Positions 1 through 43,329 of a stretch of 43,329 nt of DNA are shown here, piece by piece. The notes below the pieces were generated by a model that ran no database searches, had not been told where the DNA came from, and saw only the letters and a list, made by a program, of their open reading frames with translations. The position numbers and the translations under genes are program-made. The stretch spans positions 1 to 43,329 of the forward strand of contig CAMUJH010000033.1 of assembly GCA_947089145.1 (NCBI GenBank), read 5' to 3'. Positions within the stretch are counted from its first letter, which is position 1, and each line of letters begins with the position of its first letter. The stretch is from an uncultured Hungatella sp. Its GTDB lineage: Bacteria; Bacillota; Clostridia; Lachnospirales; Lachnospiraceae.

Positions 1-579
1 CTAGTACAGCGCTCTGCGGACAGCTGTCCGCAGCCTGACCGCCACGCTTACGGCGGCCAGGCAAAGGCCGAAATCCGCCTCTGCTGTCAAAAGGAAACAG
101 TTAAACAGAAGTATCTGCCACGTGACCTTCTGGCTTATAAGGAAGCGGCACACAAAAAAATAGTATGCCACCCCGATGGCGTAATAGATCAGCAGGCCGA
201 TGACGGACACCATAAGGAGCTTGGCAAATCCCGAGGCCTGAAAGCGTTCGCACAGCCACGCCATCCCGTATGCGGCCGCTCCAAACCCTATGAGATACCC
301 GAATGTGGGCCTGATGAGATAAGACGGCCCTCCGCCGGACGCAAACACGGGGACTCCCATCAGGCCCAGAAGCAGATAGACGCCTACGCTCATTCCTGCC
401 AGCCTTTTGTCCAGCAAAAGCCCTGCCAAGAGCACAAAGAACCACTGCAGGGTAAAGTGCATCGGCACCGGTTCTGCGGGCAGGGTAATCTTAATAAACG
501 CCCCTGCTGCAATAAGCGCCGAAAACAGCCCTCCTATGGTCAGTTCCCGGATTGATAACACTGCTTTCTCTTTTACCAT
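1..579 (-). CDS. bioY: BioY-family biotin transporter S component
   Basis: This is the substrate-binding S component of an energy-coupling factor (ECF) transporter for biotin, an integral membrane protein. The 192-aa product has the usual BioY length and about six hydrophobic segments. The family features seen are the N-terminal 'LTIGGLFSALIAAGAFIKI', the 'PVPMHFTLQWFFVLLAGLLL' stretch and the Gly-rich 'GLMGVPVFASGGG' followed by 'PTFGYLIGF'. The stop codon occupies bases 1-3, so the gene is complete. An AGAGGG ribosome site lies six bases before the ATG. No ECF A1, A2 or T genes are in view, so it probably uses a shared energising module. It sits directly behind a degraded cobalamin-gene fragment whose last codons overlap its start, which suggests it once belonged to a different operon arrangement. 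No biotin operator is apparent. Confidence 0.93.
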   Translation of the reverse strand: MVKEKAVLSIRELTIGGLFSALIAAGAFIKITLPAEPVPMHFTLQWFFVLLAGLLLDKRLAGMSVGVYLLLGLMGVPVFASGGGPSYLIRPTFGYLIGFGAAAYGMAWLCERFQASGFAKLLMVSVIGLLIYYAIGVAYYFFVCRFLISQKVTWQILLFNCFLLTAEADFGLCLAAVSVAVRLRTAVRRALY

Positions 580-726
580 GGCTTTCCCTCTTTAACCAGG
601 ATAACGGAGTAATAGCTGGCATGATCCGGTATCTGGTGGATATCTTTCGATGGTTTCCACTGCCAGGCAGGTCGTCAGCTTGGGATCGCCCGGGCCTACT
701 CCCACCCCGTATAAGATTCCGCTCAT
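573..726 (-). pseudogene. Remnant of precorrin-2 C20-methyltransferase (cbiL/cobI-like), internally deleted and frameshifted
   Basis: An ATG at 726-724 with a good AAAGAGG ribosome site opens a reading frame beginning MSGILYGVGVGPGDPKL. This is the N-terminal SAM-binding signature of CbiL/CobI tetrapyrrole methyltransferases, which are normally about 230 aa. The frame stops after 44 codons. In the +1 frame the sequence then reads HASYYSVILVKEGKPW and ends at a TAA overlapping the bioY start. That tail resembles the C-terminal strand of the same family (YFS-hydrophobic-VK), although this part of the match is weaker. The simplest reading is a large internal deletion that left about 27 N-terminal and 25 C-terminal residues. 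It could also be a fusion of two different gene ends. The retained ribosome site may still let it couple translation into bioY. Confidence 0.6.
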
Positions 727-743
727 GAATCAGCCTCTTTCCG

Positions 744-1085
744 CTAACGGTTGGCCCGCAATTTTCCCATAATAACATTTGCTATAATGGCAAATTGCTT
801 TCTCTTGATTCCGTTATCCTTTGCGCCTCCTTCCAGATATCCCCTGTCATCATAGCTGAAAAGCATATCTGTTATGATCATCCGCCAGATCCGCTCGCTG
901 GACGTATGGATCTCGGTTACAAGGCTGTAAAAGTCCTGGCAAAAAGAATCAAAAAACTCAGATTTTACTTTTGGATTGTAGGATTCAAAAATCCTGGTAA
1001 AAATTTCTTTGATGGCATCAAGGTCAAATTCCCGAAAAGCAACTGTGCTCTGATTAATTTCTTTGCTGTAGGAATAGCTGATCAT
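744..1085 (-). CDS. Hypothetical protein, 113 aa
   Basis: I do not recognise the family. The 113-aa product is soluble, has no signal peptide and no clear catalytic motif. The sequence is mixed charged and aromatic and looks mostly helical (for example FDLDAIKEIFTRIFESYNP and SFCQDFYSLVTEIHTSSERI). The start is supported by an AGGGGAG ribosome site about ten bases upstream of ATG. It ends 18 bases before the cbiL remnant, so the two are probably co-transcribed. A possible promoter lies about 60 bases upstream. I regard it as a real gene because of the ribosome site and the protein-like composition; no function is proposed. Confidence 0.65.
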   Translation of the reverse strand: MISYSYSKEINQSTVAFREFDLDAIKEIFTRIFESYNPKVKSEFFDSFCQDFYSLVTEIHTSSERIWRMIITDMLFSYDDRGYLEGGAKDNGIKRKQFAIIANVIMGKLRANR

Positions 1086-1144
1086 AGCTTTTCTTCTCCC
1101 CTTTACTTATATTTTGAAAACATTGTTCAAGCATATTTTTATTT

Positions 1145-1173
1145 ATTGTACCACATCTTCACATACCTTTAAA
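1145..1173 (-). promoter_or_regulatory. Possible sigma-A promoter for the 113-aa gene
   Basis: Read on the minus strand, TTTAAA is followed after exactly 17 bases by TACAAT. The -35 box is poor and the region is AT-rich, so chance is possible. It would give a leader of about 50 bases ahead of the 113-aa ORF. Confidence 0.35.
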
Positions 1174-1248
1174 AGCATTTTATGGAAAATGTAAAAATTC
1201 TGAAAAAATTCTTCCCTTTCCCCGCTGCTGTTTCTCAGCCAGAGCCCT

Positions 1249-1890
1249 TTAGTCCAGACGGTTTTTTACCGTAAACACTGCCAGCTGCGTCCGATCCTTC
1301 AGCTTCAGCTTTTCCAGCAGCCTGGAAATATTATTCCGCACCGTCCCTTCCGCCAGAAAGAGCCTGGCAGCAATCTCCTTATTGTCCATGCCTCTGGCAA
1401 CGCACCTCATAATGTCCCGCTCCCTTTCTGTCAGCCCCATTCCGGCAAGGCTGGCTCTGCTTTCCCCCCTTTGCCCTGCCATCTGCCGGCGTATGCCTTC
1501 GAAGACGGTTCCGCCAAACACCTGCATCCCGGCACATACCATTTTCACGGACTGAATAACGTTCTCGTCATCCATCTCCTTTAAAATATAGCCGTCCGCC
1601 CCGCTTCCCACAGCTGCATCTATGGTGGCCTCATCGTCAAAGGTGGTCAGCACCAGGATTTTCACTTTTGGAAATGCCCTTTTAATAGCAAGGATTCCCC
1701 ATGCTCCGTCAAACTCCGGCATCCGCATGTCCATCAGCACCACGTCCGGCTGCTCTTTCTTGCAGCACTCAAAGGCCTCCTTTCCGTTGGAGGCCATTCC
1801 GGTTACCCGAATCTCTTTATCCTGGCTTAAAATTGCCTTAAGCCCCTGCCTTAAAATCTGAATATCATCTGCAATCACCACACGTATCAT
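1249..1890 (-). CDS. NarL/LuxR-family two-component response regulator
   Basis: This is a cytoplasmic transcription factor of the NarL type, activated by phosphorylation from the adjacent histidine kinase. The 213-aa product has a receiver domain (about residues 3-118) with acidic pocket DD at 8-9, phospho-acceptor Asp54 in VVLMDMRMPEFDG, a Thr in LVLTTFDD and Lys in YILKEMDD. A C-terminal GerE helix-turn-helix follows (LTERERDIMRCVARGMDNKE then LFLAEGTVRNNISRLLEKL). I chose the ATG at 1890 rather than an in-frame start further upstream because the protein then begins MIRVVIADD and an AGAGGG site lies just before it. It is 68 bases behind the kinase gene, so the two form one operon. A candidate target is the palindromic site before the large membrane-protein gene upstream. 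Confidence 0.93.
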   Translation of the reverse strand: MIRVVIADDIQILRQGLKAILSQDKEIRVTGMASNGKEAFECCKKEQPDVVLMDMRMPEFDGAWGILAIKRAFPKVKILVLTTFDDEATIDAAVGSGADGYILKEMDDENVIQSVKMVCAGMQVFGGTVFEGIRRQMAGQRGESRASLAGMGLTERERDIMRCVARGMDNKEIAARLFLAEGTVRNNISRLLEKLKLKDRTQLAVFTVKNRLD

Positions 1891-1958
1891 GCATGTTCCC
1901 TCTTTATCTCTTCTCACAGCCGGCTCCCAGACCAAAAGCGGCCCCGAAAGCGCAGCCG

Positions 1959-3617
1959 CTACACCGGAAGTTCCAAAAAGATCTGGAATCCCTCTCCTTC
2001 TGCTGACAGGTATCTTACGTTTCCGCCAGCGTCCGTGACCCGCCTGCGGATTCCCAGAAGCCCGTTATGCTCCTCGATGGAAGGACACCCCTGCCCGTTG
2101 TCAAACATATACACGCTTACACTGGCTTTTTCAAATTTTACAATAACATCCATGTGAGAGGCTTTGGCATATTTCAGGCAGTTGGTAATGGCCTCCCGAA
2201 GGCACTGGTACACGATATGCGATAAATGGGAATATTCCGGTCCGTCCTCTCCCTGTATCTCCACCTCGATGTCTGTCTCCTTTACGCTGCCTGCCAGCTG
2301 ATACACTCCCTGGCTGACCAGCTGGCAGCCACATCCCTGCCGCATATGGTTAATGGACCACCTCAGCTGTCTAATGCCGCTTACTGCCAGATCCTGAGCC
2401 TGCCGCATATATTCCAGAATCTCCCTGTCAGCCTCTCTCCCCTGTTCCTGCTGTGACTCATAACGTATCCGAATCAGTTTTATCAGGGACTGGATCATGG
2501 TCAGGGCATGGCCTGTGGTATCGTGAACCTCCTGTGCGATCCGGTTTCTCTCCTGTTCAATGGCCAGCCGCTGCCGGGAATCCGCCAGTTCCCGGCTCCG
2601 CCTTAAAAGCTCATAGTATTCTCCCACATCCGTTATTACAAGGACCCCTGCCTTTTCCTGGCCCCGTCTGCCGGAGAGCGGGTACTTTTTTACCTGCAGC
2701 TTTCTGTTGTCAGGCAATTCCAGGATAAAGCCTGCTGACAGAACAGGGCCTGCCGCCTTTACAGGGCTATCTTCCTGAAGCGATGCGCCCTTGCAGAGTC
2801 TTTCCCACACACGGTTATAGTCATCTCCGTTTTTCACCTGTACATATTTGCATGCGGCATCATTGCAGCAGGTAACCTTTCCCCTTCGGTTATAGATAAT
2901 GACGCCCTCCCCGATGGATGCGAACACCTGCCGGGAAGCCACCACGTCAATGTCCAGAAAATCATAGCGGAAAACGGCCAGAAGCATTAAAAAGCTGGAC
3001 AGGGCAAACATGGGAGGCGTCAGATCAAACCCGGATTTTATGGTTTGGGACAGGTACAGCATATTAAACACAAGGGGAACCGCCGCGGCCGCAAGCATAA
3101 CTGCCGCATAGCCCTTATCGTCAGGGTTTTTCCTGAAATTTCCAAGAACTGCCGCCATGCCCAGGATCACGCAGATATAAGTATAAGCCATATGAAAATA
3201 GAATGCCGGCCCATAGACGGTTTGATTCAGTTCAAAAATCCGGTAAAACAGATGATGAAAGCCATTGCTTAAAAACATGCCGTAATCAAACAAGCCAATT
3301 CCAAACAGCCCGGCCCATGCCTGCGGAGCAGTCTCCCGTCTGCAGTAAAAGCGGGAAAACATCAGCCAGCAGGGTCCTATAAAGCTGATTCCTATATAGG
3401 AAATGCCGTAAAGAGCATATTTCATTTCCCTGCTGTCGGCAAATGTCAAAAACAGCTGGGGAAGGCACCAGATTATGATCAGGATCTGGCACATCATAAA
3501 TGCTTTTGCAGTATGGTTTTTCTCCGCTTTAAGCATCATCCACCCAAACGTGCCGAAGCAGAATCCAATGGCGCCCAGATAGGCCGTATGCAGTAAAATC
3601 TCTGTCATGGCAGTCAC
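1959..3617 (-). CDS. Sensor histidine kinase with 7TM input domain, PAS domain and HisKA_3/HATPase core
   Basis: This is a membrane-bound kinase partner of the downstream NarL-type regulator. The 552-aa product has about seven membrane segments over residues 5-220 (HisKA_7TM type), then a PAS-like domain near 228-335 (SIGEGVIIYNRRGKVTCCND). A short linker coiled coil leads to a HisKA_3 dimerisation region with the phospho-acceptor His365 in AQEVHDTTGHAL, and an ATPase domain with an N box (CLREAITNCLKYAKA) and a G1 box (VYMFDNGQGC). No periplasmic sensing domain is visible, so the signal is probably sensed in the membrane or the cytosol. The start is either GTG at 3617, four bases from AGGAGG, or ATG at 3608, about 13 bases away. 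The GTG has the more workable spacing. Confidence 0.93.
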   Translation of the reverse strand: MTAMTEILLHTAYLGAIGFCFGTFGWMMLKAEKNHTAKAFMMCQILIIIWCLPQLFLTFADSREMKYALYGISYIGISFIGPCWLMFSRFYCRRETAPQAWAGLFGIGLFDYGMFLSNGFHHLFYRIFELNQTVYGPAFYFHMAYTYICVILGMAAVLGNFRKNPDDKGYAAVMLAAAAVPLVFNMLYLSQTIKSGFDLTPPMFALSSFLMLLAVFRYDFLDIDVVASRQVFASIGEGVIIYNRRGKVTCCNDAACKYVQVKNGDDYNRVWERLCKGASLQEDSPVKAAGPVLSAGFILELPDNRKLQVKKYPLSGRRGQEKAGVLVITDVGEYYELLRRSRELADSRQRLAIEQERNRIAQEVHDTTGHALTMIQSLIKLIRIRYESQQEQGREADREILEYMRQAQDLAVSGIRQLRWSINHMRQGCGCQLVSQGVYQLAGSVKETDIEVEIQGEDGPEYSHLSHIVYQCLREAITNCLKYAKASHMDVIVKFEKASVSVYMFDNGQGCPSIEEHNGLLGIRRRVTDAGGNVRYLSAEGEGFQIFLELPV

Positions 3618-3638
3618 CTTGCCTCCTCTGTACTGATA

Positions 3639-3675
3639 TGTACTCTGGGAGGCGCAGAGAGACTCCCAGAGTACA
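3639..3675 (-). other. 13-bp perfect inverted repeat between membrane-protein gene and kinase gene
   Basis: TGTACTCTGGGAG at 3639-3651 is exactly complementary to CTCCCAGAGTACA at 3663-3675, with an 11-base loop. It follows the stop of the 726-aa gene by about 25 bases. No U run follows it in the direction of transcription, so it is not a standard intrinsic terminator. It could be an mRNA processing or stability hairpin, or an operator, that sets the kinase/regulator level relative to the upstream gene. Confidence 0.6.
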
Positions 3676-3700
3676 TCGATCCGTTAAGCTGGCCTGAAAG

Positions 3701-5881
3701 CTACCGTCTCTTTTTCTCCATAATGCCTGCAAATATCATGAGTCCGATTCCCGCCGCCAAAAGATAGACCCACCAGGAAATGGACAGCCAGAAGTTCCGT
3801 GTCATAAACAGGGCCATGCCCAGGATCACCGCCGCCGAAATGCGTACCCACAGCACATTGCTTTTTACCTGTGCCCGAATAAAGACCGCAAGACAGATGC
3901 CTTCCAGGATCAGAGCGTCTGCAACCTGCCCGGAAAGTATTCCGTCCCTGCAAAGAAGGATCAGACATACCCCATAGCCTGCATTCTGCAATAGGGAAAT
4001 CTGCCGGCTTTTCTCCCATATGGCTCCGGCTGCCCAGAGAAGCCAGGCCGCAGGCAGAAGCCTCATTTCCAGTTCCAGCATGCCGGGCCAAAGAATGAAG
4101 GGCTGAAGCCAAAATGCCGCAGCGGCGCAGCAGGCGGACAGGGCAAGGGCCGGTTTTCTAAGTTCTTCCACCTGCTGGTATTGGAGAAAGTACAGGGCTG
4201 CCAGAAGGATATAGATAAACCGCTGCCGGTCATTTCCCATAGCCGCCATAAGAAGCACATCAAAGACAGCCGCCATGTGGTACCAGTCCATGCGCCACTG
4301 CCCCAAAACCCTGTCATCCCGCTTCATAATGGGGCAGAGACGCCGCGCTGCCATACCGGACAGGAGAAGCGCTGCCGCCGTCCAGATACTGAGCCTGTCA
4401 AACGCAACCCCCAGTCTGATACCTGCCATAAAGGGAAGGGGCAGAATCCCTATGGAAGCCAGAAGATGAGGCCACTGCCGCTTTCCCAGATAGAACCAGG
4501 TGTAATACCCCACAAAAGCTGTCATGGCCAGAACCAGCCCGTCCCATCTCCCCCTTTGATCCCCATAAAAGCCGATGGCAGTAAACAGCGCTGCCAGGCA
4601 GCCGCAGATGTCAAAAAGCAGGCTGTGCATTTCCTTATAAGTTTCCCTGTTTTGATACCGGATTCCAACAGCCAGCAAATATGCCAAGTTGATGAGAGCC
4701 ATGCGGTAAATAAAATCCGCCGTTATCCATCCGGCAGCGTACAGAATGCTCTCCGCTGCCGCCAGGGCGCACAAATTCCTGGCTGTGTTTTTATGATCCT
4801 TCCAGGCCAAAATGCAGATTCCGGCCAGGGCCGCCCCCATTGCCCCCATTCCCAAAGCTGTAAATGAAAACAGGGGAAACCTGTCCAGAACCGTATCCCT
4901 GGTTCCTGCGCAGCCTTCGGCAGCCATGCGCCAGATGGGAATCAGCCCCTGGACCATGGTAATTGCTGCGAATGTCCAAAAGTGGACAGGGGCGAAAACC
5001 TGAAATCCATGGGCAAGCAGTTTTTGGAAAGCTGACGGCTCCTCTTTTGTCCCGGCATTTTCCACCCAATATTTCTCTGCTGCAATGAGAACCGCGGAAT
5101 ATATCATCATTATGCACACAAACCCGTTCCATCCAGCCGATAAAGCCTTTGCCATGAAAAACAGGCTGATGCTTATTCCCCACAGGCAGGTCTGAGTGTA
5201 GATCCGGTCCTGGAACCGTTTCAGTCCTGCCCAAAATGCCGCCATGGTCACAATGCTTCCCACCCAGAGAACTTTCCAGCGGTTTTCTTTGTCTAGAATG
5301 AACTCTGCTCCCAAGAGTTCAAAATATGCCGCTGCCAAAACTGCCAGGAACAAAAAAATACTTCCCAAAATATAGAACCCATTGCCCGTCCTGCGGATGT
5401 GAAACACGTTTGCCGCCACATGGCTGGCTGCAAAAAACACGGCAGCGCACAGGACAACCAGGCACACTTTGCAGACATCCGGAAGGATGTGCCATGTTGT
5501 CGTGGCAAAAATCAGCCCCGCCAGCACAATAAGAATCACGCCAAGCACCAGGGCCATGGTACCCAGGCCCGGCTGAAAAATCTTTTTCGGCGCTTTAGTG
5601 CGCCTGCTTTGGGGAACTGGCTGCCTTTGCTTAAGCCCTGTCTCGTTTTCCGGGGCTTTGGCTTTATGCCATTCTCCGCCTGCCTCCTGGGGCCCTGCCT
5701 CATTGTTCCCCATGGCCCTGTCCGGGGGCATGGGGAACAAGGCCCTGCGCCTCAGGCTCCCCCTTTCCAGATCCTGAATCCGTTTTTTATATTCTTGATT
5801 CGATACCAGCAATCCTATAATGACTCCCAGCTCCGCAAAAGGAGCCACCAGCCAGACAAGCAAGATCACAATCCACGTCAT
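3701..5881 (-). CDS. Very large polytopic membrane protein (DUF2157/DUF2339-like), 726 aa
   Basis: The function is unknown. After one N-terminal membrane segment there is a polar stretch of about 70 residues with a charged coiled-coil-like patch (NQEYKKRIQDLERG) and a basic segment. The rest, from about residue 105, is a continuous run of roughly twenty membrane helices with short charged loops. That pattern resembles bacterial DUF2157/DUF2339 membrane proteins, but I cannot assign it firmly. The second ATG (5881) is preferred over the first (5887) because the AAGGGGA ribosome site would touch the first. The gene is first in a group with the kinase and regulator, and its promoter region has a good -10 box, a poor -35 box and a palindrome. 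It may therefore be the main target of that two-component system. Confidence 0.85.
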   Translation of the reverse strand: MTWIVILLVWLVAPFAELGVIIGLLVSNQEYKKRIQDLERGSLRRRALFPMPPDRAMGNNEAGPQEAGGEWHKAKAPENETGLKQRQPVPQSRRTKAPKKIFQPGLGTMALVLGVILIVLAGLIFATTTWHILPDVCKVCLVVLCAAVFFAASHVAANVFHIRRTGNGFYILGSIFLFLAVLAAAYFELLGAEFILDKENRWKVLWVGSIVTMAAFWAGLKRFQDRIYTQTCLWGISISLFFMAKALSAGWNGFVCIMMIYSAVLIAAEKYWVENAGTKEEPSAFQKLLAHGFQVFAPVHFWTFAAITMVQGLIPIWRMAAEGCAGTRDTVLDRFPLFSFTALGMGAMGAALAGICILAWKDHKNTARNLCALAAAESILYAAGWITADFIYRMALINLAYLLAVGIRYQNRETYKEMHSLLFDICGCLAALFTAIGFYGDQRGRWDGLVLAMTAFVGYYTWFYLGKRQWPHLLASIGILPLPFMAGIRLGVAFDRLSIWTAAALLLSGMAARRLCPIMKRDDRVLGQWRMDWYHMAAVFDVLLMAAMGNDRQRFIYILLAALYFLQYQQVEELRKPALALSACCAAAAFWLQPFILWPGMLELEMRLLPAAWLLWAAGAIWEKSRQISLLQNAGYGVCLILLCRDGILSGQVADALILEGICLAVFIRAQVKSNVLWVRISAAVILGMALFMTRNFWLSISWWVYLLAAGIGLMIFAGIMEKKRR

Positions 5882-5917
5882 ATCCATTCCCCTTTCTAAA
5901 GTTTTTTCATTACCCTT

Positions 5918-5982
5918 ATTATATAAAAAGGGAATGGGGAATGGCAGATGTCATGCGTCACTATGAGAGTGACATTTGTCAC
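5918..5982 (-). promoter_or_regulatory. Candidate activator-dependent promoter with GTGACA-type palindrome
   Basis: On the minus strand a TATAAT -10 box lies at 5918-5923, with no recognisable -35 hexamer 17 bases upstream. Just beyond it are GTCATGCGTCAC (5950-5961) and a perfect 14-bp palindrome GTGACATTTGTCAC (5969-5982). The half-sites GTCAC and GTGAC also form a second inverted pair across seven bases (5957-5973). A strong -10 box, a missing -35 box and adjacent dyads fit positive control by a NarL-type regulator such as the one encoded downstream. The link to that regulator is inference. Confidence 0.5.
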
Positions 5983-6064
5983 CAAAACCGCGGATTCTGC
6001 CGTCTGCGCCGCCACGGTTCCCTGGTCAATGTCACTTGGTTAAACGGATTCTGCTATGGGGAGA

Positions 6065-7204
6065 TCATCCTGCCACCTGCTGCCGAATCCGGGTAATCAG
6101 ACCGTTTGCGTCTACCTCAAGAATTTCTCCGAAAATAGCCCCGCCAAATGGATTCTCCTCCCAGTCCAGCTCTCTCTGGTCTTCCACGGAACGCATCTGG
6201 CCGGCCACATCAATCACGCAGTCTTTGGAAAGATAAAAGCTTCCGGCGTACAGCGTCTGGCAGGCGCAGCTGATATCGTCACTGTTCCAGATGACATAGC
6301 TGTCACCCACGATCTCATCTGCAATAGCCAGCACATATTTTCCAACCTGAAATGCATCTGTAAACACCAGTTGCATTTCCCCGTGCTGTTCCGGGTCGGA
6401 GACAGAGATGACCTTTGCCTCTTTGCCATGCTCCTGAAGGATGTCTGTCACCGTGTATACGGCGCTTTTATTCAGCATTCCAAAAGAGAGGGTAAGCTTA
6501 TCCCCTTCTCTGACAGCTTCAATCTCGTCCCAGCTATAGTAAACCGGAACGCACAGGAGCTGGCTTTTGGCTTCGTAGCAGCCTCCCCTGTCCTCCAGGG
6601 CCGGATACCACTCCGCATAATTATCGCTCAAGGATACCTCTATATGGCCGTAATCCAACAGGCCGTTCCAGCCAAACAGCTGGTTCTCATCCATAATCTT
6701 CTTATAGGCGGCCGCCGTATCCAGAATGTCACCCAGTTCCTCCCTGGCTTTGATCAGATCAATATTCTCCTTCTCAATCTCACTGAGCATGCTGTCCGAA
6801 AAGTCCTCCGGCTTTATGACGCCTTCATACCAGTCCTTCGCCTCAAAATACTCTTTAAGTTCCGCAGATGTAAACAGCCGTCCCCGGCGGGCAAAAATCT
6901 CATTGCGGGCCAGTCTCAGCTGATCAGCGGGAACGCTTTTTAACTCCTCTGCCGTCAGCAGCCTGGTATCGCTTTCCGGGAAAATGTACTCCCCTTCTGT
7001 CTCCTTTTCCGTTTCTTCTGTCTCCTTACTCTCCTGTTCCCCGGAAGTCTCTTTACCGCTGTCATCCTTTTTGGGATCTGCCGTTTCCTCTTCTGTTCTC
7101 TCTGCCTCCGTCTCGATCCCCGGTTCTTCCTTTGCCTTCTTGCACCCTGCCGCTGCTGTGCAGACACATATGGCCAGAACAGCGGCTCTCCACATATTCT
7201 TCAT
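6065..7204 (-). CDS. Lipoprotein with YARHG domain, 379 aa
   Basis: This is an envelope lipoprotein of unknown role. A signal peptide ends in the lipobox AAAGC with lipidated Cys21. A low-complexity Glu/Lys/Thr-rich spacer over about residues 23-75 probably spans the cell wall. It is followed by a YARHG-type domain at about 80-155, in which the family's RNEIFARRGRLF motif and the following tryptophan (AKDWYEG) are plain. The C-terminal 220 residues are a soluble domain I cannot name. It starts 15 bases after the preceding lipoprotein gene (7220-8389) and is surely in the same operon. The YARHG family occurs in extracellular or membrane-anchored proteins of Gram-positive bacteria, but its ligand is unknown. 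Confidence 0.9.
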   Translation of the reverse strand: MKNMWRAAVLAICVCTAAAGCKKAKEEPGIETEAERTEEETADPKKDDSGKETSGEQESKETEETEKETEGEYIFPESDTRLLTAEELKSVPADQLRLARNEIFARRGRLFTSAELKEYFEAKDWYEGVIKPEDFSDSMLSEIEKENIDLIKAREELGDILDTAAAYKKIMDENQLFGWNGLLDYGHIEVSLSDNYAEWYPALEDRGGCYEAKSQLLCVPVYYSWDEIEAVREGDKLTLSFGMLNKSAVYTVTDILQEHGKEAKVISVSDPEQHGEMQLVFTDAFQVGKYVLAIADEIVGDSYVIWNSDDISCACQTLYAGSFYLSKDCVIDVAGQMRSVEDQRELDWEENPFGGAIFGEILEVDANGLITRIRQQVAG

Positions 7205-7219
7205 AGATGCTCCTTTCCA

Positions 7220-8389
7220 TTACTCTGTCACAAACAAATATCTGGCGTTTCCCCAGCATCTGTTTTTCTCCGTGCTCCCCTTTTCCCACTCTGCCAAAAA
7301 TTCATATGCCTTACCTTTTTCCAGTTCTAAAAAAGGCATTCTGCAGTAAAGATCAGCCACCCAGTCCTCCTGCGCGTCCTCATTTCCGGCCTCCGCCTTA
7401 TCCCACTGGCGTATGGTCAGCTTATCCGGCCATCGGGACATGAAATAACTGTAAAGAATCTTATCCATTCCATTGTAACTGGGAAGCTTTAACTTTGCCG
7501 CAGATTTCAGCACCGTCTCATCCCAGGGCCCCGGGCCGCAGGCAACGATCCCCTCCCCGTTGGCTGTATTCCAGTTAAAGTTTCCCGGATAGACTTCAAA
7601 GGAAGACATGGTGCTGGAACGGGGGTCAGAAAGGTTTAAAACCGGAGGGCTGTTCAGAAGGATATCCTCCTGTGCCATCCCTTCTTCTGAAAGTGCGCTG
7701 ATCCATCGGGCCAGGTATTTTTCAATTCCGTCTTCCGCCCTGCTTTCCATGTCCTCCATCAGCACAAGGATGGGCTGGCCCTCTTTCAGTTCACCGCCTG
7801 CCGCTGCTTCCGAAATCCCCAGAACCCAGAACACGCCTGGAAAATCATCGGCGTGGGATTGAAGGAGAATCCGATCATTGTGTATCTCTTTCACATGGCC
7901 TTCTATTCCCACGGCTTCCGTTCTGGAACTATGGTTTTCCAGAAAGTCTTCAACCTCTTTTCGGGATTTTTCCCGGATGTCGATATAATCCTTGTCTTCC
8001 GCGGATACCAGGCGGATATACATGGGCTCCTCGTCAAACCCGGTCTGGCCTGCCATTAGAGAGAAATCTTTATTTACATCATAATCCAGGATCATCAGCC
8101 CAGAGCCAATATCCTGATATTGGTAGCCTTCCAGATCCTTTCTGGATAAATCTTCTTTGTCTGCCAGTTCCAAAATCTTATTAATGGAAATGCAGCTTAA
8201 TGGGGCTTCCCCCGCTGCATCCGTCTCATTTGCCGGAGAACTTTCTTCATCTGTTTCCTTTGCCGCAGCGTGCTCTTTTGCGGTTTCTGTCTCTGTCCCT
8301 GCCCTGTAGGCAGATTCCGGGGAACAGCCCCATGCCCACAGCAAAGCCGCCCCCGTAACCAGAACCGCCGTCCCTTTTCTGATATCCAT
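7220..8389 (-). CDS. Putative lipoprotein, 389 aa
   Basis: I do not recognise the mature domain. The N terminus is a short signal peptide with a lipobox-like WAWGC, so Cys22 would be lipidated. A Thr/Glu/Ala-rich linker of about 40 residues follows, then a globular region of about 320 residues containing segments such as MLILDYDVNKDFSLMAG. The ribosome site GGAGGG lies nine bases before ATG. The gene is immediately upstream of the YARHG lipoprotein, and the two probably act together at the cell surface. A terminator separates it from the lipoprotein gene at 8535-9311, so it needs its own promoter, which I could not see clearly. Confidence 0.85.
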   Translation of the reverse strand: MDIRKGTAVLVTGAALLWAWGCSPESAYRAGTETETAKEHAAAKETDEESSPANETDAAGEAPLSCISINKILELADKEDLSRKDLEGYQYQDIGSGLMILDYDVNKDFSLMAGQTGFDEEPMYIRLVSAEDKDYIDIREKSRKEVEDFLENHSSRTEAVGIEGHVKEIHNDRILLQSHADDFPGVFWVLGISEAAAGGELKEGQPILVLMEDMESRAEDGIEKYLARWISALSEEGMAQEDILLNSPPVLNLSDPRSSTMSSFEVYPGNFNWNTANGEGIVACGPGPWDETVLKSAAKLKLPSYNGMDKILYSYFMSRWPDKLTIRQWDKAEAGNEDAQEDWVADLYCRMPFLELEKGKAYEFLAEWEKGSTEKNRCWGNARYLFVTE

Positions 8390-8453
8390 CTGGTTCTGCC
8401 CTCCGTTTCCTTTCCTTGTAATCAGTCAGCCTGCGCAAAGACCTGCCTTTTCT

Positions 8454-8509
8454 AATAAAAAAGATGCTGCAAAATATACAAGCCTTCGTATTCTGCAGCA
8501 CCATCTTTT
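8454..8509 (-). terminator. Intrinsic terminator after the 258-aa lipoprotein gene
   Basis: On the minus strand, GATG/CATC and TGCAG/CTGCA pairings form a stem with a three-base bulge around a GAAGGCTTG-containing loop, followed by CTTTTTTATT. The run of six Ts makes it a good rho-independent terminator. The A-rich left side means it could also act in the other direction. Confidence 0.75.
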
Positions 8510-8534
8510 ATTCAAATCTTTAAAACGCCGCGGA

Positions 8535-9311
8535 TCAGCCACCCATGAGACTGGCATCCACCTCTGTATAGCCGTCTAAGGAAGGCGCCGTCACCTCTAC
8601 TGTCTGCCCAGGGTTAAGATAAACGATCTTGGTATCCGCTTCCATGCTGATCGTCTCGCCTTCTATGGTCATATCCATGACCATCTTCACTGTCCCGCTG
8701 ATCACGTAGCCGTCTTTATTGATCACGGATTCGCCGCTTACCTCTTTGATATTGTAAGAGAGGCCTTCCAGCTGGCTGCCCATTTCGCCCATGGAACTGA
8801 ATATCTCCTGGACATATTCATCCATCTTGGAGGCGTCCGCCGTGTAGGTCAGTATCTGATTGTCCCCGTCCTGCTTTGCCTGGATGTCCTTAAGATATGA
8901 GGAATCCATGGAGCCTCCGCCGGTGGAAGACTTGATCTGCTCCATCATCTTGTCAAGGTCCATAGCGTATTTTATCTTCTGGCCCATAGCCTCCATGTAG
9001 TAATAGCCGTCTGCATAATACATGGTCGTATCTATGGTCTGCCCCATGGTGGTGGTGGTCCCCTCTGCCAGGTAACGCATGTTTTCCGTATCAATGCCGT
9101 CCATCTTCATGTTCATGGCTGTAGAGATATCGATCTTCTCATCACCCTGGGTCATGACCATATCCATCTCATATTCCATTTCCATGCTGGTAAGCTCCTG
9201 GCTCTTCTTTACCGCCGCATCATACATCTCCTTGGGGTCCTGCTTGCCGCCGCAGCCGATCATGGATACTGCCATGGCAGCTGTCAGTAAAAACGCACAT
9301 GCTTTTTTCAT
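8535..9311 (-). CDS. Lipoprotein, DUF6612/LppX-like, 258 aa
   Basis: This is an envelope lipoprotein. The signal peptide ends at MIGC, giving lipidated Cys20. The mature protein has a repeating pattern of short strands rich in Met, Thr and Asp (MEMEYEMDMVMTQGDEKIDI; DTTMYYADGYYYMEAMGQKI; SGTVKMVMDMTIEGETISME). This is typical of the one-sided beta-sheet fold of LppX/LolA-like proteins annotated as DUF6612 in clostridia. Such proteins are thought to bind lipids or hydrophobic ligands; no substrate can be inferred here. It appears monocistronic, with a clear promoter at 9369-9397 and a terminator at 8454-8509. The ATG is supported by GGAGGAGCAGGAG upstream. Confidence 0.88.
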   Translation of the reverse strand: MKKACAFLLTAAMAVSMIGCGGKQDPKEMYDAAVKKSQELTSMEMEYEMDMVMTQGDEKIDISTAMNMKMDGIDTENMRYLAEGTTTTMGQTIDTTMYYADGYYYMEAMGQKIKYAMDLDKMMEQIKSSTGGGSMDSSYLKDIQAKQDGDNQILTYTADASKMDEYVQEIFSSMGEMGSQLEGLSYNIKEVSGESVINKDGYVISGTVKMVMDMTIEGETISMEADTKIVYLNPGQTVEVTAPSLDGYTEVDASLMGG

Positions 9312-9368
9312 AAAACTCCTGCTCCTCCTCTTGAAATCTGAATATTTTATATTATCATAACAGGTTCC

Positions 9369-9397
9369 AGTATACTATATTCTTTGTGAAAATTCAA
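9369..9397 (-). promoter_or_regulatory. Sigma-A promoter of the 258-aa lipoprotein gene
   Basis: On the minus strand TTGAAT and TATACT are separated by exactly 17 bases. The implied start of transcription lies about 50 bases before the ATG at 9311. Confidence 0.65.
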
Positions 9398-9464
9398 GTG
9401 GGAGCGCCTGAATGGAACATGACTGTCAATGGCATCGGTTGTTGTCTGCGGGGCAGGTTTCCCG

Positions 9465-10262
9465 CTACAGCACATGCCGTTCAAACAGCTCTCTCATTTT
9501 GACTGCCACCCCGTCTTGTTCCACGTCAGGGCAAATCTCCTGTGCCGCTGCCTTTACGGCGTCAACCCCGTTTCCCATGGCAAAGCCATGCCCTACGGTT
9601 TCAAACATTTCCACATCATTGGGCCCGTCCCCAAAGCAGAAACTGTTTTCCCGGGGGATGGCAAACATTTCCAGCACCTTCTGTATCCCGGTAGCCTTGG
9701 ACACCGTTTTGCCATAGATCTCCATGGCCTGCCTGGGCTCATGGATCTCGCTGGCAAATTTTGTGCAGCAGCCTGCAGCATAGTCCACGCCTTCCTGCGT
9801 GTCAGCCCACGCCTCCAGCTTCAGAGTGTTTCTAAAAATCTCTTTCTCGTCAAAATCATGCACAAAGTTCTCAAAATCAATGTTGCACTTCCTGTAAAAA
9901 TCCAGCAGCCCCGTAAACTTCCTGTCAATATAGGAAAAACCGGCTGTTGACAAAATATACTGAATATTTCTCTGCCGGAACCGGCGGCAGATGTCCCTGA
10001 CATCTTCATGGTCAAGATACTGCATCCCCAAGTCTTTGTCCTGATATTTGATATGAGCGCCGTTGGCCAAGACATACCCGTCAAAGCCAATCTCCTTAAT
10101 ATTCTGCGCAATAAAAGAATAGGGCCTTCCGCTGGCAATAAAGCATAAATGCCCCCGGCTCCTGGCCTGGGCGATGCACTCCCTTACCTTGTCCGTGACC
10201 CGCCCAATCTGAGTACAGAAAATGGTTCCGTCAATATCAAAAAATATAATTTTTCTGCTCAT
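9465..10262 (-). CDS. Cof-type HAD-superfamily phosphatase
   Basis: This is a cytoplasmic hydrolase that removes phosphate from small phosphorylated metabolites such as sugar phosphates, or from flavin or pyridoxal derivatives; the real substrate is not predictable. The 265-aa product has all HAD motifs: nucleophile FFDIDGTIF (motif I), FIASGRPYS (motif II), Lys in the SKATGIQKVLE helix (motif III), and FGDGPNDVEMFE (motif IV). An insert cap of the C2 type lies between. Length and order match the Cof/YcsE family. It ends the group begun by the WYL regulator, whose stop is 52 bases upstream, so both may share one transcript. Confidence 0.93.
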   Translation of the reverse strand: MSRKIIFFDIDGTIFCTQIGRVTDKVRECIAQARSRGHLCFIASGRPYSFIAQNIKEIGFDGYVLANGAHIKYQDKDLGMQYLDHEDVRDICRRFRQRNIQYILSTAGFSYIDRKFTGLLDFYRKCNIDFENFVHDFDEKEIFRNTLKLEAWADTQEGVDYAAGCCTKFASEIHEPRQAMEIYGKTVSKATGIQKVLEMFAIPRENSFCFGDGPNDVEMFETVGHGFAMGNGVDAVKAAAQEICPDVEQDGVAVKMRELFERHVL

Positions 10263-10314
10263 TGTGTAAATCTCCGCTTCTCTTTTTATGTGTTGTTTTT
10301 CTGTCTGGCTTCTG

Positions 10315-11220
10315 TCATTCCCTGTACATCATGGAAATCCCTTGTGCAAATTCCCGCATGTCCTGCCTTACTTCCTTTGGCTCTAAAAGCTCCGCCCCGC
10401 TGCCAAAAGACGCGATCCATCCTACGATGCTGGTCCTGTCTGCAAATCCAAAGGAAAAAAGCAGCCACCCGTCTTCCAAAGCCGTAAAGCTGTCTGGCCC
10501 GTATTCTTCAATCAGCCGCCATTTAAAGTCGGCCCGTATCCTGGCTTTCACCTGGTAGCAGACAGGAAATACCCGTTCCGGAGACAGATCCGGCAGGGGA
10601 CAGGGCCTTTTCTGAAAAAAGCCTTCTGCCTGCAGGTTTGTTATGCGGTTTAGCTTAAACATCCGGAAATCCTGCCGCATCAGGCACCAGCCCCACACAT
10701 ACCAGTTTGCCCACTGAAAAATCAAGTCATAAGGCTCTATTGTGCGCCTGGATTCGCCTTTTGGCCCGCAGTAGGAAAATTGCAGGATTCTCCCGGAAAC
10801 AATGGCTTCATGGATCTTCTCAATTTTCAGCGACAATGCAGCCTTATTCCAGGATGAAAGGTCAATTAAGATGTGCTGATCCCCTGCCAGCAGATTGGAT
10901 GCCCCGGCTGACAGCTTTTCCATCAGCTGTGCATAACGCCTGGTGCCGCTGACACTGTCCAGGCTGCGGAGCCCTGCCAGAATAGCCTGCATATCTGACG
11001 TGCTCAGCAATGTCCTGTCAATCTTATACCCCTCTGCAATGGATACGCCGCCCCGCGGCCCCTGCTCTGTCACAAGGGGGATTCCTGCCATGCAGAGGGC
11101 TTCAATATCCCGGTTAATGGTGCGCCGGGATACTTCAAATTTTTCCGCCAAATAGGGGGCCGTCACCTTTTGCTGCTGCAGGAGAATGGACAGAATGCCA
11201 ATCATCCGCTCAAGTTTCAT
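10315..11220 (-). CDS. WYL-domain transcriptional regulator (HTH_11 + WYL)
   Basis: This is a DNA-binding regulator of the YafY/DeoR-like class. Residues 1-60 form a winged helix (TAPYLAEKFEVSRRTINRDI, then a wing ending in GGVSIAEGY). Residues about 135-220 form the WYL-type ligand domain (LQFSYCGPKGESRRTIEPYD and WYVWGWCLMRQDFRMFKLNR). A C-terminal WCX-like region of about 75 residues follows. WYL domains bind nucleic acid or nucleotide ligands in several characterised bacterial regulators. The start codon overlaps the stop of a 29-codon ORF as ATGA, which implies translational coupling. A strong promoter and a dyad lie upstream, so self-regulation is likely. Confidence 0.92.
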   Translation of the reverse strand: MKLERMIGILSILLQQQKVTAPYLAEKFEVSRRTINRDIEALCMAGIPLVTEQGPRGGVSIAEGYKIDRTLLSTSDMQAILAGLRSLDSVSGTRRYAQLMEKLSAGASNLLAGDQHILIDLSSWNKAALSLKIEKIHEAIVSGRILQFSYCGPKGESRRTIEPYDLIFQWANWYVWGWCLMRQDFRMFKLNRITNLQAEGFFQKRPCPLPDLSPERVFPVCYQVKARIRADFKWRLIEEYGPDSFTALEDGWLLFSFGFADRTSIVGWIASFGSGAELLEPKEVRQDMREFAQGISMMYRE

Positions 11221-11306
11221 GTGCCGTCTCCTGAAGTTTCCCTGCAGCGTTCCAAAACATCTTTCCAGATCACCTTGCTGCGGTTATTGCGTTTTTTATA
11301 CTCCAT
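11217..11306 (-). CDS. 29-aa small ORF overlapping the WYL regulator start
   Basis: ATG at 11306 sits six bases behind a strong GGAGGAC ribosome site. The frame runs 29 codons and ends in a TGA that shares ATGA with the start of the WYL regulator. The peptide is basic and polar (begins MEYKKRNNRSKVIWKD) with no membrane segment. I know no family for it. The strong ribosome site, the lack of any comparable one before the regulator itself and the overlap indicate that it is really translated. It would then act as a leader peptide that feeds ribosomes onto the regulator. It may also have a function of its own. Confidence 0.6.
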   Translation of the reverse strand: MEYKKRNNRSKVIWKDVLERCRETSGDGT

Positions 11307-11334
11307 GAAATGTCCTCCTGTGTGTTTTGGTGTT

Positions 11335-11363
11335 ATTATAATGCTGTCATATGTAAAAGACAA
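11335..11363 (-). promoter_or_regulatory. Sigma-A promoter of the small ORF / WYL regulator
   Basis: On the minus strand TTGTCT and a perfect TATAAT are separated by 17 bases. The -35 box lies inside an imperfect inverted repeat formed by GACAAAAAAG and CTTTTTGTTGTC (about 11360-11387), a possible operator for the WYL protein. Confidence 0.75.
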
Positions 11364-11393
11364 CAAAAAGGCTGACTTTTTTGTCAACCGAAA

Positions 11394-11429
11394 ATATGGC
11401 TAGACCCCTATAATGGAATCTAACCATAT
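11394..11429 (-). terminator. Hairpin, probable terminator after the CDP-glycerol-transferase-like gene
   Basis: ATATGGCTAGA (11394-11404) and TCTAACCATAT (11419-11429) can pair over 11 positions, one of them a G-U wobble, with a 14-base loop. On the minus strand the stem is followed by a short T-rich stretch (ATATTTTC). It lies about 50 bases after the stop at 11477. Its U run is poor, so efficiency is uncertain. Confidence 0.5.
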
Positions 11430-11476
11430 TGATAAGCCAATAGCTGTCCCCAAAAGCTTTATTCTCTTTTAAAAGC

Positions 11477-12832
11477 CTAATCTATGATCTCCACATTCTG
11501 GATCATCACTGGCATCCCCTTCTTCTGACACAGCTGCACCACAGAACTCCAATCCCCGTAATACCCGTCGCTCACCGCAATGGCCCGGTCCAGATCCGCC
11601 GTATCGTCGTAGATTCCCCATCCTTCCATCCGATAAGTATCCACAATCTCCTTGTATTCGTCCCATAGCCTGAGCCTTACTGACTTGATCGTCGCCTCGA
11701 TCAGCGGATGAGGTCTCCACAAAAGCGCCACTTCCTCGTGATTCTCCTTAAACACCCGCAGAACATCTCTGATCTTTGCGTTCATCTTTTCATTGTGGTT
11801 CAGCAGCGCCTGCACACTGGTATTGTAAAAAATAATCTTCTTCCAGCTCCCATCCCGCTTCCGGATCACCTTCAGCCACTCCTCTGGTACTGTCACATCC
11901 TCTTTCCTGGTAGCCATCACCTTGTCCAGCTTCGGCGATCCCAGCCCCAGGATTTTCTTCTCCCAGTAATCCTTCGTATTCCCCCCTGAATATTCCTTCA
12001 TAAATTCCGTCAGTATCTTTACATAGGCTTTCTTCATATTCTCTGACTGCACGATCACCTGATCTGCGTTGATGACTCCTGTAGTGATACAGAAATGTTT
12101 CATCCCTTCCAGAACCGCCTCATTGTCCACATCAGGCTCCTCCAATACAAAATAAGGAACATAAACCAATTTATCCGTAAACTTTTTCAGATTGCCCGAA
12201 TAGAAAAACGGGTGGACGCTGGTTACGTAGTTGGAGCTGTCGTAAGGATTGTGGATAAAAATCATATCCGGCTTACGTTTTTCAAAATCGTATTCATCGT
12301 ATCTGGTAATAGGGACATAGTCTGGATATAAGTCTCCCTCATAATGCTCCTCCCGAAAGCTCCCATCCGGATTTTTATCGTAGTAAGGGATGGGAATCAC
12401 ATACGCATCCGTTTTCTCATCCTCGTCTGTCGCTTTCCAGATGCTTTCCAGTGAATCCCACATGGAGGCCTTATAGGGCAAAAACACTACTTCCTTCCTG
12501 TCCTCCGGCAGATCCCGGCAGATATGATCCTGCAATTCGGAAAGCAGTTTTCTGATTTTCTTTGCCTGTTTCCGGCCTCCGTATTCGTCAAGAGTGGAGA
12601 TGCTCATCTGATATATTTTTTCACAGTAGTCTTCCAGCATGGAAACCAACGGGCGGTAGGTTTCCCCAAAGCTTTCCAGGTATGTACCGATCTGCAAGGC
12701 GGCATCCTGACACTGCACGAATACGTCCGTCACCTCTTCTGGGGCTGCAGGAAGTACTTTTACAACGGAGTCATTGGCCTCTGTCATGGTTTTTATTAGA
12801 CTTAAGATATCCTTCTTTCTGCACTGCTTCAC
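11477..12832 (-). CDS. CDP-glycerol glycerophosphotransferase-like protein, 451 aa
   Basis: This is probably a GT-B-fold transferase related to CDP-glycerol:poly(glycerophosphate) transferases, though its true donor and acceptor are unknown. The N-terminal 110 residues are helical and hydrophilic. The two Rossmann halves follow, with VVFLPYKASMWDSLESIWKA, then MIFIHNPYDSSNYVTSVHP. The C-terminal half has the family's LLWRPHPL motif and GYYGDWSSVV, which matches the usual D-x-SS donor-site signature. No membrane segment is present, so it would act at the inner face of the membrane. The start is GTG with AGGAGG seven bases upstream. It is far from the polysaccharide operon and is monocistronic, with terminators on both sides. 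Confidence 0.75.
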   Translation of the reverse strand: MKQCRKKDILSLIKTMTEANDSVVKVLPAAPEEVTDVFVQCQDAALQIGTYLESFGETYRPLVSMLEDYCEKIYQMSISTLDEYGGRKQAKKIRKLLSELQDHICRDLPEDRKEVVFLPYKASMWDSLESIWKATDEDEKTDAYVIPIPYYDKNPDGSFREEHYEGDLYPDYVPITRYDEYDFEKRKPDMIFIHNPYDSSNYVTSVHPFFYSGNLKKFTDKLVYVPYFVLEEPDVDNEAVLEGMKHFCITTGVINADQVIVQSENMKKAYVKILTEFMKEYSGGNTKDYWEKKILGLGSPKLDKVMATRKEDVTVPEEWLKVIRKRDGSWKKIIFYNTSVQALLNHNEKMNAKIRDVLRVFKENHEEVALLWRPHPLIEATIKSVRLRLWDEYKEIVDTYRMEGWGIYDDTADLDRAIAVSDGYYGDWSSVVQLCQKKGMPVMIQNVEIID

Positions 12833-12898
12833 GCTTACGCCTCCTGTTCCACTGCTTCTTTATTTGTCATTTTGCATACCTGAATTGATACTTTTATT

Positions 12899-12930
12899 GC
12901 AAAAAGTCGCAGATTTTATTCTACGACTTA
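12899..12930 (-). terminator. Intrinsic terminator of the tat operon
   Basis: On the minus strand AAGTCGTAGA pairs with TCTGCGACTT (one wobble) around an AT loop and is followed by TTTTTGC. It lies about 30 bases after the tatC stop. Confidence 0.85.
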
Positions 12931-12961
12931 TCCCTTCACTTATAAAAACGCCTCGCCCAAG

Positions 12962-13744
12962 CTACTGGTCCGCTTCTTCCTCTGGCTCTTTCTTTCTGAA
13001 CTTCATCAAAATGGAGCAGATAACAATGCTTATCTCATACAGGCCAATCATGGGAATCGCCACCATGATCTGAGACACAATATCCGGCGGCGTGATCAGG
13101 GCGGCCACCACAAAGATGACGATAATGATCACCCTTCTCCCCTTTTTCATCCACTCCACTTTCAGCAGCTTCATCTGAGTCAGCAGAACAGACAGGACGG
13201 GCAGTTCAAACACAATGCCGAAGATCATAAAAATCGTCAGCAGAAAGGTAATGTAATTCTGCACGCTGATAGAGGCAGCGATATCACTGCCTGCGCTTAT
13301 TCCAATAAGGAAGTGAAGCATAAACGGAAGCATAATCTTGTAGGCAAAAATAATCCCGGCAGCAAAACAAAGCAGCCCGAAAAATATGGCTGACAGGAAC
13401 AAAAAATTCTCGTTTTTCTGCAGCCCCGGCTGTACAAAGGCCCAAATATGGTATAGAATCATTGGAAATGTAATACATACCCCAGCCAGAAGGGCGATGG
13501 AAAAATACTGCATAAGCAGTTCCTGAGGCGCAATAAACACATAGGTATAGCCATAGGCTTTCCCGATATCCGTCAGCATCTCCACCAGCGTCGGCGCATA
13601 GTGCAGGCCCGCCAGAGACGATGCAATCAGACAGACAATGCAGATCACCAGCCTGTTGCGGAGCTCACGCAGATGGCCTGTAAGGGTCATGCTCTGTTCT
13701 TTTTGCTTTTTATGCTTTTTCCCTTTTGTCTTCTGTTTCTTCAT
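12962..13744 (-). CDS. tatC: Sec-independent protein translocase TatC
   Basis: TatC is the membrane receptor for twin-arginine signal peptides and the core of the Tat export channel. The 260-aa product has six hydrophobic segments and the conserved N-terminal signature MTLTGHLRELRNRLVICIV, with the glutamate of the HLRELR motif that contacts the RR signal. It also carries the periplasmic FVQPGLQKNE segment. It has an unusually lysine-rich N terminus (KKQKTKGKKHKKQKEQ) before the first helix. The ATG at 13744 shares its A with the tatA stop (TGATG); a GTG one codon earlier is also possible. It is the last gene of a three-gene tat operon and is followed by a terminator. Confidence 0.95.
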   Translation of the reverse strand: MKKQKTKGKKHKKQKEQSMTLTGHLRELRNRLVICIVCLIASSLAGLHYAPTLVEMLTDIGKAYGYTYVFIAPQELLMQYFSIALLAGVCITFPMILYHIWAFVQPGLQKNENFLFLSAIFFGLLCFAAGIIFAYKIMLPFMLHFLIGISAGSDIAASISVQNYITFLLTIFMIFGIVFELPVLSVLLTQMKLLKVEWMKKGRRVIIIVIFVVAALITPPDIVSQIMVAIPMIGLYEISIVICSILMKFRKKEPEEEADQ

Positions 13745-13908
13745 CACTGCTCGGCTGCGTCTTTTTCTTCCTCTCCGTCAGACATGCCTGCACGGAAATT
13801 CTTAATGCTCTTGCCTACGATCTTGCTCAATTTCGGAATCTGGGTGGGACCAAAAATCAGTATGGCGATACCTAAGATAATAAGTAATTCCTGAGTTCCG
13901 ATTTTCAT
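13744..13908 (-). CDS. tatA: Twin-arginine translocase TatA
   Basis: TatA is the pore- or membrane-thinning component of the Tat system. The 54-aa product has one short membrane helix (ELLIILGIAILIFGPTQIPKL) followed by the amphipathic helix SKIVGKSIKNFRAG and a short acidic tail. The family's FGP-x-x-IP-KL hinge is intact. I chose ATG at 13908 because it yields MKIGTQELL directly after an AGGAGG-like site and mirrors the start of the upstream Tat protein. Its stop overlaps the tatC start, which suggests coupled, balanced synthesis. Confidence 0.93.
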   Translation of the reverse strand: MKIGTQELLIILGIAILIFGPTQIPKLSKIVGKSIKNFRAGMSDGEEEKDAAEQ

Positions 13909-13951
13909 AGTGAATCCTCCTTGACCTGATATTTTTAATATAATCAATTAT

Positions 13952-14509
13952 TTAAACATCCAAAGCCGCCTGCTGCTTTATGGGAATCCTGTCCGGCACA
14001 TCCTCTTTTCCAGGTTCCGCTGCATCCCCTAAGTTATCCTTTGGCTCCAAGGCTATAATTGTCTCCCCGCCGGAATCGTCCGTGTCCTCCTCCAGGCCGC
14101 CATTCTCCAAAATCTCCCCCTCCGGATCGCCTGAAACATCCTGCGGATGCTCCGCCTCTTCGGGCTCTTGGCTGCCGTCCTTTTCCTCTGGGGCTTTCTC
14201 TGCGGAGCCTGTCTCCTTTTTCACCGGTTTGCCGATATCGGAAAAGGACTTCTGGATTCCCTCCACGTCTCCCCGGACTTCCTTCTCCAGTTCCGTAATA
14301 GGCTCCAGCGCTTCCCGAAGGGGGCGCTGCGCCTCCTCCAGGGGCTCCACGATGCTCTCCCGGATATCCTTGGTTGCCTCTGATGAAAATTTGCGGAATT
14401 CCCTTAAGGCTTCCCCGAATTTACGTGCATACAGGGGAAGCTTGTCCGGCCCAAGAACAATCAGAGCCACAATAAAGACAAGCAGCAGTTCCTGCATACC
14501 GATTTTCAT
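13952..14509 (-). CDS. Second TatA/TatB-family protein with long acidic C-terminal tail
   Basis: This is a Tat component of 185 aa. The N terminus (MKIGMQELLLVFIVALIVLG then PDKLPLYARKFGEALREF) is a TatA/B membrane helix, hinge and amphipathic helix. The polar PDKLP hinge and extra length resemble TatB. The remainder is a long Glu/Pro/Asp-rich hydrophilic tail of about 130 residues with predicted coil character (EPLEEAQRPLREALEPITEL). I place the start at 14509, just after GAGGAGG, rather than at an upstream in-frame codon. It is first in the tat operon. Having a TatB-like protein beside a minimal TatA is less common in Gram-positives, where one bifunctional TatA often serves. Confidence 0.88.
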   Translation of the reverse strand: MKIGMQELLLVFIVALIVLGPDKLPLYARKFGEALREFRKFSSEATKDIRESIVEPLEEAQRPLREALEPITELEKEVRGDVEGIQKSFSDIGKPVKKETGSAEKAPEEKDGSQEPEEAEHPQDVSGDPEGEILENGGLEEDTDDSGGETIIALEPKDNLGDAAEPGKEDVPDRIPIKQQAALDV

Positions 14510-14600
14510 AAGCTCAAACCTCCTCGTAAACTGCCCTTTTTCTGTCCAATAACTTTTTAAGAATATCATATTTTTTAATTTCTTACAAGTATTTTTTCCG

Positions 14601-15152
14601 TTAAGGACTGCTCTTGCTCTGCTCCCTGATCTCCAGATCTTTCTGAATCATTTCCAGGTAATGAACCAGCACATCCCTCTGGCGGCCGATTTTCCAGGAA
14701 TGATCCATCTCCTCATAGGTAAAGCTCTTCCTGCCTCCATGTTCCATACGCTTCCAAAACCGGTATAACTCCTCAAAGGGTATATAATAAATCTCGTCTT
14801 TTGCCGTCCAGTAAAGCACAATAAAAGCAATGCCGCCCTGCTGCTCAAACTCTTTCATAAACTGCACCTGGTGCTCATGGACATTCTGAAGGGGGAATGT
14901 GGTTACGGCACACTCCTTGGCATCAAAGCACACGGGAATGCCCTGAACCGCCCCGATATAGTCCACGGTGCTCTTTTGGTCAAAATATGCCAGGGTAATG
15001 TGCCTGGTTTCCTTATCTATGGCAATAGGGGTAATCGGGGTGGGGACCTTCTGGATCAATGCCAGCTTTTTTTCCCGGTAAACCGAGTTGCTGTGATTGA
15101 TCATATCCTCCAGTGCGGAGCCCCGCAGCCCCCGGCTGTTCCATGTTCCCAT
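14601..15152 (-). CDS. recU: Holliday junction resolvase RecU
   Basis: RecU cuts four-way DNA junctions during homologous recombination and chromosome segregation in Gram-positive bacteria. The 183-aa product shows the N-terminal family signature NSRGLRGSALEDMINHSNSV and the nuclease core: Asp in STVDYIGAVQGIPVCFDAKE with the E/K pair (Asp-x-Lys-Glu) that binds metal, then the His-rich QNVHEHQVQFMKEFEQQGG and ALFIVLYW-like strand. Length is normal. An AAGGAG site lies eight bases before ATG. It is spaced 53 bases from the lipase-like gene upstream and 91 from the tat operon downstream. In many Firmicutes recU is next to a penicillin-binding protein gene; that neighbour is absent here. Confidence 0.92.
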   Translation of the reverse strand: MGTWNSRGLRGSALEDMINHSNSVYREKKLALIQKVPTPITPIAIDKETRHITLAYFDQKSTVDYIGAVQGIPVCFDAKECAVTTFPLQNVHEHQVQFMKEFEQQGGIAFIVLYWTAKDEIYYIPFEELYRFWKRMEHGGRKSFTYEEMDHSWKIGRQRDVLVHYLEMIQKDLEIREQSKSSP

Positions 15153-15205
15153 TTCATGCTCTCCTTGTTCTGGCCCGTCTCCTGACAGGCGCCCTGTCGC
15201 CGCCT

Positions 15206-16393
15206 CTAAAACCCTCTCTCCTTCAGCTCTGCAACCAAATTTACATAGAATTCCTTCACGTCAAACCCCTGGTAGTCTTCCCTGGTTAAGTCAATCATGT
15301 CTCCATGGGAAATTCCCCGCAGGCGTTTGCTGGCCACCACGCCTTTAAAATCCCCCCACCTGGCAGAATCAACAGTTACCAGCCCGTCATTTGGCCCGTC
15401 CAGCTTTTTCAGTATCCAGTAGGGTATGCACAGAAGCTTGCTGCTGAATCCTGATTTCATAAGGCTGGCGTAGCTCTGGTAATAAACGCCCTCCATGTCC
15501 GGACAGGCTGCGTTAAACTCTCTGGCGTAACATTTTGACAGCTGGAAACTGGCTCTGAAGGCATCTGGCTTTACATCCCCCATGCGCCCGAAGTACACAT
15601 CGATCCAATGGCATACCGTCCGGTATACCATGTCCGGCAGCTTTTTCAAAAAATCCACCAGGGCTGACCCCCGGTGGGGCGTATTAATGGTGGTCAGGGA
15701 TGCCACATGCTCCTCCATGTGCAGGCCGCTTATAAGGTATCGGGAGTCCAGGCCGCCTTTGGAGTGGGCGATAATATTCACTTTTCTGCACCCGGTTTCC
15801 CTTTTTATCTCAAAAATTTTTTCCTGCAGGATTCGGGCATTATCCTCCACGGTGCCCCATGCCTCCTGGTGGCCGTAATACACCTTGGCTCCGTTGCGCA
15901 CCAGTTCCCTGGGAATCCGGCCCCAGTAGTTGAAATAGTGAAAATCCCGAAACCCTACTCCATGAACCAGCAAAACAGGGTAGCGGGTGCTGCATATATT
16001 CCGCTCCGCCCTTATGTCATTCAGGTCCATTTTGTACAGCGTGTGATCAATCTCCTGCTTTGCCAGCCCTCTTACATACAAGGCCAGCCCCAAATTCACC
16101 ACGGGAATCCACATAAAAGTCCATACGAAAATTCTTTTGGCAATCCGCAGCCGCCTGCACATGATGCACAGCCACACCATCAATCCCTGAAAGCACAGAT
16201 ACAGAATGGCAAATAAACCTAATAATACAAAGAACCCAATTCCAAATCCGCTGCGGGCCGCCTTATACCAGGCTGCCCCGCAGCAGACAGCCATAAGCCA
16301 CAGAATCACGGTAAGCAGCCATGTTAAAAGCCGCAGCAAATGGATATGTACTTTCTCTGCCGCTGACAGAAATTTATCCGAATCAAATGTCAC
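15206..16393 (-). CDS. Membrane-anchored alpha/beta hydrolase (lipase/PGAP1-like)
   Basis: This is a probable esterase or lipase anchored in the membrane. The 395-aa product begins with two to three hydrophobic segments (about residues 15-100). The hydrolase domain follows, with the oxyanion-hole motif YPVLLVHGVGFRD, nucleophile elbow NIIAHSKGGLDSRY (AHSKGG, Ser nucleophile) and TTINTPHRGS typical of bacterial triacylglycerol-lipase and PGAP1-like enzymes. The acid and His of the triad are probably the Asp in PNDGLVTVDSARWG and the His in GISHGDMIDL. The start is GTG behind AGAGGTGG. It is separate from, but close behind, the SNF2 gene. The substrate is unknown. Confidence 0.85.
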   Translation of the reverse strand: MTFDSDKFLSAAEKVHIHLLRLLTWLLTVILWLMAVCCGAAWYKAARSGFGIGFFVLLGLFAILYLCFQGLMVWLCIMCRRLRIAKRIFVWTFMWIPVVNLGLALYVRGLAKQEIDHTLYKMDLNDIRAERNICSTRYPVLLVHGVGFRDFHYFNYWGRIPRELVRNGAKVYYGHQEAWGTVEDNARILQEKIFEIKRETGCRKVNIIAHSKGGLDSRYLISGLHMEEHVASLTTINTPHRGSALVDFLKKLPDMVYRTVCHWIDVYFGRMGDVKPDAFRASFQLSKCYAREFNAACPDMEGVYYQSYASLMKSGFSSKLLCIPYWILKKLDGPNDGLVTVDSARWGDFKGVVASKRLRGISHGDMIDLTREDYQGFDVKEFYVNLVAELKERGF

Positions 16394-16486
16394 AGAGAAC
16401 CACCTCTCTTCTCCGAACTATTTCTCTCCTGTGTCCGTTTCAGTTAATCTTTATCTTATTGCAGAACGCTGCATCTGCCGGCATCC

Positions 16487-19400
16487 CTATTCCAGAAGCC
16501 CTAAAAGTTCCTTCTCGCTCAGGCTTCCCAAGGATACCATCCCTTCTGATACCACCTGTTTTGCCAGCATCTCCTTGGCTTTCTGCAGCTTCAGCATATT
16601 TTCTTCAATGGTGTCTCTGGTAATAAGCCGGAACACCACCACCTGTTTTTCCTGTCCGATGCGGTGCGCCCTGTCAGTGGCCTGGTTCTGGGCGGCAATG
16701 TTCCACCATGGGTCGTAATGGATCACCATGTCCGCAGCCGTAAGATTAAGCCCGGTTCCCCCCGCTTTCAGGGAAATGAGAAATACGGGGACGCTGTCTC
16801 TGGAAAATCCGTTGACCATACGGATACGCTCCTCTTTAGGCGTCTCGCCTGTAAGCATGTGAAACGCAGCGCCCTCCTTGCCCATCCGCTCTCCAATCAG
16901 CCGGAGCATGGAAGTAAACTGGGAAAACACAAGGATCTTATGGCCCGCTGAGATTCCTGACAGTATCAGCTCCATGCATGTCTCCAGCTTTGCACAGCCG
17001 CCGCGGTAATTGTCATAGGCCAGCCTGGGATCACAGCACACCTGCCGCAGCCTGGTCAGGCCCGCAAGAATCTGAATCTTGTTTTTGTCATGAAGCTGCT
17101 CCTTCAGCTGCCACACATTGGCAGTATAAAGCTCCTGCTGCTCCTTCTCCATGCGGGAATACACCACCGACTCCATTTTCCCCGGAAGCTCTTTTAAGAC
17201 TTCGCTTTTCAGCCTGCGCAGGATAAAAGGAGCTGTCATCTGCTGAAGCTTTCCCAGAGACTTTTTATCCCCCTCTTTTACAATGGGCCCCTCATACTCT
17301 TTTTTAAACTTCTGGTAAGAATACAGAAATCCGGGCATCAGGTAATCAAAAATACTCCACAGCTCGCTTAGGCGGTTTTCCACCGGGGTGCCTGTCAGGG
17401 CGAATCTGGTGACGGCATGGACGGCTTTTACGGCCTTGGCATTAAGGGTGCCCGGGTTCTTGATATACTGGGCCTCGTCAATCACCTGGAACCGGAAAAA
17501 AAGCTCCTGGTAAAACTTAAGATCTCTCCGCAGCAGATCATAGGATGTGATCACCACGTCATATTCCCCGGCATGTTTTAACCGCTCTTCCCGTTCCTGA
17601 AGGGTTCCCGTTACCACCAGAGTCCTTAACGAAGGAGCAAATGTTTCAATCTCGCTTTCCCAGTTATAAACCAATGACGCCGGGCACACGATGAGGGATG
17701 TGTCTGTCTCTTCCCGTTGTCCGCCCCTTTTCTTCTCTGCCTCGTCGGCTAAAATGCTGATGATCTGGATCGTCTTTCCAAGTCCCATGTCATCTGCCAG
17801 AAGGCCCCCGAACCCCCATGCGTCCAGTGTTCTCAGCCATCTAAAGCCTGTCTTCTGATATCCTCTCAGAACAGGCTCCATGTCTTTTGGCAGCTCAAAG
17901 TCACTGTCGCTGACCAGCTTCATCCCCCGGATAATGGCTTTATACGTATAGTCCCTGGTAAACAGTATATCCTGCCGCTCCCGGCATAAGCTGTCCAGAT
18001 ATAAGGCCCGGTATTTGGGGATGCGTATCTTTGACTGCCCAAGCTCCTTTTTGGACAGGGCCAGTCCGTCTACCATCTGGGCCACTGCCAGAAGCCCATT
18101 ATCCTCCAGCCGCAGAAATTCCCCGCTTTTCAGCCGATAATACGGCTTTTTCTTTCGGTACGCTTCCAAGATCTTCATCATGTCCCGGACGCCCATCTGC
18201 CCTGCGTCAATGGTCAGATCAAGCCATTGCCCTGCTACCTGGACGCCTACGGACACTTTCGGCGGCTGGAGTATCCTAAATGCCTGTTCCCCGTCTGGAA
18301 AGCGCACCTCACCCAGAGCCTGCAGCTCCCTGATCCCCTCGGACAGAAACTTAAAAAGAGCCTCCTCGTCATCCTGAATCATCAGATCGCTGGTAACCGG
18401 GTCCTTGTGCCTGAAATATTTTGTAAGGACCTGGCTGATGCGGAATTCCCCCGGCACGTCCCGGCAAATGGTTTTGGGCACCTTGTCGTCCTCCACCGGA
18501 TGAAAGGAATAATCCCCGTAGCTTAAGGAGGGGCGAAGGACCACCTGGCCCGGAGCCGGATTTTCCACATCAAACCTGGCCTTAAGTTCCAGGAGGCGGA
18601 TGCTCTCAAAATCCACGCCTTCCGCCCTAAGAAGGCCGTGGCCTTCAAGTTTTTTCAAAACCCTTTCATAAAACAGAGGCACATCTTTTTCATTGACGGC
18701 CACCTCATAGGGCGCCCCGTATCCCTGGCTCATCTGCCGGAAGAATATGGCTCCGTCCCTGCTGAAATTTTCATCACACACAAAGAGATTTTCATCTTTC
18801 AGCACATAAAGGCGCCTCTCCCCGCAAAAGGTGAAAATCTCTTTGTCCATGGATACTCTCATTCCGTTTCTGCCGGCTTTTGTCACCAAAACCATGTCCT
18901 CCGGGTTTTGGAGCACTACCCGGATACGCTGCTTCATGCCTTTTGGATTTTCCCCATCCACCTGTTTCCCTGCCAGCAGCTCAAAAAATCTGTCGCGGTT
19001 GCTGCGGCTGATATTCAGTTCCCTTAAAGGGGACATGGAGGAGTAGATGCTTTTCCGAAACTGCTCATAATGCTCCTCATAGGTTCCAACCATCTCCAGA
19101 ACCATCTGAAGAAGCTGCCTGGACTCCTGGGAAAATGCCTCCACGGTGTGATGGAAGGCCAGATTCTTCCCGTACTCCACGTAGGCGCCCTGCTCCATGG
19201 CCCTGGCAAACGCTGCCAGGTCTTTAATGATATACTGTCTGTCCCTCAGAAGGCCGAACTCCGCCTTGATCTCCTGCCGCCCTATGAAAAGCTTCGGAAT
19301 AAAGCTTACAAAACATTCCCCGTCCTCCCTGAGGATCTCCGCTACCTCCCCGTTGGTGTATTCCCGAATCATGGTTCTCACCTGAGATGAGGTGGACACA

Positions 19401-19708
19401 GGCTTATCCTGGCTCTGGGATGCCTGCGCCAGATAATGGTGAAGCAGCGCCTTTTCATGAGGGCACATATCCTTATAGGAACTTCCCTGGGCACAGGAAC
19501 AAGAGCTGCTGTTGACATAGCTGCCCTTGACCTCCAGCGTTACATGATAAATGTTTTCTCCGTCTTTTACCTGGCCTTGGATTCCAACCTCGCTTTTCCA
19601 GAAAGCTTTCGTCTGCATTTCCGTTACTTTCATCGGCCTATCCCCCTGGCGATATCCAGGCGCTTGCATAAATCCCTCCTGCGCCTGTCTCTGCTGATGA
19701 TTTTCCAT
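16487..19708 (-). CDS. SWIM zinc-finger SNF2-family DNA translocase/helicase, 1073 aa
   Basis: This is an ATP-driven double-strand DNA translocase of the SNF2 class. Residues about 40-95 form a SWIM zinc-binding motif (CSCAQGSSYKDMCPHEKAL: C-x-C ... C-x-H). The middle region matches the SNF2-associated domain found in Bacillus-type proteins. The motor lies at about 600-1060. Walker A is LLADDMGLGKTIQ, Walker B is IDEAQYIKN (DEAQ box), motif III is FALTGTPVENRLSELWSIFDYL, and motifs V-VI are SLKAGGTGLNLTAADMVIHY and ATDRAHRIGQEKQV. Length and order match the clostridial/Bacillus family exactly. The cellular role of this group is not established; roles in repair or chromosome remodelling are guesses. 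An AAGGGA site precedes ATG. Confidence 0.95.
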   Translation of the reverse strand: MENHQQRQAQEGFMQAPGYRQGDRPMKVTEMQTKAFWKSEVGIQGQVKDGENIYHVTLEVKGSYVNSSSCSCAQGSSYKDMCPHEKALLHHYLAQASQSQDKPVSTSSQVRTMIREYTNGEVAEILREDGECFVSFIPKLFIGRQEIKAEFGLLRDRQYIIKDLAAFARAMEQGAYVEYGKNLAFHHTVEAFSQESRQLLQMVLEMVGTYEEHYEQFRKSIYSSMSPLRELNISRSNRDRFFELLAGKQVDGENPKGMKQRIRVVLQNPEDMVLVTKAGRNGMRVSMDKEIFTFCGERRLYVLKDENLFVCDENFSRDGAIFFRQMSQGYGAPYEVAVNEKDVPLFYERVLKKLEGHGLLRAEGVDFESIRLLELKARFDVENPAPGQVVLRPSLSYGDYSFHPVEDDKVPKTICRDVPGEFRISQVLTKYFRHKDPVTSDLMIQDDEEALFKFLSEGIRELQALGEVRFPDGEQAFRILQPPKVSVGVQVAGQWLDLTIDAGQMGVRDMMKILEAYRKKKPYYRLKSGEFLRLEDNGLLAVAQMVDGLALSKKELGQSKIRIPKYRALYLDSLCRERQDILFTRDYTYKAIIRGMKLVSDSDFELPKDMEPVLRGYQKTGFRWLRTLDAWGFGGLLADDMGLGKTIQIISILADEAEKKRGGQREETDTSLIVCPASLVYNWESEIETFAPSLRTLVVTGTLQEREERLKHAGEYDVVITSYDLLRRDLKFYQELFFRFQVIDEAQYIKNPGTLNAKAVKAVHAVTRFALTGTPVENRLSELWSIFDYLMPGFLYSYQKFKKEYEGPIVKEGDKKSLGKLQQMTAPFILRRLKSEVLKELPGKMESVVYSRMEKEQQELYTANVWQLKEQLHDKNKIQILAGLTRLRQVCCDPRLAYDNYRGGCAKLETCMELILSGISAGHKILVFSQFTSMLRLIGERMGKEGAAFHMLTGETPKEERIRMVNGFSRDSVPVFLISLKAGGTGLNLTAADMVIHYDPWWNIAAQNQATDRAHRIGQEKQVVVFRLITRDTIEENMLKLQKAKEMLAKQVVSEGMVSLGSLSEKELLGLLE

Positions 19709-19836
19709 ACTCTGTCCCTTAAGCGCCTGTCTTACAGAATTCCCGGTGAATTCAGCGTCTGCCCTTTGGGCGAGCCCCCATACGCCCGGCGGGAACGCAG
19801 CCGGGGCACGTGAAAGCCCGGCGGGCCCATGGGGCT

Positions 19837-21615
19837 TTACATGCGCTCCGGCGCCGCAAATCCGAGCAGATCAATACACGTCTCCAGCACTCCCTTGGTC
19901 AGCGTAATCAGCTTAATATAGCCTGCCTGCCTGGCTTTGTCCTCTTCCTTCAGGATCATGGTATTGTTATAAAATTTATTAAACACATCTGATAATTCAT
20001 AAATAAACTGGCAGATTTTGTGGGGCGCCGTCTCCTGGAAGCTGCTTTCAATTACCTCATGGTATTTGGTCAGCTGCAGCATCAGGTTTTTCTCCGCTTC
20101 AGACGCCGCTGCCAGAACCCTGGCATTTTCCGGAAGCTTTTCCCCCATGCTTTCGTATTTGCTCAGAATGGATTTGATCCGCACAATGGTATACAGAATG
20201 TAAGGCCCTGTATTTCCCTCAAAAGAAATGAACCTTTCCATGTCAAAAACGTAATCCTTTGACGCCTGATTGGACAGGTCCCCGTACTTCAGCGCAGCCA
20301 GCCCGATGATCCCGGCTGTTTTTCTTGCCTCTTCGTCAGACACGGTACGGTTTTCCATGATCCGGTCATATACTGCGTCATTGATCTCCGCAACCAGGTT
20401 TTCCAGCCGCATGACGCCGCCCTCTCTGGTCTTAAAGGGCTTTCCGTCCTTGCCGTTCATGGTGCCGAACATAAGATGAACCATAGGCGTATCCTCGCTG
20501 ACATATCCCGCCTTCTTGGCTACCCGGAACACCTGAATAAAATGCAGTTCCTGCCTTTTGTCCGTAATATAGATGTATTTGGCCGGAGCATAGGTTTTCT
20601 CCCTGTCAAGAATGGTTCCCAGATCTGAAGTGGCATACAGGGCCGCCCCGTCGGATTTGCGGATAATGCAGGGAGGCAGCTCTTTTGAATCGCCTTCCTT
20701 TGCCACATCCACCACCAAAGCTCCCTGGCTCTCATAGGCCAGCCCCTTTTTCTGAAGATCTTCTATAAGTCCCGGAATATATTCCTGAGCGTCGCTCTCC
20801 CCTTTCCACAAGTCAAAGGTTACTTCCAGGCTCTTGTAATTTTTCTTAAGGTCAGCCAGGGACACATTCATAATATGCTGCCAGACAGCCCGATACGGCT
20901 CATACCCGTTCTGCAGCTGCAGCGTAGCCTCCTGGGCTCTGGCCTTAAAATTCTCGTCCTCTTTCGCCTTGCTGCTGGCCGCAGGGTAGATGTCCTCCAG
21001 CTGGCCTATGGTAAAGGGCGGTTTTTCAGGATAAGGGCCGCTGCAGTCCGGATCGAAATATATGAGATCCGGCTCCCTGTCCCGCAGCTCCTCTATAATC
21101 AATCCCATCTGCAGGCCCCAGTCGCCAAGGTGCACGTCGCCTATCATGTTGTAGCCGAGAAAGCGCCCCAGCCTTTTTATGCTTTCGCCGATAATGGCGG
21201 ATCGGAGATGGCCCACATGAAGGGGCTTGGCCACGTTTGCTCCGCCGTAGTCCACGATAACCGTCTCCCCGCTTCCCGTTTCCTCCAGCCCGTACTTTGG
21301 CTCCGTGTCCATGGCGTGAAGGTAATCCGCCAGATATTCCTGGCTGAGACGCATATTAATAAATCCCGGCATCACCGCCGTTATCTGGGAAAACATCCCT
21401 CTGTCCGGGCTTTTTTCAATCCATCCGGCCACGTCATTTGCAATGTCAATGGGTTTTTTCTTATATGCCTTTGCCGCCGCCATGGCTCCGTTGCACTGGT
21501 ATTCGCACAGATCCGGCCGGTTAGACAGCGTAACCTTGGCATAGCTTTCATCGTATCCGTTGGCTGTAAAGGCCGGCTTTATGGCATCTGCAATGCAGTC
21601 AAGAATCTTTTTCAT
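19837..21615 (-). CDS. argS: Arginyl-tRNA synthetase
   Basis: This is a class I aminoacyl-tRNA synthetase that charges tRNA-Arg. The 592-aa product has the N-terminal Arg-tRNA synthetase domain (residues 1-100), the HIGH-box equivalent ANVAKPLHVGHLRSAIIGES, the mid-domain DVHLGDWGLQMGLI, and KTREGGVMRLENL in place of a canonical KMSKS, as is normal for ArgS. It ends with the DALR anticodon-binding domain (LTKGVLETCIDLLGFAAPERM). It is single-copy in this window with its own promoter at 21688-21716. The leader of about 65 bases has a small GCCCT/AGGGC hairpin but is too short for a T-box. Beyond its stop are GC-rich inverted segments (19745-19835) without a U run. Confidence 0.97.
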   Translation of the reverse strand: MKKILDCIADAIKPAFTANGYDESYAKVTLSNRPDLCEYQCNGAMAAAKAYKKKPIDIANDVAGWIEKSPDRGMFSQITAVMPGFINMRLSQEYLADYLHAMDTEPKYGLEETGSGETVIVDYGGANVAKPLHVGHLRSAIIGESIKRLGRFLGYNMIGDVHLGDWGLQMGLIIEELRDREPDLIYFDPDCSGPYPEKPPFTIGQLEDIYPAASSKAKEDENFKARAQEATLQLQNGYEPYRAVWQHIMNVSLADLKKNYKSLEVTFDLWKGESDAQEYIPGLIEDLQKKGLAYESQGALVVDVAKEGDSKELPPCIIRKSDGAALYATSDLGTILDREKTYAPAKYIYITDKRQELHFIQVFRVAKKAGYVSEDTPMVHLMFGTMNGKDGKPFKTREGGVMRLENLVAEINDAVYDRIMENRTVSDEEARKTAGIIGLAALKYGDLSNQASKDYVFDMERFISFEGNTGPYILYTIVRIKSILSKYESMGEKLPENARVLAAASEAEKNLMLQLTKYHEVIESSFQETAPHKICQFIYELSDVFNKFYNNTMILKEEDKARQAGYIKLITLTKGVLETCIDLLGFAAPERM

Positions 21616-21687
21616 AAATTATCGTCTCCTCGTGTTCATCTGCTTTTCCTGGCATTCCGCCCTTTTAGGGCTTTCATAGGTGTATCA

Positions 21688-21716
21688 ATTATACTAGACT
21701 TTCAGTATGAAATCAA
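21688..21716 (-). promoter_or_regulatory. Sigma-A promoter of argS
   Basis: On the minus strand TTGATT and TATAAT are separated by exactly 17 bases. The start of transcription would fall about 65 bases before the argS ATG. Confidence 0.7.
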
Positions 21717-21762
21717 TGGCAAGTTTCGGCCCTGCCGCTTCCCTGAATCAGGCGAATCAGGC

Positions 21763-21850
21763 GCAAAAACCCTCTTTGGAGAAGGTAAGACAGAGGCGGA
21801 TCTGAACATCACGATGCCGTCCGCCAGCGTTCTCCAAAGAGGGTTTTTGC
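21763..21850 (-). terminator. Long-stem terminator of the DUF1266 lipoprotein gene
   Basis: Bases 21763-21783 and 21830-21850 are perfect 21-bp inverted copies with the core AACCCTCTTTGGAGAA. The 46-base loop contains a second stem (GGCGGA/TCCGCC). On the minus strand the outer stem ends in GGGTTTTTGC. It lies just after the stop at 21869. The long stem and nested hairpin make it act in both directions. Confidence 0.8.
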
Positions 21851-21868
21851 ATTATCAGATCTTTTTCA

Positions 21869-23167
21869 TTACCAGGTCTTTTCCAGTGTCATCTTGAAAT
21901 CAATGGCATATGGATTGTCTTCTCTGGTCTTTAAGTCTTCGTAGATGCTGCGGCGGTCTTCGCCGCTTTCTTCCGCCCAGTACTCATAGCCCACCATGTA
22001 GCTTTCCACCAGCTCATCCCATGATCCGAACTCCGCCTGAACAGTCTGGGCAATCTCAAGGGATTTGTCCAAAGCTTCTGCATCCGTATAATATCCTGCG
22101 GTGTAGTAATATCCCAAAAGATTCAGGGCACGGCAGTAATCCCAGCCGTCAATGGCCTTTTCTCCCGCAGTCTCATATGCGCTGTAGCACTTGCTGTAGA
22201 TCTCCGCAGTTGGCGCATCCATCTCGTATACTCCCAAAATAAATTCCGGGCGCTCTTCCGCTGCCACGCTGCCAAGGCCTGCCTCCTCCAGAGTCTTCAT
22301 CTCTGATACAAAGTTGGCCCTGTGGCCTTCTGTAAGAATCCAGTCCAGGTTCTCATCGGCAGAAGCCCTGTCGCTTACGTCCCACCAGCTATTTAACAGC
22401 TCCTGTACCACTGCCGCGTTGGCGTCATTTACCGCAAGGCCGCCGAAGCGGTTGTAATCCCAGCCGTTGATACTGGTCAGAACCGCATAGGAGGCGTTAA
22501 ACCATTTTACCGTGTCAGTAACCTCTACTGTGGAATTGTCCTCAATCTCCAAAGGAGTCTCCTTGAAGGTTTCGCAGGAGGCCATCGCGGAAGCGACTGC
22601 ATCATCATCCATCTCGTCTTCCGCCATAAACATCATGGCGTAGAAGGCATAATCCGTTTCCCCGTAAACCATATAGGCGTCAGCCGTTTCCCCGTCTACG
22701 TCAATGGTGCAGGCGGCTGCCTCAACCCCTGTCATGCCGGGAACGGACGGCGCCTTTGCCTCTGACTCATTGGCAAGGCCGTAGCTCTCAGCCATCACCG
22801 TTTTCATGGAACTTATGCTGTCAACAGGAAGAAGGGAACCGGCTTTTGGAAACTGCATAATGATAACCGCCTCTGACCCGTCTTTGCTCTGAGCGGCCAG
22901 CCAGAAATCCATTCCCATGTCCTCCGTGGTCCACCCTTTTCCCAGCATAATGGAGATGGAACCGTCATTGCTGGTAAATTCTTCCATATCTTTGGTCAGG
23001 TCTTCCGTCTCTTTTGTGTCCGCCGCGGCGCTATCCTTGGCCGCGGTAGTCTCCTGGCCGGCTGTGGTTCCCGTCTCTTTTCCCCCGCATCCCTGCAGGG
23101 CCGCTGCTGCCAGCACCATTGCCATTGCGGCCGCTGCCAGTGCTTTTGTGGATTTTTTTACATGCAT
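21869..23167 (-). CDS. Lipoprotein with C-terminal DUF1266 domain, 432 aa
   Basis: This is a cell-surface lipoprotein. The signal peptide ends at ALQGC (Cys27), followed by a Thr/Ala/Glu-rich linker to about residue 60. Residues about 65-200 form one globular domain (SISIMLGKGWTTEDMGMDFW), and residues about 215-430 match the DUF1266 pattern: INGWDYNRFGGL near its start, a central helix region with FVSEMKTLEEAG, and AIDGWDYCRALNLLGYYYTAG. Trp and aromatic residues are frequent. DUF1266 proteins have no established function. The gene is isolated between two terminators, so it is probably monocistronic. An AAGGAGAGAGAG site precedes ATG. Confidence 0.88.
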   Translation of the reverse strand: MHVKKSTKALAAAAMAMVLAAAALQGCGGKETGTTAGQETTAAKDSAAADTKETEDLTKDMEEFTSNDGSISIMLGKGWTTEDMGMDFWLAAQSKDGSEAVIIMQFPKAGSLLPVDSISSMKTVMAESYGLANESEAKAPSVPGMTGVEAAACTIDVDGETADAYMVYGETDYAFYAMMFMAEDEMDDDAVASAMASCETFKETPLEIEDNSTVEVTDTVKWFNASYAVLTSINGWDYNRFGGLAVNDANAAVVQELLNSWWDVSDRASADENLDWILTEGHRANFVSEMKTLEEAGLGSVAAEERPEFILGVYEMDAPTAEIYSKCYSAYETAGEKAIDGWDYCRALNLLGYYYTAGYYTDAEALDKSLEIAQTVQAEFGSWDELVESYMVGYEYWAEESGEDRRSIYEDLKTREDNPYAIDFKMTLEKTW

Positions 23168-23245
23168 ACTCTCTCTCCTTTTTCTTTTCTCTCTATTCCA
23201 GACGGACCTCCCTGCCCGCCGTTGGAATCATGTTCTCCCTGGCAA

Positions 23246-23290
23246 AACAAAAACGCCCTGAAAGCCCACATCTCACTCTCAGGACGTCTT
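23246..23290 (-). terminator. Intrinsic terminator of efp
   Basis: On the minus strand ACGTCCTGA pairs with TCAGGGCGT (one wobble) and is followed by TTTTTG. It begins about 16 bases after the efp stop. Confidence 0.85.
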
Positions 23291-23305
23291 TCAGCCGTCA
23301 ATATC

Positions 23306-23863
23306 TTATACTCTGGACAGATACTCTCCTGTACGGGTGTCGATCTTAATCTTGTCTCCCTGATCCACAAACAGCGGCACATATACCGTTGCCCCGGTTT
23401 CAACAACCGCAGGCTTCGTGGCGCCTGTAGCCGTGTCCCCCTTAAACCCGGGCTCTGTATCCGTAATCTCCAATTCCACAAATAAAGGCGGTTCTACGGA
23501 AAATACCTTTCCATTGTAAGAACATATCTTACAGGTCTCATTCTCTTTGACAAATTTCAGCGCATCGCCAATGGTTTCCTTGCTTAATGCCACCTGCTCG
23601 TAAGTATTGGAATCCATAAAATTATACAGATCACCGTCTGCATAAAGATACTGCATGTCCACCCGGTCAATTCTGGCAGCCGGAAACTTCTCCGTAGGGC
23701 GGAAGGTCTTCTCCACTACGCCGCCGCTGATAACATTCTTAATCTTAGTCCTGACAAAGGCAGCGCCCTTACCTGGCTTTACGTGCTGGAACTCCAGAAT
23801 CTGATATACGTTGCCCTCAATCTCTAAGGTGACGCCGTTTCTAAAATCGCCCGCTGATATCAT
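23306..23863 (-). CDS. efp: Translation elongation factor P
   Basis: EF-P binds ribosomes stalled at consecutive prolines and restores peptide-bond formation. The 185-aa product has the three beta-barrel (KOW-like plus two OB) domains: N-terminal [20 protein letters not shown], the tip loop [17 protein letters not shown] with the conserved Lys, and the C-terminal signature [20 protein letters not shown] and [17 protein letters not shown]. The start is ATG at 23863 behind AAGGAGG, not the longer in-frame GTG. It is monocistronic, with a strong promoter at 24068-24096 and a terminator at 23246-23290. The untranslated leader is unusually long, about 195 bases. No EF-P modification gene is nearby. 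Confidence 0.97.
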
Positions 23864-24206
23864 AAATGATATTCCTCCTTGTATTTCGCATATACTTCCC
23901 AACCCTCTCTTTGCCTGATTCGGCAGAATGGTTTCCGTCACACGTCACTGGAATTATAAGGCGCATGCAGGACACATGCCTTAAGATATTGGTTCATCTG
24001 GCAGAAATCTGCTGCACAGGCATATGCATAGAGGGATTCCAGGAGTACATTCTCCTTAATCGGTTCTATTTTATACTATATGTCCTGTAATTTCAACTAC
24101 TTTTTCCGCAGTTTGTGATTTTTGCATTTGTGATTTTATCTCAATAGGGCTGCAGGCCAATGGCGTCTTGTTAAAGCGGCCCCAGGCCCGGGCCTTTTTT
24201 CTGCAG
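23864..24206 (-). promoter_or_regulatory. Gene-free interval with efp promoter and long leader
   Basis: This 340-base stretch has no gene I would accept. On the minus strand the promoter TTGAAA, 17 bases, TAAAAT lies at 24068-24096, so transcription should begin near 24060. The remaining ~195 bases form the efp leader. It contains an 18-codon ORF starting at 24050, but its AAGGAG site is only one base from the ATG, so translation is doubtful. Upstream at about 24185-24211 are a GGCCCGGGCC palindrome with a T run and a 16-bp palindrome TTTTTCTGCAGAAAAA, probably extra terminator-like structure. Confidence 0.6.
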
Positions 24207-24238
24207 AAAAAGAGCCCCGTTTCTTTGGGGCTCTTTTT
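24207..24238. terminator. Bidirectional intrinsic terminator after the NSS transporter gene
   Basis: AAAAAGAGCCCC and GGGGCTCTTTTT are perfect 12-bp complements around an eight-base loop. Both strands show a T run, so it can work in both directions. It lies about 65 bases beyond the transporter stop. Confidence 0.92.
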
Positions 24239-24301
24239 GGGGAACGCCTGACAAACCGGAACCATGTTTTTCTGAGGCAATTCCAGGGACTTTTTATCCG
24301 C

Positions 24302-25681
24302 CTATTTAATAAAGCCGAACACATTCAGCAGGACAATGATCATGAATACGGGAACCACCCCCACGGTCATGGCTTTGTCCCACCTGGTAAGCCTGCCGTC
24401 GCGGCCGTCTGCTGTCAGTTCTTTTTCATAGTCCTTCCATCCCCAGATCTTCCATACAAAGAAGCAGGTAAGCAGGCAGCCAAGAGGCAGAAGCACATAT
24501 CCGGTAAAGCAGTCAAACCAGTCATAGAACCCATAATACTCCATCCCCCCGAAGCTTGGCCAAGGCAGCTTTATCCCTTTAAGCGGCCCGAACCCCAGGG
24601 ATGTGAGAATATTGCCGGCTCCAATTACCGACGCAGCCGCAATAATGGCCTTCTTTCTGCCCAGATTCATCTTGATCTCAAAGGTGCGCACGCTAATCTC
24701 TATAAAAGAAAACAGGGAGGAGAATACGGCAAAAAGCAAGGCTATGAAAAACAGCGCGCCGATAAAACGGCCTCCAGGCAGATTCTTAAAGATTCCAGCC
24801 ATTACGTCAAAGATCAGCGCCGGCCCTTTCTGGACGTCAACGCCTGCGCCAAAGGTAGCCGGGATAATGACAAAGCCTGCAAGGATCGCTGCTATGGTGT
24901 CCATGTAGCTAATAAACAAAGCGTCCTTGCGAATATTGTTCTCCCCCGGAACATTGGCTCCTAACGTGGTAAAAATCCCCCAGCCGATACCTATGGAAAA
25001 CAGAACCTGAGTTACCGCATCCGCAAAAACCTTTACGCTGAATTTTCCAAAATCCGGAAGCAGATAATATTTTAGGCCTTCCAGAGCTCCTTCCGCCGCA
25101 AACATGCTGTAGATCCCGCAGACAATAAGCAGCACAAACAACGCCGGCAGCATAACCTTTGAAATTTTTTCAACGACAGTGGTAATTCCGAACAGAAGCA
25201 GGAATACAACAATAAAAAGGACAATAAAGCTGTAGATCAGAGGCTGTATGGGATCTGAAATAAAGTTCTGATAAAACAACTCCGGGTCATCGCCAAAATC
25301 ACCGCTGACAATAAACTGAATTCCGTAGCGCAGGACCCAGCCGCCTACGACCACATAGAAAAAGTTGATCATGATGGTACAAATGTTAGCCATCCACCCT
25401 ACAAATCCCCACCTACTGCTGATTTTCTCAAATACGGAAACCGTATCCGACCGGCCGTGCCTGCCAATGGCTGTCTCCATCTCCACCATGGGCTTGGCCA
25501 GAAGCAGGACAATAATAATATAGGTAAAGATAAAGATTCCTCCGCCTCCGCCATAAGCAAGGTAAGGAAATTTCCATATATTTCCAAGCCCGATGGAGGC
25601 TCCCGCCGCCACCATGATATAACCGAATCTTGATCCCCATTTGGCCTCTTTGGTGTACTGGGCCGTGTTTTTGTCTGACAT
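24302..25681 (-). CDS. Sodium-dependent transporter, NSS/SNF family
   Basis: This is a Na+-coupled symporter of the LeuT fold, probably for an amino acid or related amine. The 459-aa product has about 11-12 membrane helices. The first carries the family sequence GAS-x-GLGNIWKFPYLAYGGGGG, with the unwound sodium and substrate site. Later signatures are SIGIGWGIFTTLGANVPGE and FAVFSSLFSFIEISVRTFE. I chose ATG at 25681 (MSDKNTAQYT) because it follows GGAGGG and because the in-frame upstream extension is the overlapping acyltransferase-like gene read in another frame. The start is one base after the stop of that gene, and the ribosome site lies within it, so the two are translationally coupled. 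Confidence 0.93.
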   Translation of the reverse strand: MSDKNTAQYTKEAKWGSRFGYIMVAAGASIGLGNIWKFPYLAYGGGGGIFIFTYIIIVLLLAKPMVEMETAIGRHGRSDTVSVFEKISSRWGFVGWMANICTIMINFFYVVVGGWVLRYGIQFIVSGDFGDDPELFYQNFISDPIQPLIYSFIVLFIVVFLLLFGITTVVEKISKVMLPALFVLLIVCGIYSMFAAEGALEGLKYYLLPDFGKFSVKVFADAVTQVLFSIGIGWGIFTTLGANVPGENNIRKDALFISYMDTIAAILAGFVIIPATFGAGVDVQKGPALIFDVMAGIFKNLPGGRFIGALFFIALLFAVFSSLFSFIEISVRTFEIKMNLGRKKAIIAAASVIGAGNILTSLGFGPLKGIKLPWPSFGGMEYYGFYDWFDCFTGYVLLPLGCLLTCFFVWKIWGWKDYEKELTADGRDGRLTRWDKAMTVGVVPVFMIIVLLNVFGFIK

Positions 25682-25682
25682 A

Positions 25683-26390
25683 TTATTTTCCCTCCTTCTG
25701 TCTGTCTGGTTCTGCGCTGCCTGGGGCTTGGCTGTCTGGTTCTTCCTGGCTCCGATCAAGATTGTAGACTTCAGAATAGTGAATAATCTTGTCGAAATCG
25801 AAATACCCCCAGTTTGGAATGCGGGTCTTCCTCGGTATGGTGGAGCCGCTGGTAATAATGCAGCCTTTCCCGATGGAAACTCCGGTGGATACTGTGGCTC
25901 TTGCGCATATAACGGTTCCGGTTCCGATCTGGGTATCATCCGGTATAAAGGCGGAGGGATGAACCAATGTTGGAATCATAAAGCCAAGGCCAGTCAGTCT
26001 TTCCATCCACGTTCTTCTCGTCTCTTCGTCACCTACTGCCACCGTGGCTATGGGATACTCTTCGGCAAAATGTTCCAGCTCGCTCCACTTCCCGAGAATC
26101 CCGGCGCCTGCGGTCGCATCATCCAAAAAGTTAATTTTTGAAAAAATGCGCAGACCCTTTGCGATTTCGTAGACATCTGTCCCATGGCTTCCGGCACCCA
26201 GAATCAGCAGGTTCATCTCTCTTGGCCTGGCCATTTTCTGCAGCTGGTACTCCCTTTTTTCCCTGGCCTCTTCTTCGGTGCTGCCATAGCAGTATCCGTA
26301 TATGATCTTTCCGGATGAATCCCGGCCCTTTATGTATCTGGCCTCATATCTGCCATCCGTGCGTATGCGTACATTATCGCCCTTCTTCAT
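25683..26390 (-). CDS. Integrase-type arm-DNA-binding domain fused to a degenerate PglD/NeuD-like acyltransferase
   Basis: This 235-aa protein has three parts. Residues 1-55 (KKGDNVRIRTDGRYEARYIK, then GRDSSGKIIYGYCYGSTEEE with an Ala-Arg-Glu-Lys helix) match the AP2-like, three-stranded arm-binding N terminus of tyrosine recombinases. No catalytic recombinase domain follows. Residues 59-140 are the Rossmann half of NeuD/PglD acyltransferases (LLILGAGSHGTDVYEIA). Residues about 144-200 are a short left-handed beta helix (VHPSAFIPDDTQIGTGTVI). In PglD-type enzymes the catalytic pair sits in a segment like IINTSSVIEHE. Here the matching segment is IITSGSTIPRK, so His is replaced by Arg187, and the helix then stops early. 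I infer that the protein has lost enzyme activity and is now a DNA-binding sensor. M59 has no usable ribosome site, whereas ATG at 26390 has GGAGGACAAGGAGA. Confidence 0.8.
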   Translation of the reverse strand: MKKGDNVRIRTDGRYEARYIKGRDSSGKIIYGYCYGSTEEEAREKREYQLQKMARPREMNLLILGAGSHGTDVYEIAKGLRIFSKINFLDDATAGAGILGKWSELEHFAEEYPIATVAVGDEETRRTWMERLTGLGFMIPTLVHPSAFIPDDTQIGTGTVICARATVSTGVSIGKGCIITSGSTIPRKTRIPNWGYFDFDKIIHYSEVYNLDRSQEEPDSQAPGSAEPDRQKEGK

Positions 26391-26430
26391 TCTCCTTGTC
26401 CTCCGTTGTGAATTGTAATTTGTGGGGTTA

Positions 26431-26450
26431 AGTGGTCAATAGTGGTCATT
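26431..26450 (+). repeat. Two tandem 10-bp AGTGGTCA boxes
   Basis: AGTGGTCAAT and AGTGGTCATT lie head to tail at exactly 10-bp spacing; the preceding TGTGGGGTTA may be a third, decayed copy. They are 13-32 bases inside the expected transcript of the fusion gene. Tandem sites at one-helical-turn spacing are how arm-type sites for integrase N-terminal domains are usually arranged, so this is a candidate binding site for the fusion protein. Confidence 0.7.
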
Positions 26451-26469
26451 AACACTTTTTACTTGTATA

Positions 26470-26498
26470 ATAATACGGATTATAGAGGATAATGTCAA
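26470..26498 (-). promoter_or_regulatory. Sigma-A promoter of the arm-domain/acyltransferase-like gene
   Basis: On the minus strand a perfect TTGACA and TATTAT are separated by exactly 17 bases. The start of transcription would be near 26463, giving a leader of about 70 bases. AGTGGT boxes flank the promoter on both sides, which suggests control by a protein binding both and looping or blocking the DNA between. Confidence 0.85.
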
Positions 26499-26522
26499 GG
26501 ATTTTGGAGGCTAGATAAAATT

Positions 26523-26542
26523 ATGACCACTTTATAAGTGGT
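26523..26542. repeat. Inverted pair of AGTGGT boxes upstream of the promoter
   Basis: ATGACCACTT and AAGTGGT form a perfect 7-bp inverted repeat with a three-base centre (26526-26542). The left arm is an exact inverted copy of AAGTGGTCA seen on the other side of the promoter. On the minus strand it can also fold after the EPS operon and is followed by CATAATTTTAT, so it may double as a weak terminator. Confidence 0.65.
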
Positions 26543-26576
26543 ACTCTTGATGACAGTGGGGCTGGAAAAGGAGGGA

Positions 26577-27440
26577 TTAATGGTCCTGATCATGGACTTT
26601 GATTACATCCTTTGCTGAAAGGCCCATAATGTGCTCGATTTTATCTCCATCACCCCACACGGCTTTTGAATCATAGGGACGATCCGGAAAAGCTCCGTAC
26701 TTCAATTTTATGTTATACCCGTTCTCTTTGATAAACCGCTCCACCCGATCAGCCAGTTTTTCTGGACGGCCAGAGCAAATATTAATCACGCCGGTAATCC
26801 AATTTTGGCTTACTGCCCTGGCAACCTGTTCGCAAAAGTCTTCATAATCAATAAAATCAAACTGATTCTGCCCCATTGTAAACGGGAACTCCTCTCTTTC
26901 CTCTGTCTCGGCTGCCGTGATCTTTGAAAAAATCGAAGAGCCATACTGGCTGTTTCCTACAATATAATAGCCCCGCAGCCAAAGAAAAGTCTTATTTTTC
27001 TGTTTACAGAACATCTCTGTAAGATCTCTCAATGCATTCTTACTGATCCCATATGGTGTAGTCGGCCTGCATGGAGTGTCTTCTTTAATGCTTCCCTCAT
27101 AAAAGCCAATCTCGTGCATAGAACCCATAACGGCTATAGCCTTTACATCTGACTCGGCAAATGATTTAATAAATGCATAGTGTTTAGGCAGATCGTCAAT
27201 ATGGGAATCCGAGTAATGGACAAAGCCATCTCTCCAGGCCAAATGAAGAAGCACGTCAGGCTCGCCGAAATAAGTATAAGGATCTGGAACTTTAAAAAGA
27301 TCACATGGCCGTTTTATTGCTCTCCCATCAATGCGATCAACCGTAACATCTGCTGCAACTACTTTATTTCCATTATCAAGCAGATGTTTTACAATTCCTT
27401 GTCCCAAATAGCCATTTGCACCTGTTACAAGTATTATCAA
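26577..27440 (-). CDS. NAD-dependent epimerase/dehydratase (last gene of EPS operon)
   Basis: This is a short-chain dehydrogenase-type nucleotide-sugar enzyme, acting in the cytosol on a nucleotide-diphosphate sugar for the polysaccharide. The 287-aa product has the NAD-binding motif ILVTGANGYLGQG at its N terminus, Ser and Tyr-x-x-x-Lys catalytic residues (AVMGSMHE; PYGISKNAL), and a C-terminal substrate domain. It lacks features that would tell 4-epimerase from 4,6-dehydratase or reductase. The start is TTG, with GGAGG seven bases upstream; no ATG lies nearby. It is 31 bases behind the nitroreductase-like gene and is the final gene of the operon. Confidence 0.88.
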   Translation of the reverse strand: MIILVTGANGYLGQGIVKHLLDNGNKVVAADVTVDRIDGRAIKRPCDLFKVPDPYTYFGEPDVLLHLAWRDGFVHYSDSHIDDLPKHYAFIKSFAESDVKAIAVMGSMHEIGFYEGSIKEDTPCRPTTPYGISKNALRDLTEMFCKQKNKTFLWLRGYYIVGNSQYGSSIFSKITAAETEEREEFPFTMGQNQFDFIDYEDFCEQVARAVSQNWITGVINICSGRPEKLADRVERFIKENGYNIKLKYGAFPDRPYDSKAVWGDGDKIEHIMGLSAKDVIKVHDQDH

Positions 27441-27471
27441 TTCTGCACCTCCATTCCTCTTCTCACATGAT

Positions 27472-28461
27472 TCAGATTACTTCAATCTCAGCAGGCCGTC
27501 TCTCGCTTCTTGTAGTTAGCGTTTTTTTGGGATAGCTGCCTACGCCTAAAAAAAGAATCATCATTTCGGCATCATGCAGCTTTAGAATCACTCTGATCCG
27601 ACTCTCCTGAGCGTCTGTAAGAGAGGCGCTTAGGGGAACGCATCCGATCCCATAATAAAACAGCGCATTGATTACTCCTTCCGCATACATTCCGCCATCA
27701 ATAAACGCCTGAAACACTTCCCGGTCTTTCTGTTCCGTTCGCAGATCAGCGGTAATAACCAAAAGCTTGTCAAATTCATGGCCAAATCCTTGATTGCCAT
27801 TTTGGTTGTGCATAACAGACTCCATAATCGTCTTATCCTGAATAATCCTTGTCCTCCACCCCTGTCGGTTACACGCAGACGGAGTGTATTGCGCTAAAAA
27901 TATAGCTTCCTTAAGAAGTGAAATGCTGACAGGCTGATCCGCAAAGTGGCGGATACTATGTCTGGAGGTCATCAATGTCTTATAATCCATCTTTTTTGTG
28001 TCATCAACAGTGACTGGAGTTATCTCGATTACGCCGCCAAGGCTGTTTCTCACTCCTGGAAGTTTTAGGATCTTGTTTTCTAATTCAGGATCAGAGATTC
28101 CGTGCCGTCTGTTTTTATCAATATATTCATGGAGGCATGACAGCGAAGTGCTGTATACAAATGAATTTATATCATAATTGCGGGAATATTGTTCCATGGA
28201 GAGAATCAGCTTCTTAATATTTTCTTTTCCAAAGCCCGGCCTGTAATCCGGGAAAGACAGGCCCTTCTCTACTGTGTGATACAGCCTCGCTATTGAGGCT
28301 TCCAGCTGAACTTTATCATAACATTTTCCGTCGGCAAAGCTGTACCTCTTAAACCTTTTATAGTAATTATGTAATGTATGCCTGACAGTATGCCTTCTGC
28401 ATCTATTTGCAAAGAATGCCAAAAGCCCAGAGCATCCTGCGGCTAATTTATAAGCTTTCAT
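27472..28461 (-). CDS. Nitroreductase-family protein in polysaccharide operon, 329 aa
   Basis: This is a flavin-binding-fold protein of the nitroreductase superfamily. The N-terminal 150 residues are an added helical region with a basic start. The flavin domain begins near TLMTSRHSIRHFADQPVSIS, followed by LAQYTPSACNRQGWRTRII and a C-terminal MILFLGVGSYPKK, all recognisable from the family. Members with this architecture occur in capsule and exopolysaccharide loci, often close to pyruvyl transferase genes, but their reaction is not established. A redox change to a sugar or to the pyruvate-modified polymer is conceivable. It lies directly behind the flippase gene and ahead of the terminal epimerase. 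Confidence 0.82.
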   Translation of the reverse strand: MKAYKLAAGCSGLLAFFANRCRRHTVRHTLHNYYKRFKRYSFADGKCYDKVQLEASIARLYHTVEKGLSFPDYRPGFGKENIKKLILSMEQYSRNYDINSFVYSTSLSCLHEYIDKNRRHGISDPELENKILKLPGVRNSLGGVIEITPVTVDDTKKMDYKTLMTSRHSIRHFADQPVSISLLKEAIFLAQYTPSACNRQGWRTRIIQDKTIMESVMHNQNGNQGFGHEFDKLLVITADLRTEQKDREVFQAFIDGGMYAEGVINALFYYGIGCVPLSASLTDAQESRIRVILKLHDAEMMILFLGVGSYPKKTLTTRSERRPAEIEVI

Positions 28462-28513
28462 TTTTTCGTCATTCCTTTCACATTATTTCGTCTCAAACAT
28501 GTGCCTTTTTCCT

Positions 28514-29923
28514 CTATCTAGGATGAATCTTTGCTCTAAGAGCACGAAAGACATTGTTAAGAAGTTTCTGATTTATCACTGTGCCAAAGGTGATTCCAAT
28601 CATAATATTCAATAAAATTGAAAGCCATGTATTAATCCAGCACAGAAGACACATTAAAGAAAGAACTGCGATGCAATTTAGAATTAATTTATTATGGTAT
28701 CTGATCCGTTGAAATTTCTTTATATAGAGGATTCTGAATATTGACAGCGCTGCATAACTGACCAGCGTAGAAACAGAAGCGGCATAGATTCCGCATTTGT
28801 TAACTAAAAGTAAGTCTAAAAGCAAATTTATGATAGCTGCCCCTATTGTCGTAATCCCAACATTTCTGGTTCTCTTATGCGCAATAAATATACCGCCTAA
28901 AAATGACGCGATACCCGAGAAATATACGCCGATAAATAATATCGGTATCTGTGCATAGGACTCGTCATAGTCCCCCCGTATAAGCATTGAAAATAAAAAA
29001 GGGCTGAAGCAGATCAGCAGTGCCATAATTCCTGTTAAGATGCGAAGAACGTTTTCAAACATAACAGAGTAGTAATTTTCCGCATCGCCATCCTTAATAG
29101 CCAATGAGGCGTTTTCCTGCCATGCATATATAAAAGTTCCTTGAACCGATGTAAACAGCGAAGGGATCTTATATGCAACACCATATACTGCAGTTGTCTC
29201 CAGACCTAAAAAAGAGGTCAGAATCAGTCTGTCAGATGCATCCAGTATCCATGCGGACAGGGAATTCGGTATCATAGGCCAGGAATATTTAAGCAGTCTT
29301 GACAACTTCTCCTTAGAAAACGTGCGTAAATCTATATATCTCACAAGATGCGCTTTGCGGGCTAAAACCGCTATGGCCCCTGCTGTAGCTGCCGCAAATG
29401 AGATCAATACGCCATTTAGGCCCAGATTCCCCAAAGAAACCAACAGAATAACCAGTATCATATTGGAAGAAGACTGCACAACAGAACTTAATGAATATAA
29501 CTTGTTATAAGATAGCCCTCTCACAACCTGCTGGGTTCCTACGAAAACGATATCAACAAAGTAATACAATACGATAAGTATTCTTGTTAAGAATTCTATT
29601 TCAGAAAGCATTGCAAACAATATGGCAAGTACTATTAATGATATGGGGATTAAGACAGCATATATATTTGTTATCACTGATTTCTTTTCGTATTCATTAT
29701 CCCTGCAGTCGATCAAAAAACGGAACGCCCCTGCCTGAATCTGGAGTGTTGCAATCGGAAGCAGAAGGGTAACCAGCGTCTGCAGCAAATCGTATGATCC
29801 ATATTCAAGCCTGGTCAAATGACTGGTTATCACTGGAATCGTGACAAGTGCTGCAAATTTGGGCAAAAAAGTGCCGATAAATAAAATAAATGTATTCTTT
29901 ACAAGTTCCTTTTCCCTGTTCAT
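28514..29923 (-). CDS. Wzx-type polysaccharide flippase
   Basis: This protein moves the lipid-linked repeat unit across the cytoplasmic membrane. The 469-aa product has 12-14 membrane helices and begins KELVKNTFILFIGTFLPKFA, the RfbX/MATE-like signature. Typical polar residues appear in early helices (Arg in FLIDCRDNEYEKKS) and PMIPNSLSAWILDASDRLIL in the middle. Length matches the MOP-superfamily Wzx group. It overlaps the pyruvyl transferase gene by four bases (ATGA), showing coupled translation. Together with the Wzy-like polymerase and an initiating phosphotransferase it defines a Wzy-dependent pathway. Confidence 0.92.
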   Translation of the reverse strand: MNREKELVKNTFILFIGTFLPKFAALVTIPVITSHLTRLEYGSYDLLQTLVTLLLPIATLQIQAGAFRFLIDCRDNEYEKKSVITNIYAVLIPISLIVLAILFAMLSEIEFLTRILIVLYYFVDIVFVGTQQVVRGLSYNKLYSLSSVVQSSSNMILVILLVSLGNLGLNGVLISFAAATAGAIAVLARKAHLVRYIDLRTFSKEKLSRLLKYSWPMIPNSLSAWILDASDRLILTSFLGLETTAVYGVAYKIPSLFTSVQGTFIYAWQENASLAIKDGDAENYYSVMFENVLRILTGIMALLICFSPFLFSMLIRGDYDESYAQIPILFIGVYFSGIASFLGGIFIAHKRTRNVGITTIGAAIINLLLDLLLVNKCGIYAASVSTLVSYAALSIFRILYIKKFQRIRYHNKLILNCIAVLSLMCLLCWINTWLSILLNIMIGITFGTVINQKLLNNVFRALRAKIHPR

Positions 29924-31197
29924 TCAGAAATTTCCGCCTCTGTCTCTCCATTTATACAGCCGTAAGGCCTCATGTTTTCCTTAGATGTAAATATGTCAAA
30001 GCAGTTCTCTTTCCTTATGGCATAAAGATATTCTAAAATAATTTTACTCTGCAATTCATAAGTGCTGCACATCTCTTTTACCGCCCGCAATATGTCAGTC
30101 TGGTCTACAGTTCTTAATATGTCATAACAAAATTGTCCTTGGCCAACCGTTTCTGTTAATTCCTTATACTTTACCGCCCACCCCAGTACGATACAAGGTA
30201 TCCCGTTTCTATATGCATGGACAGTAGCGTGAAAACGAGAGCTGACACTGAATTCAAAGTTTTTTATAAATCGGTCAAATTCCAGGCAGGAAAAGTCATA
30301 ATCTATCAGATGGACATTGACATTTGACTTAAAGAGCTCCTTAATGTCTGTACATAACTTTAAGTCCTCGCCTGCATGTCTGAACACATAAATGTCCTTT
30401 CCATTTTCTAACAGCAGCTGTATAATTCTTTGATAAATATTAATTAGCACGCTGTAATTTCCATGAATGACGCATTGTTGATTTGGAATAACTGCCACAT
30501 TATGTTTGGTATCAATATTCAGGCTTTTTATTTGCGGAATAATTTTATAAATATTTGACAAATCAATACCCGTGTTCTGCAGGACAATGTCAGCTGACTT
30601 TTCAACATTACTCAGTGAAAAGCCTTCTGTTAACAGTCCATATCCTTCCCATTCCCTGGCATATATTTTTAACGGATATGGCAGTAATTCCTTCATTTCA
30701 TCTAATATTCCTTTATCCTTTTCATCATAGTCAAACGGACCAAATGACTGGGGCATGACAACCATTGGGATTTTATAGAGTTTTGCCAAGCGGATATAGT
30801 TTAAAAAATTTTCGCTCCCGGCAGCTCCCCATTTTGAACCTAAATTGTATCCGCTAATATCTGCTATAAGGGTTATATCCTGAATCAATTCCTTTAATTC
30901 GTAAAATCGCTTAATCTCTAAAACTTCTCTATGCATAATCTTTTTGATTATGTTTTTTAATATCCTGACCAAAAGGATGCGATACTTCCTTTTGCTGTCC
31001 AGGGCAATCTGCATCGCTTCCTCGTTATAAAAAACAGGATAAAATGTCAAATTGCTGAATTCCGGAAGGCTCTCCCATGTTGTAAAAAAGATCTCAGCAT
31101 CAGGCAGACGATTTCTGATTTCATTCACTGCGATAAACAGCATGGATTGCGCACCCTTGTTATTAAAATTAGCTCCTGTGATAAGTATCTTTTCCAT
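29920..31197 (-). CDS. Polysaccharide pyruvyl transferase
   Basis: This enzyme adds a pyruvate ketal from phosphoenolpyruvate to a sugar of the growing polymer or repeat unit, giving it negative charge. The 425-aa product matches the CsaB/WcaK-type family: MEKILITGANFNNKGAQSML at the N terminus (the NxGDxA-like motif), PMVVMPQSFGPFDY in the middle, and SSRFHATVHAYRNGIPCIVL near the end with the conserved His. I chose ATG at 31197, which has GGAGA six bases upstream, rather than the longer frame. The gene overlaps the flippase start. Confidence 0.9.
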   Translation of the reverse strand: MEKILITGANFNNKGAQSMLFIAVNEIRNRLPDAEIFFTTWESLPEFSNLTFYPVFYNEEAMQIALDSKRKYRILLVRILKNIIKKIMHREVLEIKRFYELKELIQDITLIADISGYNLGSKWGAAGSENFLNYIRLAKLYKIPMVVMPQSFGPFDYDEKDKGILDEMKELLPYPLKIYAREWEGYGLLTEGFSLSNVEKSADIVLQNTGIDLSNIYKIIPQIKSLNIDTKHNVAVIPNQQCVIHGNYSVLINIYQRIIQLLLENGKDIYVFRHAGEDLKLCTDIKELFKSNVNVHLIDYDFSCLEFDRFIKNFEFSVSSRFHATVHAYRNGIPCIVLGWAVKYKELTETVGQGQFCYDILRTVDQTDILRAVKEMCSTYELQSKIILEYLYAIRKENCFDIFTSKENMRPYGCINGETEAEISE

Positions 31198-31264
31198 TTT
31201 TTCTCCGCTGATCATTAGTTTAAGACAGTTCCTGCATAATTCAGTAATTAGCGCAAATAGAACA

Positions 31265-32158
31265 TCAGTCCATGGGTCGTTTTTGCCTATGTCTGAAATA
31301 GTAATATATTTTCACCGCAGCCGGATACAGCCCAGCTTTATACATCCCGGATACAGCCAGGTTTCCTGGCCAGCCGAGAAATGCGATTGCCATTTTCATA
31401 CATTGCTTAAAATGAATATTATTCTCAGCAATAAGCTGGTTCGCAACTGCTAAACTGATTTTTCCAATATCATTAAGCGATGCCGATCTCTTTGAAAACA
31501 ATTCCGGGTGCTTCTGTCTCAGCATATAGACTGATCTAACAAATTTTTGACCGCTGCTGCTTATTGAATTATCGCCGGTATAGTATTCGACAAGCACTGT
31601 GTCCAGGTAATAGACAGAATACTTTTTAACAATTCTGTACAGCAGCTCAAAGTCCTGTAATCTCGGCATATCATTATCAAATCTGCATTCTGAAAAAACG
31701 CATCTTCTGCCGAGAATAGACTGTGTTCCAATATTTATGAGAGAGCATTTGTCACTTAGGAATCCTTCCTTCAGCTTTTTAGGAATATCCACAGTGCCAT
31801 ACGTACCAATATCAGCCATTTTGCAGAAAATAACGTCAGCCTTATTTGCCAGTAATGCCTCATATTGAATCTTTAGCTTCTCTGGCAGCCAGATATCGTC
31901 ACTGTCATGGAATGCGATATAATCTCCTTTGGCTATATCTATTCCATGGTTCCTTGCTGCGCAGGCACCTTGATTAGGCTGGTAAACATATTTCAGCCGT
32001 TCATCTCTGATCTCTTGAATCACATTGGCCGAATTATCTGTTGAACCATCATCAATGACAATTAACTCCATATCCCTATATGATTGGTTTAACACGCTCA
32101 TAATCGCCCTTTTTATAGTATTCTCTCTGTTATAAACCGGGATTATAACTGATATCAT
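31265..32158 (-). CDS. Family 2 glycosyltransferase
   Basis: This is a cytoplasmic GT-A enzyme that adds one sugar to the lipid-linked repeat unit. The 297-aa product has the full GT2 N terminus: ISVIIPVYNRENTIKRAI, ELIVIDDGSTDNSANV, and the DxD-type metal site FHDSDDIWLP. The C-terminal part varies and holds DMPRLQDFELLYRIVKKY, with an acceptor-site acidic pair. No membrane helix is obvious. It sits 14 bases after the acyltransferase gene, with GGAGG before ATG. The sugar donor cannot be predicted. Confidence 0.93.
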   Translation of the reverse strand: MISVIIPVYNRENTIKRAIMSVLNQSYRDMELIVIDDGSTDNSANVIQEIRDERLKYVYQPNQGACAARNHGIDIAKGDYIAFHDSDDIWLPEKLKIQYEALLANKADVIFCKMADIGTYGTVDIPKKLKEGFLSDKCSLINIGTQSILGRRCVFSECRFDNDMPRLQDFELLYRIVKKYSVYYLDTVLVEYYTGDNSISSSGQKFVRSVYMLRQKHPELFSKRSASLNDIGKISLAVANQLIAENNIHFKQCMKMAIAFLGWPGNLAVSGMYKAGLYPAAVKIYYYFRHRQKRPMD

Positions 32159-32172
32159 CTATACCTCCAATT

Positions 32173-32802
32173 TTATAAATGCCTTTCTTGAAACGCTTCC
32201 ATAATCCTGTCAATATTTTCATCATTAATTTCAGTTCTGCAAAACCTGCTGTACTTGTCTCCACCCCTGTGCTGTATTTCTGCAAAATCAATTTTCTGGA
32301 TTTTCGAAATAATCTCTTCGGAAAATCTTTTCTTAATTATTTTTGTCCCTGCATAAATTGAATATGCGGGAATGTTATGAGTTACGATTGATCGGGCTCC
32401 GATTACGGCTCCTTTTCCTATTGTAACTCCAGGAAAAACCAATGCCCCATACCCAATCCACACATCATCTTCTATAACAATATCGTCCTGTCTGCAGGGC
32501 TGGGCATCTATGCCTTCACCCAATTCCTTTTTGTATACTTTAGAGTAAAACGGATACGTGGATATGCAGCTGTAATTATGCCGCCCTCCCATCATGAAGG
32601 TTACCTCGTCTCCTATAGAACAGTAATTCCCTATTAAAATGTACAATTCAGGATTGTAGCATACGATGTTCAGATTGCCATAAGTTCCCCGCCCCACTTT
32701 TACATGAGTCAGAGGAAAAAGCGAATTCAGGCGGCTGAAATTATGTCTGTTCATTCGTCTCCAGGCTATTCTTTTAATTAATAATTTTACACTCTGAATC
32801 AT
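32173..32802 (-). CDS. Left-handed beta-helix acyltransferase (CatB/Vat-like)
   Basis: This is probably an O-acetyltransferase that decorates a sugar of the polymer. The 209-aa product has hexapeptide repeats through residues 35-155 (VKVGRGTYGNLNIV, then IVIEDDVWIGYGALVFPGVT and AVIGARSIVTHNIP). The likely catalytic His lies in GGRHNYSCISTYPF, as in xenobiotic acetyltransferases. An AGAGG site precedes ATG. The first 29 bases overlap the end of the polymerase gene, so the two are coupled. It is the second of two apparently intact acyltransferases in the operon. Confidence 0.9.
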   Translation of the reverse strand: MIQSVKLLIKRIAWRRMNRHNFSRLNSLFPLTHVKVGRGTYGNLNIVCYNPELYILIGNYCSIGDEVTFMMGGRHNYSCISTYPFYSKVYKKELGEGIDAQPCRQDDIVIEDDVWIGYGALVFPGVTIGKGAVIGARSIVTHNIPAYSIYAGTKIIKKRFSEEIISKIQKIDFAEIQHRGGDKYSRFCRTEINDENIDRIMEAFQERHL

Positions 32803-34030
32803 CTGTAAGCCTCTTCCTCCCCTGGGAGTTCATTACACATCCGGCATCCAATCTGGGATTGCAAATTTTTCTCACTCTTATTCTGCTTAAATCTCCTAAA
32901 ATGAAAAATACAACAAGTGACGTGGCTGCATCCCGGAAGGTATTATAAAAAAACATAAATACAATTAACATGCAAAGCAGCGAATAGTAGACGCTGCAGA
33001 ATCCCTGGCGGTGCCGTCTGACGCTGAATTTGTCTATATATTTTATTATCAAAAGAAGCAAAAGAAAAAGAATAGCCGCAAAGAGATAAATTCCGGCGAT
33101 CCCTCCTGCCATAACCGCATCAATAAATCCAGTGCAGGCATTCAGCACTACTGTATGCAGCCGGTGCCCCTCAGCTGCAATGCCGAAATCGGGGAACAGG
33201 TTCTTTGAAACTATAAGCGGTATCAGTGAAACTGCAAATACAGCTGCTGAATTGGGTGATGGGGAATAATGCGTAATATTCAGGTTTAAATTTGCCAGCG
33301 GACTTGTTATGTATGAATAAACCCAGGCAAATTGTTCTGGCAGCCAGGCAGGCCAGTTGGAATTAATTTTTCCTACAGACAATATCAGATGCGAATCATT
33401 CCATTGATAATGAGAGCGCAGATTAGTCAATCCTCCGTTAATGTAAATAATTATGCAGCCGATCATAATAATCACAGTCATCTTTTTCCAATCCAGGACT
33501 TTTTTGTTTTTTGATGCCTTTGTCAAAGACAGATTCAAAAAATTAAAGAGACACATGACCGCAGCTCCTTTTAAAAACATAAGCATCAGGAATATCAGCG
33601 GAATAAACGATTGGCATAGCCGTTTTTTTTGCCTGGTTTCCAAAAATATGTAAAAAAAATATGCGGAGTAGAATATTGACGCGTTCACTAATATTGAGTG
33701 AAATAAAGGCAATCCGTTAAATTCACCATAAGATCTCCTTCCTGATATAATAGCGAACAGAGGTATGTCTCCTGCATAGATAATATCCAGCACTCCCGCA
33801 ATAGCAACAAAACATAAGCCTGCCAAAGGAACATGATCCGTATCTTCTGTATGTGTGTACTTGAGTATATGCCTGTTTTTCATCCCCAAAAATAAGCTTA
33901 TGATAATCGTTATTAAAAAAAACAGATTCAGCGCAGGGGCAGTGGCATAATTCATATCAGACAATTTCAAATTATAGAGCGTCAAAACCACTCCCCATAT
34001 GATTGAATAGTAGTAGAAAACATTAAGCAC
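32774..34030 (-). CDS. Wzy-like O-antigen/EPS polymerase
   Basis: This is a polytopic membrane protein that links flipped repeat units into polymer. The 418-aa product has about 11-12 membrane segments and one long extracytoplasmic loop near residues 200-290 (with TNLRSHYQWNDSHL), the usual plan for Wzy proteins, which share little sequence. I chose GTG at 34030 because a strong GGAGGG lies six bases before it. The longer frame overlaps the previous gene and would begin with a poor site. The gene is AT-rich, like its neighbours. The assignment rests on topology and context. Confidence 0.75.
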   Translation of the reverse strand: MLNVFYYYSIIWGVVLTLYNLKLSDMNYATAPALNLFFLITIIISLFLGMKNRHILKYTHTEDTDHVPLAGLCFVAIAGVLDIIYAGDIPLFAIISGRRSYGEFNGLPLFHSILVNASIFYSAYFFYIFLETRQKKRLCQSFIPLIFLMLMFLKGAAVMCLFNFLNLSLTKASKNKKVLDWKKMTVIIMIGCIIIYINGGLTNLRSHYQWNDSHLILSVGKINSNWPAWLPEQFAWVYSYITSPLANLNLNITHYSPSPNSAAVFAVSLIPLIVSKNLFPDFGIAAEGHRLHTVVLNACTGFIDAVMAGGIAGIYLFAAILFLLLLLIIKYIDKFSVRRHRQGFCSVYYSLLCMLIVFMFFYNTFRDAATSLVVFFILGDLSRIRVRKICNPRLDAGCVMNSQGRKRLTDDSECKIIN

Positions 34031-34055
34031 CTTATTCCCTCCAAGGAAAAACATC

Positions 34056-36047
34056 TTATTTCCTATAATATGTTCTTTTTTGATATTTTTTAAGCATATC
34101 ATAATATGGCAGCGGAACTTTAAAAACACTTTTTAAAAACAGACTCTTACTATGGTTCATCTTAAATTCCCTGATAAATCCTGGCAAATGAAAAAGCCAA
34201 TACCATAGGCTTTTCTGAGAAACCAATGATGAAACCTCAACATCCATTGTTGAAAATATCTTTATCATGTCTACTGTGCCGTTGGAAGGGTTTAACAACA
34301 GATTTTTGTACTGTTCAAATGCCGTCTGACAGGAAAATGAAAGCTGGATGTCCGCCAGTGCGCCGGACATATAATCATCAAGAAATTTAAACGCGGCATC
34401 CTGGATCTGTTTTAGAGCATCTGCGGCAGCACCTTTATTCTCCGGTTCAATCATAACCGGAACTTCTTTGCCGTTTACATTGTCAAACCGGATTACAGTA
34501 CCATTAACTAAATCCATAAATAACAGTTCGAAGACTTGTCCAGTCAGAGAGATTGCGCAAAAGTCATCACACACGTCTCCAATATCAATAAATAAAGCAC
34601 CTCTCTTATTTTCAATATTATGTCCCTGTACTCTGGAATCCAGCTGAACGCCGAAATAGTACCCAACAGGTACATCCGGAAAGCAGTTTTGAAAATAACC
34701 GGCTAATTTATCCTGCATGGTTCCTCTCCATCCAACGTCAACGATGGCAATATGTTCTGCCCCTTCTGTTTTATTCAATAGATATCTTTCAAACAATAAT
34801 TTCTGACTGGCGGAATATTGGCGGATCAATGGCAGAATATTATTTTCAAAATTTTCTTTTATCTCTCTGCTTTTATTAAAGTTTAACGTCAATAAATCCG
34901 CATCTGGAGATATTCCACAAGATTTTGAAAAGCTGTCAACCGTATCTCTTCCTAAAAGTCCTAATCCCGATAGTTCATTTAATGACAAACTATGGACTGA
35001 AAATGTTTTTAATGAATTAAACAGATCCTCTATGCTGTCTATATTAAATAAAGCACATCCGGTTACGGCTCGTCTTGAAACTCTTAGTATGTCTGTTTCG
35101 CCTTTACGAGAGGGACAGACTTTAATAAATGCCTTCTCCAAGATCACCCCTTCTCTGGCCAGAAAAAGGAATTTAGTATTATACCCGTTTTGCGCATCCA
35201 GCCAATTGGAAAATGACAGCAGTAAGGGGCCAAGGACTTCATATCCCAGCTTTTCATAGTTAGAATAATTTTTATCCTCATGCAGTTCGATGAATTTTCT
35301 TAATATTCTATATTCCAAATTATTACTATAGTACCGTTTGTTTTTTAATCGGACAATGCATTGACGATTCGCAAACAATCGTATCAGGCTTGACCTTATT
35401 CCCTTTCTCTTTGCATTTAAATAGTCGGATCGCAGTGAATCACCGATATGCATCATGTCACATGGATTAATCCGCTCTTTCTGTAAAACGGCATCGAATA
35501 AATCCCCTGTATATTTTGTGAAACCTTCTTCTGACGAAACATAAAGCGACGAATATCCTTTTATTTTGCATTTGCTAAGGATTTTTTCAATGACAGTCTT
35601 CCTAAGCGGCGTGTCGGATATAATTATAATTTTTTTCTTTTGTCTGCGAAAAAGCTCAAACAGTTCCAATATCTCCGTTCTGGGACAGCAAAACAAAACT
35701 TCCGTTTCTTCTTCCAAAGCTGTCAATTTATTGATCTGCTGTCCATCTATGCCAGGATATGCGCGATATATCTCCTCTAATGTTGCTTCTAACGGATGAT
35801 TTCTTTTTAACGCTTTTCTTTCCGCCTCCAATCTCTTTTTCACAAACTCTTCGGGACTGCATCCTGTTATTTCAGATGATTTCAATCCGACGATATAAAA
35901 AATATCCAAGGAAACAGGAACGTATCGTGTTATAAGAGTATCAAACAGATCAAAAGAAATTATCTTGCAGCCGTCTGCCGCTTTTCTAATATTGTCAATA
36001 TCACTTTTGCATAAAGATGTTAAAATACCTTTTATGACTGTATTCAT
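34056..36047 (-). CDS. HAD-domain protein of the COG5610 type, 663 aa
   Basis: This is a two-part protein of unknown reaction found in polysaccharide loci. Residues about 28-225 form a HAD hydrolase: ISFDLFDTLI (motif I, Asp-x-x-Asp-Thr), IIIISDTPLRK (motif II), and MMHIGDSLRSDYLNAKRKG (motif IV). The C-terminal 430 residues form a second globular region with FLFLAREGVILEKAF and IAIVDVGWRGTMQDKLAGYF. That pattern is shared by COG5610-like proteins and may be a transferase fold. No membrane segment is present. Its place between the GT2 gene and the polymerase suggests that it modifies or links phosphate-bearing residues, but this is inference. Confidence 0.8.
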   Translation of the reverse strand: MNTVIKGILTSLCKSDIDNIRKAADGCKIISFDLFDTLITRYVPVSLDIFYIVGLKSSEITGCSPEEFVKKRLEAERKALKRNHPLEATLEEIYRAYPGIDGQQINKLTALEEETEVLFCCPRTEILELFELFRRQKKKIIIISDTPLRKTVIEKILSKCKIKGYSSLYVSSEEGFTKYTGDLFDAVLQKERINPCDMMHIGDSLRSDYLNAKRKGIRSSLIRLFANRQCIVRLKNKRYYSNNLEYRILRKFIELHEDKNYSNYEKLGYEVLGPLLLSFSNWLDAQNGYNTKFLFLAREGVILEKAFIKVCPSRKGETDILRVSRRAVTGCALFNIDSIEDLFNSLKTFSVHSLSLNELSGLGLLGRDTVDSFSKSCGISPDADLLTLNFNKSREIKENFENNILPLIRQYSASQKLLFERYLLNKTEGAEHIAIVDVGWRGTMQDKLAGYFQNCFPDVPVGYYFGVQLDSRVQGHNIENKRGALFIDIGDVCDDFCAISLTGQVFELLFMDLVNGTVIRFDNVNGKEVPVMIEPENKGAAADALKQIQDAAFKFLDDYMSGALADIQLSFSCQTAFEQYKNLLLNPSNGTVDMIKIFSTMDVEVSSLVSQKSLWYWLFHLPGFIREFKMNHSKSLFLKSVFKVPLPYYDMLKKYQKRTYYRK

Positions 36048-36099
36048 TCTAATTTTACCTCTATAGCGGAACCCGTAAATCAGTTATATCTCAACAGCA

Positions 36100-36918
36100 T
36101 CATGTGCGAAACTTTTCTCCTAAAAAGAAGTCCAGTGTTTTGAATTTGAGAGAATACCTTACTTTCATAATAAATACGTCGAAATAATAATATATTCGAT
36201 GCAGAAATGTATCACTGCAAAATATTTTATAATCTTTTACAAACATCCGGATTCTCTTTACAGACTGCTCTTTATTATCCGTGTATCTGGAATAATTCTG
36301 TTTCAATGTGATATCCTTAGCAACCACGATTTCTGTTCCATTTTGCTTTGCTCTTCTTATAAAGTCATGATCAATGCAGTCTAAAAACATATCTTCATTA
36401 TATTTACACTGCTGAAAAATTTTTTTTGGAATAACCATTCCACTGTTAATTGCGCTGATATCAGAGGGAATTGAATAAATATTTTTAATAGGCTTATATC
36501 TGTACAGACATATTTCTACTGGTGAAAAAATAGCTTTATCTGCTATTACAACAGGTATAATAATGGAAGAAGGCGAGCTTTTAATATATGATTTTATTTT
36601 GGTAAAAAAAGTGCTTTCTATGAGAGTATCATCATCAAAAATACAGATAAAATCTCCTTTTGCAATTTTGACGGCACGATTATATGCTTTGGAAAGCCCT
36701 TCATTTCCATCCATTTTTAAGTATGTAATATTATATTCTAACGCTGACAGTGAATTATCTATGTCCACATCATCGCTGTTATCGCAGACGATAACCTCCG
36801 TATTCGGCATACAGGAATTCCTGATCGAATCTAATGATTTTGATTTATCCAAATAAATATTGTATATCACGACAATTATTGAAATTTCTATCACTTTGTT
36901 TTTTATATTCTCTTCCAT
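36100..36918 (-). CDS. Family 2 glycosyltransferase (rhamnosyltransferase-like)
   Basis: This is a GT-A enzyme that acts on the lipid-linked repeat. The 272-aa product has ISIIVVIYNIYLDKSKSLDS, TEVIVCDNSDD, GNEGLSKAYNRAV and the metal site CIFDDDTLI. The DNS and NEGLSKAYN motifs resemble the rhamnosyltransferase branch of GT2. I chose ATG at 36918 with AGAGGG about ten bases upstream over a TTG eight codons earlier. The gene is very AT-rich. Donor specificity is a guess. Confidence 0.88.
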   Translation of the reverse strand: MEENIKNKVIEISIIVVIYNIYLDKSKSLDSIRNSCMPNTEVIVCDNSDDVDIDNSLSALEYNITYLKMDGNEGLSKAYNRAVKIAKGDFICIFDDDTLIESTFFTKIKSYIKSSPSSIIIPVVIADKAIFSPVEICLYRYKPIKNIYSIPSDISAINSGMVIPKKIFQQCKYNEDMFLDCIDHDFIRRAKQNGTEIVVAKDITLKQNYSRYTDNKEQSVKRIRMFVKDYKIFCSDTFLHRIYYYFDVFIMKVRYSLKFKTLDFFLGEKFRT

Positions 36919-36952
36919 ATGATAATAAGATCCCTCTGTCAATTTTCCATCT

Positions 36953-37555
36953 TCATATGCTGTCCCAGGTATTTGTATCTGTATTAAATTTCTTTATCGG
37001 ACATGCTGGAACTCCTGCTGCAATGGTATTTGGAGGAATATCTTTTGTTACCACGCTATTGGCCCCTATTACTGCCCCATTCCCAACTGTCACTCCCGGC
37101 AAAATAACAACGTTATCCCCAGCCCAGACATTGTCTCCGATAATAACGGGAGTGCTGAATAATTTTCTTTGTGTGGGCGGTTCGTCCGGAACGGAGCAAT
37201 CCACCCCTGTATAATTCCCATGGCTTGTATCGCTTATAAATAACTTTGATGCTCCTAAAAAGTTATCCCCTATTCTGACTTCATTGGTCGCCACAATATG
37301 GCAGTAATCTCCAAGCTCGCAATTCCTCCCAAGAAACAGAGTCGTTTTCTCAATATTAATCAGATCAAATCTGCAGCCGCGCCCTACGCTTAATCCTTTA
37401 CCATATATTAAGCTCTTTTTCCCTCTCATACTGACTGGATAGGTAATTAACTTTGCCTTGGGATAAAATAACCTGGTAAGAATAACGGATATGCCCAGGA
37501 TAATTGTCTCATTCAAGGAGTATCTGTTTTTATATATCAATTCTAAAGACATCAT
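36953..37555 (-). CDS. Left-handed beta-helix acyltransferase (maltose/galactoside acetyltransferase type)
   Basis: This is a probable O- or N-acetyltransferase for a sugar of the polymer. The 200-aa product has hexapeptide repeats and the catalytic His in SDTSHGNYTGVD. The C-terminal VIIGDNVWAGDNVVILPGVT, followed by NGAVIGANSVVTKDIPPNTI and GVPACPIKKF, is the standard ending of the WbbJ/LacA-like group. I chose the first of two adjacent ATGs (37555) because an AAGGG site lies seven bases before it. The gene overlaps the end of the previous glycosyltransferase gene by 26 bases, so translation is coupled. Confidence 0.9.
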   Translation of the reverse strand: MMSLELIYKNRYSLNETIILGISVILTRLFYPKAKLITYPVSMRGKKSLIYGKGLSVGRGCRFDLINIEKTTLFLGRNCELGDYCHIVATNEVRIGDNFLGASKLFISDTSHGNYTGVDCSVPDEPPTQRKLFSTPVIIGDNVWAGDNVVILPGVTVGNGAVIGANSVVTKDIPPNTIAAGVPACPIKKFNTDTNTWDSI

Positions 37556-38516
37556 CCACCCACCCTTTTGCCGTATATTTCTTGATAATCTGATCATCTA
37601 TTTCTTCGTACTTTTTACTGAAGAAAGTATCAGGAATGGCTTTTTCATTCCGGTCTATGACCATAATATTATTAGGATTGTAAAAGTCATAGTTAACAAT
37701 ATCTGCGTTTGTTGTTACTATTTTTTTCTTTAATCCCACTGCTTCCAGCGTCCGCATCGTCAAACCAGTCTGATTCTTATCGTTTGCATCTAGTATAGCC
37801 TTTGATTTCGATGCTATTATCTCCAGTTCCCCTGAAGGCATTGCCGTAAAAGATATGCTGTCCTTATTAAATTTTCTGAATCCGCTGTTGGTTAACCAGT
37901 AAAACAGCAGCATAAACCTTCCCCGCAAATAGCAAAATGAATAGAATTTATAACTATTATTTTCGCAGAATAGCTTCAGGTTTTGTATTATTCGGAATCT
38001 GTCCCCATACATTGTCCCATAAAAACATAAATCATATTCTTCAGCCATGCTTTCCCTAGGTTCAAGATCACAGAAAAGCGGACGGAATTCAAATTTGTAT
38101 CTGCGGCAGTCGTTTGGATCAAAGGAGATTACCCTGTTGTACAGGGAAAGTCTGTTTATGATTCCTTTTACATTTTTTACTGAATCGTATAGGTACAGTA
38201 TCCGCTGGGCTCTGGGCCATCTGTCTTTAAAAGCCTTTAGTATCCTTTTGGAAATCATTTCGCCTTTTATTATAAGTATGCAATCAATATCAACATTGAC
38301 TTTTGACAATATGTTCTGATAATACGTCCATGCTTTAGGATAAAATATGGCTGGAGCAACTGAGTTTACCGCTCTGCCAAGCGGTGATTTTACACACCGC
38401 TCATCAAACCAAAACACGGTTGCCCCGTAATCCTCTAATACTCTTATGATTCCCTTGTCTATCCCGAAAAATTCCGGTGATATAAACAGAATCTTTTTTC
38501 CTGTCATAGTACTCAT
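37530..38516 (-). CDS. Probable glycosyltransferase (CgeB/GT-B-like)
   Basis: This is a cytosolic protein of 328 aa. Its N terminus (KKILFISPEFFGIDKGIIRV) and the pattern of two Rossmann-like halves suggest a GT-B glycosyltransferase of the CgeB or Glyco_trans_1_2 kind. The C-terminal half contains ASKSKAILDANDKNQTGLTM followed by RTLEAVGLKKKIVTTNADI, which is the usual donor-binding segment with conserved Arg-x-x-Glu. The start at 38516 follows GAAGGG at seven bases. It begins four bases beyond the epimerase stop. Identification is by pattern only. Confidence 0.7.
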   Translation of the reverse strand: MSTMTGKKILFISPEFFGIDKGIIRVLEDYGATVFWFDERCVKSPLGRAVNSVAPAIFYPKAWTYYQNILSKVNVDIDCILIIKGEMISKRILKAFKDRWPRAQRILYLYDSVKNVKGIINRLSLYNRVISFDPNDCRRYKFEFRPLFCDLEPRESMAEEYDLCFYGTMYGDRFRIIQNLKLFCENNSYKFYSFCYLRGRFMLLFYWLTNSGFRKFNKDSISFTAMPSGELEIIASKSKAILDANDKNQTGLTMRTLEAVGLKKKIVTTNADIVNYDFYNPNNIMVIDRNEKAIPDTFFSKKYEEIDDQIIKKYTAKGWVDDVFRIDI

Positions 38517-38520
38517 ATCA

Positions 38521-39375
38521 TCACCCTTCAGTTCTTCTAATGCTTTCGTCAAAATCAACAAGGCAATATTTGAATCCATAATAATCTGATAAACTCAGAT
38601 CATAGCAATCATCTGCAAAAGCACGGCGAAATAACTTTATCCTTTTCGCCGCATATCTGACTGCCCAGTTGAACATTCGGGGAAACCAGATTTTTCTCTT
38701 ACTGCATTTTACAATTTCCCTGACCAGGTCTGCAGTGGATACAAGTTCTTTATTCTGCGGCGTAAAGCATCCGGATGCTCTATCATCAATAATCATCCGG
38801 ACAAATTCGCATAAATTGTCGATATATATCATGCTTTTTTTGTTTTTATAATCTGGAAAAACAGGCGTCCTCTTTGCTATCCTGCTAATTCCCCTGTAGT
38901 TTCCCGAACAGTCCTTTCCATAGACGAAGGGAGGCCGGAGACTTGCAACTTTAAAGCCTTTGCCGGCCAGTTTTTGAATTCCCATATCCCCCTGAAGTTT
39001 GCTGTCTCCGTAAAAGCTCGTTGGGTTGGTTTTCCGGCGATCTGTGATATAGCCGCAGCAGTCGCCATACACATTCATGGAGCTGAAAAAAATGAAATAG
39101 GAAACTCCATGTTCCTTTGCCCATGCGGCAATCTCAATGCTAAGGTCTGTATTAACCGAGTAAAACAGTTCCCGCATATCTTCTGTAATATGATTAATAT
39201 GAGCGATTCCCGCAGAGTCAATGACTGTGTCAAACTTTGAGAAATCTGTTTTTTTCCATACTCCGTTAACAGATCCGGCTATTTCAACATGATAATCCTT
39301 AGGATAGCGCTCCAGCCATTTTTTCACTGACTCACCAATATAACTGTTCTTTCCAATTATAAGAATATGCCGCAT
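38521..39375 (-). CDS. NAD-dependent epimerase/reductase
   Basis: This is a nucleotide-sugar SDR enzyme of 284 aa. It has the Rossmann start HILIIGKNSYIGESVKKWL, the catalytic Ser in IFFSSMNVYGDC and Tyr-x-x-x-Lys in SFYGDSKLQGD. SLRPPFVYGKDC and SMIYIDNLCEFVRMII are typical of the UDP-glucose 4-epimerase-like group. It is the first of two such genes in the operon. Its exact step is not predictable; supplying the activated sugar for the initiating transferase is plausible. GGAAGG lies ahead of ATG. Confidence 0.88.
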   Translation of the reverse strand: MRHILIIGKNSYIGESVKKWLERYPKDYHVEIAGSVNGVWKKTDFSKFDTVIDSAGIAHINHITEDMRELFYSVNTDLSIEIAAWAKEHGVSYFIFFSSMNVYGDCCGYITDRRKTNPTSFYGDSKLQGDMGIQKLAGKGFKVASLRPPFVYGKDCSGNYRGISRIAKRTPVFPDYKNKKSMIYIDNLCEFVRMIIDDRASGCFTPQNKELVSTADLVREIVKCSKRKIWFPRMFNWAVRYAAKRIKLFRRAFADDCYDLSLSDYYGFKYCLVDFDESIRRTEG

Positions 39376-39399
39376 GCGATTATCCTTCCGCTCTCCCCT

Positions 39400-40524
39400 T
39401 TATCCTAACTTTTCCCAGTTCTCAACTGCAAGCCTGAAAGGCTCCGGGTCTTCTTTCGAGTAATAGAACCCGCAGTCAGCTGCCTTAAAGTCAATAAGCC
39501 AATCAGCCTGCGAGATCCGCCCCGTCTCAACACGCTTGCTGTAATCTACAGGTTCAACCATAGCTGTAAATCCATTCCGTATATTTTTATATGCAGAAGT
39601 GTCGATTTCCCCCCGCAGCGTGGCCTCCGCCCACAGTACCGGCAGCGCCATTCCTGCCTGGGTGGAGGCGTAGCTCCATGTGGAATTTCTGAAATTAATC
39701 TCGCTGAACCAGTAATTATCGTCTGAATCAATGAGAAACTCTATGGAATAAATTCCCTCAAAGCCAATTTCAGCCATCATTCCCTCCAATGGCTTCTTAA
39801 ACCGTTCCATAGGCCGTGACACGGTCATATAAGGGCTGTAATATCCAGGGATAAGATAGTTATATGTGGAGGCTATTGCATGGAACATCTGTTGTCCTTT
39901 ATGAATGGAGAATCCATCTAAACAGTACTCATTTTTCTTTTCAATATATTTCTGCACCAGGACATCAGATGATTTAATATTTTTATAAGCTTCCTCTAAT
40001 TCTTTCTTGTCTCTGCAAATATTTACATCTGCTTTCCAACCGCCTGCATTAGGAGAGATTGACTTTGTGATGACAGGAAACTCCAAGCCATCAGGTATGT
40101 CTCCCCTTTTTACAACAACCGTGTTAAGAACATTAAGACCATGCTTTTCTGCAAGCAGAAGAATCTGTTTCTTATCCATATATTTCGTGATTCTGCCGCT
40201 TGCTCCCGCATTGAAGAAAATGAATCTGTCTTTCAGCTCTTCATACCGGGCGTCCAGATAGCCCATAGTCTTATCGTCTGAGCAAAAGACTATAGGTTTG
40301 CCGCCTTTTTCTGCCCCATATTGGCTGATCAATATTTTATAGCCCGCCTCCACGCTGTCGGCATAATGTACTTGTTTTATGTATCGCGACGCTGATGCTA
40401 CTGGTACTCTTCCGGAAACCGCAATGAAGACTGGATTTATTCCGGCCTCTCCAAGGCTTCTGATTACGCCCAATGGGTTATAATGTTCGATTGCCATTAC
40501 AATATAGGTTCTGTCTTTATCCAT
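39400..40524 (-). CDS. ATP-grasp ligase in polysaccharide operon
   Basis: This is an ATP-dependent carboxylate-amine ligase of 374 aa. The pre-ATP-grasp half starts DRTYIVMAIEHYNPLGVIRS. The ATP-grasp fold has the phosphate-binding region FPVITKSISPNAGGWK, the adenine hinge VLVQKYIEKKNEYCLDG, and the metal-binding pair in YSIEFLIDSDD and WFSEINFRNSTWSY. The start at 40524 is favoured by GGAGAGAAG ahead of ATG and by the clean pre-grasp domain. In this setting it may attach an amino acid to a sugar acid by an amide bond. The PIG-L deacetylase two genes upstream could expose an amine for the same chemistry. That link is inference. Confidence 0.85.
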   Translation of the reverse strand: MDKDRTYIVMAIEHYNPLGVIRSLGEAGINPVFIAVSGRVPVASASRYIKQVHYADSVEAGYKILISQYGAEKGGKPIVFCSDDKTMGYLDARYEELKDRFIFFNAGASGRITKYMDKKQILLLAEKHGLNVLNTVVVKRGDIPDGLEFPVITKSISPNAGGWKADVNICRDKKELEEAYKNIKSSDVLVQKYIEKKNEYCLDGFSIHKGQQMFHAIASTYNYLIPGYYSPYMTVSRPMERFKKPLEGMMAEIGFEGIYSIEFLIDSDDNYWFSEINFRNSTWSYASTQAGMALPVLWAEATLRGEIDTSAYKNIRNGFTAMVEPVDYSKRVETGRISQADWLIDFKAADCGFYYSKEDPEPFRLAVENWEKLG

Positions 40525-40546
40525 TTTTTCTTCTCTCCATTCAACA

Positions 40547-41149
40547 TTATCTGTTCTTCCTGTCCTTTTCCTCTTGATACACATTTTTTCCGGAAAGCAC
40601 TGTCCCAATGATGCCAAAAAAAATCTTAAAATCATTCATAAACGTAATATTCTCCACATAATCCGCATCCATCTCAAATTGCAGCGTTCTCGTAGATGCG
40701 GCGCGGTATTTGATATCTACTGTGCAAAACATTCCGGGAAGAACCTGGTATCTTAATTGGTATCTTGGATACTTCCTGTATGGTTCAAATTCCCAGTCAA
40801 GAATTGGCCGCGGGCCAATAATAGACATTTCGCCTTTGATGATATTTATTATCTGGGGAAGTTCATCAAGACTGGTTCTTCTCAAAAAGGCGCCTACTCT
40901 TGTAATTCTGGGATCATCTGATCTGTGTGCAATTCCTCCTATCTCATAAGCATGATCCCACATTGTGCGGAATTTCAGCACCTTAAATTTATCCTGGTTC
41001 TTTCCCAGCCGCTCCTGCCTGAATAAAACAGGCCCTTTCGAGTCTATTTTAACCGCAAAAGCGATGATCGCCATTGGAACGGCACACACAATCAAGCCTG
41101 CGCAGCTAAGAAGTATATCCAGCAGTCTCTTCCAAAATGTGCGATACAT
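40547..41149 (-). CDS. Initiating undecaprenyl-phosphate sugar-1-phosphate transferase (PglC-like)
   Basis: This enzyme begins the repeat unit by moving a sugar phosphate onto undecaprenyl phosphate at the cytoplasmic face. The 200-aa product is the small monotopic type. It has one N-terminal reentrant hydrophobic segment (LLDILLSCAGLIVCAVPMAI), then VLFRQERLGKN, FKVLKFRTM, the catalytic Asp-Glu in RRTSLDELPQIIN, and KGEMSIIGPRP. All are hallmarks of the bacterial sugar-transferase family. The length matches the catalytic core alone, as in PglC. It is the commitment step for the polymer. GGAGG lies upstream of ATG. Confidence 0.95.
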   Translation of the reverse strand: MYRTFWKRLLDILLSCAGLIVCAVPMAIIAFAVKIDSKGPVLFRQERLGKNQDKFKVLKFRTMWDHAYEIGGIAHRSDDPRITRVGAFLRRTSLDELPQIINIIKGEMSIIGPRPILDWEFEPYRKYPRYQLRYQVLPGMFCTVDIKYRAASTRTLQFEMDADYVENITFMNDFKIFFGIIGTVLSGKNVYQEEKDRKNR

Positions 41150-41167
41150 TTTTCCTGCATTCCTCCA

Positions 41168-41839
41168 TCAATTACTTCTGAAAACACACTGAAACGCTTC
41201 CGCGTAATTACACCCCGCCTCCGCTCCGCGGTATGCAGCAAGGCCTTTGATAGCTTCCTCTGATCTGGGGTGCGGATATGTGCGCATTACGCCGGCATAT
41301 GCCTTTAACGCCTCTATTTTCTTCTCCATACCCTTTTTTCCGATCTCCACATACATATTGGGAACAAAGCGGTTTTCAGCAGAATTCAATGTCCATTCTG
41401 TACTGCTGGCCACTTCCATATAAAGAAATTCTTTTAGCCTGGGGATATCTTCTCTGCGCTGAAAAAGGCGGCAGGCGGCATTAGCCGCCTTGCTGGTTTC
41501 CTGGTGATCAATATTGGCATCTGACGGGTGATGTGTAATAATTGCCTGAGCCTTCCAGTCATCTATGCAGCTTTCAATAAATTGTACAAGATCCAGATGG
41601 GGCACAGTGTTCATTTTAATATTAGGAAAATCTGCATGATATACTTTTTCTACGCCAAGAATTCTCATGGCTTTCTCTTCATCTTCAGCCAGAGTCCCCG
41701 AAAGGTTTTTTCTGGCTTCCGCTTTGCTGACCATTATGGCCGCCGCAACATGATGTCCCTGTTTTGCCAGTTTCCATATATTTGCTCCAGCACCCAATAC
41801 CTCATCATCCGGGTGTGCAGCTACTACTAGATATTTCAT
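41168..41839 (-). CDS. PIG-L/LmbE-family N-deacetylase
   Basis: This is a zinc-dependent deacetylase that probably removes N-acetyl from a GlcNAc-type sugar or its lipid-linked form. The 223-aa product begins MKYLVVAAHPDDEVLGAG, where the AHPDD motif supplies zinc and catalytic residues. The third metal ligand is the His in THHPSDANIDHQETSKA. I chose ATG at 41839, after GGAGGGG. It overlaps the LoaP stop by four bases (ATGA), so the deacetylase is tied to the antiterminator. In this locus it may provide the free amine for the ATP-grasp ligase. Confidence 0.93.
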   Translation of the reverse strand: MKYLVVAAHPDDEVLGAGANIWKLAKQGHHVAAAIMVSKAEARKNLSGTLAEDEEKAMRILGVEKVYHADFPNIKMNTVPHLDLVQFIESCIDDWKAQAIITHHPSDANIDHQETSKAANAACRLFQRREDIPRLKEFLYMEVASSTEWTLNSAENRFVPNMYVEIGKKGMEKKIEALKAYAGVMRTYPHPRSEEAIKGLAAYRGAEAGCNYAEAFQCVFRSN

Positions 41840-42366
41840 CTTCTGTCCCCTCCTGCACTGCATTCCACCATCTCAATCCCCATTTTCAGTTCTAAGTTTC
41901 TTCCCATAAATTCCACTTTCACTGCCACTTCCCTTTTATGGAGATTTGTTTTCACAACATTCCCCACATAACCCTTCAGCGGACCGCCAAGCACCTGAAT
42001 TTTCTTTCCTTCCCCTACTATGACTCTGGACAAGGAAGTTTTATGTTTTTCATCGCCAAGGCTGCGGACCATTCCCTCCTCTTTTTCGGTAAGAGAATAG
42101 AAAAAATCCGTCTCCATTCCCAGCATCTTGGTCAGCTTCGGAACACGCTTAAGTTCTTCATACAGTTCCATTGGCTTCTTTGAGTCCACAAACGCATAGC
42201 CCTGAAACAGCACTTCCTCCACCTTATTCCAGCTGCCATGAAACTTTTTCATCCGCTCCCTTTTGGGCACAAAGCATTCCCGGGCCAAATCCTGGGCAAC
42301 CACTTTTCTGATTATATCGGCAGTCCTTTCCTCTTCCCCTTTAAGGGTCTGTATGACATACCACAT
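41836..42366 (-). CDS. LoaP-like NusG paralogue (transcription antiterminator)
   Basis: This is a specialised NusG-family elongation factor that binds RNA polymerase and helps it pass terminators in a long operon. The 176-aa product has the NGN domain (MWYVIQTLKGEEERTADI; CFVPKRERMKKFHGSWNKVE; LFQGYAFVD), a linker, and a C-terminal KOW domain (KIQVLGGPLKGYVGNVVKTN). These match the LoaP group found in Firmicutes ahead of polysaccharide and polyketide operons. It sits at the head of this 16-kb operon, with the deacetylase gene overlapping. A second NusG-like gene lies directly upstream. Confidence 0.9.
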   Translation of the reverse strand: MWYVIQTLKGEEERTADIIRKVVAQDLARECFVPKRERMKKFHGSWNKVEEVLFQGYAFVDSKKPMELYEELKRVPKLTKMLGMETDFFYSLTEKEEGMVRSLGDEKHKTSLSRVIVGEGKKIQVLGGPLKGYVGNVVKTNLHKREVAVKVEFMGRNLELKMGIEMVECSAGGDRR

Positions 42367-42553
42367 ATCTATCTCTCCAGTTCTCCAGTCTTTCGCTGCA
42401 TGCTATTTCATTGTCGTAAACCTTGAAACTGCCTGCATAGATCCATACGCCGGTATTCAGGGCGTGCTTCGCCATCCTCCAGCCATAAATCCTGCTGTAG
42501 CTCAGATCTGCAAATTTGCCAATATGACCATAAGAATCTAATCCCTGTGCCAC
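42341..42553 (-). CDS. Unassigned short ORF between the two NusG-type genes
   Basis: A 70-codon frame starts at GTG 42553 and ends inside the LoaP-like gene. The product looks protein-like and aromatic (LDSYGHIGKFADLSYSRIYG; NTGVWIYAGSFKVYDNEI), and the frame stays open a further 16 codons upstream without an ATG, GTG or TTG. No ribosome site precedes the GTG. I do not recognise it. It could begin at a rare codon, be reached by ribosomes leaving the upstream gene, or be a decaying gene. Without it a 237-base gap would stand in an otherwise tight operon. Confidence 0.4.
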   Translation of the reverse strand: MAQGLDSYGHIGKFADLSYSRIYGWRMAKHALNTGVWIYAGSFKVYDNEIACSERLENWRDRYVVCHTDP

Positions 42554-42603
42554 TGCTTCAGAGATCTCGTCCTTAATCCTGCTTATTTCTGATTTCTTCT
42601 TGC

Positions 42604-43101
42604 TTATGTCTCTTTCTCATAGATCTCCAGGCCAACGGTTACATGCTTGGTTTCTTTGCCAAATGGAACCTCAATCTCGGCAGTCCTTTTATGGCGGTCA
42701 ATCTTACGAACCAGCCTTTCCCTGCCTTTTAAAGGACCGCTGGTTATAACAGGAACTCCATTTCTGATAACTCCCCTTGATATCCCAATGAGAATCCCGT
42801 CCTGACACAAGTCTCTCAAAAACGGAGGCTCGCATGGGCTCAAAGAAATATTCCGCTTCGTTTCACTGCCCGTTTGCCGATTCTCTTTCAGCATTCGTAT
42901 ATTAGTGCCTGCCAAAAAGACACATCCCGGCAGCGCCGTCCGCTTTTCTAAATGCCACTTTCCGTTATACCGCATCATTCGCTGATACTGAAAGCTGACG
43001 ATCTCTTCCATTTCCCCCGAAGTTACAAGCCCTGGACATCTCTCCATATAGTCTTTCTCGTCCCCCTCCGGGCATTTTAACAGGTACCAGATTTTCTTCA
43101 T
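42604..43101 (-). CDS. Divergent NusG-like protein at operon head
   Basis: This is a second NusG-family-like protein, 165 aa. The start KKIWYLLKCPEGDEKDYMER mirrors the NGN opening WYLL-x-C, and the C terminus GVPVITSGPLKGRERLVRKI is a KOW motif followed by DRHKRTAEIEVPFGKE. The middle NGN part is degenerate compared with the LoaP-like neighbour. It probably helps antitermination or leader-RNA recognition in this operon, or forms a pair with LoaP; this is inference. The start is uncertain: AGGAGG touches the ATG with no gap, which should work poorly. An ATC codon nine bases on is correctly spaced but would be exceptional. Confidence 0.75.
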   Translation of the reverse strand: MKKIWYLLKCPEGDEKDYMERCPGLVTSGEMEEIVSFQYQRMMRYNGKWHLEKRTALPGCVFLAGTNIRMLKENRQTGSETKRNISLSPCEPPFLRDLCQDGILIGISRGVIRNGVPVITSGPLKGRERLVRKIDRHKRTAEIEVPFGKETKHVTVGLEIYEKET

Positions 43102-43118
43102 CCTCCTTAAAAGTTAAA

Positions 43119-43151
43119 GAGTATGGCAGCCTCTCGGAATCTCCCATACTC
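43119..43151 (-). promoter_or_regulatory. Leader RNA hairpin ahead of the operon, candidate antiterminator target
   Basis: GAGTATGG (43119-43126 complement) and CCATACTC (43144-43151 complement) form a perfect 8-bp stem. The 17-base apical part contains CC-GAGA-GG, a GNRA-type tetraloop motif. It lies about 20 bases before the first ORF and is followed by no U run, so it is not a terminator. LoaP proteins are known to recognise a hairpin in the leader RNA of the operon they control, and this is the natural candidate here. The link is inference. Confidence 0.55.
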
Positions 43152-43329
43152 ATTTTATGGGCCTTTTGAAATTTTCATTTTACGGACTTTTCTGTATTTA
43201 ACAGAAAATATGGAGTGTTTGCTACTGTTTTCCGACAAAAGATTCTGAACGGCATTTCATGGCATGGTCTGCAGGGCAGACGAATAAAGTTGCGGTAAAA
43301 TAATCGCTTAATAGTCAGTTAAGCGACAC
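43151..43329 (-). other. Operon leader/upstream region with dyads and imperfect direct repeats
   Basis: I found no convincing -35/-10 pair, so the main promoter may lie beyond the window. Structures present are a perfect TTTTCTGT/ACAGAAAA dyad (43188-43208) and two imperfect 17-base direct repeats (CATTTTATGGGCCTTTT at 43151 and CATTTTACGGACTTTTC at 43176). A CGCTTAA/TTAAGCG dyad lies at the edge (43305-43325). They may be operator or leader-RNA elements. No ops-like element (GGCGGTAGC type) was seen. Confidence 0.45.

Follow-up and report, generated by a model that had tools for sequence, protein, structure and literature searches.

A rare fusion of an integrase arm-type domain to a PglD-like pseudo-acetyltransferase in Clostridia and Erysipelotrichia, a candidate autoregulatory one-component regulator

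DNA binding by the ROK repressors (Mlc/NagC) and by Rex is carried out by winged-helix/HTH domains. Among tyrosine recombinases and their descendants, negative autoregulation is established for integrases, IntS and others (PMC2951348, in the part of that paper drawn on here), and MrpR of SPbeta is a proven repressor with a recombinase fold, in which the first Arg, the His and the residue at the His/Trp position are gone and the Lys and Tyr remain (PMC10516654). In PglD, an acetyltransferase of the NeuD/PglD type, His15, Asp35 and Asp36 are discussed at the UDP-sugar site in the excerpt of PMC8040287. Among the papers listed in a search of the literature, chiefly of openly licensed work, there was no protein in which an integrase arm domain is joined to PglD. 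Here we describe a gene of this design whose product is probably an autoregulatory one-component regulator, the arm domain binding DNA and a catalytically dead PglD shell holding a nucleotide sugar. This reading is drawn from sequence, namely the architecture, the loss of the catalytic His, the boxes and their spacing, the operon position, the single clade formed by the fusions and their relatives with a dead recombinase. That the fusions together constitute a new family of one-component regulators, in which the arm domain reads helically phased TGACCA boxes and the dead PglD senses a nucleotide sugar, is a proposal towards which we lean, if only slightly.

The window, that is, the whole stretch of 43,329 nucleotides from an uncultured gut Hungatella sp. 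that was analysed, carries the fusion gene at the 3' edge of a capsule operon. The features are as follows, from high to low coordinates:

26577..42366, minus strand: glycan/capsule operon upstream of the fusion gene
41836-42366: NusG-like (LoaP-type) gene at the head of this 16-kb glycan operon, which adjoins the fusion gene
26577-27440: SDR gene, the last of the glycan operon
26523..26542, minus strand: inverted box pair ACCACTTATAAAGTGGTCAT, upstream of the -35
26470..26498, minus strand: promoter, -35 TTGACA at 26498-26493, 17 bp, -10 TATTAT at 26475-26470 (consensus match by eye)
26429..26448, minus strand: tandem boxes TGACCACTAT-TGACCACTTA, 10-bp period, between the -10 and the ribosome-binding site
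26392..26404, minus strand: ribosome-binding site GGAGGACAAGGAG (by eye)
25683..26390, minus strand: fusion gene, integrase arm-type domain plus PglD-like pseudo-acetyltransferase, 235 aa
26226..26390, minus strand: arm-type DNA-binding domain, residues 1-55 (from recombinase identity, its place in L098 and the model)
25971..26219, minus strand: PglD_N-type Rossmann domain, residues 58-140, with GAGSHG and FLDD
25779..25970, minus strand: shortened left-handed beta helix, residues 141-204
25830-25832, minus strand: codon of Arg187, at the catalytic His column
24302..25681, minus strand: sodium-dependent transporter, SNF-type (NF037979)

The TAA of the fusion gene (25683-25685) ends one base before the ATG of the symporter at 25681, and the two genes are likely to be co-transcribed. 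The consensus promoter is bracketed by the inverted pair ACCACTTATAAAGTGGTCAT before it and the tandem TGACCACTAT-TGACCACTTA after it, and AGTGGTCAT and ATGACCACT form an inverted repeat on either side of it. The sequence TGACCAYTNNTGACCA occurs in a single copy in the 4.46 Mb of the own genome, as the tandem pair at this promoter, while a strict inverted-box pattern found no match in that genome because the upstream pair of the window has TACCACT on one side.

The N-terminal part of the window protein is an arm-type domain of the tyrosine recombinases. It is 43-64% identical to recombinases of the same family and genus, the equivalent domain of L098 sits before a SAM-like domain, and the predicted structure of the window protein has strands at residues 7-9, 15-23 and 29-36 and a helix at 39-52, a beta-beta-beta-alpha order that fits the AP2-like/arm-type fold as read from the whole-protein model. 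When solved structures were searched by sequence profile, the arm domain drew chance matches only (best E 0.021), and no Pfam or PHROGs model marks the domain in the window protein. In the fold search with the whole model the matches were filled by PglD structures, so that the absence of an arm fold among them proves nothing. Neither the profile search nor the model contains a recombinase catalytic domain (R-K-H-R-H/W-Y) in the window protein. What follows instead is a PglD_N Rossmann domain and then a hexapeptide beta helix, found alike by profile, model and fold search; against TIGR03570 the protein scores 96.5 bits with a cut-off of 160.8, covering only positions 1-138 of the 202 of the profile. 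The recombinase identity and the three-strand-plus-helix model thus bear out the earlier note in its assignment of an arm-type domain with no recombinase behind it, as the agreement of profile and model does for the NeuD/PglD-type Rossmann fold with a short beta helix.

The same note had read the catalytic His as replaced by Arg, and Arg187 indeed stands at the PglD His column. It had further called for a tally across homologues with the same N-terminal fusion. In one alignment the His (the His125 column of PglD) is present in 0 of 20 two-domain and 0 of three three-domain fusions and in all 26 unfused relatives. The two-domain proteins have Arg (14), Ser (2), Lys, Tyr, Asn or Glu (1 each) in its place and the three-domain proteins Tyr, Tyr and Phe. 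Read by eye, three further proteins have Leu (L176), Ala (L178) and His (L177, a recombinase fragment joined to a PglD that keeps its His), while L172 has GFHA in this region in an ambiguous register. Six unfused PglD-like rows (L128, L153, L156, L159, L018, L024) stand outside the tree and the His count, as the extraction rule missed them; L128, L018 and L156 among them have the His. L024, an unfused PglD-like protein of 173 aa reading VVEPYS, is the sole exception noticed among unfused relatives, with no catalytic His. The N-terminus modelled as beta-beta-beta-alpha and the aligned homologues devoid of the His are the reverse of the two outcomes that the note had named as speaking against its proposal.

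The loss of the His is set in a nucleotide site that is otherwise retained. None of the 49 rows of the alignment departs from G65, G70, D90 or D91, and H69 is kept in 19 of 20 two-domain and in all three three-domain fusions; in the motif alignment made here H69, D90 and D91 correspond to His15, Asp35 and Asp36 of PglD. Given that these GAGxHG and LDD residues are kept, a nucleotide sugar is a plausible ligand of the PglD shell. Acetyl-CoA is less likely to be the ligand, as the beta helix is shortened past the active site: 12-48 residues follow the active-site column in two-domain, 36-47 in three-domain and 36-83 in unfused proteins, the 83 being a floor for the upper end since unfused rows were cut at a fixed length. 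The missing coils are those which we take to form the acetyl-CoA site.

The genes that follow the fusion gene are of two main kinds; gene names in the loci come from visual reading unless Pfam, NCBIfam or marker searches supplied them. In 14 of the 24 loci, L056 of the culturable Kineothrix sp. MSJ-39 among them, glycan genes lie downstream, chiefly those of a DegT/PglE-like aminotransferase and a PglC-like transferase, with a gap to the next gene below 50 bp in 8 of the 14. Transporter genes lie downstream in 8 of the 24: the sodium symporter in the window, BCCT transporters in L040-L042, and oligopeptide or branched-chain amino-acid ABC systems in L043-L046, with the ABC transporter of L043 and L044 coming after a His-bearing PglD. 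Neither kind follows in the remaining two loci (L055, L057). In the tree the eight genes linked to transporters group on a single branch (support 85). Six of their loci still have genes for glycans or a PglD close by: the window and L040-L042 stand at a glycan locus, and L043 and L044 contain sugar genes and a PglD. In L045 a PglD that keeps its His and an acyltransferase-like gene lie at least 4.7 kb downstream (by eye). L046, which heads an oligopeptide-transport operon, is the only one with no glycan-synthesis gene in its 11.1 kb (by marker search and by eye). The His-bearing PglD genes at L043:5763-6407, L044:6992-7651 and L045:13850-14539 have the GHD motif and belong to the same gene run as the fusion gene and the ABC transporter. 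The link to a capsule operon drawn in the earlier note therefore applies to the 14 glycan-linked loci; the transporter context found in 8 of 24 makes it only one of two.

This context is what keeps alive an alternative that we regard as unlikely, in which the fusion still acts as a NeuD/PglD-family sugar N-acetyltransferase that carries a DNA-binding tail and can dispense with the His. In the related enzyme QdtC the His is not essential, and His mutants keep reduced activity (PMC2943079). Of the 24 genes, 14 precede DegT (PglE-like) and/or PglC-like genes; the fusion gene of L059, between PglF-like and PglE/PglC-like genes (by eye), stands in the place expected of an active PglD; and 13 of the 14 glycan-linked loci have no other PglD-like match at E 1e-10 in the stretch examined, which is short in several. 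Against such an enzyme stand the consistent loss of the His in the aligned fusions set beside its retention in all unfused relatives, the 12-48 residues of helix left behind the His column where unfused proteins have 36-83, the separate His-bearing PglD of four loci (L043, L044, L045, L052) and the oligopeptide-transport setting of L046. First-gene position before varied cargo likewise fits a regulator better than an enzyme.

The upstream regions of the fusion genes hold the main new result, a DNA footprint. Of 24 fusion genes (the window, 19 two-domain genes, the broken copy L062 and three three-domain genes), 17 have paired, helically spaced TGACCA/AGTGGT boxes in the 230 bp before them, compared with 1 of 300 other ORFs picked mechanically from the same loci, although several loci are near relatives, so that the numbers are inflated and lack independence. 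In 17 of the 24, then, the gene's promoter region has conserved sites, as would be found for an autoregulatory DNA-binding regulator. Inverted pairs occur in 13 and tandem pairs of 9-11 bp in 9. The spacing of the inverted pairs falls into two classes, 12-14 and 22-25 bp, one helical turn apart (13 loci), and that of the tandem pairs is 10 bp in eight loci and 9 bp in one. A de novo count over 23 regions (L044 being omitted as a near copy) returned TGACCA as the most enriched 6-mer, with 51 occurrences against 3.05 expected and presence in 18 regions. The layout seen in the window recurs upstream of diverged relatives, and the flanking repeats of L040 and L042 are not identical; T-runs follow some of the inverted pairs. 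No pair was found at L047, L052, L055, L057, L060, L061 and L109, the last three being all the three-domain genes counted; lone TGACCA words occur twice at L047 and three times at L052, and the word is absent from the upstream regions of L172, L176 and L178, which were read separately. The boxes are linked to the fusion protein by association, and another protein might use them. Nevertheless, the claim of the earlier note that the fusion is a DNA-binding regulator is well supported by the footprint (17/24 versus 1/300), by purifying selection and by the loss of the His in every aligned fusion.

On these grounds we propose a mechanism in which the beta helix would form a trimer that presents several arm domains, and these would grip the phased TGACCA boxes, at the inverted pair upstream of the promoter and at the tandem pair shortly after the transcription start, holding the promoter down. 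A UDP-sugar-like ligand in the Rossmann site may alter this grip, the PglD-type shell presumably being still able to hold a nucleotide sugar with no catalysis. In the window, regulation would extend to the fusion gene itself and to the sodium symporter coupled to it, and in 14 of the 24 loci to the glycan genes after the fusion gene. It is improbable, in our estimate, that the protein binds DNA with no ligand at all and retains the PglD shell only for the trimer: all of the DNA-binding evidence would hold equally, and a beta-helix trimer alone would presumably supply several arm domains, but the near invariance of GAGxHG and LDD in the fusions goes beyond the needs of mere assembly.

Boxes are also found at the genes of unfused arm-domain recombinases in Clostridia (54 loci, L064-L119; the ArgI motif is present in 50, and the frames of L097, L103 and L108 are incomplete), where a tandem box of the type GCAGTCAAA with a 9-12 bp period lies directly upstream of the recombinase gene. 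CAGTC tandem repeats of this period occur in 21 of the 54 upstream regions and in none of 50 shuffles, and GTC repeats in 35 of 54 against a shuffle mean of 2.7, the mirror word GAC giving 3 versus 3.2 (mononucleotide, not dinucleotide, shuffles). TGACCA is not enriched there (7 versus 6.5); TGGTCA before 7 of 9 GENIR recombinases, of which L086, L092 and L103 are near-identical, versus 2 of 45 others is a weak sign. Many arm-domain genes thus have domain-type-specific boxes at their own promoters, as is expected for an autoregulated DNA binder, which suggests that autoregulation may be widespread among the unfused recombinases. The resemblance of the boxes to recombinase arm sites, and the inverted repeat formed around the window promoter by AGTGGTCAT and ATGACCACT, would also suit a role in recombination, the fusion opposing or assisting an intact recombinase at arm sites common to both, as might be the case at a box-flanked invertible promoter. 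We hold this to be very unlikely, as the own genome (87% complete) has no other arm-domain copy at E 0.1, the flanking repeats differ in relatives such as L040 and L042, and a different box is enriched at the unfused recombinase genes.

The fusion family is rare and occurs in Clostridia and Erysipelotrichia. A scan of 84,980 species genomes, which relied on a pair of peptide patterns, with 80 of 438 relatives retained and family size accordingly a lower bound, gave at least 20 further two-domain loci (L040-L059). With the window included there are 20 distinct aligned two-domain proteins; L057 and L058 encode an identical one. The same scan gave the longer proteins L060, L061 and L109 and a broken copy, L062. 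This copy (L062:9977-10693, Longibaculum muris) is interrupted by frame changes but still has a tandem pair of boxes and a pglC-like gene next to it. A further search, family-wide and centred on L060, yielded the two-domain L178, L176, which has a recombinase domain and PglD without an arm domain, and the fragment L177, and L172 was found in the genome of L109. At strict E-values, the full-length fusion is present in 4 of 397 sampled family genomes and 2 of 26 sampled genus genomes, the own genome included in each, and no further one was found in 391 class and 398 phylum genomes sampled, the own genome apart; three phage records and six loci on viral contigs gave arm-domain matches only and no fusion. 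The PglD parts of 23 fusions form a single clade (SH-aLRT 92) within a group of short PglDs in a quick tree of 49 rows with no AU test. Elsewhere, a short PglD with intact His shares one frame of about 540-590 aa with a kinase/aminoglycoside-phosphotransferase-like protein (L005, L007, L008, L012; by eye). Whole-protein dN/dS is 0.044, 0.099 and 0.161 in the three of nine pairs for which dS is not saturated: the fusion recurs under purifying selection. That it is a decaying integrase remnant whose inverted boxes are terminators is barely credible, the broken copy L062 and the T-runs behind some inverted pairs being outweighed by this dN/dS of 0.04-0.16, by the same box sequence and helical spacing across families and by the tandem pairs, which cannot be terminators.

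Four of the longer proteins (L060, L061, L109, L172) still carry a dead tyrosine-recombinase domain between the arm and PglD parts. Structure prediction for the three-domain form, made from three sequences, gave a model of low quality (mean pLDDT 55.2). In the catalytic domains of these four and of L176, ArgI is replaced by Ser or Thr and the Lys and both His are lost, while ArgII and Tyr are kept in all five; with the Phage_integrase model, L060 and L109 score above the cut-off and L061 gives a match beneath it. The order arm-recombinase-PglD would match an integrase with PglD added behind, and since the three-domain forms are basal within one half of the fusion clade, the recombinase domain was probably lost at least once there. 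Candidate precursor layouts can be recognized: at L063:4579-5870 a short pglD with its His and a pglC-like gene follow closely on a broken integrase start, and at L102 (~10001-11900) and L117 (~3090-4400) an arm-domain recombinase that has catalytic motifs is followed directly, on the same strand, by a PglC-like gene. These look like the starting arrangement, if the direction of change is as we suppose. An orphan integrase beside a short pglD at a glycan locus would then have fused to it, and the recombinase would afterwards have lost its catalytic residues and finally its whole catalytic domain.

Should the regulator reading be true, an integrase arm-type DNA-binding domain and a dead PglD sensor would join the parts of which one-component regulators are built, and the level of surface-glycan precursor would be tied to glycan or nutrient-transport operons. 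A mobile-element recombinase could become a regulator acting on the host surface, with probable intermediates surviving, so that the integrase, integrase-PglD and arm-PglD steps would all be visible in living genomes. The predicted operator is short and directly testable.

The fusion differs from each of the systems to which it is closest. Compared with the PglD/PglB acetyltransferase domain (NeuD/PglB/VioB, TIGR03570) the window protein has Arg187 for His125, a shortened helix and an extra N-terminal arm domain, and falls below the cut-off of that family. The GENIF/GENIR recombinases of Clostridia have an N-terminal domain 43-72% identical over the matched stretch and likewise have tandem boxes of 9-12 bp period upstream (CAGTC type, 21/54), but the window protein has no core-binding and catalytic domains, and the box is TGACCA/AGTGGT at fusion genes and GCAGTCA at these recombinases. 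MrpR, in the excerpt of PMC10516654, is the precedent for a recombinase descendant that has lost catalytic residues and acts as a repressor, and the three-domain relatives have lost the same first Arg and His positions. As excerpted, however, MrpR keeps the core-binding and catalytic folds and the Lys and has no PglD, whereas the window protein keeps the arm domain only; with no catalytic domain it is not of the MrpR type, in which the recombinase fold is kept and catalytic residues are lost. IntS of KplE1 binds and represses its own promoter as an integrase, but is still an active recombinase with no sensor domain in the part of PMC2951348 drawn on here. The sensors of the ROK repressors (Mlc/NagC) and of Rex belong to families unrelated to that of the window protein. 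Where Rex joins an N-terminal winged helix to an NAD(H) Rossmann domain, the window protein has an N-terminus modelled as beta-beta-beta-alpha.
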